DNA from: Saccharothrix saharensis
Lineage (GTDB): Bacteria > Actinomycetota > Actinomycetes > Mycobacteriales > Pseudonocardiaceae
DNA length: 64,000 nt
Reading direction: 5' to 3'
NCBI RefSeq assembly: GCF_006716745.1
Contig: NZ_VFPP01000001.1
Coordinates: 7,513,386 to 7,577,385 of the forward strand
The notes below the pieces were generated by a model. It was not told the DNA's origin, ran no database searches, and was given only the letters and a program-made list of their open reading frames with translations. Below, one piece after another: positions 1 through 64,000 of the stretch (within the stretch, counting starts at the first letter, position 1; each line of letters starts with the position of its first letter). Both the position numbers and the translations under genes were made by a program.

Positions 1-1
1 G

Positions 2-1069
2 CACCTGGTCGAGCACGGCGCGCGGCACATCGCGCTGGTGGGCAGGCGCAGGCCCGAGCCGGACCCCGACTGGGTCGTCGAACTCCGCGAGCGGGCCGAG
101 GTCGTGCTGCTGACCGCCGACGTCACCGATGAGGGCGACCTGCACAACGCGCTGGCCAGGATCGCCGAGGACATGCCGCCGTTGCGCGGCGTCGTCCACG
201 CGGCGGGCACCACCGACGACGGGGCGTTCGCCGACCTCGACTGGTCCCGGTTCGAGCACGTCCTGGCCGCCAAGGCCCGGGGTGCGTGGAACCTGCACCG
301 GATCACCCGGGGCGATCAGCTCGACCTGTTCGTGGTGTTCTCGTCGTTCGCCTCGTTGATCGGGTCCGCCGGGCAGGCGAACTACGTGGTGGCCAACGCC
401 TTCCTGGACGCCTTGGCGGACGTGCGGCAGGCACAAGGGCTTCGCGGCACCAGCGTCAACTGGGGGCCGTGGTCGGACGGTGGCCTCGCGACCGGCGAAG
501 GGTTGGCGGAGAAACTCGCCCGCGGCGGCCTGCACGGCATCAGCGACGACGAAGGAGCGTCCGTGCTGTCGGCGGTGCTCGCCGGCGGCCACACCCGGCT
601 CGGTCTGGCCAAGGTCGACTGGGACCGCTACCTCGCCGTCAACGGCGGATCGGCCGACAACACGCTGCTCTCGGCCCTCGGAGGGACCACTGAGCGGACA
701 ACGCCGACGGCACCGGACGTGAGTGAACTGGTCCTGACCGACCCCGAAGGCGCGGAAGCCGAGGTGACCGACCTCCTGCTCCGGGAAACGTCGGTGCTGC
801 TGGGGCTCAGCGCCGTCGACCGGGAGGAACTGCGGGCGAGGTTCGCCGACACCAGATTGACCAACCTCGGCCTGGACTCCCTCATGGGTGTCCGACTGCG
901 AGACCGGTTGCTCACCGGCCTGTCGGTCGCGCTGCCCGGCGAGGCGCTCTTCGACGGCAGCACCGTCCGGGACATCGTGAAAGACCTGTGCAAGCAGATC
1001 GCGGTGAAGGCTGTCGTGCGCGAGGAGGAAGTCCCCGACTCCGACGACCTGGAAGTCGTCCGACTGTGA
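2..1069 (+). CDS. Type I polyketide synthase, C-terminal KR-ACP fragment (5' end outside window)
   Basis: The reading frame is open from the window edge, so this is the 3' end of a large modular PKS gene. The first ~230 residues are most of a ketoreductase domain: an S-S-F-A-S-L-I serine region followed by the Q-A-N-Y-V-V-A-N catalytic tyrosine. A T-D-D triplet sits where B-type KRs carry L-D-D, and there is no tryptophan three residues before the QANY block, so the KR reads as active and B-type-like (inference). An acyl carrier protein follows, with the phosphopantetheine serine in L-G-L-D-S-L-M near residue 295. About 45 residues follow, with no thioesterase and no recognisable docking helix. 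The chain is therefore either passed to another protein or released by a trans-acting enzyme. It stops five bases before a convergent YnfA-type gene. Confidence 0.93.
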   Translation, partial: HLVEHGARHIALVGRRRPEPDPDWVVELRERAEVVLLTADVTDEGDLHNALARIAEDMPPLRGVVHAAGTTDDGAFADLDWSRFEHVLAAKARGAWNLHRITRGDQLDLFVVFSSFASLIGSAGQANYVVANAFLDALADVRQAQGLRGTSVNWGPWSDGGLATGEGLAEKLARGGLHGISDDEGASVLSAVLAGGHTRLGLAKVDWDRYLAVNGGSADNTLLSALGGTTERTTPTAPDVSELVLTDPEGAEAEVTDLLLRETSVLLGLSAVDREELRARFADTRLTNLGLDSLMGVRLRDRLLTGLSVALPGEALFDGSTVRDIVKDLCKQIAVKAVVREEEVPDSDDLEVVRL

Positions 1070-1073
1070 TCGA

Positions 1074-1475
1074 TCAGCGGTGACCGGTGTCCACGAGCGA
1101 GTCCGCCGAAGTCGGGGCGGGCTCGGTCTCGTGGGCATCGGCCACCGGGCGATCGGGCCCGAACATGATCACGAGCACGCCGACCAGGCAGATCCCGACA
1201 CCGATCAGGTCCCAGCGGTCCGGGCGGAACTTGTCCACGACCACGCCCCAGATCAGCGCGCCGATGATGAACACGCCACCGTAAGCGGCGAGGACCCGGC
1301 CGAAGTTCGAGTCCGGCTGCAGCGCGGCTACGAAACCGTAGAAGCCGAGGACCACGACACCGCCCGCCAGCCACAGCAGGCCGCGGTGCTCCCGCAGGCC
1401 CTGCCAGATCAACCACGTCCCACCGATCTCGGCGAGCGCGGCCAGCGCGAACAGGACCACGGTCTTGATGGGCAT
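1074..1475 (-). CDS. YnfA/UPF0060-family small membrane protein
   Basis: A 133-aa protein with four hydrophobic segments and the family signatures [12 protein letters not shown] near the N-terminus and A-A-Y-G-G-V-F-I centrally. The family is a small inner-membrane protein of uncertain transport function, distantly like SMR exporters. The start at 1475 gives M-P-I-K, matching the usual family N-terminus; an upstream ATG at 1514 would add 13 atypical residues. The C-terminus carries about 25 extra polar residues beyond the usual ~108-aa length. It converges on the PKS gene and diverges from the MerR gene at 1656, so the 180-bp gap probably holds both promoters. Confidence 0.85.
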
Positions 1476-1655
1476 GGCGCCATGATAGGTCACGCTGAAG
1501 TGACGGCCGGACACGCCCAGTATTCGAGATGTGCGAGGTGGCCCGTGTCATGCTCCGATCGGGCGCCCGAGTTCCTTCGTTCGAACAATGGGACAATGCG
1601 CCAAGTGCTCTCGCGTGATCGTTCATTCAGCGGTGATGTGGAGTAGAATCAGGGC

Positions 1656-2072
1656 ATGGAATCTGGAGAAATGACGGTCGCGGGATTGTCCCGGCGCACC
1701 GGGGTTCCGAGCGACAGCATCCGGTATTACGAACGTGTCGGCCTGCTGCCGAAACCGCCGCGCACCGGAGCCGGTTACCGGCGGTACGGCGAGGACGCCG
1801 TCGACCGGCTCCAGTTCATCCAGGGGGCGCAACGGCTGGGGCTCCGGCTGCGCGAGATCAACGACCTGCTCTCGATCCGCGACACCGGGACGTGCCCCTG
1901 CGGCGACGCGGCGGTCCTGCTGCGCGAGCGCATGGAAGAGATCGACAACGAGATGAAGCGCCTCCAGGCGCTGAAGAGCGAGCTCTCCGCGATGGTCGGT
2001 CAGCTCCCCAGCACCGACTGCCCGAACCCCGAACCGGGTGTGTGGCGGCCACCGGTCCGAGTCGCCGGCTGA
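1656..2072 (+). CDS. MerR-family metal-responsive transcriptional regulator
   Basis: A 138-aa protein. The N-terminal MerR winged helix (G-V-P-S-D-S-I-R-Y-Y-E-R-V-G-L-L-P) is followed by a long dimerisation helix. A C-terminal metal-site pattern places T-C-P-C-G near residue 85 and D-C-P-N-P-E-P-G-V-W near the end, typical of the CueR/ZntR-like heavy-metal subgroup. Such proteins bend the overlong 19-20 bp spacer of their target promoter. The metal cannot be read from sequence. The ATG at 1656 is preceded by a weak ribosome site; an in-frame ATG at 1671 directly follows GGAG and is an alternative. It is divergent from the YnfA-type gene, the likely nearest target. Confidence 0.85.
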   Translation: MESGEMTVAGLSRRTGVPSDSIRYYERVGLLPKPPRTGAGYRRYGEDAVDRLQFIQGAQRLGLRLREINDLLSIRDTGTCPCGDAAVLLRERMEEIDNEMKRLQALKSELSAMVGQLPSTDCPNPEPGVWRPPVRVAG

Positions 2073-2084
2073 TCCGGACATGCC

Positions 2085-2122
2085 TCAGGGGGCTCCGACC
2101 GAACCCGGTCGGAGCCCCCTGA
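2085..2122. terminator. Bidirectional hairpin terminator
   Basis: Perfect 16-bp inverted repeat (TCAGGGGGCTCCGACC and its complement) with a 6-nt loop. It lies between the convergent MerR and permease genes. No U-tract follows, as is common in high-GC actinomycetes. Confidence 0.8.
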
Positions 2123-2127
2123 CGTGA

Positions 2128-3582
2128 TCAATCCTCTCCGCTGGCGCGCACTGCCGCCTTGGTCCGCGATTTGCGGGTGAAGTACGAGATCGGGATCACC
2201 GACAGGGTTACGCCCAGTCCGACGATGATGACGTCGACACCCCACTGGAGACCACCGAACACCAGCAGCACGGTGTTGAACGCGAACAACGCCACGGCAA
2301 CCCCGACGAAGGCCCTGCCCAGGCGGAAACCTCCGTCGTCGTCACGCCGGAACCGGCGCAGCGTCAAGTAGGCGATCGGCAGCAGGACGAACACCACCAA
2401 GTAGCCGAACGTCGCCGCGGCCACCACGCTCACCACCCGGGTCCCGAAGACCACCAGCATGATGATGATCACCACTGCGTCGAACGCGATGGACCCGACC
2501 GGCGCGCCCCGCTTGTTCGTCCGGCCGAAGACCTTCGGCAGGTTCCCGTCCTGCGCCATCTGGTGGATGGTCCGGGACGACCCGATGATGAAGATCTCGG
2601 CGCCCAGCACGAGGACCGCCGCCAAGCCGAGCCCGACGATGTACTCGCCGGCCGGGCCGAGGGTGATCCCGCCGATCTCGGCGAAGACCGTGAACGGGTC
2701 GCGCTGCAGCCCTTCCACGCCGACGACACCGAACATCGAGATCGGCACCAGCGTGAAGGCGGCGATCGCGATGCCCGCGGAGATCGACATGACGCGCTTC
2801 ATGTACCGCTCGGGCCGCTTGATCTCCGCGCACACCGTCGACGCCATCTCCGCCGCGTAGGCCGCCCACGTCGCGATGAACATCCACTTCAGCACGATGC
2901 CGGCCACACCCCACCCGCCGGTCGGCGCGTCCTCAGGCAGCCGGGTCGGCAAGATCCGGGCCACGTCGAAGGAATCCGGGTGGAAGACCGGCGTCAGAAC
3001 CACAATGGACACGACGCCGAGGGCGACCACCGCCAGCGCCGCGTTGACCATCGTGGACAAGCGCAAACCGAGCGCGGTGACGCAGTACAGGGCGATGCCG
3101 ATGACGACGGCCAAGAAGATGACGTTGCCGCTCGGCCAGAACAGCGACTTGAGGTAGGTCGCGGCCAGGATCAGGTTGACCGCGATGCCGGGGGTCCAGG
3201 CGAACCAGTACGCCCAGGACGACAGCGCCCCCAGCGTCGGCGACCCCTTGGCGGTGGCGCGGTAGGCGAACTGCGCCGTGCCGCCCGCGCGTCCGGTGAA
3301 CCTGGACGCCAGCTCGGCGATCAGCAGGCACTGCAACGCGCCGACGATCGCCGTGCCGATCCAGACCCAGATGGACGCGTTGCCGATCTCCGCGGCCATC
3401 TCGGCCATGGACACCGCGATCATGAGCGACGCTCCGACGGCGACCAGGATCGACGTCCACCAGGACGCCGTCACCGGGAGCATGCTCCGGCCGGGGAACA
3501 CCGCTTCGCCGACGCCGGTGCCACCTCGTGGCCGTTCGATGGTCGTGCGGCCGGTTAACGAACCTTCGTGTGCACGGGACAC
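2128..3582 (-). CDS. APC-superfamily amino-acid permease
   Basis: A 484-aa integral membrane protein with about 12 hydrophobic segments and the N-terminal glycine-rich stretch of amino acid/polyamine/organocation transporters (S-R-F-T-G-R-A-G-G-T-A-Q-F). It probably imports or exchanges an amino acid; the substrate cannot be assigned. The start is the GTG at 3582 because AGGAGG (complement of 3587-3592) sits four bases upstream. The open frame continues a further 194 codons upstream, but that stretch is low-complexity Arg/Gly/Pro without family similarity. It converges with the MerR gene and diverges from the methyltransferase gene across 575 bp. Confidence 0.88.
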   Translation of the reverse strand: MSRAHEGSLTGRTTIERPRGGTGVGEAVFPGRSMLPVTASWWTSILVAVGASLMIAVSMAEMAAEIGNASIWVWIGTAIVGALQCLLIAELASRFTGRAGGTAQFAYRATAKGSPTLGALSSWAYWFAWTPGIAVNLILAATYLKSLFWPSGNVIFLAVVIGIALYCVTALGLRLSTMVNAALAVVALGVVSIVVLTPVFHPDSFDVARILPTRLPEDAPTGGWGVAGIVLKWMFIATWAAYAAEMASTVCAEIKRPERYMKRVMSISAGIAIAAFTLVPISMFGVVGVEGLQRDPFTVFAEIGGITLGPAGEYIVGLGLAAVLVLGAEIFIIGSSRTIHQMAQDGNLPKVFGRTNKRGAPVGSIAFDAVVIIIMLVVFGTRVVSVVAAATFGYLVVFVLLPIAYLTLRRFRRDDDGGFRLGRAFVGVAVALFAFNTVLLVFGGLQWGVDVIIVGLGVTLSVIPISYFTRKSRTKAAVRASGED

Positions 3583-4157
3583 GGGACCTCCTCGTGGGCG
3601 GGCGCGATGAGCAGGCCGATCGACGGCCACAACAACCCCGGATGTCCCACGTTCGTGGAGCGTCGTCACCTCGTGCGCACGACGTGGACGTCCACAGTGG
3701 CCGAAACCCGCGACTGGTTCCGGTCGAGTAGCGAACCTAGGGCGAACCCCCGCTCGCCGCAACGTTGTGGCACGGGACTCACTTGTTCGGCGGCACCTGT
3801 AATGGTTCTGTAGCCGAAAAGCGTCGATCACGACACAGCGACTGCTCCACCAGGGTGATCGTCCGCGCCTCACCACCCGCGAGTTCGGCCGTGCGGCGGG
3901 GGTTGACTTGAAGCCGGGTTCAACTACGAGACTACGACCAGCAAGTGACCCCGGATGATCACGACACGACTTGACCGGTTTCCCGCCGCGACCGGGAACC
4001 GACACAGCCTCGGGTGGACGACGCTGCGGACGTCCCGCAGGAACACCCACCGGCGAACCACATCGGACACCTCCGTTCGTCACCGAACGGACGCGAACAC
4101 GCGCGCCCGTCCACTGGGGGAGTGCGCCTCGTCGACAGCTTGGAGGGCAGGCTGGCC
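3583..4157. other. Divergent intergenic region, permease / methyltransferase
   Basis: A 575-bp gap without a convincing gene. It contains the MerR-type promoter at 3903-3933 reading toward the methyltransferase. Downstream is a long untranslated leader of about 215 bases with a small hairpin (CCGTTCG/CGAACGG near 4071-4088). An in-frame ATG at 4014 would extend the methyltransferase by 48 low-complexity residues and is not favoured. Confidence 0.6.
3903..3933 (+). promoter_or_regulatory. MerR-type promoter/operator upstream of methyltransferase-merR operon
   Basis: TTGACT -35, a 19-bp spacer holding the dyad TTGAA-GCCGGG-TTCAA, and GAGACT as -10. The overlong spacer with a central dyad is the classic architecture of a MerR-activated promoter. 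The same arrangement recurs on the other strand at 8461-8491 before metK. The regulator is most likely the MerR protein at 4976-5629 in the same operon (inference). Confidence 0.7.
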
Positions 4158-4889
4158 ATGGCAAACCTTCTGAAGAAGGCCTATGACGCCACGTGGGGGA
4201 AGTACGTCTTCGCCGGGATGTACGACAAGTTCCTGGCGAAGGTGGAGGGCTACGGGCTGTCGGAGAAGCGCGCGGAGTTCCTGAAGCCCGCGTACGGCCG
4301 GACCATCGAGCTGGGCACCGGCACGGGGTTGAACCTGCCGCACTACCCGGACACCGTCGACGAGTTGATCCTGACCGAGCCGTACCCGCCCATGGTGGCC
4401 AAGCTGGAGGAGAAGACCCGCAACGACCCGCGGCGCATCCAGCTCGTCGTGGCGGGCGCGGAGAAGCTGCCCTACCCGGACGGCTACTTCGACACGGTCG
4501 CGGCGGCCATGATCCTGTGCACGGTGCCCGATCCGCAGCCGGCGTTGCGGGAGATCGAGCGCGTGCTGAAGCCGGGTGGGCAGTACCTGTTCCTGGAGCA
4601 CGTCCGCAACAAGGACCCGAAGGTCGCGCGGAAGCAGGACATCATCCAGAAGGGTTGGTACTGGTTCGGCAACGAGTGCCACTGCAACCGCCCGACGGTG
4701 CAGACGTTGCAGAACTCGTCGCTGGAGATCGCCGACCTCCAGGAGACCAAGATGCCGGGCGCGTGGGAGTTCATCGAGGCCATGGTCATCGGCCGCGCGG
4801 TGCGCCCGCTCAACCCGGGCACGAAGCCGTTGTCCGTGTCGACCGCCTCCAACGGCCACGCGCACGCGGACGCGGACTGCGACTGCTGA
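4158..4889 (+). CDS. Class I SAM-dependent methyltransferase
   Basis: A 243-aa protein with a Rossmann methyltransferase core. Motif I is E-L-G-T-G-T-G-L-N-L, the acidic ribose-binding residue follows in L-T-E-P-Y, motif II/III is F-D-T-V-A-A-A-M-I-L-C-T-V, and motif IV is L-K-P-G-G-Q-Y-L-F-L-E-H-V. The pattern matches the UbiE-like/METTL7-like small-molecule or lipid methyltransferases; the acceptor is unknown. The ATG at 4158 has GGAGG 11 bases upstream. The tail is Ala/His/Asp/Cys-rich (D-A-D-C-D-C). It lies 86 bp before a MerR regulator on the same strand, and its promoter shares an operator with metK-ahcY, which make SAM and remove SAH. Confidence 0.9.
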   Translation: MANLLKKAYDATWGKYVFAGMYDKFLAKVEGYGLSEKRAEFLKPAYGRTIELGTGTGLNLPHYPDTVDELILTEPYPPMVAKLEEKTRNDPRRIQLVVAGAEKLPYPDGYFDTVAAAMILCTVPDPQPALREIERVLKPGGQYLFLEHVRNKDPKVARKQDIIQKGWYWFGNECHCNRPTVQTLQNSSLEIADLQETKMPGAWEFIEAMVIGRAVRPLNPGTKPLSVSTASNGHAHADADCDC

Positions 4890-4901
4890 CCTGACTCGCA
4901 C

Positions 4902-4935
4902 TGCGGCGGGCCGTCCCACGGGGCGGCCCGCCGCA
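4902..4935 (+). terminator. GC-rich hairpin, terminator or attenuator
   Basis: Perfect 12-bp inverted repeat TGCGGCGGGCCG with a 10-nt loop, between the methyltransferase stop and the MerR start. It may reduce read-through into the regulator gene. Confidence 0.7.
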
Positions 4936-4975
4936 CCGCACCCCAGACCTTCGACCAAGGACGCGTCGAGGCACC

Positions 4976-5629
4976 GTGTCGAAGATCCGCATCACCAGGC
5001 TCGCCGAGATCACCGGCTTCACCCCGGCCACGATCCGGTTCTACGAGAACACGGGACTGCTCCCCGCCGCGTCCCGCACGTCCAGCGGCCATCGCGTCTA
5101 CGACGACAGCGATGTCGACCGATTGCGGTTCATCGCCCGCGGGAAGCACATGGGCCTGGCGCTCGACGAGATCCGCGAACTGGTCCACAGCTGCGGCGAC
5201 GACCTCGGCACCGCGGACCTCGGCCGGGTGCTGGGCACTCTTCGCACGAGGATCACCGAGGTGAACGAGCGGGTCGCGGAGCTGTCCACGTTCTCCGCAC
5301 AGCTCGTGAGCACGTTGTGGGCGGTCCGTTCGCAGCACGTGCCGGGCAGCGTGTCCGTCGAACCGACGTGCCGGGAGCACTGGGCGCGGGTGCTGTCGCA
5401 CCCGCACACCCGCCGCCACGGTGATGACTCGATCACCTTCACGTTCCCGGGCGGTCCGGCGCTGGTGCCCGTCCTGACCGACCTCGTGGCACACGAGGTC
5501 GGTTGTGGCGCACCGGCGGTGATCCTGCTGCGCTGCACCGGCCACACCACCGTGCTGGAGGTGGCCGCCGCAGAGGCGACTCGTCGGCTGATCGCCGACT
5601 TGTCAGGGGAGTCGACATCGGTTGAGTAG
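4976..5629 (+). CDS. MerR-family transcriptional regulator with a C-terminal sensor region
   Basis: A 217-aa protein starting at GTG. Residues ~4-75 are the MerR DNA-binding domain (F-T-P-A-T-I-R-F-Y-E-N-T-G-L-L-P, then R-V-Y-D-D-S-D-V-D-R-L-R-F-I). A coiled dimerisation helix follows to ~125. The remaining ~90 residues contain scattered cysteines (positions ~71, 133, 175, 184) but no metal motif, so the ligand is unknown. It sits downstream of the methyltransferase on the same strand. Its probable operator occurs before that operon and before metK, so it may tune SAM metabolism, possibly sensing a methylated product or SAM/SAH (inference). Confidence 0.85.
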   Translation: MSKIRITRLAEITGFTPATIRFYENTGLLPAASRTSSGHRVYDDSDVDRLRFIARGKHMGLALDEIRELVHSCGDDLGTADLGRVLGTLRTRITEVNERVAELSTFSAQLVSTLWAVRSQHVPGSVSVEPTCREHWARVLSHPHTRRHGDDSITFTFPGGPALVPVLTDLVAHEVGCGAPAVILLRCTGHTTVLEVAAAEATRRLIADLSGESTSVE

Positions 5630-5636
5630 CCGAGCG

Positions 5637-5674
5637 GGGGGCGAGGTCGGCTTCGATGGCGCGACCTCGCCCCC
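5637..5674. terminator. Bidirectional hairpin terminator
   Basis: Perfect 13-bp inverted repeat GGGGGCGAGGTCG with a 12-nt loop between the convergent merR and ahcY genes. Confidence 0.8.
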
Positions 5675-5684
5675 GACTCCGTCG

Positions 5685-7157
<1,473 letters not shown>

Positions 7158-7214
7158 GCGGTTCCCCCTGGTGTTGGCGGCGTGGATGGCCGTCCTCTGT
7201 GGAAGGCCCATGGC

Positions 7215-8414
<1,200 letters not shown>

Positions 8415-8460
8415 GCGTCTCCTCGCGTTCGACACCGTGCGGGGCATCCGGACTCCGGCC

Positions 8461-8491
8461 AGTCTCGGCGTTGAAGCCGAGTTCAAGTCAA
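8461..8491 (-). promoter_or_regulatory. MerR-type promoter/operator upstream of metK-ahcY
   Basis: On the minus strand: TTGACT, a 19-bp spacer with dyad TTGAA-CTCGGC-TTCAA, then GAGACT. It matches the element at 3903-3933 at both hexamers, both dyad arms and the spacer length. It overlaps the last codon of the hydratase gene. Confidence 0.72.
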
Positions 8492-9220
8492 GCCGCCGAA
8501 GCGCAGGCCTTCCACGTAGGAAGTGATGCTCGCGAGGACCGCGTCGTCGTCCCACACCGCCGTCACACCCGGCCGGTCCGCGTCACCACGCAACTGCCGC
8601 TTGGTCCACGAGTACAGAGCGCCCGGTGCTTGCCGCATCGCGCGTGCCGTCGTGAGAGCGGCGTCCAGCAGCTGGTCCGGGTCCACCACTTCGTTGACCA
8701 GACCGATGGATCGTGCCTGGTCAGCGCTGTACAGAGCGCCTCGCAGGGCCAGTTCGACCAGCACCCCGGGGCTTACGGAATGCCGAAGTATCTCAATGCC
8801 GAGGTCGGGGAACGGGATGCCCCCGTGCAGCTCCGGCGTGCCGATGCGGCCGCGGCCCCGGCCCATGATGCGGTAGTCGCACGCTGCGGCGTAGATCGCC
8901 CCACCACCTACCGCGTTGCCGTTCACCGCCGCGATCGTCGGGTGAGGATGGTGGAACAGCGCCGCGAAGCTCTCCACCAGTGCTGTGCGGAACTCGCCGA
9001 TGCGGCCGGTGTCGGCCAACAGGTGGTGCAGGTCGATGCCCGCGCTGAACATCGCCCCGGCACCGGTCAACACCACCGCGTCCCCTTCGGCCGCGGCGGT
9101 TCCCAGCGTGGCGGTGAGTTCCCGGCAGACCTCGGGGGTCAACGTGTTGGCCTTGCCGTGGTTCAGCCGCAGCACGCGGACACGATCGTGCCGCCCCACC
9201 TCGACGTGCGTGGCCTGCAT
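8483..9220 (-). CDS. Enoyl-CoA hydratase/isomerase (crotonase) family protein
   Basis: A 245-aa crotonase-fold protein. The first oxyanion-hole segment is F-S-A-G-I-D-L near residue 58, and the second is [12 protein letters not shown] near residue 97. The family hydrates or isomerises acyl-CoA or acyl-ACP thioesters. The acid/base glutamates of classic hydratases are not clear, so the exact reaction is open. The ATG at 9220 has the strong site GAGGAGG four bases upstream. It is divergent from the dehydratase-like gene and next to PKS and transporter genes, so a role in polyketide or branched-chain precursor chemistry is plausible. Confidence 0.87.
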
Positions 9221-9415
9221 CGGACCTCCTCAAGGGACGGAGATCCCGACCCTGACAGCCGGCGGGAACGGCGAGTACCGCCGACAGGAGGAGGGAGTTC
9301 ATCGGTCGAAGCACACCCCGTGAGAGCGCAAGGGGGTGGACACACGGTTTCCGGCGGAGAGCGATCCGTGGTTTCATCTCACCTCCCCTCCGACCCGCCG
9401 AGACGGGACGCCCCG

Positions 9416-10237
9416 ATGTCCAATCACTCCACTCCGCACGACGAAGACCGGTGGACGAGGACGGCCGTGTTCCTGCCGGAGCCCGAGCGGCACGACGGCA
9501 CCACGGCGCTGTGGCACGTCGAGATCGACCTCGACCGCCACGACGGCATCCGCCGTCACCTCGTCAAGGGCCAACCGACCGCGCCCACCGCGTCGTTGGT
9601 GCAGATCGCGGCCGAGGCAGCTGCGTCGTTCGCCCGAGACCTGGCACCCGTCCGTTACTCGAACCTCTCGTTACCGCATCTGCTCCGCGCACCGGCCGAA
9701 CGGTGGCCGCGACGCGTCCACGTCACCGCTACGCGCAGAGGCGACGACGTGGACGTCTCCATCGGCAGCCCGCCCGTCAACGCGGTTCCGACGGTCGAGT
9801 ACGCCCAGGTGTCCGTCCACCTCTGCGTGCCCGAAACGCCGGAAATGGCTGATTGGCACGACGTCGACCGGGAGCTCGCGGCGGACAACCGGTTCAACGG
9901 CTACCTGCTCCCCGGCGACGCACTGGAAGCACTGCTCCGCACCGCGGGTCCTCAGGAATCGCTCTCGTCGGTGCAGGCGATCGACATCCCGGTTCCAGCG
10001 GATGATCGTGAGCTGGCACGGTTGCTGGGCGCGCACCTCGACCTTCGGCGCTACTCCACAAGAGACGGCGAGCAGTACACCGCGACGACCGCGGACGGCA
10101 CGGTCCTGGTCCGACTGCGCGGCGTGGTCAGCTCCAACCGTGACCTCTCCACCATGCGGCGCCACCGGACCGGTGCCAAGACGCCAGGGCGGGCCGCCAA
10201 CCGGAAACGGTCGACGGGAGAGCGCGATGGCGGATGA
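9416..10237 (+). CDS. Free-standing PKS dehydratase-like (double hot-dog) protein
   Basis: A 273-aa protein. I do not recognise it by name, but residues ~46-55 read H-L-V-K-G-Q-P-T-A-P, an H-x3-G-x4-P pattern that is the catalytic-histidine motif of PKS dehydratase domains. About 120 residues later, G-Y-L-L-P-G-D-A-L-E-A-L resembles the second hot-dog motif with its catalytic aspartate. Length and spacing suit a two-hot-dog DH domain without KS or ACP. It would remove water from a 3-hydroxyacyl-ACP in trans (inference). The ATG at 9416 is weakly preceded by GGGACG. The stop overlaps the MFS start by 11 bases, so the two are coupled. It could instead be a non-catalytic hot-dog relative. Confidence 0.5.
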   Translation: MSNHSTPHDEDRWTRTAVFLPEPERHDGTTALWHVEIDLDRHDGIRRHLVKGQPTAPTASLVQIAAEAAASFARDLAPVRYSNLSLPHLLRAPAERWPRRVHVTATRRGDDVDVSIGSPPVNAVPTVEYAQVSVHLCVPETPEMADWHDVDRELAADNRFNGYLLPGDALEALLRTAGPQESLSSVQAIDIPVPADDRELARLLGAHLDLRRYSTRDGEQYTATTADGTVLVRLRGVVSSNRDLSTMRRHRTGAKTPGRAANRKRSTGERDGG

Positions 10238-11732
10238 GCCGACTCCAAGACGGACCTCCGGACTGGACGCCCAGGACCTCACCCGTAGGTGGACCCTGGT
10301 CGCTGCGGTCACCGCCACCTTCCTGGTGATGCTCGACAGCACCGCGGTGATGACGGTGTTACCCGACCTGCGTGCCGAACTGAATGCCGACTTCAGCGGA
10401 CAGCAGTGGGTCATCGCCGCCCATGCCGTGCCGCCGGCTGCGTTCCTGTTGACCGGCGGCGCACTGGCGGACCGCTTCGGTCACCGGTCGGCGTTCCGGT
10501 TGGGAGCCCTGTTGTTCACCGGAGGCGCGGTGGCCGCAGGCGCCGCCGGGACGTTGTTCGTGCTCACCCTCGCCCGTGGGATCCAAGGCATCGGCTCCGC
10601 CTTCCTGCTCGCGACGGCCTCGACCCTCGTGGCCCACGGGTTCCCCGGACCGGCACGCGCGAGGGCGCTCCGTCTCCTGTCCACCGCCGCTGCCGTGGGC
10701 TTGGCGCTCGGGCCACCGGTGGGAGGTCTTCTAGCCGAGGTCGACTGGCGACTGGTCTTCCTGTCCGTCCTGCCCGCCGGGGTGCTGCTGCAGGCCATCG
10801 GCAAAGTCCGACTGCGCGAAGTCCGCCCGACCGCCTCGGCTGCGCTGGACTGGCTGGGGTTCACCTTGTCCAGCGCCTGCGTCGCTCTCGTAGTCCTCGG
10901 TCTGCTCCGAGGTCAGGCACTCGGTTGGACCAGCACCTCCGTCCTGGCGATGTTCACCGCAGCGACGGCCTTCCTGTTCGTGTTCCTCCTGACGCAGCGC
11001 GCCCGAGGCGATCGTGCCGTGCTCGAACTGGCCCTCTTCGGCAACCGCACCTTCCTCGGCATCTCGCTGACGACGTTCGTGTTCGGCGCCATCAGCCTGA
11101 GCACCGTGTTCCTGGCGATCAACCACCTGCGGACCACGCTTGGACACTCATCTCTCGCTACCGGCGTATGCCTGCTGGCGTTCACTGTCGCGCTGATCGG
11201 CACGAGCCTCTTCACCCGTGAGTTCGTCACACAACTTCCGCCCGGAGTCGCCGTCGGCATGTCGGCCGTGCTCGTCACCCTCGGCGCGGGGCTGCTCATC
11301 CTCGTCACCCCGGACAGCACCTGGCCGGCACTCCTCCCCAGCATGATCCTGCTGGGCACCGGCGTGGGAACGGGCACTTCGCTCCGCTACGACCTCTCCA
11401 CCCGCTCGGTCGCCCCGTCGAAAGCAGGCGTGGCGATCCGGATCAACGAAACCTGCCACCACCTCGGCCTCGCCGCGGGTGTCACGGGCTTGGGTGCCCT
11501 CTACCAGTACCGCGTCCTCACGTACGTCGAACAAGGCGGCATCACCACCGCTGTGGCGGAGTTGACCGCAGAGCACACGCCTGCCACTGCGTTCGGCATC
11601 GTGCGCGAAGCGTCCGCAGCCTCCCTGGGCTTCGTTGCGGTGGTCTGCCTGACAGTAGGTGCGATCTTCACGCTGATCGCCTTCACCTACATCAACCGCG
11701 GTGCCCTGCACGACCCCGCCGCGTCCCGGTGA
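10227..11732 (+). CDS. MFS drug/metabolite exporter, DHA2-like
   Basis: A 501-aa membrane protein with about 14 predicted hydrophobic segments. It has the MFS motif A pattern (G-A-L-A-D-R-F-G-H-R) after segment 2 and L-G-P-P-V-G-G in segment 5, the drug:H+ antiporter-2 layout. It probably exports a small molecule, plausibly the product of the neighbouring biosynthetic genes. The ATG at 10227 follows GGGAGAG and overlaps the upstream gene. Confidence 0.88.
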   Translation: MADEPTPRRTSGLDAQDLTRRWTLVAAVTATFLVMLDSTAVMTVLPDLRAELNADFSGQQWVIAAHAVPPAAFLLTGGALADRFGHRSAFRLGALLFTGGAVAAGAAGTLFVLTLARGIQGIGSAFLLATASTLVAHGFPGPARARALRLLSTAAAVGLALGPPVGGLLAEVDWRLVFLSVLPAGVLLQAIGKVRLREVRPTASAALDWLGFTLSSACVALVVLGLLRGQALGWTSTSVLAMFTAATAFLFVFLLTQRARGDRAVLELALFGNRTFLGISLTTFVFGAISLSTVFLAINHLRTTLGHSSLATGVCLLAFTVALIGTSLFTREFVTQLPPGVAVGMSAVLVTLGAGLLILVTPDSTWPALLPSMILLGTGVGTGTSLRYDLSTRSVAPSKAGVAIRINETCHHLGLAAGVTGLGALYQYRVLTYVEQGGITTAVAELTAEHTPATAFGIVREASAASLGFVAVVCLTVGAIFTLIAFTYINRGALHDPAASR

Positions 11733-12240
11733 TGCAGCGGCCTCGTCACGTCGCACACCGAGTCCAGTAACAAGAGTCGGCGGGTTGTGGTCTCCACCCC
11801 TCGCCGGAGTTTTCGGTTCGATTCCGAATTGGCTCGTCTTCTTGCTTGCCTCCGTCGTTCTCGTGGTTGTCAGGTCGGCATCTCTGGTCCTACGTGTGGA
11901 CAAGCCGGATGGTCGCAACGACAAGAACGAACGGGGTGGTCGTATGAGTACAGCTCGCGCGGGGTTTTCGGTTTTTCCGGAGACGACGTGGGCAGTGGGC
12001 GGAAGCGTGCCGGCTGGTCTGCCACTCCTCACCTGGACTGACGAACCGACAACCGCTCGGCCGTCCACAGGTGCCGTTCGTCGCCTGGCGACGCGGCGTG
12101 CACAGCGAGGTTCCGACACGACCAAGTTTCGCAACTAATCGGGCGCCGGCTGTCGGCGGAACTTGTCTACGAACTGCAATCATGCAACAACATGTGCAAG
12201 ACATGCCGAAGATGGCGTCTTCGGGGTGACTCCATCTTGC
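11733..12240. other. Low-coding-potential gap between MFS gene and membrane-peptide gene
   Basis: About 500 bp of lower-GC DNA with no convincing family. The only candidate gene is the 64-codon frame at 11944-12138. This is the junction between the biosynthetic region and the mobile/decayed region. Confidence 0.5.
11944..12138 (+). CDS. Possible small hypothetical protein
   Basis: A 64-aa frame with ATG preceded by GGGGTGG. The product is Thr/Ala/Arg-rich, without hydrophobic segments or known motif. Codon bias is weak and no homologue is recognised. It may be spurious. Confidence 0.25.
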   Translation: MSTARAGFSVFPETTWAVGGSVPAGLPLLTWTDEPTTARPSTGAVRRLATRRAQRGSDTTKFRN

Positions 12241-12256
12241 CCTCCTTTCATGGAGG
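12241..12256 (+). promoter_or_regulatory. Hairpin enclosing a ribosome-binding site
   Basis: CCTCC (12241-12245) pairs with GGAGG (12252-12256) across a 6-nt loop. GGAGG is the ribosome site of the small ORF at 12261, so the hairpin could limit its translation. Confidence 0.4.
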
Positions 12257-12260
12257 TACG

Positions 12261-12356
12261 ATGGGCAATGGTCGCTCGGGCGGTTCTTCACGACTTGCCG
12301 GCTTCATGGTAACGCTCTTGCTCGCGGCGGCCTCGTGGTATAAAAAGGTTCGATGA
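12261..12356 (+). CDS. 31-aa membrane micropeptide coupled to the pentapeptide-repeat gene
   Basis: ATG four bases after GGAGG. The 31-residue product has a Gly/Ser/Arg N-terminus, a hydrophobic core (G-F-M-V-T-L-L-L-A-A-A-S-W) long enough for one short membrane span, and a basic end (Y-K-K-V-R). Its TGA overlaps the ATG of the next gene (ATGA), the usual sign of translational coupling. It may be a leader peptide or a genuine partner of the membrane-anchored pentapeptide protein. Confidence 0.5.
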   Translation: MGNGRSGGSSRLAGFMVTLLLAAASWYKKVR

Positions 12357-13357
12357 ACCGCGTGATTCGCGCCGTCGCCGGCCGTGCCGGTGTGGTGATG
12401 GTGCCCTTTCTGCTCTCCGTCTTGGTTGGAGCCGTGTTGTTGTGGAGCGACGCGCGGGACGAAACCAAGCAGGCCGATCTCGCTACGGCGTTGATGGGTG
12501 GGGTTATCGTCGCCGGCGCGATACTGGTCATCGAAAGGAGGTCCGCTCAGCGTGAAAGTCGGCGGGACACGTTGAGTCGGATCGGCTCCACCTACGACTT
12601 GTCGGGTGTACTGCTCGAGCGTGAGGATCTGCAGGATGTCACGTTCAGTACGAGAAGTATGATCGGTGCCCGGTTCGCCGGAGCGGATCTGCGCAGAGCG
12701 GCGTTCTTGAGCTGCGATGTCAGTCAGGCTGATTTCACCGGGGCCGACCTTCGTGGAACGACGCTATCGGCCTGTCAAGGCAACGGCACCGTGTTCGACG
12801 GTGCGGACCTGCGTGAGGCCGATTTGCGAGGTTCGTCGATGCAGTTGGCGAACCTGAGGAGGGCGGACCTGCGTGGTGCGGACCTGGGATACACCAATCT
12901 CAATCTCGTGGATCTCAGCGACGCCGATCTGACCGGGGCGCGACTCGTCGGGCGGTGTGCCGGCAGTCCGCTGTTCGGTGCGGTGTTGACGAACGCTTTG
13001 CTGTATGGGGCGGACCTCACCGGTGCTGTTCTCGCGGCGCGCGATCTGGACCCGAATCGTCAAGCCGCTGTCTCGGCCGTCAACCTCTCGGGCTCCTTCG
13101 CGAACGAGAAAACCAAGTGGCCCGCCGGGTTCGACCCACGAGAAGCCGGCGTTACCGTCCTTGATGGCGACCGTCGAGACGAAGGCCGTAAGCCGGCCTG
13201 GACCGATCCGGGCTTCGAAGACGTCACCGCGAGCGATCCGACGACGTGGCCGCGCAGCGAGCCTTGGCACGACTTCAAGGTGCCACCGAAACCGGTCGAA
13301 CTCGCACTCGCCGACATCGCCGCCGCGCTCGAACGCCTCGCCGCGAAGGTCTCCTGA
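12353..13357 (+). CDS. Membrane-anchored pentapeptide-repeat protein
   Basis: A 334-aa protein. Two N-terminal hydrophobic segments (residues ~13-30 and ~43-60) anchor it. From ~95 to ~235 it has tandem A(D/N)LxX pentapeptides (for example G-A-D-L-R, R-A-D-L-R-G-A-D-L-G, G-A-D-L-T) that fold as a right-handed beta-helix. The C-terminal ~90 residues are acidic and Pro/Trp-rich, ending in an Ala/Leu helix. Known pentapeptide proteins act as scaffolds, DNA mimics or effectors; no specific role is indicated. The frame is coupled to the upstream micropeptide and ends six bases before the IS3 element. Confidence 0.83.
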   Translation: MNRVIRAVAGRAGVVMVPFLLSVLVGAVLLWSDARDETKQADLATALMGGVIVAGAILVIERRSAQRESRRDTLSRIGSTYDLSGVLLEREDLQDVTFSTRSMIGARFAGADLRRAAFLSCDVSQADFTGADLRGTTLSACQGNGTVFDGADLREADLRGSSMQLANLRRADLRGADLGYTNLNLVDLSDADLTGARLVGRCAGSPLFGAVLTNALLYGADLTGAVLAARDLDPNRQAAVSAVNLSGSFANEKTKWPAGFDPREAGVTVLDGDRRDEGRKPAWTDPGFEDVTASDPTTWPRSEPWHDFKVPPKPVELALADIAAALERLAAKVS

Positions 13358-13362
13358 AGGGC

Positions 13363-13382
13363 TTGACCCGTTCTGACGGACA
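13363..13382 (+). repeat. IS3 left terminal inverted repeat
   Basis: TTGACCCGTTCTGACGGACA, exact complement of the right end at 14637-14656. Confidence 0.9.
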
Positions 13383-13424
13383 TCCGAGATCAGGGGACGC
13401 GGGTCCCCGGAGGGATGTCCCGTC

Positions 13425-13734
13425 ATGGAGCCCATGGGCAGGAAGAAGCGGCGGCCTCGGCGGTCGTTCACCCCGGAGTTCAAGGCCGAGATTTGGAGCT
13501 GTGCCGGCGGGGTGACCGGTCGGTGGGTCAGGTCGCGAAGGACTTCGACCTGACCGGGACCGCGGTGCGGCAGTGGGTCGTGCAGGCGAGCGTGACGCCG
13601 GCACCCGGAGCGACGGGTTGACCACCGACGAGCGGGAGGAGCTCGCGAGGCTGCGGCGGGAGAACCGCCGCCTGACCGAGGACGTGGAGATCCTCAAGCG
13701 CGCCACGGCTTTCTTCGCCAAGGAGATCCGGTGA
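13425..13734 (+). pseudogene. IS3 transposase OrfA, two frameshifts
   Basis: The product starts M-E-P-M-G-R-K-K-R-R-P-R-R-S-F-T-P-E-F-K-A-E-I, the usual OrfA helix-turn-helix start. A single missing G near 13491 moves the frame to E-L-C-R-R-G-D-R-S-V-G-Q-V-A. A second missing G near 13590 moves it to the leucine-zipper part L-T-T-D-E-R-E-E-L-A-R-L. Adding one base at each place restores a full OrfA. It ends overlapping the GTG of OrfB (GTGA). Confidence 0.8.
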
Positions 13735-14620
13735 ACGTCTACCCGTTCATCGAGGCGGAGCAAGCGGGCGGCGGCAACGTCCATCGGGCGTGCACGCTGC
13801 TGAAGGTCTCCCAGTCCGCCTACTACGCCCACCGCGCCGCCATGCCCACCGACCGCGCACGACAGGACGCGGACCTGGCCGCGCGGGTCGTTGCGATCCA
13901 CGACGAATCCAAGGGCACCTACGGAGCACCCAGGGTGCACACCGAGCTGCGGGCCCAGGCCATCGGCATTCCCGCAAACGCGTCGCCCGGCTGCTACGAC
14001 AGGAAGGACGTGCGGGACGTGCACCGAAGAGGTGGCGCACCACCACCGTCCCCGATCCCGCCGCGACCGTCCTCACGGACCTGATCCGCCGCGACTTCTC
14101 CTGCGCCGCAACGGACATCGACACACGATGGTGCGGCGACATCACCTACATCCACACTTGGGAGGGGTGGCTCTACCTGGCCACCGTCATCGACATCGCC
14201 TCACGACGCGTGGTCGGCTGGGCCACCGCCGACCATCTGCGCACCGACCTCGTCGCCCAGGCCCTCGACAACGCCGTGCGCCAACGGCGCCCCCAGCCCG
14301 GCGTGATCTTCCATGCCGACAGAGGCTGTCAATACACATCCGCCCAGCTCGCCACCCTCGCCGACGACCTGGGCGTCCGACTGTCGACCGGCCGCAGGGG
14401 CCAATGCTGGGACAACGCCGTCGCGGAATCGTTCTTCGCCACCATCAAGGCCGAACTGCTCGACCGACAGCCCTGGTCCACCAGAACCAGGGCACACAAG
14501 GTGATCTTCGAATACACCGAGGGCTGGTACAACACCCGCCGCCTGCACTCCAGCCTCGGCTACCTCAGCCCCGCCGCCTACGAAGTTACCCGACACCACC
14601 TGGTGGACCGGGTAGCCTGA
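13731..14620 (+). pseudogene. IS3 transposase OrfB (DDE), one frameshift
   Basis: Starts at GTG with V-N-V-Y-P-F-I-E and the HTH_21-like region to ~13970. The frame then shifts by one base and continues as R-K-R-V-A-R-L-L through the integrase core. The DDE residues are visible: W-C-G-D-I-T-Y-I, F-H-A-D-R-G-C-Q-Y and N-A-V-A-E-S-F-F. The catalytic half is intact but not joined to its N-terminus. Confidence 0.82.
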
Positions 14621-14636
14621 CCACACTCATCGACCC

Positions 14637-14656
14637 TGTCCGTCAGAACGGGTCAA
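14637..14656 (-). repeat. IS3 right terminal inverted repeat
   Basis: Exact 20-bp complement of the left end at 13363-13382. Confidence 0.9.
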
Positions 14657-15784
14657 CCCCAGTTCCCTGGGTTTGGAGACCGGGTTCACCGATCGGTCGG
14701 TGGCGGTCGACCGAGCAAGGGACATCGAATCGGATCAGCGTCGGGGGACGTTCGTGGATCCTTCGGTGGGTGTGATGCCGCTGGGGGAGTGGGTGCCGGT
14801 GTGGGCGGACGCGCACGATGTGAGTGCGACGACGTGGGCGAAGTACGACTCACACCTGCGCAACCACGTGTTGCCGCGGTTCGGTGACGTGCCGTTGAAG
14901 GAGATCTCGCGGATCGCGGTGAAGGGCTGGGTCAAGACGCTGCGGCGGTCGCTGGCCGAGCGCACCGTGGTCGATGTCGTAACGATGTTGTCGATGTTGT
15001 CGGGCGAGGCGGTCGACGAGGGGTTGATCGGGGCGAACCCGTGTCGGCGGTTGCGGATCAATACGGGTGATCACGACGAGCGGCCTCATGCTTCGCCGTG
15101 GCAGGTGCGGGCGATGGCGCAGCGGTGTTCACCCGCGGACGGCGTGTTGGTGGTCACGGCGGCGTACACGGGGCTGCGGCGGGGTGAGCTGGCCGGGCTG
15201 CGATGGGGTCGGGTGGATCTGGCCCGCGGGGTGATCACGATCGACCCGGACAAGGGTGCGCTGCACGAGGTAGGCGGCCGGTTGGAGCTGGGGCCGCCGA
15301 AGTCGAAGGCCGGTATCCGCACGGTGCACCTGCCGCCGTTCCTGGTGGACCTGCTCACCGAGCACCGGGCCGGCCAGGTGCACGACCACGTCTTCACCGG
15401 TCTGGACGGAGGGCTGCTGCGCCGGCCGAACTTCCAGCGGCGGGTCTGGCTGCCCCTCGTCACCGGCGATCCGACCCGAGGGTGGGCACCCATCCACCCT
15501 GGTCTGCACTTCCATGACCTACGTCACACGCACAAGGCGTGGCTCATCGAGGACGGCGTGCCGGAGACCCTCCAGTGCAAGCGGCTCGGGCATCGGATGG
15601 CAGGGGTTCGGGGCACCTACTCGCATGTGACCAAGTCATGGTGGACGCGATGCTTGACGGACTGCAGCGTCGGTGGGAGCGTTCGCTGGTCGCTCCTGCG
15701 GGTCCGGCGGGGGTGACCACATACGGTGTCGACGATCACGTCAAGATCGTTTGCTCCCAATTTGCTCCCACGACAGCAGGATAG
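14657..15784 (+). pseudogene. int: Tyrosine integrase 1, N-terminally truncated and C-terminally frameshifted
   Basis: The frame from just after the IS end (TTG 14673 at earliest) carries G-T-F-V-D-P-S-V-G, the SAM-like arm-binding domain, and the catalytic core: T-G-L-R-R-G-E-L (Arg I), F-H-D-L-R-H-T-H-K (His/Arg II), L-G-H and G-T-Y-S-H-V-T (Tyr). After the Tyr the frame breaks near 15640; the proper tail M-V-D-A-M-L-D-G-L continues one frame over to the stop at 15784. The usual ~50 N-terminal residues are missing because the IS3 element lies there. It is homologous to the integrase at 48914 and adjacent to an att copy, so it belonged to an element at the same tRNA. Confidence 0.82.
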
Positions 15785-15814
15785 CCCGTCGGTGATGATC
15801 ACCGACGGGCTATC
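15780..15814. terminator. Perfect 17-bp hairpin after integrase 1
   Basis: GATAGCCCGTCGGTGAT and its exact complement around a 1-base centre, starting within the integrase stop region. A strong terminator, possibly also a structural element at the element end. Confidence 0.7.
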
Positions 15815-15831
15815 TGACCTGCGTATATCGC

Positions 15832-15878
15832 TGGTGGACGATACTGGGATTGAACCAGTGACCCCTACCGTGTCAAGG
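15832..15878. repeat. att site: 47-bp copy of the tRNA-Val(GAC) 3' half
   Basis: Identical over 47 bp to 46277-46323, from the CCA complement through the T-arm, variable loop and part of the anticodon stem. No complete tRNA is present here. The copy marks the left end of the 15.8-46.3 kb island and the right end of the element carrying integrase 1. Confidence 0.88.
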
Positions 15879-15888
15879 ACATAGGTGT

Positions 15889-15933
15889 CCGGCTCTGACC
15901 TGCGGTTTCTCGAGTTGCGCAGGTCAGAGCCGG
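15889..15933. repeat. 16-bp inverted repeat carrying CTGACCTGCG, possible integrase arm site
   Basis: CCGGCTCTGACCTGCG and its exact complement around a 13-nt loop. The core CTGACCTGCG also occurs just outside the att repeat at 15815-15824 and in the matching place before 46277, suggesting integrase or excisionase arm-type sites. Confidence 0.45.
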
Positions 15934-16191
15934 TCGTTCCTCACGATTAGACCGAGTTCCGGCGCATTGCACCGCGTTCCCGTCACCGCCAGATCGCCGT
16001 TCGATCTTGAGCGGACGAGGTCGGTGACTCATGAGCACGTCCGAGGTCAGATCATGTCTGCGCGATCGAACTAGATGCACCTGAACGAGCGTTGACCCGC
16101 GCGTTGTCGAAGATCAGGCCGTGGTGTGGTCGGATCGAAGCTCACCCGTACGTCTCTGTCACGGGTCGGGTGACGGCGGGATGATCCCTGG

Positions 16192-19100
16192 GTGGGGTGG
16201 ACCAACGAGGTATCCGGCCGGGTCGATGGTCCCGTGGTGCAGGTCGGTGTGCTGGTGGGCGACGTCCGTGTGGATGCGGCGCGCCCGATACGTTCCGCCT
16301 ACTTAGCGCAGGTCCAAGCACTCGCACCGAACAGCATCGAAGGCAGGAACGACGAGTTGAACGCTTTGGCTGCGTTCTGCTCCTCGAGGTCGACCGCTGA
16401 GAACTACCTGTGGTGGCAGGCCGAGGCATGGTCGGGCAAGTCCGCATTGTTGTCGTGGTTCGTGTTGCACCCACCCGCGGGCGTACATGTGGTGTCGTTC
16501 TTCATCACCTCCCGGCTGCCGGGCCAGAACGACCGCCGCGGCTTTGTGGACAACGTGCTGGACCAACTGCACGACCTCGCCCAACGTCCTCCCCGCATCG
16601 ATCTCACCGACGCCACCCGCGAGCCATACCTGCGGCGACTGCTCGTAGACGTGGCGCGACAGGTCCACGAACAGGGCGAACACCTCGTGTTGGTGGTCGA
16701 CGGACTCGATGAGGACCGCGGCGTGGACGGGTCGCCCGACGCTCACAGCATCGCCGCGCTGCTCCCCCACCACGGGGTGCGAGTGATAGTCGCTGGGCGA
16801 CCGGACCCCACCCTGCCCGACGACGTGCCGATGGACCATCCGCTGCGCATCTCTGCGCGTGTCGAACAACTGTCCCCATCACCGGAGGCCAGCGCCGTGC
16901 GCGATGTGATGATCAGGGATCTGAAACTACTGCTGCATGGCAGTCAGGTACAGCAAGACCTCCTCGGCTTCGTAACTGCCGCGGGCGGCGGGCTGTCCGT
17001 ACGAGACCTGGCCGAACTGACGGGCGCATCCCCGTGGCAGGTGGAGGACCACCTACGCACCACCGCTGGACGCAGCTTCACACGCCGTCCTGGCGACCCG
17101 CCGGTATACCTCCTGGCACACGAACAGCTGACTACCTTGGCGTCGGAGATGTTAGGCCCCCGGTTGCATGCGTATCACGAGCAGCTCGACGCGTGGGCGA
17201 TCACATATCGCACCCGTGGCTGGCCACCCAATACACCGCGGTACCTGTTACAGGGGTACACCGCGCTGTTGGCCGGGACTGGTGACAGGCAACGTCTCCT
17301 CGACCATGTGATCGACCCTCGCCGACACGAGGCCGCGTACACAGTATTCGGTCATCACCACATCTCCATACGCGAGATCGAGATCGCACAGGCGACGTTT
17401 CTTGACGATGACGAACCAGACCTCGTCGTCTTGGCCCGGCTGGCCGTGCACCGGACCAACCTTCAGCGGAGCGGAGGTTGGGTCCCTGTGTTACTGCCGC
17501 AGTTCTGGGCCATGTTAGGACGAGTCGAGCACGCCCAAGCGCTTCTAACATTGATCGTCGACCCCGTTGCTCGTACCCGCGCACTGATGGGTACTTCGTT
17601 GGAGTTGCACTTTGCGGGCCACCCGGACCAGGCGGCTCGGATGCTCGATACGGCCGAGCAGTTGACATCGACGTTCAACCAGTATTGGGGCACGTGGTTG
17701 CATCGAGAGCTAGTCCATGCGGCCGTGCGAATCGGCGACCACGAAAGAGCACGTCGGGTGATCGACGGTATCCAAAGCGCCGTTGGTAAAGCGGATGCTT
17801 GTGCCTCGGCAGCTCGTGCATCTTTGGCAAGCTTCGATCGTGAACGCGCCGTGCAGTGGTACCTTGAAGCCGAGGAAACATTGGAGTCGCGACCTCCACG
17901 TGACACACTGCTCGGTGGAATTGATACGAAAGAGGATGCTAGCGTTTTCGCCAGGATGGCAGCCGCAGCAGCGGCTCTGGGGCATCAACGAAAGGCGGCG
18001 AAACTCGTCGCTACGGCCATTGATCCGAAGTCGACCTACGAACTGCGGTCGCGGGGAGACGTAGGCGAGGTAGTGAGAATTTTGGTGCGAGGCGGTTTTG
18101 TCGATGCCGCTCTGACGGTCGCTGAGGCTCGAACCGAAATCGAGGATCGCGAAGACGCGCTGCTATGCATCGTGCAGGCGATGTCGAACAACGGCGATCT
18201 CGACGAGGCAGAAGCGCTTGCCCGAACCGCCGAGTCGGCGCAACACCGATGCGCGCGACTCGCGGCTGTCGCAGTCGCCGCTGGCAGGGACGGTGAGCCT
18301 GTGAGAGCCGATCGCCTTAGGGTTGACGCCGAAGCGATACTCGAAGGCATTGGTGCGGACGATTTTCGGCGTTTCGCGGTTGTCGCTACTGCGGTGGCCG
18401 CTGCAGACACTGGGCATTACGACCGGGCTGAAGAGAAAGTCTTCGCGCATTTGCTTCCCGGAGGCGACTTCGACGGAGTGCTGTCAGTGGCCGCTGCGTT
18501 CCTGCGCCGTGGGGAATCCAAACGAGCCGAACGACTCATCGAAGCGACCGAGCAGGCCGCCCGCTCAATATCTTCGGACACAGATGAACACAAAATGCTG
18601 CAATGGGTCGATGTCATGGTTGACTTCGGAGATGTGAATCGCGCGGAGCCGGTAGTGCGTTCGCTTCAAAACGTTGAAATTCGTGCGGCGGCCTGGCAGC
18701 GGCTCGCTGAAGCGATTGCAGCGACGGGTGACGTCCGTCGATTCGAAGCAGCCTTGAATGAGATAACGCGACCGTCGCGTCAACGACGACCGCGTATGGA
18801 AATGATCCGAGTGCTTCTTGCTCGTGGTGACAAAAGAGAAGCGGTCAGACTTGCCAGGGCGGCTAGTTCCACAGTCCAGCGTGCAACGGCGCTCGACTTC
18901 ATAGCGAGGTTCACATATGATAGGCAAATGCTTGACGAAGTAATCGATCTGGCGGACGATGTAGTGCATCCAGAAGAGCGGGCGATTATACTTCGTTCAG
19001 CACTCCGTACCGCAGCTGACATGGGTGATCGGACCGCATCGGGCCGCCTGTTGAAAAGGGTGCACGCCATTCAGGATGAGTTGTCCGAGAAAGTGCGCCA

Positions 19101-19401
19101 AGCCGGTGGTTACACGCGTAACGTGGTGCTCCCGGAACGGATGGAAACTCTCACTGAGCTCGCCGAAAAAGTAGATTCGCGTCGTGATATCGAGGCTATG
19201 GATGGAGCGGCGCCGGCAGTGCGCTTCGGGGCACCACCATTGTGGGCAGGTTCGTCCCCTCTGTCGTTTCGGACACAACTCGCGAGAGCGCTCGCAATCG
19301 GCAGTTGGATCGATGTCGTCGATCGAATCGTAGAAGAGGACAGCAGCGTCTATGCTGCTATTGTCTCTGAGTTGGAAAGGCTTCAGCCTGATAGCATCTG
19401 A
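16192..19401 (+). CDS. STAND NTPase with alpha-solenoid (TPR-like) C-terminus
   Basis: A 1069-aa protein. Residues 7-27 form a short hydrophobic G-P-V-V-Q-V-G motif resembling RHIM/BASS amyloid signalling motifs. The NTPase follows: a degenerate Walker A (A-W-S-G-K-S-A-L-L) near 83 and Walker B L-V-L-V-V-D-G-L-D-E-D near 165, with a winged-helix region after. From ~350 to the end is a helical-repeat solenoid with Ala-rich paired helices, likely the sensor. STAND proteins of this layout behave as signal-induced oligomers in bacterial immunity. The GTG start at 16192 is the first that includes the motif. From ~17.7 kb onward GC and codon bias drop relative to neighbouring genes, a sign of transfer. 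It is the first gene inside the island. Confidence 0.78.
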   Translation: MGWTNEVSGRVDGPVVQVGVLVGDVRVDAARPIRSAYLAQVQALAPNSIEGRNDELNALAAFCSSRSTAENYLWWQAEAWSGKSALLSWFVLHPPAGVHVVSFFITSRLPGQNDRRGFVDNVLDQLHDLAQRPPRIDLTDATREPYLRRLLVDVARQVHEQGEHLVLVVDGLDEDRGVDGSPDAHSIAALLPHHGVRVIVAGRPDPTLPDDVPMDHPLRISARVEQLSPSPEASAVRDVMIRDLKLLLHGSQVQQDLLGFVTAAGGGLSVRDLAELTGASPWQVEDHLRTTAGRSFTRRPGDPPVYLLAHEQLTTLASEMLGPRLHAYHEQLDAWAITYRTRGWPPNTPRYLLQGYTALLAGTGDRQRLLDHVIDPRRHEAAYTVFGHHHISIREIEIAQATFLDDDEPDLVVLARLAVHRTNLQRSGGWVPVLLPQFWAMLGRVEHAQALLTLIVDPVARTRALMGTSLELHFAGHPDQAARMLDTAEQLTSTFNQYWGTWLHRELVHAAVRIGDHERARRVIDGIQSAVGKADACASAARASLASFDRERAVQWYLEAEETLESRPPRDTLLGGIDTKEDASVFARMAAAAAALGHQRKAAKLVATAIDPKSTYELRSRGDVGEVVRILVRGGFVDAALTVAEARTEIEDREDALLCIVQAMSNNGDLDEAEALARTAESAQHRCARLAAVAVAAGRDGEPVRADRLRVDAEAILEGIGADDFRRFAVVATAVAAADTGHYDRAEEKVFAHLLPGGDFDGVLSVAAAFLRRGESKRAERLIEATEQAARSISSDTDEHKMLQWVDVMVDFGDVNRAEPVVRSLQNVEIRAAAWQRLAEAIAATGDVRRFEAALNEITRPSRQRRPRMEMIRVLLARGDKREAVRLARAASSTVQRATALDFIARFTYDRQMLDEVIDLADDVVHPEERAIILRSALRTAADMGDRTASGRLLKRVHAIQDELSEKVRQAGGYTRNVVLPERMETLTELAEKVDSRRDIEAMDGAAPAVRFGAPPLWAGSSPLSFRTQLARALAIGSWIDVVDRIVEEDSSVYAAIVSELERLQPDSI

Positions 19402-19433
19402 CGTGTGGTCTGCAGATGTTCTCAACGCGCCTT

Positions 19434-20012
19434 TCAGCTTTTCAGCTGGTTCTGCTTGGCGAGGGCGCGGCGTGCCACGATGCGTGGCCCGGCCATGCAC
19501 ATCTGGGCGAACTGCTCGCTTACTCCGAACTCTCCGGCGACCTGTGCGTTGGTCTTCTCGGCGAAGGCTGCGCGGAGCGCGGCCTTGCCCGGGATGAGGA
19601 GCTCCGCGGAGATGAACTTGGCCTCTTTCTCCTGCGTGGGGTCGAAGCGGCGGCAACCGTCGTCGGTGATCAGGAGTTCGTCGAAGACGTGTTCGAGCAG
19701 GTGATGCCCGAGCTCGTGCGCGATGCTGGCCCGGCGTCGGGCGAGGGTGTGAGCGGGGTTCTCGACGATGATGCGGCGACGGCCGACCGGGAGCAGGGCC
19801 GCTGACCACACGGATGGGCTGATTTCTGTGAAGTGGCGGATTGCCGCCTCGGAGCAGCCAGCGTCGGTGAGTTCGTTGATCGGGTACACGGGGATGCCGT
19901 GCTCGGCGGCAAGCCGGTACGGGTCGAGCGGGCCGTTGGAGGGCACGTCGAGGGCAGTGCGCTCCTCCTGGGCCACTTCGCGCATCAGGGCCTGGGTCCA
20001 CCGCCGGTGCAC
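19434..20012 (-). CDS. ImmA/IrrE-family zinc metallopeptidase
   Basis: A 192-aa protein with H-E-L-G-H-H-L-L-E-H (zinc-binding HExxH with a downstream acidic ligand) near residue 95. The family cleaves partner XRE repressors, as ImmA cleaves ImmR. It begins 10 bases after the stop of the XRE gene on the same strand; GTG 20012 is chosen because it avoids overlap and keeps the conserved N-terminus. It converges with the STAND gene 33 bp away. The pair probably controls the divergent ubiquitin-like operon. Confidence 0.83.
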   Translation of the reverse strand: MHRRWTQALMREVAQEERTALDVPSNGPLDPYRLAAEHGIPVYPINELTDAGCSEAAIRHFTEISPSVWSAALLPVGRRRIIVENPAHTLARRRASIAHELGHHLLEHVFDELLITDDGCRRFDPTQEKEAKFISAELLIPGKAALRAAFAEKTNAQVAGEFGVSEQFAQMCMAGPRIVARRALAKQNQLKS

Positions 20013-20022
20013 ATGACCAGTG

Positions 20023-20400
20023 TCACTGAACAGGGCGCTCGGTGGCGAAGCGACGCACCGCCGAGTTGATGATTTCCTCGAGGTGTTCAACGTCCTCGGG
20101 GCGCAGGTCGCTCCGAGCACGCAGCAGCGGCGCCAGTTCAGCCATCAGGGGTGGTTCCTCTGGGCGGGGGTGCTGCGCCGAGCCCTCATCGATCATGAAC
20201 CTCTCGGCAGGGACGCCAAGCCAGGTGACCATGGCGGCGAAGGCGTTGACGTCGGGCTTGAGGTCGTTGGCCAACCTCGACATCGTGGACGGGCTGACGC
20301 CGATCTCCTTGGCCAGTTGACGCCAGGACATGCTCTTGGCCTCTCGGGCGGCGTCCAGGGCCGCGTAGAGGCTGTTCACGTCGACGCTGGTGCGGGGCAC
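20023..20400 (-). CDS. XRE-family transcriptional regulator
   Basis: A 125-aa protein. Residues ~18-70 are a lambda-repressor-like HTH (W-R-Q-L-A-K-E-I-G-V-S-P-S-T-M-S-R-L-A). The rest is acidic and helical. GTG 20400 is favoured because GAGGAG lies four bases upstream; the longer frame from 20451 would run through an operator-like repeat. It is co-transcribed with ImmA and divergent from the ubiquitin-like operon, with two 18-bp operator-like repeats between. Confidence 0.82.
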   Translation of the reverse strand: MPRTSVDVNSLYAALDAAREAKSMSWRQLAKEIGVSPSTMSRLANDLKPDVNAFAAMVTWLGVPAERFMIDEGSAQHPRPEEPPLMAELAPLLRARSDLRPEDVEHLEEIINSAVRRFATERPVQ

Positions 20401-20432
20401 GGCGCTCCTCAGGTGTAGCGGATTCTTCTCAG

Positions 20433-20450
20433 TGTTCGACAAGTCGAGCA
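20433..20450. promoter_or_regulatory. Operator-like repeat O1
   Basis: TGTTCGACAAGTCGAGCA, an imperfect palindrome (TGTTCGA/TCGAGCA arms). It shares 15 of 18 bases with O2, 41 bp away, in the divergent promoter region. Confidence 0.55.
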
Positions 20451-20473
20451 TTCATGCTATCCTCCGATCGTGG

Positions 20474-20491
20474 TGTTCGAGATGTCGAGCA
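20474..20491. promoter_or_regulatory. Operator-like repeat O2
   Basis: TGTTCGAGATGTCGAGCA, in the same orientation as O1, 64 bp before the ubiquitin-like gene. It is a probable binding site of the XRE regulator. Confidence 0.55.
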
Positions 20492-20554
20492 CCGCTGCTA
20501 ACTCGGCACAAGCCCCGTCGGTCCTGTCGATCGGCGGAGAACAGGAGGTCGGTC

Positions 20555-20827
20555 ATGACCGACGTCACCGCGGAGAACAGCGACACCCACCGCCCGCCGC
20601 GCCACCTGCAAGTCACGGTGAACGGTCAGCAGGTCATGCTGGACGACCGCCGGATGACCGGGCTGGAGATCAAGCGCGCCGCGATCGCCCAGGGTGTCGC
20701 GATCACCGAGACCTTCCAGCTCTCGGTGAAGCAGGGCAAGCACTACGACGTCGTGGGCAACACCGACGAGGTCACCGTGCGTGAGGGTCTGGAGTTCCTC
20801 GCCGTGGCACCGGACGACAACTCGTGA
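20555..20827 (+). CDS. Ubiquitin-like protein (bacterial multiubiquitin-type fold, single copy)
   Basis: A 90-aa protein. After an ~18-residue polar tail comes a beta-grasp pattern (L-Q-V-T-V-N-G-Q-Q-V-M-L, then G-L-E-I-K-R-A-A-I, then E-F-L-A-V-A-P). It resembles the bacterial multiubiquitin domain found with E1/E2/JAB genes. Only one domain is present. The C-terminus ends D-D-N-S, with no di-glycine, so either processing does not follow the eukaryotic rule or conjugation uses a different end. The ATG at 20555 has AGGAGG six bases upstream. The stop overlaps the next GTG (GTGA). Confidence 0.75.
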   Translation: MTDVTAENSDTHRPPRHLQVTVNGQQVMLDDRRMTGLEIKRAAIAQGVAITETFQLSVKQGKHYDVVGNTDEVTVREGLEFLAVAPDDNS

Positions 20828-21210
20828 CCACCCCGACACCGGCCGTCCAGGCGGCCATCGACGCCGTCCGGGACGACTTCGCCGGCCACCCGGTCGAAGT
20901 CGTCCCGGACGGCGCGGGCGGCGCGTACGTCGTCGTCGACGGGGTGCACCTCGGTGGGCAGTACACCCCGCCCACGACCTGGCTGGGCTTCCAGATCAAC
21001 GCGGCCTACCCGCGCTCCGACGTGTACCCCCACTACATCGGGCGCATCGCCCGCCACGACGGGGGTTCGCTGGGCGAAGCGGTCACCGATACCGAGTGGC
21101 GCGGCAGACCCGCCCTGCAGCTGTCCCGGCGGTCCAACCACTGGAACCCGGCGGTCGACAACGCCGCGCTCAAAGCCGAGAAGGTGATCACGTGGTTCGC
21201 CGCGAAGTGA
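20824..21210 (+). CDS. Prokaryotic E2-like (UBC-fold, family E) protein without cysteine
   Basis: A 128-aa protein with the pattern of prokaryotic E2 family E: W-L-G-F-Q-I-N-A-A-Y-P near residue 58, then Y-P-H-Y-I-G-R-I, and Q-L-S-R-R-S-N-H-W-N-P near 100. The translation contains no cysteine at all, so a thioester intermediate is impossible here. Serines near the R-R-S-N-H-W motif are candidate acceptors. It starts at GTG overlapping the Ub-like stop, and its own stop overlaps the GTG of the JAB-E1 gene, so the three proteins should be made in fixed ratio. Confidence 0.72.
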   Translation: MTTPTPAVQAAIDAVRDDFAGHPVEVVPDGAGGAYVVVDGVHLGGQYTPPTTWLGFQINAAYPRSDVYPHYIGRIARHDGGSLGEAVTDTEWRGRPALQLSRRSNHWNPAVDNAALKAEKVITWFAAK

Positions 21211-22538
21211 ACCCGCCGGCGGACGGGTGGAGCCTCACGTTGCCCGCAGGTCTGTGGGCGGACCTGTCGCGCCACCTGTTCACCGACGGGGCGGGCCACG
21301 GCGCCGTGATCCTCGCCGAACACGTCCGCGGCCCACGAGGCCCTCGCCTGCTGGGCCGCAGACTCATCCTCGCCGGAGACGGCGTCGATTACGTCGAGGG
21401 CACCACGGGGCACCACGCCCTGCGGGCCGAGTTCGTTCGCGACGCCGCCGTCCTCGCCCGCGACGAAGGACTCGCCTACCTGGCTGTCCACAACCACTAC
21501 GGCACCACCACGGTCGGCTTCTCCATCGTCGACCTGAGCAGCCACGAGCGGGGATACCCGGCCTTGCGGCAGATCACGAGGCAACTCGTCGGCGCCGTGG
21601 TATTCACCTCGCAGGCCGCCGCCGGGGACCTGTGGCTGCCCGACGGCACCAGGACCACCCTGGCCGAAGTCGTCGTTCCCGACAACAACGTCCTGCGACT
21701 GCAACCCCGTCCCGCCGAACCGGCGGCACGAGACCCCGAGTACGACCGGCAGTCCCGCCTCTTCGGGGACCGAGGGCAGGAAACGTTGCGCCAACTGCAC
21801 GTGGCCGTGGTCGGGCTCGGCGGCGTGGGCAGCGTGGTCGTGGAGCTGCTCGCCCGGCTCGGTGTCGGACACCTGGTCCTCATCGACGCCGACCACGCGG
21901 CCCGCACCAATCTGCCACGCCTGATCGCCGCCCGACACGACGACGTCGGCCGGCCGAAGACCAGCCTGGCCGCGCGCAACGCCCGGCAAGCCAACCCCGA
22001 CGTCATGCTGACCTTGATCCAACAGGAGGTGCAGACCCCAAGGGCGCGGGACGCGCTCGCCTACTGCGATTGGATCTTCCTCGCCGCGGACACCGACGCC
22101 GCCCGCCACTGGGTCAACGAAGCCGTCCACCAGCACCTGATCCCGGCGACGCAGATCGGGGTCAAGATCCCGGTGGACGCCGACGGCACGCTCGGGCAGA
22201 TCCATGCGGTCACCCGACCGATCACACCCGATGGCGGCTGCCTGTGGTGCAACGAGCTGATCGACGCAACCGAACTAGCGATCGACATGCTCCCCGACGC
22301 TGAACGCGAGCGGGCTCGCTACGTCGCCGGTGTACCCGCACCGAGCGTGATCGCCCTCAACACCCTCGCCGCCGCCGAGGCCGTCAACCACTTCATGCTC
22401 GCCGTCACCAACCTGCACCACGACGACACCGGCCAAGCGGCAGTCCTCCACCGCCCCCGAAGCCGTGACCGCGATCTGCAGAACCCTCGACGAAACCCGC
22501 TGTGCCCGACGTGCTCAAGGTGCCGTCAGCGCACTTGA
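21207..22538 (+). CDS. JAB peptidase-E1-like (ThiF) fusion protein
   Basis: A 443-aa protein from GTG 21207 (GTGA overlap); GTG 21192, with AAGGTG upstream, is an alternative start. Residues ~20-150 are a JAB/JAMM domain: Glu in L-A-E-H, H-N-H at 95-97, then S106 and D109 (HxH-x8-SxxD), the zinc peptidase that would process or remove the Ub-like protein. Residues ~180-443 are an E1-type adenylating domain: G-L-G-G-V-G at 203-208, L-I-D-A-D, R-T-N-L-P-R, and a CxxC...CxxC zinc site (C-L-W-C and C-P-T-C). No obvious catalytic cysteine is seen outside the zinc pairs. Together with the previous two genes it forms a complete minimal ubiquitin-like pathway. Confidence 0.85.
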   Translation: MNPPADGWSLTLPAGLWADLSRHLFTDGAGHGAVILAEHVRGPRGPRLLGRRLILAGDGVDYVEGTTGHHALRAEFVRDAAVLARDEGLAYLAVHNHYGTTTVGFSIVDLSSHERGYPALRQITRQLVGAVVFTSQAAAGDLWLPDGTRTTLAEVVVPDNNVLRLQPRPAEPAARDPEYDRQSRLFGDRGQETLRQLHVAVVGLGGVGSVVVELLARLGVGHLVLIDADHAARTNLPRLIAARHDDVGRPKTSLAARNARQANPDVMLTLIQQEVQTPRARDALAYCDWIFLAADTDAARHWVNEAVHQHLIPATQIGVKIPVDADGTLGQIHAVTRPITPDGGCLWCNELIDATELAIDMLPDAERERARYVAGVPAPSVIALNTLAAAEAVNHFMLAVTNLHHDDTGQAAVLHRPRSRDRDLQNPRRNPLCPTCSRCRQRT

Positions 22539-22742
22539 TTCGTGTCAAGGGGAGTAGGCGAGGAGGAGTGGGTGAGAGGAGAGTTCGTTGTGCTGCAACG
22601 GTTCCTGTCTGTGCCGAACTGCGATCAACTGACACGTCGTGAAGAGTGCTGACGCCGTTTTAGCAGGTCAGTTTCTGATCAGGGCAATCCTATGAATTGA
22701 GGGGGCGCCCCAGAAACCTTTCGGACGTTTGGCGTTCGTGTC

Positions 22743-23030
22743 CTACCGAGTGGCCTGGCGGATCTGCTCCACCAGCCGCTGGGCTCGCAGCAGCGGTTCG
22801 CTGAACAGCCTCGGGTCGCGCTCGGCGAGCTCCCGGTAGACGGCGTGCGCGGCGATCGCGGCGTCTAACGCCACTAGGAGGTGGGACGACGGTTCGCCGG
22901 GAGCCACCTGCCCCGCGGCCAGTAGGAGCCGCGCGTCGGCCAGGTCGGTCAGGTGCCTCGATGGGTCCTCGTCCGCGAGCACCTCCCACAGGGCGATCGC
23001 CTCTCGGCCGATTGCTACCCCCTCGTCTTG
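22743..23030 (-). pseudogene. C-terminal fragment of a helical-repeat (TPR-like) protein
   Basis: The frame reads R-E-A-I-A-L-W-E-V-L-A-D-E-D-P and then A-D-A-R-L-L-L-A-A-G, like the last TPR-type helices of actinobacterial STAND or CHAT proteins. There is no proper start: upstream it fuses into a transposase remnant. It is probably a truncated relic. Confidence 0.4.
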
Positions 23031-23178
23031 CGGCCAAACCGCGCCAGTCCCGGCGTGACCGGAAGACTTCCCACCACCGGCGACGATTAACCAGCCCAGG
23101 TAAGGCGGCGGACCGGAACCGGTTCGCAGGTGCGGACAACAACCTCCGGGCCACCTCGTACAGCAGGGACACGATCAC
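23031..23178 (-). pseudogene. Transposase N-terminal remnant
   Basis: Begins M-I-V-S-L-L-Y-E-V-A-R-R-L-L-S-A-P, the usual start of an actinobacterial integrase-core transposase. It then jumps, with an internal deletion, to F-R-S-A-A-L-P-G-L-V-N-R-R-R-W-W-E-V-F before running into the TPR-like fragment. No catalytic domain remains. Confidence 0.5.
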
Positions 23179-23380
23179 CCGGCCGTGCTCCCGAAGACGA
23201 TGGTGCCTCGCTCTTCCGGCGCCGATGACTTCCGAGCGGCACAGGACACAAGATCACCCGTTCGGGTTAGTTGTTGTCCCGGTGTTGTCCCACCAGTTGT
23301 CCCCGGTTCTGTCCCGGGGTGCGTCGCATCCTCTTCTCGGCCGGCCATCCGCCGGCCGCTACAGGAGAGGAGGACCAGGG

Positions 23381-23488
23381 ATGACCCCGTTCAGGTCCCA
23401 CGTCCCACCGCCGGACGAGGTGCAGCCGCCGCGTCCGTGTTTGCCCTTCCCCGCCCTGTTCCGCCTCGACCGGCAGGGAAGGGGGTGA
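23381..23488 (+). CDS. 35-aa peptide, candidate RiPP-type precursor A
   Basis: ATG seven bases after AGGAGG, within a very purine-rich leader. The 35-aa product is proline-rich, with one cysteine (P-P-R-P-C-L-P-F-P-A-L-F-R-L) and a basic end. It is followed four bases later by a second micro-ORF and then by an RRE-ThiF gene. Small peptides directly upstream of a leader-binding/adenylating enzyme are the usual setting of a precursor, but no known family is recognised. Confidence 0.45.
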   Translation: MTPFRSHVPPPDEVQPPRPCLPFPALFRLDRQGRG

Positions 23489-23492
23489 GGGC

Positions 23493-23564
23493 ATGGTCAT
23501 CAAGTTCATCGTGGTCACGGTGGATCGGCTCCCGTGCGACCCGAAGACATCGGACGAAGCGTGA
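23493..23564 (+). CDS. 23-aa peptide, candidate RiPP-type precursor B
   Basis: ATG four bases after the stop of the previous micro-ORF, with GTGAGGG upstream. The 23-aa product has a hydrophobic first half (V-I-K-F-I-V-V-T-V) and a polar second half with one cysteine (D-R-L-P-C-D-P) and an acidic end. The RRE-ThiF gene starts 26 bases later. Confidence 0.45.
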   Translation: MVIKFIVVTVDRLPCDPKTSDEA

Positions 23565-23590
23565 CATGATGTGGACAGGAGAAGTGTGTG

Positions 23591-24697
23591 ATGCACCGCC
23601 CACGTATCAAGTACGAGCACCTGCCCGTCCGTCACGGCGACGACCTCGTGCAGATCGGTGGTTCCCTGCCGGGAGTCGCCGCGACGATCCCTGACCCGGA
23701 CGGCACGGTGTGGACGCTGCTCACACTTCTCGACGGGACGCGCACGGTGGACCAGGTGGTCGCCGACCTGGTCCACCGCCACCCCGACGAGCCGCCCGAC
23801 ACGGTCTACACGGCGATCGGCACGCTGGCCGCCGCCGGCTATCTGGAGGACGCCGACGAGCCGCCACCGGAGGCCCTCTCCGAGGCCCAGCGAGAGCGGT
23901 TCGCGCGTGGTCGGGCGTTGTGGCGGTGGATGGACACCGCCCCGCGCACCACCGGTTGGCACGCGCAGTTGGCGCTGCGGCAGGCGCGGGTCACGGTCGT
24001 CGGTGTCGGTGGGGTCGGCAGCACTGCGGCCCTCGCGTTGGTCCAGTCCGGGGTGGGGCGGTTGCACCTGGTCGAACCGGACCTGGTAGAGCTGTCCAAC
24101 CTCAACCGGCAGGTCCTCTACACCGAGCACGACCTCGGTCGCCCCAAGGCCGACGTCGCGGTCGAGGTGCTGCGCCGGCACAACGGCGAGGTCGAGGTCA
24201 CCGGCGAGGAGACGATCGTCGATGGCGTGGGGACGCTGCGGCGATTGGCGGCGGGGTGCGATGTGCTGCTGATGGCCGCCGACACCCCGCACGAGATCCG
24301 GTCGTGGACCAACCGGGCATGCCTGGACACCGGCACCGCTTGGGTCCACGGCGGCTACCACGGGCCCAGAGCGGGCGTTGGGCTGTTCGTGCCCGGCAAC
24401 GGACCCTGCTACGACTGCGCACGCACCGCCGCCGCGCGCGAAGAACTCGCGGCACCGCCGCCGACCCCGTGGCCGGGCACGAGCGGGACGACCAGGACGC
24501 ACGCGGTCAACGCCGTGTCAGCCGGGATCGCGGGGCACCTGGCCGGTCACGCTGTGATGAGCCTGATCACCGGGATCCCCCGCCTGCCGACGAACCGCCA
24601 GATCGGGTACAACCTCATCACGCTGCAGCACAGCACGTTCTACGAATCGTCGGAGCCGGAGCCGGACTGCCCCGCCTGCGGGCGGTCCGCCGACTGA
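23591..24697 (+). CDS. PqqD/RRE-ThiF adenylating protein
   Basis: A 368-aa protein. Residues ~1-95 form a PqqD-like winged helix (L-L-D-G-T-R-T-V-D-Q-V, then A-A-G-Y-L-E) of the type that binds leader peptides. Residues ~125-360 are an E1-like domain: V-V-G-V-G-G-V-G-S-T nucleotide loop, E-P-D...N-L-N-R-Q-V-L-Y, and zinc pairs C-Y-D-C and C-P-A-C. This architecture activates a peptide C-terminus or Cys/Ser/Thr side chains in RiPP pathways. The ATG at 23591 has AGGAG nine bases upstream; GTG 23588 is possible. It overlaps the convergent STAND gene by 58 bp at the 3' end. It is distinct in domain order from the JAB-E1 of the ubiquitin-like operon. Confidence 0.82.
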   Translation: MHRPRIKYEHLPVRHGDDLVQIGGSLPGVAATIPDPDGTVWTLLTLLDGTRTVDQVVADLVHRHPDEPPDTVYTAIGTLAAAGYLEDADEPPPEALSEAQRERFARGRALWRWMDTAPRTTGWHAQLALRQARVTVVGVGGVGSTAALALVQSGVGRLHLVEPDLVELSNLNRQVLYTEHDLGRPKADVAVEVLRRHNGEVEVTGEETIVDGVGTLRRLAAGCDVLLMAADTPHEIRSWTNRACLDTGTAWVHGGYHGPRAGVGLFVPGNGPCYDCARTAAAREELAAPPPTPWPGTSGTTRTHAVNAVSAGIAGHLAGHAVMSLITGIPRLPTNRQIGYNLITLQHSTFYESSEPEPDCPACGRSAD

Positions 24698-26835
24698 CCG
24701 GACCCATTCGCGCGTGCCGAGGCGAGATCCTCGGCACGTCGCCGGACCAGATCGGCGCGCGGGTCGTCCAGGTCCGTGAGGATCGCGGCGGCCCGCCGCA
24801 GGTCGTGCACGGCCCGGTCGTCCCGACCGGTGGCGACCAGCGAGACAGCCATCGCCTCCAGCGCTGTAGCCAGATGCGATTCCGAGCCGCTGTGCCGTGC
24901 GTAGATGTCCACGACCTTCTCCCACAACCCGATGGCCGTGTCGTGCTCGCCCAGCCCTTGCCGGGCGAGTGCCAGGTCGTCCTCGGCGTAGGCGGTGATC
25001 AACGGATCACCGGTGCGGCTGCGCAACTCCCAAGCACGTTGCGCGTAGCCCAACGCCTCGTCGAACCGCCCACGCTTCGCGTTCACCAGGCACAGGTTTC
25101 CCAACGCGATGGCCTCGGCCGCGGAGTCGCCCTCCTGCCTCGTCGCCTCCCACACCGCCAGGTGGTACTCCGCCGCTTCGTCGTAACGCTGCTGTGCCTC
25201 GCGCAGGCTCGCCAGGCCCGCCAACGCCCGCCGTCGCAGGACTTGATCGCCGGACCGCTCCGCTGACTCCGCCACGTCCTGGAAGTCGGCCTCCGCAGCC
25301 GCCTGGTCACCCGCACTCCGGTGACTGTGCCCACGCAGGACCCGGAGGAACGCCTCGGTCTCCCGGACTCCCGACACCCGAGCCGCCTCGATCCCGCGTG
25401 ACTTCGCCTCCAACTCCTCCGGCCACCACGACCGCGGTCCCAGCCCCAGATGGCGCGACGACAAGGCCAATGCGATCACCACTTCGTACATGCCCTGTTT
25501 GAGGGCCATGCGCTGCACCGCGGACAACACCGCCCGCTCCGAGCGCAACCACCCCAACGCCTCCTCCCGGTCGCGCACCGGCGCCTGCACAACGGGAAGT
25601 TCCACGGGTATTCGGGCCGACACCGGGTAAACGAAACGATCCGCGGCGTCCGCCACTGCGGCGTACCAACCCAGCAGGCGCGTCACCGCCTCCTCCCGCG
25701 CCACCGGTGTCTCGTCCAGGTCGGCGCGGTAGGCGGCGTAGTCGTGCAACAGGTCGTGCATCCGATACCGCTGACGAGCCACCGGCTCGACCAGGTGCTG
25801 CTCCGCCAACTCCTCCAGGACATGCGTCACGGAGCGCAGGTCGAGCGCGGCCAGAGCGGCTACGGCAGGCGCGCCGAACTCCGGCATCGGGTGCAACCCC
25901 AGCAACCTGAACACCCGTGCGTGCACCGGGTCGAGCCGGTCGTAGGACCAGTCGAACACCGCCCGCACCCCACCCAACCCGCGCCACGGCCCGTCCATGC
26001 CGATGAGGCCGCGCTGTTCTTCCCGGATCTCCTCCACCACGTCGGCCACCGACAGGAACGGACGCGACGCCACACGCGTCGCCGCCACCCGCACCGCCAA
26101 CGGCAACCGCGCGCACACCTCCACCAGCTCCTCCACCGCTTCGGGCTCCGCAGCGGTTCGGTCCTCACCCACGACGCTTTCCACCAGACGCACGGCGTCC
26201 ACGGCGTCGAAGACGTCCACCGCGACCCGCCGAACCGCCTCCGACACCAACAACTCCGACAGTGCGCCCCGGCTGGTCACCAACGCCAGCGAACCCGTCG
26301 CACCGGGCAACAACGGACGCACCTGCTCGGCGGACCCGGCGTTGTCCAACACCACCAGCGCCCGCCGTACCGTTACCAGCGACCGGAACAACGCGCCCTG
26401 CGCCTCCACGCCCTCGGGAATTCGCCGCTCCGCGACACCGAGGGCGGTGAGGAAGTCCGTCAGCACGACTTGGGGGGGAAGCGGACGGCTCGGGCCGTAG
26501 CCGCGGAGGTTCACGAACAACGTGCCACCCGGGAACCGGTCCTGGACGCGGTGCGCCCACCACACCGCCAAGGTCGACTTGCCCGCTCCCGCCGATCCGT
26601 CCAACGCCACGACCGTCGCCCCGCCACCGGGATTCCGCTCTGATGCCGCAAGCAGAGCGTCGAGAGTGGCGACGTGGGCGAGGCGTCCGCAGAAATCGGG
26701 TACCGCGGCCGGTAGCTGTCGCGGCACCACTACGACTTCCGGAGCAGGCAGTACCACCTGATCGATCCGGCCCGCCTGCACCACCGTGCCCTGGACCGCG
26801 CCGCCTATGTCATTGCTGACCCCACCATCAGCCAT
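24640..26835 (-). CDS. NB-ARC/STAND protein with TPR domain
   Basis: A 731-aa protein. Near residues 8-28 lies G-G-A-V-Q-G-T-V-V-Q-A-G, the RHIM/BASS-like motif. The NB-ARC domain has Walker A A-L-D-G-S-A-G-A-G-K-S near 75, a L-V-V-L-D-N-A Walker B, the L-P-L-A-V-R motif and M-H-D-L-L-H-D-Y-A. The C-terminal ~280 residues are TPR repeats. This is the layout of SARP/NLR-like actinobacterial regulators without the DNA-binding part. The ATG at 26835 keeps the motif; upstream starts at 26856 or 26892 are possible. It follows the seven-gene operon by 121 bp on the same strand. Confidence 0.82.
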   Translation of the reverse strand: MADGGVSNDIGGAVQGTVVQAGRIDQVVLPAPEVVVVPRQLPAAVPDFCGRLAHVATLDALLAASERNPGGGATVVALDGSAGAGKSTLAVWWAHRVQDRFPGGTLFVNLRGYGPSRPLPPQVVLTDFLTALGVAERRIPEGVEAQGALFRSLVTVRRALVVLDNAGSAEQVRPLLPGATGSLALVTSRGALSELLVSEAVRRVAVDVFDAVDAVRLVESVVGEDRTAAEPEAVEELVEVCARLPLAVRVAATRVASRPFLSVADVVEEIREEQRGLIGMDGPWRGLGGVRAVFDWSYDRLDPVHARVFRLLGLHPMPEFGAPAVAALAALDLRSVTHVLEELAEQHLVEPVARQRYRMHDLLHDYAAYRADLDETPVAREEAVTRLLGWYAAVADAADRFVYPVSARIPVELPVVQAPVRDREEALGWLRSERAVLSAVQRMALKQGMYEVVIALALSSRHLGLGPRSWWPEELEAKSRGIEAARVSGVRETEAFLRVLRGHSHRSAGDQAAAEADFQDVAESAERSGDQVLRRRALAGLASLREAQQRYDEAAEYHLAVWEATRQEGDSAAEAIALGNLCLVNAKRGRFDEALGYAQRAWELRSRTGDPLITAYAEDDLALARQGLGEHDTAIGLWEKVVDIYARHSGSESHLATALEAMAVSLVATGRDDRAVHDLRRAAAILTDLDDPRADLVRRRAEDLASARANGSGQSADRPQAGQSGSGSDDS

Positions 26836-26956
26836 GGGGCCTGAGTATGGCTGCATTTCCACGAAGCGGCGCCCGCTAAACCGGTACATCACCCAGAGAG
26901 TTAGAGCTCGCCCTGGTGGGGCCGAGCCTGGCGGTGTCCGGACGGCGGCCTCGTCG

Positions 26957-27064
26957 TCAGACGATAGCCGCGCCCGCGAGGGCTAACAAGCCGATCGCAA
27001 CAATGGCGGACAGGAGCAGGAGTACGCGGGCCACAGCGCGGCCACGGTCGGTCGATGAGGTCAT
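26957..27064 (-). CDS. 35-aa single-pass membrane peptide, last gene of the kinase-GTPase operon
   Basis: The ATG overlaps the stop of the upstream GTPase gene (ATGA). The product is a charged N-terminus (S-S-T-D-R-G-R) followed by ~24 hydrophobic residues (V-L-L-L-L-S-A-I-V-A-I-G-L-L-A-L) to the end. It is too short for routine gene calling; the coupling argues that it is real. Possible roles are membrane partner, toxin-like peptide or anchor for the GTPase. Confidence 0.5.
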   Translation of the reverse strand: MTSSTDRGRAVARVLLLLSAIVAIGLLALAGAAIV

Positions 27065-28551
27065 GGGGTGGTTCCTGTCAGCAGCCAGTGGATGGGAGCG
27101 GCGGGGTCGTCGTGGGGGTCGTGGGAGGCGGTGAGGTAGGTGACCACGAAGTAGTGGACGTGGGGGAAGTGGTGTTCCGCGGAGTGGACGAGATCGGCAT
27201 GGCCGTGGGTGATGAGCCACGCGCGGACTGCGGCCGGGCGGTCCGGGGGCTGAGTGGCGTAGGGGTGGGTGGAGCAGGGGAGGGTGTCGCCCTTTGTCAC
27301 CACGACGGCGATACGGCGAGGCGTGGCGGTGTGGTGCTCGGTGAGGGTCTCGGTGAGCAGGTCGAGCACGGTCTTGGGGTCGATGCCGGATGAGCGCGTG
27401 CCGGCGAGGACGTCAGGGTCGGCGCGGGCGCGGACGGCTGGGAGGGCGAGCGGGTCGACGACGAGGACCACGCCGTCGCTGAGGGCGAGGAAGGCCGAGT
27501 CGGCGATGCGGTCGGCGTCCTGCACGATCTCGCCTGCCGCGTCGTACAGGTGGAGGAGCCGGTTGCGCACCTGAAGGGTGTGCGAGACCGGTTGGCTCAC
27601 CGGCGTGCGCGGTGGGAACCGGCCGTCGGCGAGGAGTGCGCCGGTTTCGGCCAGCCTGCTGTCGGTGAACGGGTCCGCGGGGACGGCGTCGTGATCGGAT
27701 CGCATGCGGGCGACCGCGGTGTGCAGGAACACCGACTTGCCGGCGCCGGTGCCGCCGACCACCGGGACGTGGCGCGTGGGCATCATCTGCGTCGCGGAGG
27801 GCAGGGAGGCGTCGCAGCCGCCGCAACGCGGTGAGAGACCGCTCTTGCCGGCGATCAGCAGTGTGGGCAGTCTCCGGTCGCAGCGGCAGGTGCGGAAGAA
27901 CGCGCCCTGCGCGCCCGGGATGAGCGCGCGATGCTCGCGCCCGCAGGGGCAGACGAACACTGGGCGGGCGAGGCGGGCATGGCAGCGGGGGCACTCCGTC
28001 GTGATTCCCCGCAACATCAGGGAGAAGGACTCGAACAGCCACAAGGCGAGGGCGAGAAGTCGGAAACCCGCTACCGCGGCGGTGAGGAACACCAGCTGCA
28101 CCGACCAGGTGGTGGCCAGCAGGACGAGCGCGATGGTGTAGCCGATGGCGAAACCGGTGCGCGCGGCGGTCGCGAGGAACGGCACGGCGGGCGAGCGCGT
28201 GATGACCTGGGACTCGCGGATCGGGCGCACCCGCCGTAGCCCGTTGCCCGCGAAGCTCTCGTCGAGCTGGGTCGACATGCGCTGGTGCAGCGCCACGAAG
28301 CAGGCGACGCCGAGACGCCGGTGATCGCGCAGGGCCGGGCCGGACAGGTACCGCCGGTCGGCGGGATCGGGCAAGGTGTCCAGCGCCAGGTGCTCGGTGC
28401 TCGCCCGACCGGCGAGGCAGTCGAGCGCTTCCCGGGTGACGGCGACCAACGCCAACGTCAGGCTGAGCGCGACCGCAGCGGTCACGACCGGCCCGCTGAC
28501 CATGAGCACGACCACGGCCAGCATCAGGTAGAGGAAGAGTTGGGCGATCAC
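27061..28551 (-). CDS. Membrane-anchored zinc-ribbon GTPase (second of a GTPase pair)
   Basis: A 496-aa protein. Two N-terminal and two central hydrophobic segments (residues ~4-40 and ~125-180) are followed by zinc ribbons (C-P-R-C, C-P-C, C-R-C, C-G-G-C, residues 187-246). A P-loop GTPase follows: G-G-T-G-A-G-K-S at 266-273, D-A-A-G at 337-340 and T-K-G-D at 419-422. It resembles the paired double-GTPase families of actinobacterial conflict operons. GTG 28551 overlaps the stop of the first GTPase (GTGA). It probably sits at the membrane with its partner. Confidence 0.78.
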   Translation of the reverse strand: MIAQLFLYLMLAVVVLMVSGPVVTAAVALSLTLALVAVTREALDCLAGRASTEHLALDTLPDPADRRYLSGPALRDHRRLGVACFVALHQRMSTQLDESFAGNGLRRVRPIRESQVITRSPAVPFLATAARTGFAIGYTIALVLLATTWSVQLVFLTAAVAGFRLLALALWLFESFSLMLRGITTECPRCHARLARPVFVCPCGREHRALIPGAQGAFFRTCRCDRRLPTLLIAGKSGLSPRCGGCDASLPSATQMMPTRHVPVVGGTGAGKSVFLHTAVARMRSDHDAVPADPFTDSRLAETGALLADGRFPPRTPVSQPVSHTLQVRNRLLHLYDAAGEIVQDADRIADSAFLALSDGVVLVVDPLALPAVRARADPDVLAGTRSSGIDPKTVLDLLTETLTEHHTATPRRIAVVVTKGDTLPCSTHPYATQPPDRPAAVRAWLITHGHADLVHSAEHHFPHVHYFVVTYLTASHDPHDDPAAPIHWLLTGTTP

Positions 28552-29543
28552 GACGGGGTCCTCTCCGCGCCCCGGAAGGTCGGTATCGCACCGAACTCGG
28601 CGAGCAGCCACAGCAGCGGGTCCTCCACCCGGTAGGGCACCGGTTCGCGCCTGCCGTCCGCCCGGTCGCCGAGCGCTGTCACGGCGAAGCAGCGGTGGCG
28701 GCGGAAGGCGGTATGGGCACCGCGGATGAGGTCCGCCTTGTTCCAGCAGCCGAGCCAGGCGGTGGTCTCGTGATGGACGTCCACACCGTCGGACACGACG
28801 TAGCCGCCTGTCCGGGGCACGGGACGCAGCAGCGGCGACCCAGGGTCGACCATGTCCCACACAGTGTCCAGTTTGGTCAGTATCACGGCCAGGGGCAGGC
28901 TGATCCGGTGGTCAGGGCGCAGACCGCGCGCTGCGTGCACGGCGTCGGTGAGCCGGGCGATCCCCGCGTCGCCGGGCGCGGTCCCGGGTTCGACGGCCAG
29001 GACGAGGCCGTCAGCGTGCGCCAGGCTCTCCGCGATTCCGTCGGCGCTGTCGTAGAACGCGATCAACACTGCCCGTGCCCGCGGCCGGATGCGCAGACTG
29101 ACCAGCAGCGGCTCGGGGCCGGTGGTGCGGTGCAGGACGGTTTCGGAGACCAGCACACGGTCTCGCTCGTGCCGTAGCCTGCTCTTCTCACCGAGCACGT
29201 CGAGTGACATGCCGGGGAAGCGATTGTCCAAGTGTCCTTTCGCGACCGACCGGATGAGCGACGCCAACCAGGTGCTCTTCCCGGATCCCGCCGCCCCGGC
29301 CACGGCGACCACCTTCGGGTGGCCCTCGACGTACTCGCGCGGCACGGCCTGCCCACAGGCCGGGCACACCCGGCGGGCCATCGGAGCACGCCCGTGCGGG
29401 CACTCGCCCTTGCGCGCGGCGGACACCGGGAATTCGACCCCGGTCTCGCCGCAGCGCGAGGCGCACTGCCTCAGGTACGCCTTGGCCGGGGTCCGGGTGT
29501 GGCAGTAGGGGCAGACAGGGACGCGCCGGGTCGGGGCATGCAC
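28548..29543 (-). CDS. Soluble zinc-ribbon GTPase (first of a GTPase pair)
   Basis: A 331-aa protein. The N-terminal ~65 residues hold zinc-ribbon cysteines (C-P-Y-C, C-A-S-R-C, C-P-H-G, C-P-A-C-G). The GTPase core has G-A-A-G-S-G-K-S at 83-90, a D-S-A-D-G switch near 165 and T-K-L-D at 223-226. The start is GTG 29543, because GGAGGAG lies six bases upstream. It lies 17 bases after the FN3 gene and overlaps the second GTPase. Two GTPases with matching zinc ribbons encoded back to back suggest a heterodimeric switch. Confidence 0.8.
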   Translation of the reverse strand: MHAPTRRVPVCPYCHTRTPAKAYLRQCASRCGETGVEFPVSAARKGECPHGRAPMARRVCPACGQAVPREYVEGHPKVVAVAGAAGSGKSTWLASLIRSVAKGHLDNRFPGMSLDVLGEKSRLRHERDRVLVSETVLHRTTGPEPLLVSLRIRPRARAVLIAFYDSADGIAESLAHADGLVLAVEPGTAPGDAGIARLTDAVHAARGLRPDHRISLPLAVILTKLDTVWDMVDPGSPLLRPVPRTGGYVVSDGVDVHHETTAWLGCWNKADLIRGAHTAFRRHRCFAVTALGDRADGRREPVPYRVEDPLLWLLAEFGAIPTFRGAERTPS

Positions 29544-29560
29544 AGCGGTCTCCTCCCGGG

Positions 29561-32110
29561 TCAGGGCACGAGCAGGAGGTGGGGGGCGGGGTGGGCGAGC
29601 GCGATGGTCTCGTCCAGGGAGAACGCGCGCAGGAACACCGGCCGCCGCAGGTGGCGCGGCACCCGGAAACGGACGGGCTCGGCCGGGCCGAGGGCGGGTA
29701 GCCGCAGGACCTCGACGCCGTCCTCGGGTGCCAGTGGGCGCGACCCGGACTTGGCGACGACCGCGATGTCGGGGGCGGGTTCCGGACCGTGCACGGTGAC
29801 CAGCAGTTCGCCCCGTCGCCACCAGGCCGCGCGCCGGACGCTGTAGCGCACCTCGCGCAGCCGGGTCGAGCACACCGTGACCATGGGCCCGAACCGGCCG
29901 GAGTCCACGACCGAGACCCCGAACCAGTGTTCGCCGGGCAGGGTCGCGGTGATCCGCGCGCCCCGGCCCGCGTACGCCGACCTGCTGATCTCGAACGCGG
30001 TGGCCTGTGGGTCCAGCGGCCCGGTGGGAGGCCCGTCCAGCCGCCAGACCACCCGCGCGTCGGTGGCCCACATGGGCCACTGCCACGTCAGCACCACCTG
30101 CGGGCCGAACCGCCTGGCGTGCAGGCCGCTGACCGGCTCCAGCGGGGGAGTCGCCCGCGTCGCCGGACCGATGGCGGCGAGCGGGCCGGACACCGAGACC
30201 GGCACGAGCACCCGCTGCCCCGCCAGGTCCGCCAGGGGGACCGAAGCCCGGCCCGTGTCGCTGACCGCGACCACCCTGCCCGCGACCACCGCGTCGGCGG
30301 CACGGAGGACCTGTGGCGCGGGCGCGATCCCGTCGTACGGGACGCGGATCACCAGCGGAGTGCCGCTCTGCCTGGTCCAGGTCAGCACCACGGTGTCGCC
30401 CGAGAGGTCGGCACGCAGGTCGTCGACCTGACGCGGGTCCCCCGGGCACTCGCCGTGAACCGTCAAGCCCGCGCTGTCCGCGGGTTCGCCGACCCGGCCC
30501 GGATAGCGGGCGCGCACGAGGTATCGGTACTGCACACCGGGCACCACAGTGGTGTCGTCGAACCCGGTCCCGTCGGACGTGGTGATCTCCGCGGTGTCGC
30601 CCGACGGCGCGATCCTGGTCACCGATACCCCGACCGCTCCTGGAGGCAACCGCCAGCGGCCGTGCACCGACAGCATCGTCGACTCGACCGCCAGGTCCAG
30701 CACCTCGGGTGCCAACACGACCTCCCCGCTGTGCGCCAGCCCACCGGGAACGCCGTTCCGCAGTGTCTGCACTGTGTAGGACGTCGGCACACCGAAAGGC
30801 GGCACGTCCGACAGCGCCAAGGCGTCGGTGTCGTCGGCGATCACCGTTCCGCCTCGGCTGACCCGATAGGTCAGGCGGCCTGCGGTCGATGTCGACTCCT
30901 GCCACGCGATGACGATGGTGTCGTGGTGCACCCGCGCGGACACCTCGGTGGGAGCCATGCCTGGACAACGGCGCAGGCCCGACGTGATCGCCGGGTCGGT
31001 CAGCTCCCGGCCCGCCGCCAGGTAGCGGGCAGCCGCGTCCTCCGGCGCGGTGTCCTCCAGTTCGCGGGCAGCCGTGAGATCGGCGGCCAACCGGTCCACG
31101 GTCGCGGCCAGCGCGTCCCGGACACGCTCCCAGTCCCCGGTCAGCTGCCGGCTCGACAACACCCCGAGCGCGGCGTGCAGCCTGCCGTCGGCGACGGCTT
31201 GCCGGTAGTCGGACTCCCAATCGGATCGGTGCGTGCGTCGGCACCAGACGGCGTAGGCGAGCGTGTCGGGGTCGCGGGGGAGACCGCTCGCGACACTGCG
31301 CTGCGGTTCGGCTGCCGCGAGGAAGCTGACCTCCTGGTAGCCCAGCAGCACGGCTACCGACAGCTCGCTGAGGAACTCGTGGCGCAGCAGCGGGCTCAGT
31401 CCCTCGGGCTCTCCCAGCGCCTGTTCGACGAACTTGAGCACGGTCAGCTCAGCCTCCACACCCGCTCCTCGTCGGGTCCGCAGCTGCGCGCGCCTGCGCC
31501 GAAGTGCGTCCGCGTGGACGTCCCGGCCGCCGGAAGACAGGTTTCTCGTCAGGTACTCCCACAGGCTGGGGATGCCGAGGTCGGCGAGTGCGTCGGTGAT
31601 CCGGCGAGACTGGGGCGTGTCCGGTGGGATGTCGAGGCTCGTGGGCTCGCGCTCGACCGCCCGGTGCTGTTCGAGCGCGGCCAGCACGTCCGGGCGGCTC
31701 CAGCGGCCCGCGGACTGCCGGACGAGGGCCGTGACGGCGGCGGCGGGCATGCCTGGCGCGGACCGCAGGAATTGGTCGACCACCTTGGCGAGGGCGGTGC
31801 GTTCCGCTGCTACGGCGGTCCGGTGCACCGAGCGCTCGCGCGGATCTGCCAGCGTCCGCGCGGCGATCGGGTGCCCGCGCCGCAGCCGTTCCACGGCCCG
31901 GGTGTGCTCGCGCAGTTCGGGCGTGCCCCACAGCGCCGGGATGGAGGTCAGCGCCGAGTCGACCTCGTCGGCGGTGCAGTCGGCGGGCAGCCGGTACACC
32001 CGGAACAGGTTCCGGTGGGGCGACCACCCAGTCTCGACCGGCGTGATGACCTCGTCGAGGTAGGCGCGGACCTCGGCCTCGCGAAGTCCGGGAAGGTCGG
32101 TCTCGGTCAT
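29561..32110 (-). CDS. Large FN3-repeat protein with degenerate J-like N-terminus
   Basis: An 849-aa soluble protein. Residues ~20-100 (N-L-F-R-V-Y-R-L-P, A-D-E-V-D-S-A-L, then L-A-D-P-R-E-R-S-V) loosely recall a J domain lacking the HPD motif; this is tentative. The middle is helical. From ~430 to the end are four or more beta-sandwich repeats of fibronectin type III type, with T-Y-R-V and Y-R-Y-L-V-R-A strands. The ATG is one base after the Hsp70 stop (TGACATG), so the two are coupled. A scaffold or client-recruiting partner for the Hsp70 is the natural reading (inference). Confidence 0.7.
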   Translation of the reverse strand: MTETDLPGLREAEVRAYLDEVITPVETGWSPHRNLFRVYRLPADCTADEVDSALTSIPALWGTPELREHTRAVERLRRGHPIAARTLADPRERSVHRTAVAAERTALAKVVDQFLRSAPGMPAAAVTALVRQSAGRWSRPDVLAALEQHRAVEREPTSLDIPPDTPQSRRITDALADLGIPSLWEYLTRNLSSGGRDVHADALRRRRAQLRTRRGAGVEAELTVLKFVEQALGEPEGLSPLLRHEFLSELSVAVLLGYQEVSFLAAAEPQRSVASGLPRDPDTLAYAVWCRRTHRSDWESDYRQAVADGRLHAALGVLSSRQLTGDWERVRDALAATVDRLAADLTAARELEDTAPEDAAARYLAAGRELTDPAITSGLRRCPGMAPTEVSARVHHDTIVIAWQESTSTAGRLTYRVSRGGTVIADDTDALALSDVPPFGVPTSYTVQTLRNGVPGGLAHSGEVVLAPEVLDLAVESTMLSVHGRWRLPPGAVGVSVTRIAPSGDTAEITTSDGTGFDDTTVVPGVQYRYLVRARYPGRVGEPADSAGLTVHGECPGDPRQVDDLRADLSGDTVVLTWTRQSGTPLVIRVPYDGIAPAPQVLRAADAVVAGRVVAVSDTGRASVPLADLAGQRVLVPVSVSGPLAAIGPATRATPPLEPVSGLHARRFGPQVVLTWQWPMWATDARVVWRLDGPPTGPLDPQATAFEISRSAYAGRGARITATLPGEHWFGVSVVDSGRFGPMVTVCSTRLREVRYSVRRAAWWRRGELLVTVHGPEPAPDIAVVAKSGSRPLAPEDGVEVLRLPALGPAEPVRFRVPRHLRRPVFLRAFSLDETIALAHPAPHLLLVP

Positions 32111-32111
32111 G

Positions 32112-33638
32112 TCACCGCCGCAGGCCGGGCAGTGGCGCGACGGTGTCGGTGTCGCGGCCGCGGACCTGGGTCTCGATCTCCAGCCGCGCGCCGTTGGCCG
32201 CGTGGGCGTCGATCCGCAGCACCCCGTCGGCGCCGAGTGAGAAGTCGAGCTCGACCGGGTCGCCGCGCCTGCCGTCCCGCGGCAGCCCTTCCATGGTGCG
32301 CTCGTCGAGCCGGAGGTGGTCGGCTTCTTCGTCGGACAGCACATCCGTCATGGACTCGTACACGGCAATCCGCATCGTGGTCTGCCTGTCGCGCACGGTG
32401 CACAAGGTGTGTCGTCCGTTGGTGGGCAGCGGGGTGTTCGGGGCGATGATCCAGTGCACCGCGCTGCCGAGCGAGGGGTGTGCGGTGTCGCGCGTGATCA
32501 GCACGCCGTACCCCTTCGACGTCACGTCCACGACCTTGCGCGACTCGCCGGCAGCGACCTGGGCGGCGCCCTTGGCGACCACCAATTCCGCGTCGGCCGC
32601 GAGCCGGGGCGCGGGCAGTCGAGGGAACGCCTCGTCGAGCCTTCTCGCCACGGCGGGCGTCCGGGACATCCCACCGACCAGCAGGACGTCGTCGATCGTC
32701 GTCACCCCGGCGGCGCGGGCCTGCTCGATGAGGTCGGCGGTGAAGTCGATGGTGCGGTCGAGCAGGTCGGAGGTGGCCTTCTCGTAGTCACTGCGGGAGA
32801 TCACCATGCGGTGCACGCGGCCCTGCGTGGTCCGCAGGGTCAGCATCTGCTCGGTGGAGGTCGACAGCGCGACCTTCACCGACTGCGCCTGTCCGAGCAG
32901 AGCCGCCATCAGTCGCGGCGACGTCCGGGGATCCTCCTCGTCGGAGACGTCACCCAGCTGGTCGAGGACGAGGTCGACCAGTACCCGGTCCCAGTCGGCG
33001 CCGCCGAGACGGGCGTCCCCGCCGGTCGCCACGACACGGACCTCGTCGGGGAACATGAGCACGACGGTGACGTCGAAGGTACCGCCGCCGAGGTCGTAGA
33101 CGAGGACCGCCCGACCGGCGGGCGTGCCGCGCAGGCCGCTGGCCAGCGCCGCCGCGGTCGGTTCGTTGACCAGGTCGATCACGTCCAGCCCGGCGATGCG
33201 GGCCGCCTCGCGGGTGCGCGCCCGCTCCGCCGTCCCGAAGTAGGCGGGGACCGTGACGACGGCGCTGGCGAGCGGGCCGTCGGCGGGAACTTCGGTGCCG
33301 AGCGTCTCGAGCGCGTCCTCGACGGCCTGCCGCAGGATGAGGGCCGAGATCTGTTCGGGCCGCAGGTGCCCGCCGGGGACCGCGACGGTGTAGTCGCCGC
33401 CGATCTCGCGCTTGATCTCGGTGATCACCCGTCCCGGCTCTTGAGCGCGCTGGTCGAGCGCGAACTCACCCACCGCCGCGGTGCCGTCCGCGTCGAGGTA
33501 GACCGCCGACGGGGTGGTTGTGCGGCCCTCCCGGTTGGTCAGCACCCTGGCCTCCCCGGTGTTGTCCACCACGCAGACGCACGTGGCGGTCGTGCCGAGG
33601 TCGATTCCCAGGCGGGGACGGTCAGCGCGGGTCGTCAT
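32112..33638 (-). CDS. Hsp70-family ATPase (DnaK-like, short)
   Basis: A 508-aa protein. The actin-like ATPase has phosphate-1 L-G-I-D-L-G-T-T at 10-17, phosphate-2 V-Y-D-L-G-G-G-T-F-D near 190 and the adenosine motif L-V-G-G-M-S-R-T-P near 310. The remaining ~150 residues form a beta-type substrate-binding domain, but the alpha-helical lid of DnaK (~100 residues) is missing. It is not a housekeeping dnaK: there is no grpE/dnaJ nearby, and it is embedded in a kinase-SPFH-GTPase operon. The ATG at 33638 lies within the 3' end of the SPFH gene (17-bp overlap), preceded by GAGG. Confidence 0.87.
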   Translation of the reverse strand: MTTRADRPRLGIDLGTTATCVCVVDNTGEARVLTNREGRTTTPSAVYLDADGTAAVGEFALDQRAQEPGRVITEIKREIGGDYTVAVPGGHLRPEQISALILRQAVEDALETLGTEVPADGPLASAVVTVPAYFGTAERARTREAARIAGLDVIDLVNEPTAAALASGLRGTPAGRAVLVYDLGGGTFDVTVVLMFPDEVRVVATGGDARLGGADWDRVLVDLVLDQLGDVSDEEDPRTSPRLMAALLGQAQSVKVALSTSTEQMLTLRTTQGRVHRMVISRSDYEKATSDLLDRTIDFTADLIEQARAAGVTTIDDVLLVGGMSRTPAVARRLDEAFPRLPAPRLAADAELVVAKGAAQVAAGESRKVVDVTSKGYGVLITRDTAHPSLGSAVHWIIAPNTPLPTNGRHTLCTVRDRQTTMRIAVYESMTDVLSDEEADHLRLDERTMEGLPRDGRRGDPVELDFSLGADGVLRIDAHAANGARLEIETQVRGRDTDTVAPLPGLRR

Positions 33639-35439
33639 GCTCGTCCTCTTCCCGGTCGTAGGCCTCGGTGATCTGCGCCGGCTGCGGCCGCACGTCCTCG
33701 GTGTCCAGCACCCACACGGGAAGCTGGCCGTCACGCCGCGAGACGCCACGGACCCGCCTGGGGAGGTCGAGGACCCCGGGGTCGTTCGACGTGACGAGGA
33801 CCTGGGGGACTTGGCGACTCGCGTCGATCCGGGCCATCCGCTCCGCCGCGACCTGGTCACGGCCCAGGATGCGGACGTCCTCCTCGAGCTCCGCCGACCG
33901 CTTCAGCTTCTCCTGCTTGATGCTCTCCCTCCGCAGGTCCGTCTCCACCGCCGCGTTGATCAACTGCTGGCCGAGCTGCCTGCTCTGCTGCCGCAGCTTC
34001 GCGATGTGCCGGAACTCCTCGTTCATCTCGTCGGACTGGAACTTGATCGCACCGATGGTGGTCAGCTTGGGGGAGACGTTCTGCTCCCGCAGCGCCTGTT
34101 CGACGAGTGTCTTCAGCTCGGCGCGGACCTGGTTCTGATCGCTGATGAACTCCTCGATGAGGTGGCTGTTGGACACCTCGTTGAAGTAGCCCTTGACCAC
34201 CACACCGAGCAGGCGGGTGACCAGCCGCTGCACTGCGGCCGACTTGCGCACGCCTGCGGTGCCGTGCTCCTCGTCGTCCTCGCCGAACCGCTTGACCAGG
34301 TGCGGCGCGGTCTCCGGTGGGATGACGAAGGTCTGGGTCAGCTCGACCGACACGTGGAACCCGTCCAGGGTCACCTCGATCAGGTCCAGCTCGGAGTCAT
34401 AGCGGTCGGCGCTGACGTCCTTGCGTCCCCAGGAGAGGATCAGTTCCCGTGAGGGGATCCGCACCACGCGGGCGAAGAACGGGTTGATGGCGTAGGTGGA
34501 GCCGCCGGGGAGCACCTCCGACTGCGGACCGAACTGCCCGCCGTTGTCCAGGAAGATCCAGGGGAACTGGAAGCTCTCGTGGCCCTCGATCTTCGGCGCG
34601 GGCTCGGCGGCGTCGACCGGGTGCGCCCCTTCGGTGACGATGACGACACCGGTCTCCTCGCTCTCCACCGATACCAGTCGCAGGTCCTCCGGCTCCAGGT
34701 AGTGGTGCGACAGCGGGACCATCTCCAGGTCCAGGTGGTTCTCGGTGAGCACGTTGAACATGTCGGTGTTGATGGCGTAGTTGCCCCCACCGGGGAGCAG
34801 CGCCTGCTGCGGTCCCTGCTGCCCACCGTCGTCGAGGAACTTCACCCCGTCCTGGAAGTACTTGCACTCGACGTGCCGGGCGAGGGTGTGGCCGTACGGC
34901 ATGATCTCGCCCACCTTGGCCACCACGACGCCGATGGTCCGCAGGGGGACGTATGTGCGTTTCACGATTTTCACGTCGAAGACGGTCGGGTGGATGGCGT
35001 ACTGGCCACCGCTGTTCAGGACCTCGATCTGCGGTCCCTGCTGTCCGTCTTTGTCGAGGAAGGTCTTGAAGTCCTGGAAGTCGTCGCACGGCACGTGCCG
35101 TGCGATGGGCTGTCCGTGCTCGAGGGAGCCGCCCATCTTGGCGTGCACGATTCCGATCGAGTCGCTCGGGATGCTGATCATGTCATGGAAGACCACCCGG
35201 TAGAGCCAGCGTGGCCGGAAGTAGATGCGACCGCCGCGCAGCAACTTGCTCTGCCGGTCCACCGCCTCGGCGAGCGAATCGGCGTGCCGGAACGAGCTGT
35301 ACCTCCGGTTCACGACGACGAACTGCCCCAGCGGAACGTTCACGACCGACCTCTTGACCTGTTGCACGACCAGCACGAGGAAACCCAGCCCGGCCAGCAC
35401 CCAGAGCCCCGACACCACGAACCCGATGACGTCATCCAC
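33622..35439 (-). CDS. SPFH/Band 7 (flotillin-like) membrane protein with internal triplicate repeat
   Basis: A 605-aa protein. One N-terminal membrane segment (residues ~5-27) is followed by a 28-residue motif repeated three times (~127, ~201, ~297) with pattern F-L-D-x-G-G-Q-x-G-P-Q then Y-A-I-N/H-P. SPFH-like beta/alpha domains follow to ~450, then a long charged helix (~480-560: R-Q-Q-S-R-Q-L-G, R-R-E-S-I-K-Q-E-K-L-K-R) for oligomerisation. SPFH proteins form membrane cages. GTG 35439 has GAGGAG seven bases upstream and overlaps the kinase stop by 8 bp. It could form a platform on which the Hsp70 and GTPases act. Confidence 0.77.
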   Translation of the reverse strand: MDDVIGFVVSGLWVLAGLGFLVLVVQQVKRSVVNVPLGQFVVVNRRYSSFRHADSLAEAVDRQSKLLRGGRIYFRPRWLYRVVFHDMISIPSDSIGIVHAKMGGSLEHGQPIARHVPCDDFQDFKTFLDKDGQQGPQIEVLNSGGQYAIHPTVFDVKIVKRTYVPLRTIGVVVAKVGEIMPYGHTLARHVECKYFQDGVKFLDDGGQQGPQQALLPGGGNYAINTDMFNVLTENHLDLEMVPLSHHYLEPEDLRLVSVESEETGVVIVTEGAHPVDAAEPAPKIEGHESFQFPWIFLDNGGQFGPQSEVLPGGSTYAINPFFARVVRIPSRELILSWGRKDVSADRYDSELDLIEVTLDGFHVSVELTQTFVIPPETAPHLVKRFGEDDEEHGTAGVRKSAAVQRLVTRLLGVVVKGYFNEVSNSHLIEEFISDQNQVRAELKTLVEQALREQNVSPKLTTIGAIKFQSDEMNEEFRHIAKLRQQSRQLGQQLINAAVETDLRRESIKQEKLKRSAELEEDVRILGRDQVAAERMARIDASRQVPQVLVTSNDPGVLDLPRRVRGVSRRDGQLPVWVLDTEDVRPQPAQITEAYDREEDEHDDPR

Positions 35440-37066
35440 TGCGCCGCTCCTCGCTGATCCGGTCGTGCACCGCGGTCACCGTCATGCCCCAGCTGTCGTA
35501 CCAGCCGGATGGTCGGTTCGGCGAGCGCAGCGTCGGGAAGAACCCAGGGACGTCCCCGCCGTCGGCGGCCCACGTTTCGTAGTCGTCCGGTACGAAGCCC
35601 TGACTGCTCCACCCGAAGGTGAGGGCCAGGGTGTGCATCCTGTTCCGCGAGCTCTCCGGCAGCAGCGCTCGCTGGGCGTGGAAACCGTGCCTACCGCTGG
35701 TTTCTTCCTGCCACACCCGGGCGAGGTCGCGCAGGAAAGCCGTTCCGACGTGGTTGACGTGTGATCGGGTCATCCAGCCCTCCTCCGACCGCCCGGCTGC
35801 CGCCAGCAGCATGTCGGTGGTCAGCCGGTCGGCCGTGACGAGATCACCTGCTCGCAACGCGGTCCGCACCGCCGCGATGAGCGCCGCCGTACGGTCTACC
35901 GGAGTGGTGGCGTCGTGCGTCTGCGGCTTCGTGCGCACTAGGGCGCGTAGCTGCACGAGATGGGCCGGACCGGGTAATGCACTGGCACGCGCGTCGAGGA
36001 AGGCGTCGGGCTGCCGCGGACCGGCCAGGATGATCCGCCGTACGGGGATGCTGCGCCGTTCCGCGGCCTGTCTCATGTCGACGGTCTCCGGGGAGGGCCG
36101 GTCGGTGTCCAGGATCAGCAGCACTCCCGCACCGTTGAGAGTGTCCGGAATGGTCGAGATCCGCACGGTGAAGCCGTTGTCCACCAGGAGTTTCCGAAGC
36201 CGGACCGCGTAAGCGTCCTGGGGTGAGCCGCAGACCACCACGGACGCTGACACCGATTCCAGTTCCGCGGCCACCTCGTCGGAGTCCGGCCGATCCCGTG
36301 CCCGTTTGGACAGTGCCAGCCCGACCATCTCGCGCACCTCTCCCGGCACCGCGCGCAGGTCCGGATCCGCGCCGAGGATGGCCGGGATCACCTCGCCCGC
36401 CGCGCCGTCGCCGAACGGCCCCCGTCCGGTCGCGGCGTAGAAGACCACGCAGCCCCACGCGAAGATGTCGGACTTCACCGACGCGGTGCTGCCTCCCTTG
36501 ACGAGTTCCGGAGCCTGGTAGGGCAGGGTTCCCATCACCTTCCCGGTGCTCGTCAGGCGACCGATGTCGGCGACGGTGGTCGCGATGCCGAAATCGATCA
36601 GCACGGCGCGGGTCGGACCGACCATCACGTTGGAGGGCTTGAGATCCCGGTGGATCAACCCTTCCCGGTGGATGTCACGCAGCGCCCGCGCGGTGTCGCG
36701 GGCGAGCGAGACGACGCGCTCGGCGGGCAGACCCCTTCCGGGCACCGCCAAACGGTCCAGCGCCTGTCCCTGAACCACCTCCGTGGCCACGTAGAGCGGG
36801 TCGCCCACCGCTTGCGCGTCGACCACCGTGGCGGTGTACTCCGAGTGCACCGCCTGCGCCGCCGCGATCTCCTGGGTGAACCGCTTGCGGTACACGGGAT
36901 CCGCCGCGTGCGACGAGTGGATCACCTTCACGGCCACCTGTTCCCCGGACGACTCCGCCAGGTACACCGTTCCCATCCCGCCTGATCCCAGCCTGCCCAG
37001 AACCCGGTAGGGCCCCAGGCGTCTCGGATCACCGGGTCTCAATACCTCGACCTGCGCAATGACCAT
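35432..37066 (-). CDS. Ser/Thr protein kinase with TIR-like and GUN4-like C-terminal regions
   Basis: A 544-aa protein and first gene of the operon. Residues ~18-265 form a Hanks-type kinase: G-x-G-x-x-G loop at 27-32, Lys47, H-R-D-L-K-P-S-N at 139-146 and D-F-G at 158-160. Residues ~274-350 form an alpha/beta unit (V-V-V-C-G-S-P-Q-D-A-Y-A-V-R-L) that resembles a TIR-type fold but is not certain. Residues ~390-540 (A-D-R-L-T-T-D-M-L-L, then W-Q-E-E-T-S-G-R-H-G-F-H-A-Q) resemble the GUN4 tetrapyrrole-binding domain, known fused to kinases in cyanobacteria. There is no membrane segment. It may phosphorylate operon partners in response to a bound ligand. Confidence 0.82.
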   Translation of the reverse strand: MVIAQVEVLRPGDPRRLGPYRVLGRLGSGGMGTVYLAESSGEQVAVKVIHSSHAADPVYRKRFTQEIAAAQAVHSEYTATVVDAQAVGDPLYVATEVVQGQALDRLAVPGRGLPAERVVSLARDTARALRDIHREGLIHRDLKPSNVMVGPTRAVLIDFGIATTVADIGRLTSTGKVMGTLPYQAPELVKGGSTASVKSDIFAWGCVVFYAATGRGPFGDGAAGEVIPAILGADPDLRAVPGEVREMVGLALSKRARDRPDSDEVAAELESVSASVVVCGSPQDAYAVRLRKLLVDNGFTVRISTIPDTLNGAGVLLILDTDRPSPETVDMRQAAERRSIPVRRIILAGPRQPDAFLDARASALPGPAHLVQLRALVRTKPQTHDATTPVDRTAALIAAVRTALRAGDLVTADRLTTDMLLAAAGRSEEGWMTRSHVNHVGTAFLRDLARVWQEETSGRHGFHAQRALLPESSRNRMHTLALTFGWSSQGFVPDDYETWAADGGDVPGFFPTLRSPNRPSGWYDSWGMTVTAVHDRISEERRSG

Positions 37067-37444
37067 TCGTCACCTTCCGGCACACGAACGTCCCCCGACG
37101 CGTGCCACGCGCGGACCCCGCTTGTCCGCCGTGCGTCGCAAAGACGATTCTAGACCGGTTCACAACAAAATTGTCCGGCTATCACGCTTTTGCCCTACGA
37201 CAGTCGCTTCGTTGCGTTCCCCGGAGCCAAACTTTCATGATCGGATGTCCAGTACGGTGTCATGGCGGGGGAACCGGCCGACCTTGGCCGTAAATTTGCG
37301 GAATTCGGATCCGGAAAGACTGATCTTGGAATAAGGCCGCCGACCACCTGGGTTGACTTCTTCAGTGCCGATTCCGCCGCCCGCGGGTCCGATGGGAATC
37401 CGCGACGACATCTACGAGGTATTCCTGAGGCCGGCTCGCTTCTC
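37067..37444 (-). promoter_or_regulatory. Intergenic promoter region of the kinase operon
   Basis: 378 bp of lower-GC DNA without a credible gene. On the minus strand TAGAAT (complement of 37147-37152) is a good -10 hexamer, with GGACAA 18 bases upstream as a weak -35. It is the only sizeable gap before the seven overlapping genes, so the operon promoter should lie here. Confidence 0.4.
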
Positions 37445-40400
37445 TCACGGCCACCAGCGCCGCGCGTCGTCGACCGCTGCGGCCAGGCTGTCGTGAAACC
37501 CGGGACCGGCGAGTTCCGCCAGCCTCGGGGCGGCCAGGTCCAGGAGCGCGAGGCAAGTCGTCCGACTTACCGACCGCGTCGTACGGCGAAGCACGACGAC
37601 CAAGTCCGGGCCCTGCAGGACCGTCACGGCGCGAGTGACCACCGCGACCAGCAGCCCGCGGTCCCGGCTCGGTGCCGCCGCCACGGCCCGTGCGAGGTAA
37701 GAGGCGGAGTTGAGGACGGGCACCAGGCCGGTAAGCGCCCGCGTCCGGGCTTCCTCGGGGAGGAGTTCCGCGGCGGACAGCGCTACACCCACCTCGGCGG
37801 CGGTCAAGCTCGGTGCGGCCGAAGCCAACGCGCGAGCTCTGCGGAACGGATCGTCCATCGCCAGGATCTCGGGCAGCGTGCGGACGAGCGGCGGGGCAGG
37901 CCTGTGTCCCACGGCGGTGGTGCGCTCGTCGGGCACCGCGTATCCGGCCAGCACGCCGGCACGGGTCCGGTGGTTGGCCGCTGCGAAGGCGTCGTCGGGG
38001 TCGGCGGGGGCGGTGGTGATGGTGCGCGCCGCGGTCAGCGCGGCGGCGAGCACCGGTGGCCGTTCGCCGACGGGCAGCCGGGCCGCGACCGCCGTCAGCA
38101 GGACGGCCCGGGCGTCGAGGTCGGAGATCCCCGCCGCGGCGGCCAGCACCTCGGCGAGATCGTCGTCGGAACTTGTCGGGATGAGGGCGACGATCTCGTC
38201 GACCCGGGCGAGTTCGCTGTCCGCGGTGGTGCTCTTCAGCAGCGCACCGATCCGCGGCTGCGGCGCCTCGCGCGGCGGGGCGGTTCCGGCTGCGGCGGAC
38301 ACCGCTTCATCGACCAGGTCATCGGGCAGATCCGGCAGGATCCGCCGGACGGCCTCCGCGCGATCGTGCTCGCCGGCAACGGACATCGCCGAGTTCAGCG
38401 CGTCCCGGAGCAGGTTCCGCTTGGGTTGCCCGTCCAGGCTTCGCGCGATCGCCGCCTGTGCCGCGGCACGCCACCCGCCGTGCCTTACCTGGGACGCGAT
38501 CGACACCGCGTCGGCCACGTCCGTCAGGTGCGGTGCGATCCGCGTCAGCACGTCCCCGGTGATGTGGGTGACGGGATCACGGGCAGCGGCCAGCGCCCAC
38601 GCCACCGCCGGAGGACGGAGGTGATCCGGTAGGAGCGGGACCAGCGCGGCGAGCAACAGCGCCCTGGCAGGCGGGGCGTGCAGCCTGCGGGCGTGCGCGA
38701 GCGCCCGCTGCGGCGTCCACATCCCGGCCTTCACCAAGGCGACCACCAGGTCGGCCGGGATGTTCGCGGTGAGGCTGGTGATCGAGGAGGTCGCGAGCGC
38801 GCACCGTGCCTCGTCCACCAGCGTCGGCGCGGGTCTGCCCGCGGCCAGCGCCCCATCGGTTCGGTGAGCGAGGTGCGCCCACAGAGTGGAGATGTCGGCG
38901 AGGTAGTCGTCGACGGCGTCGGCGTGCTCGTGGGCGGCGAACCACAGGTTGCCCGTCCGGCCCTCGGTGGTGAGGAGCCGGCGGAGGTCCTCGATCCGCC
39001 CGGCGTCGAGCAGGTGCCCCGCCAAGTGTCGCACCGCGTACCCCGACCCCGCGGTCAGCAGGTCGAAGTCGGCGGCCAGCCGCGGCAACCCGGCGTCGAG
39101 TCCGCCGAACCTGGCGAGGTGGTGGTCGACGATCCGGTGACGTGCCGCCGCCGCCGCCGCGGCCAGGGTCTCGCTCCAGTACCAGTCCTCCTCGGACCCG
39201 AAGTCCCCCAAGGGACGGCCGTTCAGGAACTCCCGCAGGCTGGTGTGGTGAACGGCGAACCTGCGAGCCGTCGGCCCCGCGCGCTCCACGGCGAGGAACG
39301 GCCGAAGGGTGCCGTGGCACCAACGCCGGACCGCGGCCTCGTCGACGTCGGCCGCCAACGCGAGGTCGGCGGCGTCGAGCGGCTCTCCGATCACGGCGAC
39401 GACGCCCAAGAGCCGCAGCAGCCCCACGTCCCAGTCCGGGCTCCGGCTCCAGCGGTCCACGGTGTCGGTGTAGTAGCGGGACAGGCCCGAGGGCAGAGTG
39501 GCGAGGTCTCGCACGTCGCGAACCCCGTTCCGCAGTTCCTCGACGGCGTAGCGCAAGTACACCCAAACGCCCTGGCACCGGTTCGACAGCGCGGTGATGA
39601 CCTCCTCGTCGGCAAGCTCCGGCGGCAGCACGGCACGCAGGTGCGCCTCGACGTCGAGGCGGTTACGCGGATCATCGGCCGCCAGCCGCACCACGGCCTG
39701 GTTGCCGCCGGTGCGCGGCGGCGGGTGGCCGGTGCGATAGGTGCCCACCACGAACACCCCGTCCGGCAGCACGAACGGCAGCCCCCACGGCTGCCCGTCG
39801 ATCTCCGCCTCGTCCGCCCCATCAACGACCAGGACCAGTGGGCTCCCCGCGACCCGCGCCCGCTGGGCCGCCGCGTGGAGCACCACCTCGAACCCCTCCG
39901 CGGTGAACGCCCACTCCGGCACCATCGCGCTCGGCGCGATGTCCGTCAGTGACCACCGCCGCACCAGCTGGCCGATCAAGTTCTGCAACCCGACCCGCAC
40001 CGTCGTGCCCCTGCTCACCCCGGCGAAGTGCCCCACCCACCCCCGCTCCAGCACCAGGAACGCGGCCAACGCCGTCTTCCCCACTCCGGCGTCTCCTTCG
40101 ACCCAGACGTACCCGCCGGGCATCTCGGCCAGACGTCTATCGATCTCCGCGAGCACCCACTCCCGCCCGGTGAACCCCTCGCTCAAGACCCGGTCAGTCA
40201 CCTGCCGGTGCTCCCGGACGGCGTTCTCCACCGACACCGCAGCGGAGCCCGCCGACCCAGGGGTGATGGTGTGGCCCTGGACCGCGGCCGTGAGATTGCC
40301 GTGGACGAGGTTGGGCATGGACTGGTGGCCGGTGACCTCGAGCAGCAGGCTGGTGGGCGCTGGTGGCAGGGTGGGCGCGGGTGATGAGAGCCGGCGGGTT

Positions 40401-41413
40401 CCGGTGGTCGTGTGGCGGATTTGATCAAATGTGCCAACGGAGGGCACGGCACCGTAGACCTGCCGCATCAGGCCGGTAAGGCGGTCGATCCAGGCGGGAA
40501 CATCGGTGTGGCGCCCGAGTGCGGCAAGGGCGCGGACGCCGAGTAGTAGGAACTCGTCGGTCGGGTGGCGCTCCACCAGGACGTGCAACTCCCGCAGCAC
40601 CCGGTCGGCGTGGCCGTTGTCCAGCAAGGCTTGCAGGTGGTGCTCTTTGACCGTTCGGTGCCGAATGACCATGTCCTCGCGGCGGCGGTCGGCCCAATCG
40701 CCGCCAAGCCCGGCCAGCGGGGCACCCCGCCACAGGTCGAATGCTTCCTCGAACCTGTCGAGGTCACAGGCCTGGTGAGCAGCGTCGGCCAAGGAGACGA
40801 ACCGGTGATAATCCACCAGCATCGGATCGATGGTGAGCGTGAAGAACCCGGGACGTGAGCCGCTGTCCAGCCAAGAGCCACTGCCGCCCGCGCGGATGAG
40901 GGCACTCCGGATGCGCTTGGCATAGGTCCGGATGGTGGACTCGGGATTCTTGGCCTGCTTGCGTTCCGGGTTGTCCGGCGACCACAGGCAGTCGATCAGC
41001 ATCCCGGCGCTGACCGGTTTGCCCAGGGACAGGGCCAACACAGCCAGCATGCACTCCTGCGTTCTTGTTTGCAGCTTGTGATCGCCGTGGTCACTGCGAA
41101 TCCCGACACCGTCCAACAGTCGGATCTCCACCCGCGCCCTACTGGAAGTCCCGACCCGTGCGGAAGGTGACGGGCGGTCGATCGGCGGCTCGCGCGTGCG
41201 CCGGGGAAGCGTCGGGATCCGATTCTGACGCACTGGCTCGGGTCGTTCCCGCTCAACCACGCCGACCGTGACGGAGGACCCGTCGCGTGCGTTGATCACC
41301 AGGTTGTAGTCGCCCGCGACCACCGGCCCGTCGGTGCTCCCGCCGACGTCCATGTGGCGACTGTCGCCTTCGTGCTCGCCTGGCCGTCCGAGGTCGTCCG
41401 GTGTACGGCTCAC
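37445..41413 (-). CDS. SARP-type regulator fused to STAND NTPase and helical-repeat domain
   Basis: A 1322-aa AfsR-like giant. Residues ~22-50 contain G-G-S-T-D-G-P-V-V-A-G-D-Y, the shared N-terminal motif. Residues ~93-190 form an OmpR-type winged helix, and ~195-340 the bacterial transcriptional activation domain (Y-H-R-F-V-S-L-A-D-A). The NTPase has W-V-E-G-D-A-G-V-G-K-T near 450 and L-V-L-V-V-D-G-A-D-E near 530. The remaining ~650 residues are an Ala/Leu-rich solenoid. SARPs activate biosynthetic or defence genes. GTG 41413 has AGGAGG nine bases upstream. It lies 70 bp downstream of the cyclase-like gene on the same strand; its target is unknown but may be the kinase operon. Confidence 0.85.
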   Translation of the reverse strand: MSRTPDDLGRPGEHEGDSRHMDVGGSTDGPVVAGDYNLVINARDGSSVTVGVVERERPEPVRQNRIPTLPRRTREPPIDRPSPSARVGTSSRARVEIRLLDGVGIRSDHGDHKLQTRTQECMLAVLALSLGKPVSAGMLIDCLWSPDNPERKQAKNPESTIRTYAKRIRSALIRAGGSGSWLDSGSRPGFFTLTIDPMLVDYHRFVSLADAAHQACDLDRFEEAFDLWRGAPLAGLGGDWADRRREDMVIRHRTVKEHHLQALLDNGHADRVLRELHVLVERHPTDEFLLLGVRALAALGRHTDVPAWIDRLTGLMRQVYGAVPSVGTFDQIRHTTTGTRRLSSPAPTLPPAPTSLLLEVTGHQSMPNLVHGNLTAAVQGHTITPGSAGSAAVSVENAVREHRQVTDRVLSEGFTGREWVLAEIDRRLAEMPGGYVWVEGDAGVGKTALAAFLVLERGWVGHFAGVSRGTTVRVGLQNLIGQLVRRWSLTDIAPSAMVPEWAFTAEGFEVVLHAAAQRARVAGSPLVLVVDGADEAEIDGQPWGLPFVLPDGVFVVGTYRTGHPPPRTGGNQAVVRLAADDPRNRLDVEAHLRAVLPPELADEEVITALSNRCQGVWVYLRYAVEELRNGVRDVRDLATLPSGLSRYYTDTVDRWSRSPDWDVGLLRLLGVVAVIGEPLDAADLALAADVDEAAVRRWCHGTLRPFLAVERAGPTARRFAVHHTSLREFLNGRPLGDFGSEEDWYWSETLAAAAAAARHRIVDHHLARFGGLDAGLPRLAADFDLLTAGSGYAVRHLAGHLLDAGRIEDLRRLLTTEGRTGNLWFAAHEHADAVDDYLADISTLWAHLAHRTDGALAAGRPAPTLVDEARCALATSSITSLTANIPADLVVALVKAGMWTPQRALAHARRLHAPPARALLLAALVPLLPDHLRPPAVAWALAAARDPVTHITGDVLTRIAPHLTDVADAVSIASQVRHGGWRAAAQAAIARSLDGQPKRNLLRDALNSAMSVAGEHDRAEAVRRILPDLPDDLVDEAVSAAAGTAPPREAPQPRIGALLKSTTADSELARVDEIVALIPTSSDDDLAEVLAAAAGISDLDARAVLLTAVAARLPVGERPPVLAAALTAARTITTAPADPDDAFAAANHRTRAGVLAGYAVPDERTTAVGHRPAPPLVRTLPEILAMDDPFRRARALASAAPSLTAAEVGVALSAAELLPEEARTRALTGLVPVLNSASYLARAVAAAPSRDRGLLVAVVTRAVTVLQGPDLVVVLRRTTRSVSRTTCLALLDLAAPRLAELAGPGFHDSLAAAVDDARRWWP

Positions 41414-41483
41414 TGCCCGCTTCCTCCTCGTGACGTGGGAAATCCGGCGTCGGAGGTTCCGCTAGAGCAACCGCCACCAGGCA

Positions 41484-42170
41484 TCACCCGAGGTCTCCCT
41501 TGACGAGCACCGCCACATGGCGATAACCGGCGGGCCCGATCCGGCAGTAGCCCTCGTCCACGACGCGTTTCACCGCGTCCGACACCACCAGCGCGAGGCA
41601 CGCGTCGCCGTCCTCTTCGAGCGCGCGCTTCACTTCGGGCGCGTCCGCCAGGCGTGCGGCGTGCACCAACGGGGTGCCCGACCACTCACCACTCACCCGA
41701 TCGACGTAGCCCACGTGCACTGCGGCCCGCAGGTCGATCCGGTAGCCGTCACTGGCTGCCGCGTTGTGCTCCCGCAGCGCCTTCGCGACCGCCTCGACGA
41801 ACGTGTCGAGGACGTCGACCGGCGTGACTGCCTCCGGCATCACGACCTGCACGCCGTCACCGCGGTCGACCACCTCGAAACTGTCCTCAACCACTCCGAG
41901 CGCCGCAGCCCCAGCGTGGACGCACTCCTCCAGCGCCCGGCGCATACGTCGCTGCCCGACGTTATTCCGCGAGCTGGACCTCTGGACGTCCGTGGTCACC
42001 ACGACCCGATGCGCCGCCAGCAGATCGGGCCGTCGACCCGATTCGGTCCCAACCGCGGCATCGCGCTCGGCGTCATTCACACGGATCACATGGCCGACAC
42101 CGGCCGCCACCGGACCGTGGGCGTTCCCGCCGATCTTCACGCTCACATCGCCGACCGGTCGCCCTTGCAT
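41484..42170 (-). CDS. Class III nucleotidyl-cyclase-like protein
   Basis: A 228-aa protein. The N-terminus carries G-G-N-A-H-G-P-V-A-A-G (residues 14-24), the motif shared with three STAND genes here. Residues ~54-220 resemble a class III cyclase catalytic domain. Both metal aspartates look present (D61 in V-T-T-D-V-Q and D105 in R-G-D-G-V) and the A-A-R-L helix is kept, but the transition-state asparagine before it is histidine. It may make a nucleotide signal or be a degenerate regulatory domain. The ATG at 42170 is five bases after GAGGAG. It probably shares a transcript with the SARP-STAND gene. Confidence 0.6.
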   Translation of the reverse strand: MQGRPVGDVSVKIGGNAHGPVAAGVGHVIRVNDAERDAAVGTESGRRPDLLAAHRVVVTTDVQRSSSRNNVGQRRMRRALEECVHAGAAALGVVEDSFEVVDRGDGVQVVMPEAVTPVDVLDTFVEAVAKALREHNAAASDGYRIDLRAAVHVGYVDRVSGEWSGTPLVHAARLADAPEVKRALEEDGDACLALVVSDAVKRVVDEGYCRIGPAGYRHVAVLVKGDLG

Positions 42171-42307
42171 CACGACTCCTCACCGCCGAACCGCACTCAG
42201 ATCCAGCCACCTGCAGCAATCGTTCACCCCACGGTGAGACCCGGTGAACGCAGTTGTACGGATCAGCCCACGCACTTCTCGAGTCATATGACGCACAGGT
42301 CGCCCGT

Positions 42308-43030
42308 TCAGCCGCTCGGCCCACCCGATTGGTCGACGGTCGATACGTGTCCCTGCAGATGCCAGGCGAACATGATCAGCAGGCGGCCCTTCAAGCCTGG
42401 CAAACGAGCGGTTCTGTCGCTGATTGCATGATCAACGGTTCGAGCTGAAGGGCCGTCGAACTGCGCCGCTGCTACTGGTTGAGCAGGGATTCGCTTGCGC
42501 AGCAGGGCGAAGCCAGCCCGTAGGTCTGCCGCTTGAGCAGCGGAATCTTGTTGACGACTCCTTCTGTAGGGCCGTTGTTGTGGGGCAGGGGTCAGCCCGG
42601 CGGTCACGGCGTCGTTGTCCTTGCGCATGCCGTGGACGAAGCGGTGCAGGGCGGGCAGGTCGTCGCCCAGGACCGCTTCGATCCAGCTGTCGAGGTCCTG
42701 GCCTCGGCGGTGGGTGAGGATCCTCGCGAACTCGCGGACCCGTTGTGTGAGGGCGGTCATGGGTGGGCAGCTGGTGGTCAGGTCGTCGAGATGGCGGCGG
42801 TGGTGCTCAGGCAGGCTTTCGGGCTTGCTCGTGAGTCAGGTGACCAGGCGCCGTGGCGAGGGCGGGACGAGGTCGGGTTCGGCGCGGCCTTGTTTCAGAT
42901 AGCGGATTAGCAGGTTGGCGCTGCCGAGATAGCCCAGGGCACGGATCTCGGCGAGCAGGTGGGGGATCGGGATATCGGGTTGCCGCGCCAGACGGCGGCG
43001 CAGGTGGCCGGGGTAGGGGTCGACCATGCT
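42308..43030 (-). pseudogene. ISL3-family transposase remnant
   Basis: The minus strand encodes pieces of an ISL3 transposase: Y-L-R-R-R-L-A-R-Q-P-D-I-P near the N-terminal piece, then V-R-E-F-A-R-I-L-T-H-R-R-G and L-P-A-L-H-R-F-V-H-G-M-R-K-D, and finally G-F-A-L-L-R-K-R-I. The conserved H-N-N-G-P-T-E-G stretch is in another frame, so there are at least three frame changes. Inactive. The flanking 42190-42307 holds nothing recognisable. Confidence 0.7.
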
Positions 43031-43142
43031 GCGCCGGTCGGACGGTGATGGTCACCGCGTGTCTTCAACCCCGTTAACACCACGACCGCCCTGATGACCG
43101 CATCATCGACCACCGTCGCGTCCACCAAGTCCGGGTGGTCGG

Positions 43143-43547
43143 TCACGCAGCGGCCGGCCCCCAGCGTCGGGACCGTCCGCAGCGCCGAGTCGCCACCAGG
43201 CGCTCTGCGAACTCCGGCCGCCGCGACGTCAGGTGCCGCAGCGGCTCCGGCAGCTCGGCAAGCCCGACGCCGTCCACCGCATCGAACAGCTCGTCGATGA
43301 TCCGGTCATCGAACCGGTCCGCTGCACGACCAGCAACCGTCGTCAACCGACGCCGCGCCGCGGCCGTAGCGTCGACGTCAACCGCCGGGTCCAGGTCGAG
43401 AACATCGAGGTCGTCCAGGATGCCAGCGGTCGCTGGGTTCGCGGACGCCCGCAGGTTCCGCCGTCGCTCCACCCGTCCAGCACGCGCAACAGCCCGAACC
43501 CGCAGCCTCTCAGCCCGCTCGGCTTCCTCCACCAGAGCCAACATCAT
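43143..43547 (-). CDS. Hypothetical protein, Ala/Arg-rich
   Basis: A 134-aa frame from an ATG pair near 43547. The product is rich in charged helices (V-E-E-A-E-R-A-E-R-L, later D-R-I-I-D-E-L-F-D-A-V) without a recognised family. The spacing of charges looks like real protein, but the region is between two pseudogenes, so it may be a relic or spurious. Confidence 0.3.
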   Translation of the reverse strand: MMLALVEEAERAERLRVRAVARAGRVERRRNLRASANPATAGILDDLDVLDLDPAVDVDATAAARRRLTTVAGRAADRFDDRIIDELFDAVDGVGLAELPEPLRHLTSRRPEFAERLVATRRCGRSRRWGPAAA

Positions 43548-44398
43548 CCCTCCGTCTACTGTCCCTCGGCGCGGCCGTGCAAAGCACCGCAGTCCTACTG
43601 CTCGCCTGCGACGGCGTGATCCCGCGGTTCGACCACACGCTCTTCGCCGATACCGGCTGGGAGCCGCGTGCCGTATAAGCCAACCTGAACCGACTCCGCA
43701 CCCTTGCCGAATCCAAGGGCATACCTGTGCACCGGGTTTCGGCAGGCAACATCCGCACGGATGCCCTCGATCCCGGACACCGATTCGTCCCCATGCCCCT
43801 GCACACACTCAACTCTGACGGATCACGTGGATTGGCACGAAGGCAATGCACACACGAATACAAGATCGGGCCTTTGAAGAAAGCTGCCCGCGAACTTCTG
43901 GGATACCCGCATCCCCGACGAGTCCCGCGCGGCGTGTACGCCGAACAGGCGATCGGCATCAGCGCCGACGAATTCATCCGCGCCGAAAATTCGGGTCTGC
44001 GGTTCCTGCGCAACGTGTTCCCGCTGATCGACCTCGGTCTCGACCGAGCAGCCTGCCTCGACTACCTCTCCGAACGAGGATTCGCCGACACCGTGAAGTC
44101 GGTGTGTGTCGGCTGCCCCTTCCACGGCAACGCCGGCTGGCCCGAGGCGGTCGAGTTCGACAAAGCCATCCGCAATGGCTATTTACGCGCGACCGCTCAA
44201 GGCCAACCTCTCCACGGCCGCTACTTCCTCCACCACTCCTGCATCCCGTTGGACCAAGTCGACCTCGACGCTCCGGCCAAGCGCAAACGTCACCTCACGT
44301 TGCTCACGGACGATTCGGCGGAAGCGGCCGACCCTGACGAGTGCTCGCCGTGGTCCTGCCGGTCCGGTGCGTCGGTCGACGCCAACGAGGCCGCGTGA
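43540..44398 (+). pseudogene. PAPS-reductase/adenine-nucleotide alpha-hydrolase-like gene with nonsense mutation
   Basis: The frame reads L-L-S-L-G-A-A-V-Q-S-T (a PP-loop whose usual G-G-G is now G-A-A), L-F-A-D-T-G-W-E-P-R-A-V, then TAA at 43676-43678 where the family has tyrosine. It continues in the same frame with H-R-V-S-A-G-N-I, R-R-Q-C-T-H-E-Y-K-I, C-V-G-C-P-F-H-G-N-A and E-F-D-K-A-I-R. There is no start codon upstream; the 5' end appears cut off. GTG 43727 could restart a truncated product, but the altered PP-loop argues for loss of function. Confidence 0.7.
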
Positions 44399-44511
44399 TG
44401 GCGATGGCGGACACGATCGAAGTATCGGCCGTTCGGGGCAGAGGGCGCTACTTTTCGTCGGCGGCCCGCGGCCGTGTCGTGGGCGGCGCGCTGATCGCTT
44501 GGGGGTGAAGT

Positions 44512-44832
44512 ATGGAGATCGCTGATTCCGGCGAGCGCGTGCGTGTCGTGCCGCCGGACAAGGTCGTCGAGTGCCTCGCCGCGCTGACGACGCTCCCGCG
44601 AACGTGGGCCGAGCGGGTGCCCGCCGATCCCGCTGCGTTGTTGACGGCTGAGCAGTTGGGGGAGTTGCTGCAGCTCTCACCGCGGACGCTCAAGGACCAG
44701 GCCGCGGCCGGGGGCCTGTCGCACCACCGGTTCGGCAAGCACTACCGGTTCTCCCGCAGCGACATCAGCGCGATCCTGCGGCTCACCCAGCAGTCGGAGA
44801 AGCCGCAGCGCAGGCGCCTGAACTTCGCCTGA
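44512..44832 (+). CDS. xis: Excisionase-type HTH protein
   Basis: A 106-aa protein. Residues ~43-95 are a MerR-like winged helix of the excisionase group (L-L-T-A-E-Q-L-G-E-L-L, R-T-L-K-D-Q, H-R-F-G-K-H-Y-R-F-S-R-S-D-I). It lies just upstream of an integrase gene on the same strand, the standard xis-int order of actinomycete integrative elements. The ATG is preceded by GGGGGTGA. It appears intact although the integrase is not. Confidence 0.75.
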   Translation: MEIADSGERVRVVPPDKVVECLAALTTLPRTWAERVPADPAALLTAEQLGELLQLSPRTLKDQAAAGGLSHHRFGKHYRFSRSDISAILRLTQQSEKPQRRRLNFA

Positions 44833-44875
44833 CGGCGGTGGCGCCTTCCTCGAACCGGAGAAGGAAGGGACGGAT

Positions 44876-46262
44876 GTGGCATACGGACAACCAGATGGAT
44901 CGAACGGGTGGCGATCCCGGTACAAACGGCCCGACGGCAGCTGGGGAGCAAGGCGGGTTTCCCTTCGGAGAAGGCCGCCGAAGAGTGGGGCGCCGAGCAA
45001 GAGGCGCTGATCCGTCGGAACATGTGGATCGACCCGAGGGACGCTGAGACGCCGTTCGGCGAGTTCGCCGAGGAGTGGTTCGCGGCGGTGTCACCACGCC
45101 TCGAACTCAACACGCAGGTCAAGTACCGGTCCTACCTCGACAACCACCTGCTTCCGCAGTGGCAGGCGTGGCGATGATCGGCATCTTCAACGGCTACGTC
45201 GAGATCGAGCGGTGGCTGTCGTGGCTTCATGACGAGGAGTACGCCGAGTCGAGCATCGCCTCGATCTTTGCCACGTTCTCGACCATTCTCAACGCTGGTG
45301 TTCGGGCGAAGATCATCCCCGCCAACCCTTGCTACGGCGTGAGGGTCACCGGTGGTGAGTTCGAGAACGAGCGACTGGTCGCCTCACCCGTGCAGGTGCT
45401 GCGGGCGGCCATGAGGTTGTACGAGTCGGAGATGGGCCTGTCCGGGTTCACGCTGTGCCTGCTCGACTTCTACACCGGAGGTCGGTGGAGCGAGCTGGTC
45501 GGGCAGGAGCGGCACGAGTACGACGAGGCGGGGCGGGCGATCACCGTCCGGTATCCGCTGAAGGAGGTCAGCGGAAAGCTGTTCAAAGCTGGTGCGGAGG
45601 TGTCGCACGACCGGCCGACGTCCAGGCCGGACGTGGGCCATGTCACTCCACGACGTACGAAAGGCAAACGGGGCAGGACGAAGACTCCAGCGGGGACGAG
45701 GCCGATCGTGCTGCCGCCCAGCATCGCTGTGTTCTACGAAACACTTCTCGACAGCCAGCGCGGCCCGTTCGTGTTCACCTCGCCGGATGGCACGTTGCTC
45801 CGCCGGAGCAACTTCCGACAGCGGTTCTGGCGGCCGGCCTGGGACGGACGCAAGCCCGACCAACCCAGTGCTCCTGATCACACTCCGGCAATCCTGCCGT
45901 GGATCACCTTCCACGAAGGCAGGCACACGCACGCGACCTGGATGGTCGAGGACGGCGTGCCGCAGGTCGCACGTCGAGCCCGGCTCGGGCAGAAGATGAA
46001 GGGGATCGCACGGGTCTACGACCATGTGACGAGCGTCATGAAGGCACAGCTGATCAACGGTCTGGAAGCACGGTGGTTCGGATCGCTGCTGGCCCTTCGG
46101 GACGACGAACTGGCCACAATCATCGGATGGTTCCCGCACCTGCGGGCCGCAGTCGCGGACCTGCGAGCACTACCGTCCGAGCGTGCCATCGCCTTTTTAT
46201 CGCCTTTGATCTTGCACAACATGCAAGAAGCCCGGCCTCAAGATCGAGGACCGGGCTTCTGA
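44876..46262 (+). pseudogene. int: Tyrosine integrase 2 with two frameshifts
   Basis: GTG 44876 after GAAGGAAGGGA opens Y-G-Q-P-D-G-S-N-G-W-R-S-R-Y, a typical integrase start. A one-base loss near 44943 shifts the frame to S-K-A-G-F-P-S-E-K-A-A-E-E-W and the arm-binding domain. Another shift near 45170 leads into I-G-I-F-N-G-Y-V and the catalytic part: G-G-R-W-S-E-L (Arg I), H-E-G-R-H-T-H-A-T (His/Arg II), L-G-Q-K (Gln instead of the usual His) and V-Y-D-H-V-T (Tyr). It ends 14 bases from the tRNA-Val 3' end. The island is probably no longer self-excising. Confidence 0.82.
46226..46260. terminator. Hairpin at the end of integrase 2
   Basis: AGAAGCCCGG and its complement, with an inner CCTC/GAGG pair and one bulged base. 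It overlaps the last codons of the integrase, as the comparable hairpin does at integrase 1. Confidence 0.6.
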
Positions 46263-46276
46263 CCTGCGTTTATCTA

Positions 46277-46351
<75 letters not shown>

Positions 46352-46352
46352 G

Positions 46353-46424
46353 AGGCGGAGACGGGAATCGAACCCGTGTACAGGGCTTTGCAGGCCCTTG
46401 CCTAAGCCACTCGGCCACTCCGCC
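46353..46424 (-). tRNA. tRNA-Cys (anticodon GCA)
   Basis: Acceptor GGCGGAG/CTCCGCC, anticodon loop CTGCAAA in stem GGGC/GCCC, T-loop GTTCGAATC, discriminator U. It directly follows the tRNA-Val gene. Confidence 0.93.
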
Positions 46425-46482
46425 GTGATTCCTGAAGGCTAGCACCCAGGAGTCAGGCCTGAGCCCAAGGGGCCCTCTGCCG

Positions 46483-46555
46483 AGCGGATGACGAGACTCG
46501 AACTCGCGACCCTCACCTTGGCAAGGTGATGCGCTACCAACTGCGCTACATCCGC
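46483..46555 (-). tRNA. tRNA-Gly (anticodon GCC)
   Basis: Acceptor GCGGATG/CATCCGC, anticodon loop TTGCCAA in stem CACC/GGTG, T-loop GTTCGAGTC. First of a three-tRNA cluster read toward lower coordinates. Confidence 0.94.
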
Positions 46556-46699
46556 ATGCTCCGTGGATATCGCGGAACTTTCCCTTTTGGGGCTTGTCGT
46601 TCCGGTCTTCCCCGGTGCGAGAGGAACTTTATTACATGCACCGCAGCGGGATCAAATCGGGGGTCCCTTGATCCCCGGGCAGGCCCGCTACCTGCGCTT

Positions 46700-47125
46700 T
46701 TACGTCAGGTCGTTGGAGATCAGGTGGGTCAGGGCCTCGTCCACGTCGACCCACAGGTGCTCGTTGCCGGGCACCACGACGTCGTAGGTCCGGTCGAGGA
46801 AGTCGGCCAGTTCCTGCGCCGAGGCCTCGAACATGGCGTGGCCGGACGGCGAGCTCAGCTCGATCACGACGACTTCGGGGTCGTCGGCGGCCGGGCGGAT
46901 GCGGACGTCGCCGTCACCCGCGTCGGCGATCAGGCCGTCGGCGAGGAGGTCGCGGGCGAAGACCCACTCCACCCAGCCGGCGCGGCCGGTGCGGAACGCG
47001 GCGACTACCGCGTACGGGTCTTTCGTGTCATAACGAAGCTCCACCTGCACCGGGACGGCCGGGGTCCGCGGCGCCAGCAGGTCGAAGACCGCTGTTGAGC
47101 GGAGTGTCACGTGGTCGTTGCGCAT
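46700..47125 (-). CDS. ssgB: SsgA/SsgB-family sporulation and cell-division regulator
   Basis: A 141-aa protein with the SsgA-like family pattern: V-Q-V-E-L-R-Y-D-T-K-D-P-Y-A-V near residue 28, G-W-V-E-W-V-F-A-R-D-L-L-A-D-G-L near 55, and I-E-L-S-S-P-S-G-H-A near 95. Family members recruit FtsZ to sporulation septa; SsgB is the most conserved member and the best match by length and sequence, though another paralogue is possible. The ATG at 47125 has GAGGG upstream. It supports a filamentous, sporulating or fragmenting actinomycete host. Confidence 0.85.
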   Translation of the reverse strand: MRNDHVTLRSTAVFDLLAPRTPAVPVQVELRYDTKDPYAVVAAFRTGRAGWVEWVFARDLLADGLIADAGDGDVRIRPAADDPEVVVIELSSPSGHAMFEASAQELADFLDRTYDVVVPGNEHLWVDVDEALTHLISNDLT

Positions 47126-47449
47126 CGTCGTTACCCTCTTCTCCCTTCCCGGCCAATGGAACGACCGAGTTCTCTTCTTGTGACGTATATGTGGCGAGGA
47201 ACGCTCGACTCCAGATGGTTTATCACCCGATCGGGCCCATACAACTCCACTGGGCGACCACCTCGATGCGTTCCGTGTCCACTGGGTCCGGCTCCACCCA
47301 TCTTGCTGGGTTTGGCCTGACCCCGGTACCGGCTGTTGCGCGAATGTTGGACGGAGGGCCCTCTCTGGTGGCTGGCCCACCCTCACGACGCGACACCGGC
47401 CACCGCACGACCGACGTGGAACTCGCCGCCGGGGTCACGATGGGTGACC
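47126..47449. other. Intergenic region, ssgB promoter side
   Basis: About 320 bp with no coding signal; it must contain the ssgB promoter. Nothing else recognised. Confidence 0.4.
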
Positions 47450-47783
47450 GCACCCGCGTTCGGCGAACTCTACGACCGGCACGCGACGCCCTCGTACCGG
47501 CTGACCCTGCGGATCTGCGTCCATCCCGGCCTGGCCGGGGACGTCGTCCAGGAGGCGTCTCCGGCCCTCTGGCGCACGCCGCGACCTACGACGGCTCCCG
47601 CAGCGGCTTGGCACGTGGCTGGTGACCGTGGTGCGCCACCGCGCGGTCGACGCGGTCCGCCGCGAGAAGGCCCAGCGTAGACGAAGTGTGCCCTTGCCTG
47701 GCGAGGTCTCCGAGCGCAACGTCACACCGACGGAGGTCCCAGAGCGCGCCGTTGACCGGAGTGATCGGCGCGGAGGTGCGTGA
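47450..47783 (+). pseudogene. ECF sigma factor remnant, frameshifted
   Basis: Reads F-G-E-L-Y-D-R-H-A then L-A-G-D-V-V-Q-E-A-S-P-A-L-W-R-T-P, the region-2 signature of ECF sigma factors. A frame change near 47605 leads to T-W-L-V-T-V-V-R-H-R-A-V-D-A-V-R-R-E-K-A-Q-R-R-R. Region 4 is missing. It is a dead fragment. Confidence 0.65.
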
Positions 47784-48229
47784 CGCGCTGCGGCGGTTGG
47801 TCGGCCGGAGATTGCGGCTTACCCAGCTGGACGGTCGGGTGGCGCAGCGGGACGTGCGTGCGGAGCGGTTGAAGCGCGCGCTGGAGATCGCGGTCGACCC
47901 GGAGTCGGGCCGTGCTGCGGAGCGTGTCGGGTGACACGGTGACCGCATTGCTGTCAGGCGTGAACGCCGTCGCAGCCATGCCGGCGGACCTGCCGGCAAC
48001 GACGCGACGCGGCAGGTTCACTCGGTGTCGGGGATCAGCGAGGTGGAACTTGTGGCATTGACCACATTCGACGTCGCGGCGGATACTCGGAACGTCCGGT
48101 TGCCGGCGTGGTCCGCGGACGCGTGACTGCATCACGGCTTCGGGATCTCGCTGCAAGAGGGCCGCACGGCACCGGCGCAACCGTCGTCCGTACTCGCATC
48201 GGGCCAGGTGAGCCCTGCGTGAACCACGA
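47784..48229. other. Decayed region
   Basis: About 445 bp with short open frames (for example R-D-A-L-R-R-L-V-G-R near 47780) but no family. It probably contains further relics of the sigma-factor locus. Confidence 0.35.
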
Positions 48230-48676
48230 ATGAGCGATGATGTGCGCATGAGCACAGAACAGCGCGAAGACACCGACAAGGGGACGGGGCACCGCCACCG
48301 GTTCCGCCGCAACCCCGCGCTGAACCTGACCTACCGCATCGGTGTCGGCGTGGTCGGCGGCTTGGTCCTGGTCGCGGGCGTGCTGATGATCCCGTACCCG
48401 GGTCCCGGCTGGCTGGTCGTCTTCGCAGGTCTGGCGATCCTGGCCACCGAGTTCGAGTGGGCGGGCCGGGTGCTGAGGTTCGCCAAGCGCTACTACGACG
48501 CGTGGGTGGCGTGGCTGAAGCGGCAGAACCTCTTGGTGAAGGGTCTCGTGCTGGCCGCCACCGGGCTGGTCGTGGCGGTCACGTGCTGGCTGCTCGGCGC
48601 GTTCGCGCTGGTCGGCGGCTGGTTCGGGCTGGAGTGGAGCTGGTTGCAGAGCCCGATTTTTGGTTCGCGGGGATGA
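48230..48676 (+). CDS. PGPGW-motif small transmembrane protein
   Basis: A 148-aa protein with a hydrophilic His/Arg-rich N-terminus and three to four hydrophobic segments. It has the signature I-P-Y-P-G-P-G-W near residue 62, defining the putative transmembrane PGPGW family (TIGR02611-like). Function unknown. ATG 48230 or ATG 48248 may be the start; neither has a strong ribosome site. Confidence 0.8.
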   Translation: MSDDVRMSTEQREDTDKGTGHRHRFRRNPALNLTYRIGVGVVGGLVLVAGVLMIPYPGPGWLVVFAGLAILATEFEWAGRVLRFAKRYYDAWVAWLKRQNLLVKGLVLAATGLVVAVTCWLLGAFALVGGWFGLEWSWLQSPIFGSRG

Positions 48677-48725
48677 TGTTGTAAGCTATGGCCACACCGC
48701 GAGAGCGGGAGCGGGAACTGAATAA

Positions 48726-48797
48726 GGGCGTTTAGCTCAGCGGGAGAGCGCTTCGTTCACACCGAAGAGGTCACTGGTTCGATCCCAGTATCGCCCA
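48726..48797 (+). tRNA. tRNA-Val (anticodon CAC)
   Basis: Cloverleaf with D-arm GCTCAGCGGGAGAGC, anticodon loop TTCACAC in stem TTCG/CGAA, and T-loop GTTCGATCC. Acceptor GGGCGTT against ATCGCCC leaves one T-T mismatch at the sixth pair. No CCA encoded. The adjacent integrase pseudogene suggests its 3' end is an integration site. Confidence 0.9.
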
Positions 48798-48913
48798 CAG
48801 TGTGTTTTACGTGGTCAACGGCTCGTAGACGATCTTCGTCTGCGGGCCGTTGATCGTTTGTGGGAGCAAAATGGGAGCAACTGATCTTGACCACAGTTGT
48901 TGCTTCGAAGAGG

Positions 48914-49760
48914 TCACAGGGTTTTGCTCCCATACTGCTCGCAGCGGGCTTGGAGTCCTGCGAGCATCGCGTCGACCATCGGCCGGGTGACGTGGGAGTA
49001 GACGCCCATGACGCCGCGGAACTTGTGTCCGATCCTCTTGTGCTGGAGTACTTCGGTAACGCCGTCCTCGATGAGCCGGGTCTTGGGGGTGTGGCGCAGG
49101 TCGTGGAAGTGCATGTGCGGTTTGATCGGTGCCCACCCCAGCGTCGTGTCGCCCTGTAGCGCGGGTAGCCAGACCCGTCGGCGGAAGTGGAGCGGCGGTG
49201 CAGGCCGCCGTCCTGGCCGGTGAACACGAACTGCCCGGTCGGCTTCGCGCACCGCCAGCTCCGCCAGCTGTTCGGCGAGGAACGTCGGCAGGTGCACGGT
49301 GCGGACGCCGGCCGGTGTCTTGGGCGGGTTGAGGTGCAGCTTGCCGTGCGGTTCGTGTAGCGCGCCGTCGCGGGCGTCGATGCGGATCTCCTGCTTGTCC
49401 AGGTCGACCCGGGACCACTGCAGTCCGGCCAGTTCACCCCAGCGCATGCCGGTGTAGGCCGCGGTGACGATCAGGACGGGGTTACCGGCCGGTGTCCGTT
49501 CGGCCAGCGCGGTCACCTCATCGGCCTCGGCGTGCGGCCGCTCGGGTTGGTCACCGGAGTTGAGTCGCGGGTTGCGGCACGAGTTCGATCCGAACAGGCC
49601 TTCGTCGACCGCCTCACCCAGGATCATCGACAACAGCCCGACGACGTCGGCGACGCTGCGCTCGCTCAACGACCGCCGCAACGTCTTCGCCCACGCCTTG
49701 ATCACCAGCCGCGACAACTCGCCCACTCCGTGCCGGTGAAGCGGGGCAGGATGTAGGCGT
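48914..49760 (-). pseudogene. int: Tyrosine integrase 3, multiply frameshifted
   Basis: The minus strand reads V-I-K-A-W-A-K-T-L-R-R-S-L-S-E-R, T-G-M-R-W-G-E-L-A-G-L (Arg I), F-H-D-L-R-H-T-P-K (His/Arg II) and G-V-Y-S-H-V-T-R (Tyr). A ~25-residue stretch (G-Q-F-V-F-T-G-Q-D-G-G-L) is in another frame, and the N-terminal half is shifted again near 49710. It is a close relative of integrase 1. Its C-terminus faces tRNA-Val(CAC), so the element extended to the right. Confidence 0.8.
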
Positions 49761-49764
49761 CGGG

Positions 49765-50131
49765 TTGGCACACCCTCGCTGGGCTGGAACGTCAGGCCAG
49801 CCACCACCACGCCGCCCGGGAAGCGCTGCACGAGTGCCGGCGAGCCCTGGCTGGCGTGTCCGGGTGGTCGGAGGTGGGGTTGGGCCGGATGTACGTGCAG
49901 GAACTGTTCCTGCTGGCAGGCGCGGCGGAGGGCGAGCTCGCCGAGACGGTGTTCAGTCGAGGCGGACCGGCAGGCCCGCGACTTGCCTGACCTGCCCCTG
50001 GTGGTGTTGCACACCGCCGCCGAAGCGGCCGACAAGATCGGCGACCGAACCAGGGCTGGCATTACCGGAAGCTCCGCGATGCCGAGCAACAGCGCATCGA
50101 CACCGAGATGGGGCGAGCCCGCCGTTGACGT
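49765..50131 (+). pseudogene. Unrecognised coding remnant
   Basis: Plus-strand frames read H-A-A-R-E-A-L-H-E-C-R-R-A-L-A-G-V-S and, after a shift, L-P-L-V-V-L-H-T-A-A-E-A-A-D-K-I-G-D-R-T. They look like pieces of one helical protein broken by a frameshift. Family unknown. Confidence 0.35.
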
Positions 50132-50447
50132 GCCACCATCAGACCCTGGCAGGACCTCGACCCCTCACCGTCCGGCATGAGCACGCTCAGGGCACGCGAT
50201 CAGCGGCATGAGAGTGCATTGCGGCCGATCTTCGGCGGTTTGATCAACCAGCACGTGCCCTCCACCTAACGGACAGGTCACAGCCAGCGGCCGGCTTCTG
50301 ACACTCACAGGGATGAAGCCGTGCCCCGAAAGCACCCTTCCCGATGCCGCGTACCGGCCCTACAGTTGCCCGGCAAGACTGGGAAGCGCGGTTCACCTTT
50401 GCAGTCCGAGGGGTGACGACTGTGCACAGGAACGAAGAGGTGTTCAT
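50132..50447. other. Intergenic region
   Basis: About 315 bp with no recognised gene or repeat; presumably holds the promoter of the secreted-protein gene. Confidence 0.35.
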
Positions 50448-50933
50448 TTGAGGACAATCCTCGGGATGCTATTTGTGATATACATGGCCACAGCGATCGC
50501 CATAGTCGGCACCGGGACCGCGAGCGCCACCGAAACCTCCTCACTAAGGACGACGGTCGATGCCGGGATCATGGCTTCGCCGAAGTGCGGCGGCACCCAA
50601 AACTTCGGGCCGATCCGCTATCAGCCGTGCGTGCGATATAACTGCGACAATACTTCCTGTTTCCACCGCGGATACCTCGGCCTGATCAACACCGCCACGA
50701 GTGCCCGAACGGTCACCTGGACACTCGATTACTCCATCGATGACGGAGAATGGTACTGGGAGGACAGCGGCACCGTGACGCTCGCCGCCGGGCAGCAGAT
50801 GACGATCCATACCAGCGGTGACCGTCTGTTCAAGTCGCCCTGCGGGGTCACTGTTTGGAGAATGCTGCACGTTTCCTATAGTTCCGGGACCAGTGGACCT
50901 GCCTATGCCTGGGACTATATGGCCTGCGGGTAG
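50448..50933 (+). CDS. Secreted small Cys-containing protein
   Basis: A 161-aa frame. A signal peptide (hydrophobic L-G-M-L-F-V-I-Y-M-A-T-A-I-A-I-V, cleavage around A-S-A-T-E) is followed by a mature domain with five cysteines (C-G-G near the start, then C-V-R-Y-N-C, S-C-F, P-C-G) and many Trp/Tyr/Thr, suggesting a compact disulfide-bonded beta fold. TTG 50448 is chosen because GAAGAGG lies seven bases upstream and it completes the signal peptide; ATG 50466 is the alternative. Function unknown. Confidence 0.55.
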   Translation: MRTILGMLFVIYMATAIAIVGTGTASATETSSLRTTVDAGIMASPKCGGTQNFGPIRYQPCVRYNCDNTSCFHRGYLGLINTATSARTVTWTLDYSIDDGEWYWEDSGTVTLAAGQQMTIHTSGDRLFKSPCGVTVWRMLHVSYSSGTSGPAYAWDYMACG

Positions 50934-51065
50934 TCGATCAGACACTTCTGTTCGTAATGCCGAGTTTGCCGGCCGGAGGCGTTGACCACTGGCCGGCAAT
51001 CCGTGCGCTCACCATGGTGTTGAGGATGTCGCCCAGTCGTTGCCGTCGGCGGATGTCGAGGTGGG

Positions 51066-52032
51066 CTATGGCTGCTTGGTCGGTGGCTGGTGGTGGCAGT
51101 GGGGGTGTAGTGGTCGGGCGTTGGCGATGCCTTGGTGGGGTCGGTGGGGGTTGTAGAACTGCTCGTGCTCGCGCAGGGTGTGGAGTAGGTGCTGTTGGTT
51201 CCAGATCAGCGTGCGGTCGAGGAGTTCTCGGCGGCAACTGCGGATCCAGCGTTCCATGATCGCGTTCATCCGCGGGATGCGGACTCCGCTGAGGACGACC
51301 TTGATGCCGCGTCGACGAGGACAGCGTCGAACAGGGCGGGGGTACTTCCCGTCGCGGTCACGGATCAGGAACCGTGCGGGGCTGCCCGCGCTTTGAAGGT
51401 CCATGACGAGGTTTCGGGCGGCGTGGGCGACCCAGGCCGCGGTGGGATGCGCGCTGGTGCCGAGGACGCGGATCCGGCGGTTGGCGTGTTCGATGACCGC
51501 GAGTACGTACAGGCGGGTGCCGCTCAACGTGGAGGTCTCGAAGAAGTCGCAGGCCAGGAGCACGTCGGCTTGGGAGTGGAAAAGGCCGACCACGTCGTCG
51601 TGGTGCATTCGGGCGCCGGGTCGATTCCGGCGTCGTTGAGGATCTGCCAGACGGTGGACGCGGCGATTTTGATGCCGAGTGCGAGGAGCTCGCCGTGATG
51701 CGGCGGTAGCCCCAGGCGGGGTTCTCCCGCGCCAGGCGCAGCACCACGAGTCCGATCGAGCGGATGGTCCGTGGTCGGCCGGGCCGCTTGGGGCGGGAGC
51801 CGGCCGCGTGGCGGCGTGCGATGAGGCTGCGGTGCCATCGCAGCACTGTCTCCGGACGCACCGGCAATCGGAGCCGACGAAGTGTGGCGGCCGGAAGTCG
51901 GTGTAGCAGTGTCGTGAGCACCGCTCGGTCGCCGGGAGAGAGCCGCAGACGGGCGTTACCCAGTTGGCGTTTCAGGATCGTGATTTGGTGCCGTAGCGCC
52001 AGGATCTCCACGTCCTTGTCCCGATCGCTCAT
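51066..52032 (-). pseudogene. Integrase-core (rve) transposase, frameshifted
   Basis: Starts K-D-V-E-I-L-A-L-R-H-Q-I-T-I-L-K-R-Q-L and continues through an HTH part. It changes frame near 51690 (L-G-I-K-I-A-A-S-T-V-W-Q-I-L) and again near 51590. The DDE core is visible: L-L-A-C-D-F-F-E-T, F-L-I-R-D-R-D-G-K-Y and N-A-I-M-E-R-W-I. At least two frameshifts; inactive. Confidence 0.75.
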
Positions 52033-52219
52033 GGGGTAACAGGCGCAGCAGCGCGAACACGTTGTTCATGCCGAGGTCAGCCAGTCGGAGCAGCAGCCGC
52101 TCATCATGCCGTGCTGGTCGACGTCACAGCGAATGGCAGCCGTGCCCGCGAACGCTCAACTCCCCTTGGGCTTCGTACGTCCTCTACCAGCATGGATGAA
52201 GTTACCGGCAGGCACAGCC

Positions 52220-52741
52220 TCAGGCGAAGACGTAGGTGCCAATGCCCGCCGCCGTGGTGAGGCCGGGTTCGGTGAGACAGGCCGGCAGGTTGAGGTTGGC
52301 CAACTCGACGATGTGCGTGGTGGAGGCACCGGTGAACTTGCCCGCGGTCACCGTCCCGCTCTCCACGATGACCAGCGTGCCCAGCACGTAGTTGGCGGAC
52401 CGGGTGTAGTCGATCGTGCTGGTGTGGCCGGTGTGCCAGGTGATCGTGTACGAGCCCTTGCCCGACGCCGCGAGATCGCTGCACGAGCGGGTGAGGCCGC
52501 GGATGGTCGCCTGGACATGCCCACTTATGACGGCCGGATCGGTGAGGGACGTGCAGGAGAGGACGTTGTGCACGCTCACGTCCACTGGCCGGGGTGTGGT
52601 GAGCAGGCCAGGGGAGTAGGTCACCGACTCGTTCTCTGTGCAGGTGAGATCGCCCGGAGTCGCGTGGGCGGAGGACGGCGGGAACAGCAGGGACAACGTG
52701 ATCAGCGCCGACAGGATGAGCAGACCTCGGATGCTTCGCAC
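52220..52741 (-). CDS. Secreted protein, paralogue of the divergent gene at 52993
   Basis: A 173-aa protein with a clear signal peptide (S-I-R-G-L-L-I-L-S-A-L-I-T-L-S-L-L-F, cut near S-A-H-A-T). The mature part has four cysteines and a repeated beta-rich plan: S-P-G-L-L-T-T-P-R, V-S-G-H style strand, S-C-S-D-L-A-A-S-G, then Y-T-I-T-W. It aligns along its length with the divergent secreted protein. GTG 52741 has GGAGG four bases upstream. Function unknown. Confidence 0.68.
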   Translation of the reverse strand: MRSIRGLLILSALITLSLLFPPSSAHATPGDLTCTENESVTYSPGLLTTPRPVDVSVHNVLSCTSLTDPAVISGHVQATIRGLTRSCSDLAASGKGSYTITWHTGHTSTIDYTRSANYVLGTLVIVESGTVTAGKFTGASTTHIVELANLNLPACLTEPGLTTAAGIGTYVFA

Positions 52742-52992
52742 TGCACCTCCACGGGGTGGGCTACCGGACGTGCACGACACTCGGACATGCGAGGAGACCT
52801 CGGTCCACGGCGACCGAGTCTCGCGGCTCGCTCCTCGGTCCTCAATCGGCTGAAAGGCTTGCGGTGGACCGCTGTCCGCGGAGTCCTTCGGTGCGTGCCG
52901 CAGAACTGCGGAGTCGATCGGCGCGAGGAAGTTCAGGATTCCGGGGCGGACCCTGCGCCGTCATGGTGTGCCCTATCCCGGAGGAGGCTCTG

Positions 52993-53508
52993 ATGAGGCT
53001 GTCACGACTGGCCGGCGGCGCGGTGGTGGTGGTGCTGGTAGGCGCCTTGTCCGCCGCGCCGGCGCAGGCCGCGACCGTGGAGCAGGTCTGCGTGGGCACC
53101 GAGGTCACCACCTTCGACCCGCCGCTGACCTTCACCCCGCGCGAGACCACGATCGCCGTCAGCGGCGTCTTCCCCTCGTGCGCGAACGCAGGCGCGGTGA
53201 CCGGGACCTACGCGGAGACGTTCAGCCTGACCGCGTCCTGCCTGACGCTGTTCGACTCCGGAGCGGCACAGCGGACGTTCACCTGGGGTGGGACGCTGGC
53301 CCCCAGCGAGTTCCAGTACAACGCCGTTTCCAACGCGGCGGGCGCTGCCGTGGTCACCACGAACACCGGGGTCGTCACCTCCGGCGGGTTCGCCCCGGCC
53401 GGGGCGGTGCAGGTGGTCAGCCTGGTGACGCCGAACGCCCTCCAGTGCCTGACCGCGGGAGTGGCGAGCATGGCCGGACCGACCACGCTCACCATCCAGC
53501 GCTCCTGA
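52993..53508 (+). CDS. Secreted protein, paralogue of the gene at 52220
   Basis: A 171-aa protein with a signal peptide (R-L-A-G-G-A-V-V-V-V-L-V-G-A-L-S-A-A-P-A-Q-A). The mature region (D-P-P-L-T-F-T-P-R-E, S-C-L-T-L-F-D-S-G, F-T-W-G-G, T-S-G-G-F, L-Q-C-L-T-A-G) matches its neighbour in cysteine spacing and motif order. The ATG follows GGAGGAGG. The pair is divergent across 250 bp and flanked by two transposase relics. Confidence 0.7.
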   Translation: MRLSRLAGGAVVVVLVGALSAAPAQAATVEQVCVGTEVTTFDPPLTFTPRETTIAVSGVFPSCANAGAVTGTYAETFSLTASCLTLFDSGAAQRTFTWGGTLAPSEFQYNAVSNAAGAAVVTTNTGVVTSGGFAPAGAVQVVSLVTPNALQCLTAGVASMAGPTTLTIQRS

Positions 53509-53553
53509 CGGAGTTCGGCTCCACGACCTCGTCCGCCAAGACCGGAGCGGCCG

Positions 53554-54600
53554 CTAGTACCCGCGTCCCTGCATGCAGCCGACCCAGGACGCGGTGGTGA
53601 CGACGATGTCGGCCGGGTGGGTCTGGGTCACCGTCCCGTCCGACACCCGGACGTGGCCAGCGAGCTGCAGTGCTCGGTGGGGCCGGCGGTGGTTGTAGTG
53701 GGTCGCGTAGCGGTCCAGCGCTGTCCGCAGGTGGCGTTCGTTGATGATGAGCAGGCGGTCGGTGACTCGCGCCTGACGGTTCCGACAAATCGTTCGGCGT
53801 GGGCGTTGGCTCGCGGACACCGTGGTGGGATCTTCACGACCTGGATGTCGGTGGCGGAGAAGACCGCGTCGGACGAGGCGGTGAACTGACCGGCCCGATC
53901 GCGGATGAGGAACCGGAAGCTGTCGGCCCGGTAACCGAGGTCCATGAGCAGGTTGCGGGCTTGTTGGGTGGTCCATGCCCCGTCAGGGTTGGTGGTGCCG
54001 AGGATGTGGACGTAGCGGGTGGCGACGTCCATCACGAAGAAGACGTACACGCGCTCGAGGGTGACGGCGCAGTCGACGTGGGAGAAGTCGCAGGCCAACA
54101 TGCTCGCCGCCTGGGCGCGAAGGAATCGTCGCCAGGAGGTGTCGGTGTCGCGCTGGGGCGCGGGCGGCATTCGCAGGCGCTTGAGCACGCGGCGGATGGT
54201 CGAGGCAGCTGTCCGATGTCCGAGCTCGAGCAGCTCGCCTTGGATGCGGCGGTAGCCCCCGCCCGCGTTTTCTCGGGCCATTCTCTCGATCAACGCCGCC
54301 ACAGTGTCGTCGATCGGTGGGCGTCCGGTGCGGTTCGGGTAGGTCCACTTCTTCGCTACCAGGCGCCGGTGCCGGCGCAAAAAGGTGCCCGGTGTCACCA
54401 CTCGGTGCTCGCGCGGCAGTCGGGGGAGCGAGCCGGCGCACCGATGCGGTGGGCACCGCGCGATTCGGCCCAGGCCTGTCGCGGGCGAGGGATGGCCCGG
54501 CGCAGCACTGCGACCTCGTGCCACGGCACCAGGTGCCGACGAACCGCTCGGTGCGCGATCACCGCAGCTCAGCGTCTCGGTTCTGGAACCCCCATGTCCG
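53554..54600 (-). pseudogene. Integrase-core transposase, frameshifted
   Basis: Contains [48 protein letters not shown] and [15 protein letters not shown]. The frame then breaks, and [20 protein letters not shown] continues one frame over. The N-terminal region upstream of ~54400 is also out of frame. Related to but distinct from the 51.1-52.0 kb copy. Confidence 0.75.
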
Positions 54601-54610
54601 TCGGACGGGT

Positions 54611-55552
54611 TCAGTCGGGTTTCTCGTCGGGGTGGCGGTAGGCGTGGTTGAACGGGACGTCTTGCCGCCACAGGTCGCACAGTGCCCGGTTGAGTTCGAC
54701 TTCCTTCGACGGTGTGTCCGGCAGAGGTAGGTGGAGTGCCTTGAGCAGCTCGAAGCGGTGCAGGTCGAACGCGGTGTGCACGGTCTCGGCGTACGCCTCG
54801 GCCGCTCTCAACGCTCCGCTATGAGCGAGGACGCCTACGGCAACCGGCGCCAGGGCCAATAGCAGCCACCACCCCGATCGCACGAGCAGAGCCGCGGTGG
54901 CGATGGTGACCATGGCGGCGGTGGCCGTCATTCGCGCGCCGGCGTCGAACACGTCACGGCGGTCGTCGACGAGGGCACGCACGCGATCACTCAGCAGGGG
55001 GTAGAGCCGGGGCCACGCCACGACCGCGTCCAGCCCGTACGCGCGGCCCGCCGTGTCCTCCATGGCCGTCATGACGTTGCCCAGTGCCGTGGCGCGGACG
55101 AGGTGGTCGTCGGCCGGGAACCGGCGCGACAGCAGAGTTCCGGCCTCTCCTGCCCGGAGGACGACCTCCGGACCGGGTGGCTTGTCCGTGTTCAACTCGT
55201 CGGGTTGCGCGGCGGCCGCGAGCCGTCGCTTGCGACGCAACTGCCACGATCTGCCCAGTGCCCGCAGGACTCGGGGCCAGCGGCCCTCCAGAACCCGGAC
55301 CGCGGCCAGTTGGAGCGGTGCGAGCAGCAGTGCGATCAGGACGACTCCCAGCACGATCAGCAGCACCTGGCCCGGACCGAGCTTGGCTGTCGTCGCCCAG
55401 GCGCGGCCGAAGTCCGGGGGCCCGCCCGGCGCGCCCGCCCACACCAGCGTCAGGAGGAACCACGTACCCGCGAAGGTGGGCAGGAAGCTCACGGTGAAGA
55501 ACCGCAGCGACAGGATGTCGAGCGAGGACTTGGCGACGTCGGACGGGCTCAT
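54611..55552 (-). CDS. Hypothetical membrane protein of the CHAT operon
   Basis: A 313-aa protein with two N-terminal hydrophobic segments (residues ~16-38 and ~60-82) and a second pair near 210-250. Between them is a ~120-residue soluble part with arginine-rich and [13 protein letters not shown] motifs. No family recognised. The ATG overlaps the stop of the upstream small gene (ATGA), so its level is tied to that gene and to the CHAT protein. It may anchor the complex or be its membrane effector. Confidence 0.68.
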
Positions 55553-55953
55553 GGTGCCAACCGCATCCGGCCGTGCCCGGCCTCCTCGCAGACCGGGTTG
55601 GTCCGCTCGTCGTAGAAGACGCGGTACACGGCGCGGTCGCAGGAGCCGCACTCGAAGCGGATCAGGCGGTACGCGGTGGACTGCCCCGGCTGGGCGGCGC
55701 GGTCGCCGTCGCCCAGAGCGCGGGTGGCGGTGGGGAACTCGGCCGCGATGAACGCGCGCGAGGTCGCGCCGACGGGTTGTCCCTCCACGGCGATGACGAC
55801 CTCGGCGGGGCCGGTGGTCTGGCGCAGGAACTGCTCCAACGCCCCCGCGGCGGTCGTGACCGGAGCGCCTGCGGGCAGGTCGACCGTGGTGCGCGGCAGG
55901 GTCGGCGGCAGATCGGGGTCGACCAGCAGGTCGTATCCCAGGGGAACGTCCAC
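55549..55953 (-). CDS. Small protein with C-terminal zinc-ribbon-like cysteines
   Basis: A 134-aa protein with an N-terminal beta-rich half and a C-terminal F-E-C-G-S-C-D-R-A-V-Y-R-V-F-Y-D-E-R-T-N with a further cysteine (P-V-C-E-E), suggesting metal binding. GTG 55953 is preferred because GAGGAG lies about eight bases upstream; ATG 55959 would be too close to it. It lies between the CHAT gene (25 bp) and the membrane-protein gene (4-bp overlap). It could be the substrate or adaptor of the CHAT peptidase (inference from position). Confidence 0.6.
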   Translation of the reverse strand: MDVPLGYDLLVDPDLPPTLPRTTVDLPAGAPVTTAAGALEQFLRQTTGPAEVVIAVEGQPVGATSRAFIAAEFPTATRALGDGDRAAQPGQSTAYRLIRFECGSCDRAVYRVFYDERTNPVCEEAGHGRMRLAP

Positions 55954-55978
55954 TCCCATACTCCTCGGTGGTGACGGT

Positions 55979-58900
55979 TCACGGGCCGACGTGCACGTAA
56001 CAGGCCCACACGTCCGGGCGGCGCGGCACCCGGCGGCGCAGTTCCCGGGTAGCCCGGTGCAGCGCGACGGGCGCCGCGTCGACGCCGCCCAGTTCGACAA
56101 GCGTGGCATAGGCGACATCGGCGACCGCCGGGGACTGGCCGTCGTCGGCCGACCACAGGGTGGCGATGACATGCCGGTACCCCGCCACGGACATGCCGGT
56201 CGCGAGGGTGATCGACTCGTCGATCAGCGGGATCCCGCCGACCGCCGTGTCGCACGCCGACAGGAAGGCCAGCTCTGCCCGCCGCAACCGCAGCGCGTCC
56301 ACGTCCCGCACGGCGAGGGTGCGGTCCCAGAGCCGGATCTGTCCACTGCCGGGGTCGGTGACGTCCTGGTGGCCGTGGCAGGCGAAGTGGACCCAGTCGT
56401 GGTCGCCGAGGTGGCGTTCGACGGCGTCGCGGGTCGCTTCGGCGCCGCGCAGCACGGTGGGTGTCGTCCAGGGCGCCAACCGTGCACGTACCACGCGCAG
56501 CTCTTCGTCGACCGCGGGCAGCGGCGCGTGCCCCGGCGTCTTGGGCAAGCCGACCGCCAGCACCGACGGGGTGGTGTCGGACACGGGGCGGGCTCGCGCC
56601 GAGGCCAGGACCGACAACGTCGGGGTGTACGAGGAGATCACCCGGTCGAGCACGCTCTGCCCGCCGCCGCTCGCGGCGTGGATCGGCAGGAAGGACAGCG
56701 GGCCGACCGGGCACCACCAGACGCGGGGCCACACGTCCTCACCGGGTTCGTCGTGGTGCCCCAGGCGCGCCAGCACAGGCCGCGCGATCGTCCGCCACAG
56801 TTCCGCCAGCAGCGACCGGAGGACCGTGCGCGCCGCCGCGACCTCCGCCAGGCCGCCTCCCGGCAAGCGCGCCATCGCCTCGAGCAGCGTGTTGAACATG
56901 CGGAGCGCGCTGTCCAGGTCGAGGTCCAGCGGCACGACGTCGACCCCTTCGGCGGTGACGATCAGCGCATCGCAGCGGAGGTTGCTGGTGTTGACCACGA
57001 CAACCGGGCCACCGGCGGCGGCGCGGGCCAACTCGTCGAACGGCGTGGGCAGGAGGAGGTGCTCGAAGCCGGGTAACCGCCGCACCCGAGCGAGTTGCTC
57101 CTCCCACTCGGCCACCAATCGCATCCGCTCGTCGCGTCGCCGCCCCGCCGAGCCGGCGCCGAGGTCCGCCTGTCCGGCCTCCTCGGTCTCGGCCGCGTCG
57201 AGCGCGGTGCGCAACTCGGTGAGTCGTTGGGCCGCCTCGGGGTGGTGTTCGGCGAGGGTCGAGAGGTCCTGCCGCGACCGGAGCGCGTCGGACCACAGCA
57301 CCGAACGCCCGTGGTCGAGCAGTTCGACGGCCCGCTTCGGCTGTCCTTCCACCAGCGCGCACGCCGCCGCGTCCGCCGCCGCACCGGACCACTCGGCGAT
57401 GAGGGACTGCCTGGTGACCCGGTCCAGCCTGCGACCGGTCAGTGCGGGCAGCAGGGCGATCGCCGCGGTGAACCCGTCGAGTGCCGATCTGTGGTCCCCG
57501 CGCGTCATCGCCAACACGGCCCAGTGCCGCGCCGCCCGGGCGCGGACGGCCGGCAGGTCGCGTGGATCGGAGGCCGCCTCCCGGTACGCCGCGATGGCGG
57601 CCTCGGCGTCCGCGGGATCGCCGGACGCGACGAACCGGCGGTGCAGGGCGGCCCCGATCACCATGTGGTGGGCCGCGCGCCCCGGGATGTCGGGCGGCAG
57701 CAGGTCCAGCACCTGCCGGTGGAAGTCGACGGCGCGGTCCAACCCCTCCGGCCGCCCGTCGGCCGTGGCGAAGGCGATGTTGCCGAGCAGACCCAGCAGG
57801 TCGACGCGTTCGTCGCCCGTGGAGGCACGGGCCAGTGCGGTGTGGCACAGCCGCTCGGCTTCGGCGAGGTCGTCCCGATCGCCGGCGGAGCCCTCCGACC
57901 TGCTCGCCAGCACGTTGGCGAGGTGGCGCGCCACCTTGGGCCACAGGACGTGCGTCGCACCGATCCTGGCGAACGCCTCCCGCGCCAACGAGATGGCCTC
58001 CCGCCGGTCGGCCGGGTCGTTGCGCATGCCGTGGCGGTGCACCAGCGCCCTGCTGAGGGTGGTCAGCGGGACGGCTCGGTCCAGGTGGCCCGGGGGGATC
58101 ATCCGGACGGCGTGCCGACCGACCTCGATCGCCTCGTCCAGGTCGGCGGGCTCGCCGGTGTGCCGGTACCGCCACGTCAACGCCCGGCAGAACGCGTCCG
58201 CGCAGGCCGCGTGGTTGGAGGAACCCGGACGCGACGCCGCGACGGCGGAACGCCCCACCCGCACCGCTTCGTCGAGGTCCGCCACACGCCCGAAGCGCAC
58301 GTAGCGCCGCACCAGGGCGGAGGTGAGCCCGGTGAGGACGGTGTCGCGCCCGGCATACCCATCGGGCATGATCCGCGACGCGCGTCGGTGGCACTCCACG
58401 GCCTGGTCGATCAGGTCGACCTCGCCGCTGCGCTCGAACCGCGTCACGAGCTGGTGCGCCAACAGGTTCAGGCCCCTGACCTTCTCCGCGTGACCGGCCG
58501 GCATCACGGCGACGACCTCCTCGGCCAGCGCGGTGGCTTCGTGCAGGTCGTCCTCGTCCCCGAAGTGCTCATATCCGACCGAGAGCGCCACGCCCAACGC
58601 CCACAGCCTGGCTGCTCGGGTGTCGGGGGTGGCGTCGGCCGCGGTCTCCCGGGCCGCCGCACGTCCTGCGGCGATGGCCTCCCGGAGGTCCTCGGCGTCG
58701 CCCGCGTGCTTGAACCTGATCCGCAGGGCGATGCACAGGTTGCTCCGGTGCGTCGCGGGATCGTCGCCGTGCGACGCCGCGACCCGTGCCGCCGTGCGGA
58801 AGAGGGTGATCGCCTCGTCCAGGTCCGCGCGGTCACCCCATTGTTCGAACCGGCTCCGCAACGCCACCGCCAGGACCCCGAGGGGTCCCGCGCGGCGCGG

Positions 58901-59635
58901 GTCGTCCGGCGCTGCGGACTTGACGGCTTCCCGGCCCACCCGGATGGCTTCCTCGGCGTACTCCGGCAAGCCGGTGCGGTCGAAGAGCATCCTGGCGCAA
59001 TTGGCCAGGCCTGCGAGCAGGTGCGTCCGGGAGTCGTCGTCGGCCGCCGCCACGGCCTCCCGGAACAGCGGCAAGGCGTGTTCACCGTCGGCCACCAGGC
59101 CCGAGCTGTGGTACCGGGTGAGCCACACGTGGCCGGTGTCGTGCAGGCACCCCGCCCGCAGCGGATGACCGGCCGGCAGCTCCGCGACCGCCAGGGCGAA
59201 CAGCCCGATCGCGCGGTCGACCAGGGTCAGGTCGCCCAGCGCGACCCCCTTGTCGGCCATCACCCGCCCATTGGCGATCAACTCGTTCACGCGCTGATCG
59301 AGCAGCAACTCGGCCGCGTTGTCCAAGTACCCCCGCACTTGCGGGGGTACCCGGTCCGGCGCGATGTCGCGCACCATACGGAACAACCCGAGCGCCCTGC
59401 GGAGGTCCGGACCGTCCTGCCCGCTCGGCAACGCCAGGTAGCGGGCCCAGTGCAGCAACCCCACCCACATCAGGATTTCCGGGTCGTGCATGCGCGGGTC
59501 CTGCTCCGCGACGGCGAGCCGCATGAGGTCCCCGGCCTCGACCAGCGATCGGGGGTCGAGGACTGCGGCAGCATCAGAGGGGCCGCGGGACTCCATGATG
59601 CGGGCTCTGATCGACTTCAGGAGTTCCTCGCGCAT
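55979..59635 (-). CDS. CHAT-domain peptidase with N-terminal TPR-like repeats
   Basis: A 1218-aa protein. Residues ~130-740 are at least ten ~50-residue helical repeats with the pattern D-L-D-E-A-I, then G-R-x-A-V and P-x-x-x-x-R, typical of actinobacterial CHAT proteins. The last ~330 residues form a caspase-like CHAT domain: W-W-C-P-V-G-P, catalytic His in F-A-C-H-G-H (about residue 1087) and Cys in F-L-S-A-C-D-T-A (about 1128). CHAT peptidases cleave partner proteins on infection or stress signals, as in caspase-like defence modules. It starts at ATG 59635, 56 bp from a divergent relative, and leads an operon with a small Cys protein and a membrane protein. Confidence 0.88.
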   Translation of the reverse strand: MREELLKSIRARIMESRGPSDAAAVLDPRSLVEAGDLMRLAVAEQDPRMHDPEILMWVGLLHWARYLALPSGQDGPDLRRALGLFRMVRDIAPDRVPPQVRGYLDNAAELLLDQRVNELIANGRVMADKGVALGDLTLVDRAIGLFALAVAELPAGHPLRAGCLHDTGHVWLTRYHSSGLVADGEHALPLFREAVAAADDDSRTHLLAGLANCARMLFDRTGLPEYAEEAIRVGREAVKSAAPDDPRRAGPLGVLAVALRSRFEQWGDRADLDEAITLFRTAARVAASHGDDPATHRSNLCIALRIRFKHAGDAEDLREAIAAGRAAARETAADATPDTRAARLWALGVALSVGYEHFGDEDDLHEATALAEEVVAVMPAGHAEKVRGLNLLAHQLVTRFERSGEVDLIDQAVECHRRASRIMPDGYAGRDTVLTGLTSALVRRYVRFGRVADLDEAVRVGRSAVAASRPGSSNHAACADAFCRALTWRYRHTGEPADLDEAIEVGRHAVRMIPPGHLDRAVPLTTLSRALVHRHGMRNDPADRREAISLAREAFARIGATHVLWPKVARHLANVLASRSEGSAGDRDDLAEAERLCHTALARASTGDERVDLLGLLGNIAFATADGRPEGLDRAVDFHRQVLDLLPPDIPGRAAHHMVIGAALHRRFVASGDPADAEAAIAAYREAASDPRDLPAVRARAARHWAVLAMTRGDHRSALDGFTAAIALLPALTGRRLDRVTRQSLIAEWSGAAADAAACALVEGQPKRAVELLDHGRSVLWSDALRSRQDLSTLAEHHPEAAQRLTELRTALDAAETEEAGQADLGAGSAGRRRDERMRLVAEWEEQLARVRRLPGFEHLLLPTPFDELARAAAGGPVVVVNTSNLRCDALIVTAEGVDVVPLDLDLDSALRMFNTLLEAMARLPGGGLAEVAAARTVLRSLLAELWRTIARPVLARLGHHDEPGEDVWPRVWWCPVGPLSFLPIHAASGGGQSVLDRVISSYTPTLSVLASARARPVSDTTPSVLAVGLPKTPGHAPLPAVDEELRVVRARLAPWTTPTVLRGAEATRDAVERHLGDHDWVHFACHGHQDVTDPGSGQIRLWDRTLAVRDVDALRLRRAELAFLSACDTAVGGIPLIDESITLATGMSVAGYRHVIATLWSADDGQSPAVADVAYATLVELGGVDAAPVALHRATRELRRRVPRRPDVWACYVHVGP

Positions 59636-59691
59636 GATCGGTTGTCGTCCGCGGCCCGCCTGTCGTTAGCGCTTCCCGCTACTGTGGAAGG

Positions 59692-62600
59692 GTGTCGTCA
59701 CGAGACCGTGCGCTCGCGGCCGTTCGACGCCGGCTGGACCGTGCGGCGCGGGACCCGTCGGTCGTGCTGGGCGCGGAGGTCGAGGCGGAGCTGCACGAGC
59801 TGATGCGGCTCGTTCCGGACCCGGACGCGGATCCCGCGGCGGTGGAGGCGGTCGGGTGGCTCTACTGGGTGCGTTACCGGGAACTGCCGGACGGCCCTGA
59901 GCGCTACACGGCCATGATGGCCGCGGGTGCGTTGTTGTCGCGGCTGTACCGGGCGACGCCGGAGAAGATCCCCCACGAGCTGCGCCTGCCGGCACCGGAC
60001 GATCCCGGCAGCTTGACCCGACGGGCCGTCGAACTGACCCTGCGGTTCGAGGCCGAGGGGGACGTGGCGGCGTTGGACGAGTCGGTCCGCCTGTACCGCA
60101 GGGCCTTGGCGACCATGTCGACCGACGACCCCCATCTGGGCCTGTGCTGCCAGATGCTGAGCACCGCGCTGCGCTACGGCGGTGACCCTGGTGTCCTCCC
60201 GGAGTCGGTGGAGCTGGCCCGAGCGGCGCTGTCCGTCACGCCGGCGGACCACGAGTACCGAGCCGACCGCTTGAGCAACCTCGGCCACGCCCACCTCGCG
60301 GTGTTCGACCACGGCGGTGACGCCGACGCCCTGTGGGAGGCGGTGGCGTGTTTCGGGCAGGCGGTCGCGGCGTCCGACGACCACCCCCACGCCGCATCCC
60401 TGCTGGTCGACCTGAGCCGGGCGTTGCAGAAGACCTACCGGCACCACGGTGACGTTCCGGCGCTGCTGGAAGCCGTGCGGGTCGCGCGCCGAGCCGCGGC
60501 CGCACCCCCGGACGGGCGGGCCGACACCGCCGATCTCCTGTCCCACCTCGGGGTCGACCTCCAGACGGCCCACGAACAGCGCGGCGACGATCCGGCGTTG
60601 GTCCCGGAAGCCCTCCGGGCAGGCCGGGAGGCGCTGGCGGTCGCGCCGCCGGACCACCCCCACCGGCACATGTTCCTGGGCAACCTCAGCACGGCGCTGC
60701 GCATGTCCCACGAGCAGACCGGCGACATCGAGACCCTGTTGGAGGCACTGGAGATCGGGCGCGAAGCGGTGACCGCCGCCCCGGCCGACAGCCCCGACCG
60801 CGCCGCCTACCAGAGCAACCTCGCGGGGGTCCTGGCGACCTGGTCTGAATTGCGCGGTGACGTCAACGCCCTGGAGGACGCGGTCCGGCTCGGCCGCGAG
60901 GCCGTGGCCGCCACGCCACCGGAGCACACCGGCCGACTCCCGCGCCTGAACAACCTCGCCCTCGCACTGCACAGCCTGTACCTGCGCAACCGGGACGTCG
61001 ACCTCCTGGCGGAGGCGGTGCAGGTCGGTCGGCAGGCTGTGGTTTCCGCTCCCCCCGACCACCCGGGCAGGGCCAGGACGCTGCTCAACCTCGGTGTGGT
61101 CCTGGAAAGCTTGGCCGACCGCACCAAGGAGGCGGGGGTCATGGCGGAGGCGGTGGGCGCGTTCCGGGAGTCGGTGGCCGCCGCCCGGCGGGCCGGGCTT
61201 CCGCTGGACATCCACCTCAACAGCCTGTGCGTCGCCCTGCGGACGTCCTTCGAGCACACAGGGAACACCGACATCCTGCGCGAAGCGGTGCAGGTCGGCA
61301 AGGCTGCGGCCACGGCCGTCCCGGGCAACACCGCGCACCGCGCCCGCGCCCTGCTCAACCTGGCGTCGTCCGCGCAGCGACTGGCCGAGGAGGACGGTTC
61401 CACCGATGCCCGCTCCGATGCGCGGACGGCCTTCGAAGAGGTGACGACACTGCTCGCCGCGCCCGTCCAGCTTCGCATCACCGCCTGGTGGGGGTTGGGG
61501 CGGACGTGCACCACCGCCGAGGAAGCCCTGGGTGCCTACGAGCAGGCCGTGGAGCTGCTCCAGCAGGTGGCGCCGCGCGCGCTCGCGCACCAGGACCGGG
61601 TGCACGTGCTGAGCGAGACCCACCAGCTGCCCGCCGAGGCGGCGTCGGTCGCCATCGCCGCGGGCCGCCCGGACCGGGCCGTCGCGCTGCTCGAACGCGC
61701 CCGCGGCACACTCCTCGCCGAAGCCGTCGGCGCTCGCCACGACCTCCGCGAGCTGCACGACCGGGCACCTTCGCTGGCCGACGAGTTCGACCGGCTGCGC
61801 GCCGCGCTCGACGACCCCGAGTCGGCCGACGCCACGCAGCGGCACCGGTTGGGCGGCGAGTGGGAGTCGCTGCTGGACCGCGTTCGCGCGCTGCCCGGCT
61901 TCCACGGCTTCCTGCGCACGCCCCCGGTGGAGGCGCTGCGCCGCGACGACGGCCCCGTCGTGCTGCTCAACCTGAGCCGACAGCGGTGCGACGCCCTCGT
62001 CATCACCCCTGCCGCCGGCCCTCCGGTGCGCCTGGTGCCCCTGCCCGACGCCGAACCGCGCCGGGTCCGCGCCGAGATCGGCCGGTTCCTCCTGGCCGCG
62101 GACGCCTTCGTGGACCCCGACCGGCCACTGGCCGACAAGCTGACCGCCGCGGCGGACGTGCGGGACGTGCTGGCCTGGACCTGGGACGCGATCGCCGGGC
62201 CGGTCCTGGACGCGCTCGGGCTGGCCCGGCCGCCCGGACCCGGCGCGGACTGGCCGCGGGTGTGGTGGTGCCCGGTCGGTCCGGTCGCCTACCTGCCGCT
62301 GCACGCCGCCGGCCGCCACACCGGCCCCGACGCCCTGTCGGTGATGGACTGCGTCGTCTCCTCCTACACCCCGACGGCCAACGCCCTGAGCCGCGACGGC
62401 ACGCCCGCCACCGCCACGGCCGGCACCGGCACGCCCGCCAAGGCGCTCGTCGTGGCCATGCCGGAGACCCCACGAGCCGCTCCGCTGCCCGGCGCGCTGG
62501 CCGAGGCGGGGCTGGTGGCGGAGTTCGTCCCCGGTTCGAGCCTGCTGATCGGGCCGGACGCCACCCGTGACGCGGTCCTGGCCGCCCTGCCGCGGCACGG

Positions 62601-63038
62601 TCTCGTGCACCTGGCGTGCCACGGGCACAGCGACTGGAATGCCCGCGCGGACAGCCGGCTGCTGCTGCACGACCACGCCGACAACCCGCTCACCATCGGC
62701 GCCCTGTCACGGCTCCGCCTGCCCGACGCCGAGCTGGCCTACCTGGCGGCGTGCAGCACCACCAGGGCGCACCCCAGCGTGGTCGACGAGGCCGTGCACA
62801 TCACCGCTGCGTTCCGGATCGCCGGGTACCGGCACGTGGTCGCACGCTGTGGCCCATCGACGACGCGGTCGCCACCAGGACCACCCGGGAGGTGTACTCG
62901 GCGCTCACCGACGACGGGCGCCGCCCACCCGACACCGCCCACACGGCGCACGCCCTGCACCGCGCGATCCGGCGGCTCCGCGACAGCCACCCGCGCAACC
63001 CCCTGCTCTGGGCAGCGCACATCCACGTCGGGCCGTGA
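59692..63038 (+). pseudogene. Second CHAT-TPR protein, frameshifted near the 3' end
   Basis: GTG start, TPR-like repeats (~residues 60-620, pattern G-R-E-A-V/L, then A-P-P-D-H-P), then a CHAT domain with W-W-C-P-V-G-P, catalytic His in L-A-C-H-G-H-S-D and Cys in Y-L-A-A-C-S-T-T. One base is missing near 62843: the expected continuation L-W-P-I-D-D-A-V-A-T-R-T-T lies in the next frame and runs to a proper stop at 63038. As written, the last ~60 residues are replaced by ~115 unrelated ones ending at 63192. Both catalytic residues precede the shift, so activity may survive, or the base may be a sequencing error. Confidence 0.75.
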
Positions 63039-63289
63039 CGGCGCTCATCGTGCCGGTGCCGAGTCGCTACCGGTCGCGCGGCGTCCACGCAGAACCAGTC
63101 GCCGTCGTCATCCGCACACCGCGCCAAATCCGCGCCCTGGTCCAGAAGGTCACCGAGCACCACGTCCAGCATCGACGACCGAAGGACTCTGACAACCACG
63201 ACCGCACCCTCCGACAGCGCCGCGTCACTCCCGCCATCGACGCCACCCGCTGGGGACACCACCCTGGCCGCCGAATCCGCTCACGACGT

Positions 63290-63571
63290 CACCTGGCAGT
63301 CCCCATGGGCCACCGGCACCGGACCAGCACCGCCCACCGTGCCACCCTCACCGGCTGGGTGCGGGCGGTGGCGTGGACGTACATCGACGGCCGGCCGGTC
63401 GCCGTCACCGGCAGAGACGACAGCACGGTGTGGGACTTGGCCGACGGCACCGGGCCAGTGATCGTTCGGCGGGAAGTTCGGGAGCAGACCTCCTTCAGGA
63501 AAGCATCACATCTACGGTCAGGCTCGTCTGTTCTCGATGATGAAGCTGCTGGTCGCGCGTCTATGGTTTGA
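63290..63571 (+). pseudogene. WD40-repeat protein remnant
   Basis: The frame contains G-W-V-R-A-V-A-W-T-Y-I-D-G-R-P-V-A-V-T-G and S-T-V-W-D-L-A-D-G-T, a single WD40 blade as found in actinobacterial WD40/STAND proteins. It is cut off on both sides. It may be a relic of another sensor gene. Confidence 0.5.
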
Positions 63572-64000
63572 TCAACATCCCGCTCGCAGGGGTGACCACC
63601 GTGGAATCGGCTGCTGCCGCGTGCTGGTCCACGTCCCCATGGCGCGGGCTGGTGCCGTCGCGGGGTGATGCCTGGTGATCGATCGGTCCGCCTGCGCAGG
63701 TCGGTCCAGCGAGGAACAGGTAGGGCAACCGGAGCGGCGCAGCCGGCCGTCGTGCCGTCAGCCGGGATCGACGTTGTGGCGGCCCGCAGCCCGCGGCCCG
63801 CAGCCCGCAGGTGCCGGGTGATCCGGTGACGTTCCGGTTCCCGGGCGCGCCCTGGCGGGGAAGACCGTGGACGGCCCGCTTCAAAACGGGTTCAAAGGTG
63901 GTTGAAGGAGGACCGAAGCCGATCTCCGCACACTCGCAGCGATGGTGGCCGGTGGGGCGCCGGCCGCGTGTTGTGGGGGGCGATGGTGAGAGTTCGAAGA
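63572..64000. other. Non-coding end of window
   Basis: About 430 bp with no supported gene. A short GC-rich run at 63781-63810 repeats GCCCGCA four times with small changes. Confidence 0.4.

What the first reader, a model, noticed from the sequence alone, without database searches (positions are those of the whole stretch)
26957..37066. Seven-gene overlapping operon: kinase / SPFH / lidless Hsp70 / FN3 / two GTPases / membrane peptide
Seven genes are packed with GTGA/ATGA or short overlaps and gaps of at most 17 bp: a Ser/Thr kinase, a flotillin-like protein, an Hsp70 lacking the alpha lid, an FN3 protein with a possible degenerate J-like start, two zinc-ribbon GTPases and a 35-aa membrane peptide. 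The combination of a membrane platform, chaperone, paired GTPases and kinase suggests one NTP-driven machine at the membrane, in a defence-like island. Paired GTPases with chaperones have been described in bacterial conflict systems; this exact set I cannot match to a named system.
Basis: partly seen in the sequence, partly recalled or inferred. Interest (0 to 1): 0.85.

Follow-up and report, generated by a model that had tools for sequence, protein, structure and literature searches.

The report
GAP1-less double-GTPase system with membrane scaffold
A mobile island in a soil actinomycete carries a chaperone-and-GTPase gene set of a kind predicted to fight invaders, but its usual partner protein is gone, one of its two GTPases has lost its switch, and a membrane-scaffold module stands in front.

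Summary
The seven genes are real and tightly packed. They derive from the GAP1-N2 double-GTPase (DO-GTPase) conflict systems of Kaur et al. 2020, Hsp70/FNIII theme, but depart in three linked ways. (1) GAP1, a constant component there, is absent from the operon and from 6 of 6 genomes with this version. (2) GTPase 1 lost its switch-II DxxGE motif: kept in 0 of 6 GAP1-less copies, against 17 of 17 GAP1-linked family copies and 29 of 29 from the class. P-loop, [ST]KLD and purifying selection remain. (3) A kinase/degenerate-TIR/GUN4 gene and an SPFH gene stand upstream. GUN4 plus SPFH is a recurrent actinobacterial gene pair (18 of 20 standalone loci examined). Four gene trees put the GAP1-less version in one group. 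The cassette lies in a 30.5-kb tRNA-Val island with a 47-bp direct repeat and an integrase. An inducible membrane-associated conflict system is the best reading; function is untested. The J-domain idea is not supported.

The parts
35432..37066 (-). Ser/Thr kinase (res ~20-270) + degenerate TIR-like domain (~272-382) + GUN4 (400-492 by Pfam; homology to 537)
   Evidence: Pkinase 5e-37, GUN4 5.6e-11; hhalign to TIR-GUN4 proteins; TIR part prob 94.4, E 8.8e-8
33622..35439 (-). SPFH/Band_7 protein with one N-terminal hydrophobic segment
   Evidence: Band_7 1.5e-10; alignment of 7; segment 7-25
32112..33638 (-). Hsp70 with nucleotide-binding and beta substrate domains, no lid (508 aa)
   Evidence: profile match ends at 487/599; alignment
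29561..32110 (-). FNIII-type component: helical N-terminal half, beta-rich C-terminal half in a weak model; no J-domain signature
   Evidence: (homologue L037: fn3 1.8e-4, below cut-off)
28548..29543 (-). GTPase 1: zinc-ribbon double-GTPase relative with P-loop and TKLD but without the switch-II DxxGE motif
27061..28551 (-). GTPase 2: DO-GTPase2 with four N-terminal hydrophobic segments (a fifth, 355-373, lies inside the G domain), zinc-ribbon cysteines and intact YDAAGE
   Evidence: (1.1e-10)
26957..27064 (-). 35-aa single-TM peptide (matched in same-genus copies only)
37445..41413 (-). BTAD-NACHT/AAA STAND protein upstream; found at 6 of 7 loci of this version
   Evidence: (378-bp gap)
41484..42173 (-). 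Protein made of the domain that is fused N-terminally to GUN4 in 12 standalone GUN4-SPFH loci
   Evidence: E 8e-24 among 409 proteins; ortholog in L092
24640..26892 (-). NB-ARC/TPR STAND protein downstream, matched beside the operon in the four same-genus copies
23591..24697 (+). ThiF/E1-like protein, last gene shared by the four copies on this side
15832..15878 (+). left copy of the 47-bp direct repeat of the tRNA-Val 3' end (about 72 bp at 95%, 15806-15878)
46277..46323 (+). right copy of the repeat, 3' end of tRNA-Val(gac) at 46277-46351 (minus strand)
45174..46262 (+). tyrosine integrase gene, 14 bp from the tRNA-Val gene (Pfam Phage_integrase 2.1e-4, below cut-off)

Best explanation
Shown: a GAP1-less derivative of the Hsp70/FNIII double-GTPase systems, carried on a tRNA-Val integrative island. 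In one lineage the GAP1 gene between the two GTPase genes is missing, GTPase 1 has lost its switch II, and a STAND gene plus a kinase-TIR-like-GUN4/SPFH module stand upstream. Inferred mechanism: the SPFH protein forms a membrane scaffold. The kinase protein is held on it through GUN4, since GUN4 and SPFH are encoded as a pair with other N-terminal domains elsewhere. The STAND protein senses an invader or envelope damage and recruits or activates the kinase. Hsp70 and the FNIII protein keep the complex assembled but inactive. GTPase 2 (membrane-bound, intact motifs) is the only switching GTPase; GTPase 1 is a nucleotide-binding structural partner. Kinase output, or membrane change by GTPase 2 and SPFH, then stops infection or growth.
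For: GAP1 present with both GTPases at 17 of 17 other family loci examined (Pfam-checked in 3), absent genome-wide from 6 of 6 genomes of this version (controls below). Switch II kept in 17/17 + 29/29 GAP1-linked copies, 0/6 GAP1-less. One group in the trees of Hsp70 (7 of 29 rows, 100/100), FN3 (6 of 24, 97/95), GTPase 1 (6 of 22, 100/98), GTPase 2 (6 of 23, 88/87, not starred). GUN4 gene beside SPFH at 18 of 20 standalone loci. Pairwise omega 0.23-0.44 for the seven operon genes against L036 and L092, 0.27-0.52 against L093. Island repeat; cassette far from that tRNA cluster in G088 and G228; flanks not shared. Cassette in 4 of 25 genus genomes.
Against: No experiment. Defence is taken over from the predictions of Kaur et al., not shown. 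The switch-II/GAP1 co-loss is one evolutionary event in one group, so the counts are not independent. Loss (not gain elsewhere) of GAP1 rests on parsimony and midpoint roots. Of the four positive controls, three (G007, G172, G182) had given their own GAP1 to the profile; only G195, and the unplanned match in G203, are independent. One GAP1-less locus (Lentzea indica, G170) is split over two contigs, has frame breaks, and shows only a GUN4 part of the kinase gene. Actinokineospora (G203) has STAND, kinase, SPFH, Hsp70 and FN3 genes without GTPases at the locus, so the GTPases may be dispensable. In Lentzea waywayandensis GTPase 2 is degraded too. Relocation could partly be chromosomal rearrangement.
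Confidence: 0.6

Rival explanations
1. Envelope-stress or protein quality-control device at the membrane (PSP/flotillin-like): SPFH plus Hsp70 and GTPases repair or monitor the membrane, and the island merely carries a useful stress module.
For: SPFH and Hsp70 are classical quality-control parts (general knowledge); a DO-GTPase protein predicted to act in membrane-related stress was noted in a PSP-type operon (passage of PMC11237479).
Against: Sporadic: 4 of 25 genus genomes; inside an integrative island; STAND genes on both sides.
Confidence: 0.2
2. Regulatory AfsK/AfsR-like signalling: the kinase phosphorylates the BTAD-STAND protein or the NB-ARC/TPR protein, which controls transcription or development; the chaperone/GTPase part is a membrane anchor.
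For: Best NCBIfam models are AfsK for the kinase (197 bits, cut-off 1300) and AfsR for the NB-ARC protein (360 bits, cut-off 1430); the STAND protein's residues 87-301 match the AfsR N-terminus (60 bits). All are far below the curated cut-offs.
Against: The STAND homologue in Lentzea waywayandensis has no BTAD match and is similar only from residue 390 of the window protein on.
Confidence: 0.12
3. A decaying system: loss of GAP1 and of switch II are steps of degeneration of a once working island.
For: GTPase 2 of Lentzea waywayandensis has a GTTEGRS P-loop and DTAGD; Actinokineospora has no GTPases at the locus; Lentzea indica has frame breaks.
Against: The nine genes compared between window and L036 or L092 have omega 0.23-0.44; GTPase 1 is 0.40-0.44 in all three comparisons. 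Highest values: GTPase 2 and a fragment of the NB-ARC gene against L093, 0.52.
Confidence: 0.08

Closest known systems
GAP1-N2-type DO-GTPase systems, Hsp70/FNIII theme (Kaur, Burroughs, Iyer, Aravind 2020, PMC7159879; sections 27 and 29 read, other passages)
   Same: Two paralogous zinc-ribbon GTPases of which one has N-terminal TM helices, an FNIII component, an Hsp70; core homologous to, and in the same gene order as, GAP1-bearing relatives.
   Different: No GAP1 in operon or genome; GTPase 1 lacks the Walker-B/switch-II glutamate motif; no DnaJ fusion seen; SPFH and GUN4-kinase genes added. 'SPFH' occurs in that paper's held text once, in the reference list, and its passage on effectors calls GUN4 found only in cyanobacterial systems.
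Third GAP1-N2 theme of the same paper (kinase + PP2C + vWA)
   Same: A Ser/Thr kinase in an actinobacterial DO-GTPase neighbourhood.
   Different: No PP2C or vWA among the operon products; the kinase is fused to TIR-like and GUN4 domains.
Standalone X-GUN4 + SPFH gene pairs (seen here; no name found)
   Same: SPFH homologue with an adjacent GUN4 protein, 18 of 20 loci.
   Different: X is a TIR domain (5) or a domain without a Pfam match (12), undetermined in 1; no match to Hsp70, FN3 protein or GTPases in the stretches fetched around those 18.
Defence models of PADLOC
   Same: Kinase domain matches PD-T4-6 and MADS kinases (best 1.4e-56); the STAND protein matches Avs1b (6.5e-6), the NB-ARC protein a TPR model (2.9e-9).
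   Different: SPFH, Hsp70 and FN3 proteins have no match; the GTPases only P-loop-sized matches at E 0.003 or weaker.

Membership tests
DO-GTPase GAP1-N2 system (Kaur 2020) | DO-GTPase(s) with zinc ribbons, one with TM helices | tested here: met
   GTPase 2 PF19993 42.0 bits, cut-off 27; GTPase 1 18 bits, below it; hydrophobic segments of GTPase 2; zinc-ribbon cysteines in alignment
DO-GTPase GAP1-N2 system (Kaur 2020) | Conserved glutamate in Walker B of the GTPases | tested here: not met
   GTPase 2 keeps YDAAGE; GTPase 1 lacks it (0 of 6 GAP1-less copies)
DO-GTPase GAP1-N2 system (Kaur 2020) | GAP1 protein | tested here: not met
   No match in G000 or 5 other GAP1-less genomes; 4 of 4 controls match, but only G195 did not itself contribute to the profile; G203 matched at another locus
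DO-GTPase GAP1-N2 system (Kaur 2020) | FNIII-repeat protein | tested here: met
   By homology (41% identity, res 16-848, to L037), whose own Pfam fn3 match is 1.8e-4 and below cut-off; beta-rich C-terminal half in a weak model
DO-GTPase GAP1-N2 system, Hsp70 theme | Hsp70 gene | tested here: met
DO-GTPase GAP1-N2 system, Hsp70 theme | DnaJ domain or TPR on the FNIII protein (typical, not invariable) | tested here: not met
   no Pfam match to either; no HPD; weak model shows a helical N-terminus only
DO-GTPase GAP1-N2 system, Hsp70 theme | GrpE | tested here: inconclusive
   none among the operon products; a GrpE gene stands beside one GAP1 relative, L052; rest of genome not searched
TIR NADase | catalytic glutamate motif (SEWVEREI in standalone relatives; that it is catalytic is recalled) | tested here: not met
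   motif missing in the kinase protein's TIR-like part
Integrative island | tRNA-end direct repeat and integrase | tested here: met
   47-bp exact repeat 15832-15878 / 46277-46323; integrase 45174-46262 by weak Pfam matches below cut-off
Anti-phage defence system | protection against phage | not testable with these tools
   none

The most novel reading that the evidence does not exclude
A GUN4-SPFH membrane module has functionally replaced GAP1: a GAP1-gated pair of switching GTPases has become an asymmetric pair, with GTPase 1 a locked nucleotide-binding subunit, governed by a scaffold-bound kinase. GUN4-SPFH would then be a general membrane adaptor in actinobacteria that docks interchangeable domains (kinase, TIR, and a domain without a Pfam match).
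Probability: 0.35. Interest if true: 0.75.

Novelty: new variant of a known kind. Interest (0 to 1): 0.62.

Why it matters
In the library searched, the DO-GTPase systems are described only from gene order, and GAP1 is held to be a constant part. A natural lineage without GAP1 in which one GTPase also lost switch II is evolutionary evidence on what GAP1 does: it may read or time the switch of GTPase 1. That becomes testable by comparing the two forms of GTPase 1. The GUN4-SPFH pair with exchangeable N-terminal domains is a second lead: a possible membrane docking platform for TIR- and kinase-bearing proteins.

Tried and rejected
Scope rejected: the seven genes are not the whole unit; the STAND gene upstream is found at 6 of 7 loci of the version. 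J-domain rejected. GAP1 elsewhere in the genome: not found. Plasmid or phage carriage not supported: no FN3-protein match in plasmids, no GTPase 2 match in phages; the SPFH protein matched 65 plasmid records (Rhizobium 48, Streptomyces 16, Paraburkholderia 1), all under 60% identity and not followed up.

AlphaFold models of the FN3 and kinase proteins were weak (pLDDT 58.4 and 54.6; four-row alignments), so no fold search was run. Promoter and terminator scans found nothing (sigma-70 consensus, poor fit to this organism). Papers: searches found no description of a GUN4/SPFH-bearing DO-GTPase system in the held open-licence library. Of PMC7159879 I saw passages and sections 27 and 29; of PMC11237479 passages only; of the rest the listings. 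Figures are not held, so Figure 6 of Kaur et al. was not seen and may show more. An amyloid-motif idea for the STAND N-termini (listing only) was not tested.

Rows dropped or not looked at: of the 23 genomes matched three (G129, G141, G161) were not fetched; L038 GTPase 1 is missing from its tree (in-frame stop); Lentzea indica FN3 fragments are missing from the FN3 tree; L117 and L118 were left out of the GUN4 count as the same places as L107 and L103; further Hsp70 copies beyond the first were used in the tree only for L050-L054. The Lentzea indica Hsp70 row in the tree is partly out of frame (flagged for letter make-up). The class-wide GTPase 1 set is 30 loci (window included), the best matches in 47 matching genomes; weaker matches were not examined. 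My note said 16/16 for switch II in the family; the recount is 17/17 (16 intact ORFs plus L038). My note also gave the controls as plain 4/4; three of them are in the profile.
Full report
Observation. Seven minus-strand genes at 26957-37066 follow each other with gaps of -8, -17, +1, +17, -4 and -4 bp. Pfam gives kinase, Band_7, HSP70 without lid, nothing over cut-off for the FN3 protein, a sub-threshold DO-GTPase2 match for GTPase 1 and a clear one for GTPase 2. The kinase protein also has a GUN4 domain (5.6e-11). A profile comparison of its residues 272-382 with the TIR part of three TIR-GUN4 proteins gives probability 94.4, E 8.8e-8; the control against a GUN4 profile gives 0.1. The motif SEWVEREI of those TIR domains is missing in the kinase protein.

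What it is. Kaur et al. 2020 (PMC7159879) describe DO-GTPase systems with a constant GAP1 protein. The GAP1-N2 type has an FNIII protein; [quoted passage not shown] I sought the FN3 protein in 200 family genomes: 23 matched, own genome included. From 19 of the other 22 I fetched 20 stretches. In the 17 that are not of the window's type, Hsp70, FN3, GTPase 1, GAP1 and GTPase 2 genes occur together, with GAP1 between the GTPases. GAP1 was checked by Pfam in 3 (PF20013 and PF20014 in all 3, PF20052 in 2); the others were recognised by similarity to these.

The GAP1-less version. It was found in the window, G088, G224 (Saccharothrix sp. NRRL B-16348), G228, G323 (Lentzea waywayandensis) and G170 (L. 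indica, on two contigs whose neighbourhood is inferred), with a GTPase-less form in G203 (Actinokineospora enzanensis). That is 7 of 390 family genomes searched with the SPFH protein. The STAND gene is at 6 of the 7 (not G170), the kinase domain at 6 of 7 (G170 shows only a GUN4 part), both GTPases at 6 of 7 (not G203). In a class-wide draw of 394 genomes the SPFH profile matched 4: the window's own and 3 others, where the stretch fetched holds a GUN4-SPFH pair only. A GAP1 profile found nothing in 6 of 6 genomes with both GTPases and no GAP1 at the locus. It matched the 4 controls, of which G007, G172 and G182 are in the profile and G195 is not; in G203 it matched a separate system on another contig.

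Switch II. In GAP1-linked family loci GTPase 1 carries DxxGED: 16 of 16 intact ORFs, plus L038, whose frame has one stop. In the class-wide search 29 of 29 further loci keep DxxGE and have GAP1 directly downstream (27; L173; L193). In the GAP1-less version 0 of 6 keep it: the four same-genus copies have a deletion (YDSA..DG in the window), the two Lentzea copies read YELPED or YELPEDD. The P-loop GKS and [ST]KLD are kept in 6 of 6. GTPase 2 keeps the motif in 5 of 6; L. waywayandensis reads DTAGD with an altered P-loop. Pairwise omega for GTPase 1 is 0.40-0.44, so it is not a free-running pseudogene. These counts describe one lineage: the GAP1-less version is one group in all four trees, with the GAP1-bearing loci L037-L041 as nearest neighbours. 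The roots are midpoint roots, so the direction (GAP1 lost) is parsimony.

GUN4-SPFH pair. Of 20 distinct SPFH loci outside the cassette (16 of the family, 3 of the class draw, 1 metagenome-assembled genome), 18 have a GUN4 protein next to SPFH; L100 and L101 do not. The N-terminal part is TIR in 5 (Pfam-checked in L099; the others by similarity), another domain in 12 (7 of the 12 scanned with Pfam, no match outside GUN4), undetermined in 1 (L116). A model built from those 12 finds the window gene 41484-42173, just upstream of the STAND gene, and its ortholog in L092, and nothing else among 409 proteins (E 8e-24). That this domain resembles a class III nucleotide cyclase is my recollection, untested.

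Island. A 47-bp stretch at the 3' end of tRNA-Val(gac), 46277-46323, recurs exactly at 15832-15878 (72 bp at 95%). An integrase gene ends 14 bp from the tRNA gene (weak match). The cassette is thus inside about 30.5 kb of island. The tRNA cluster is found in 25 of 25 genus genomes; in G088 and G228 the cassette lies about 740 and 185 kb away from it and in G224 on another contig. No tRNA gene (12 stretches) and no copy of the repeat with up to 8 mismatches lies in the stretches fetched around the other copies. Beyond the ThiF and STAND genes, and beyond gene 41484 in G224, the called window genes have no match over 45% identity in the flanks fetched (about 20 kb on each side for G088 and G228, less for G224). 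The conserved block is ThiF to STAND; in G228 the ThiF/NB-ARC pair is inverted.

Mechanism. Shown: composition, co-loss, one lineage, island. Inferred from family knowledge: SPFH scaffolds membranes; GUN4 docks on SPFH because they are encoded together; STAND proteins sense; Hsp70 with the FNIII protein holds the assembly; GTPase 2 switches; GTPase 1 is a nucleotide-bound partner. Against one inseparable machine: Actinokineospora keeps STAND, kinase, SPFH, Hsp70 and a shortened FN3 protein without GTPases at the locus, and the other GUN4-SPFH pairs stand alone.

Verdict. The composition is firmly placed as a variant of a known kind; the GAP1/switch-II co-loss and the GUN4-SPFH pair are the new points. 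Function is open. The 0.6 covers origin and general mode of action; the purely evolutionary statement I hold at about 0.85.

Noticed in passing
L064:3302-15652 (G000:C1:7467301-7479651, about 34-46 kb before the window): A second DO-GTPase locus in the same genome: Tubulin_2 protein, DO-GTPase2 protein, a DUF4231 protein, and by eye a TIR-like and a MoxR-like protein; no GAP1 match in this genome.
   Followed up: partly
window 20555-22538 and 23591-24697: Inside the island: a small protein that looks like a ubiquitin-like modifier (by eye), a short protein and a ThiF/E1-like protein in a row, plus a second ThiF protein. Could be a ubiquitin-like conjugation locus.
   Followed up: no
window 19434-20451: HExxH protein next to a helix-turn-helix-like protein, as in ImmA/ImmR-type regulators of integrative elements (by eye).
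   Followed up: no
window 14775-15716 and 48914-50089: Two more tyrosine integrases, one just left of the left repeat, one beside tRNA-Val(cac): probably further elements stacked at these tRNA sites.
   Followed up: no
L100:9664-17629: SPFH gene without a GUN4 match, followed by PP2C, kinase and vWA genes, with an Hsp70-like protein carrying an Exop_C domain nearby: another combination of SPFH with Kaur-type components.
   Followed up: no
L094/L113:1100-13930 (Actinokineospora enzanensis): STAND-kinase-SPFH-Hsp70-short FN3 protein-NB-ARC without the GTPase genes; the FN3 protein lacks most of its middle part as well.
   Followed up: partly
window 16192-19401: 1069-aa NACHT/NPHP3_N-like protein as first large gene inside the left repeat.
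   Followed up: no
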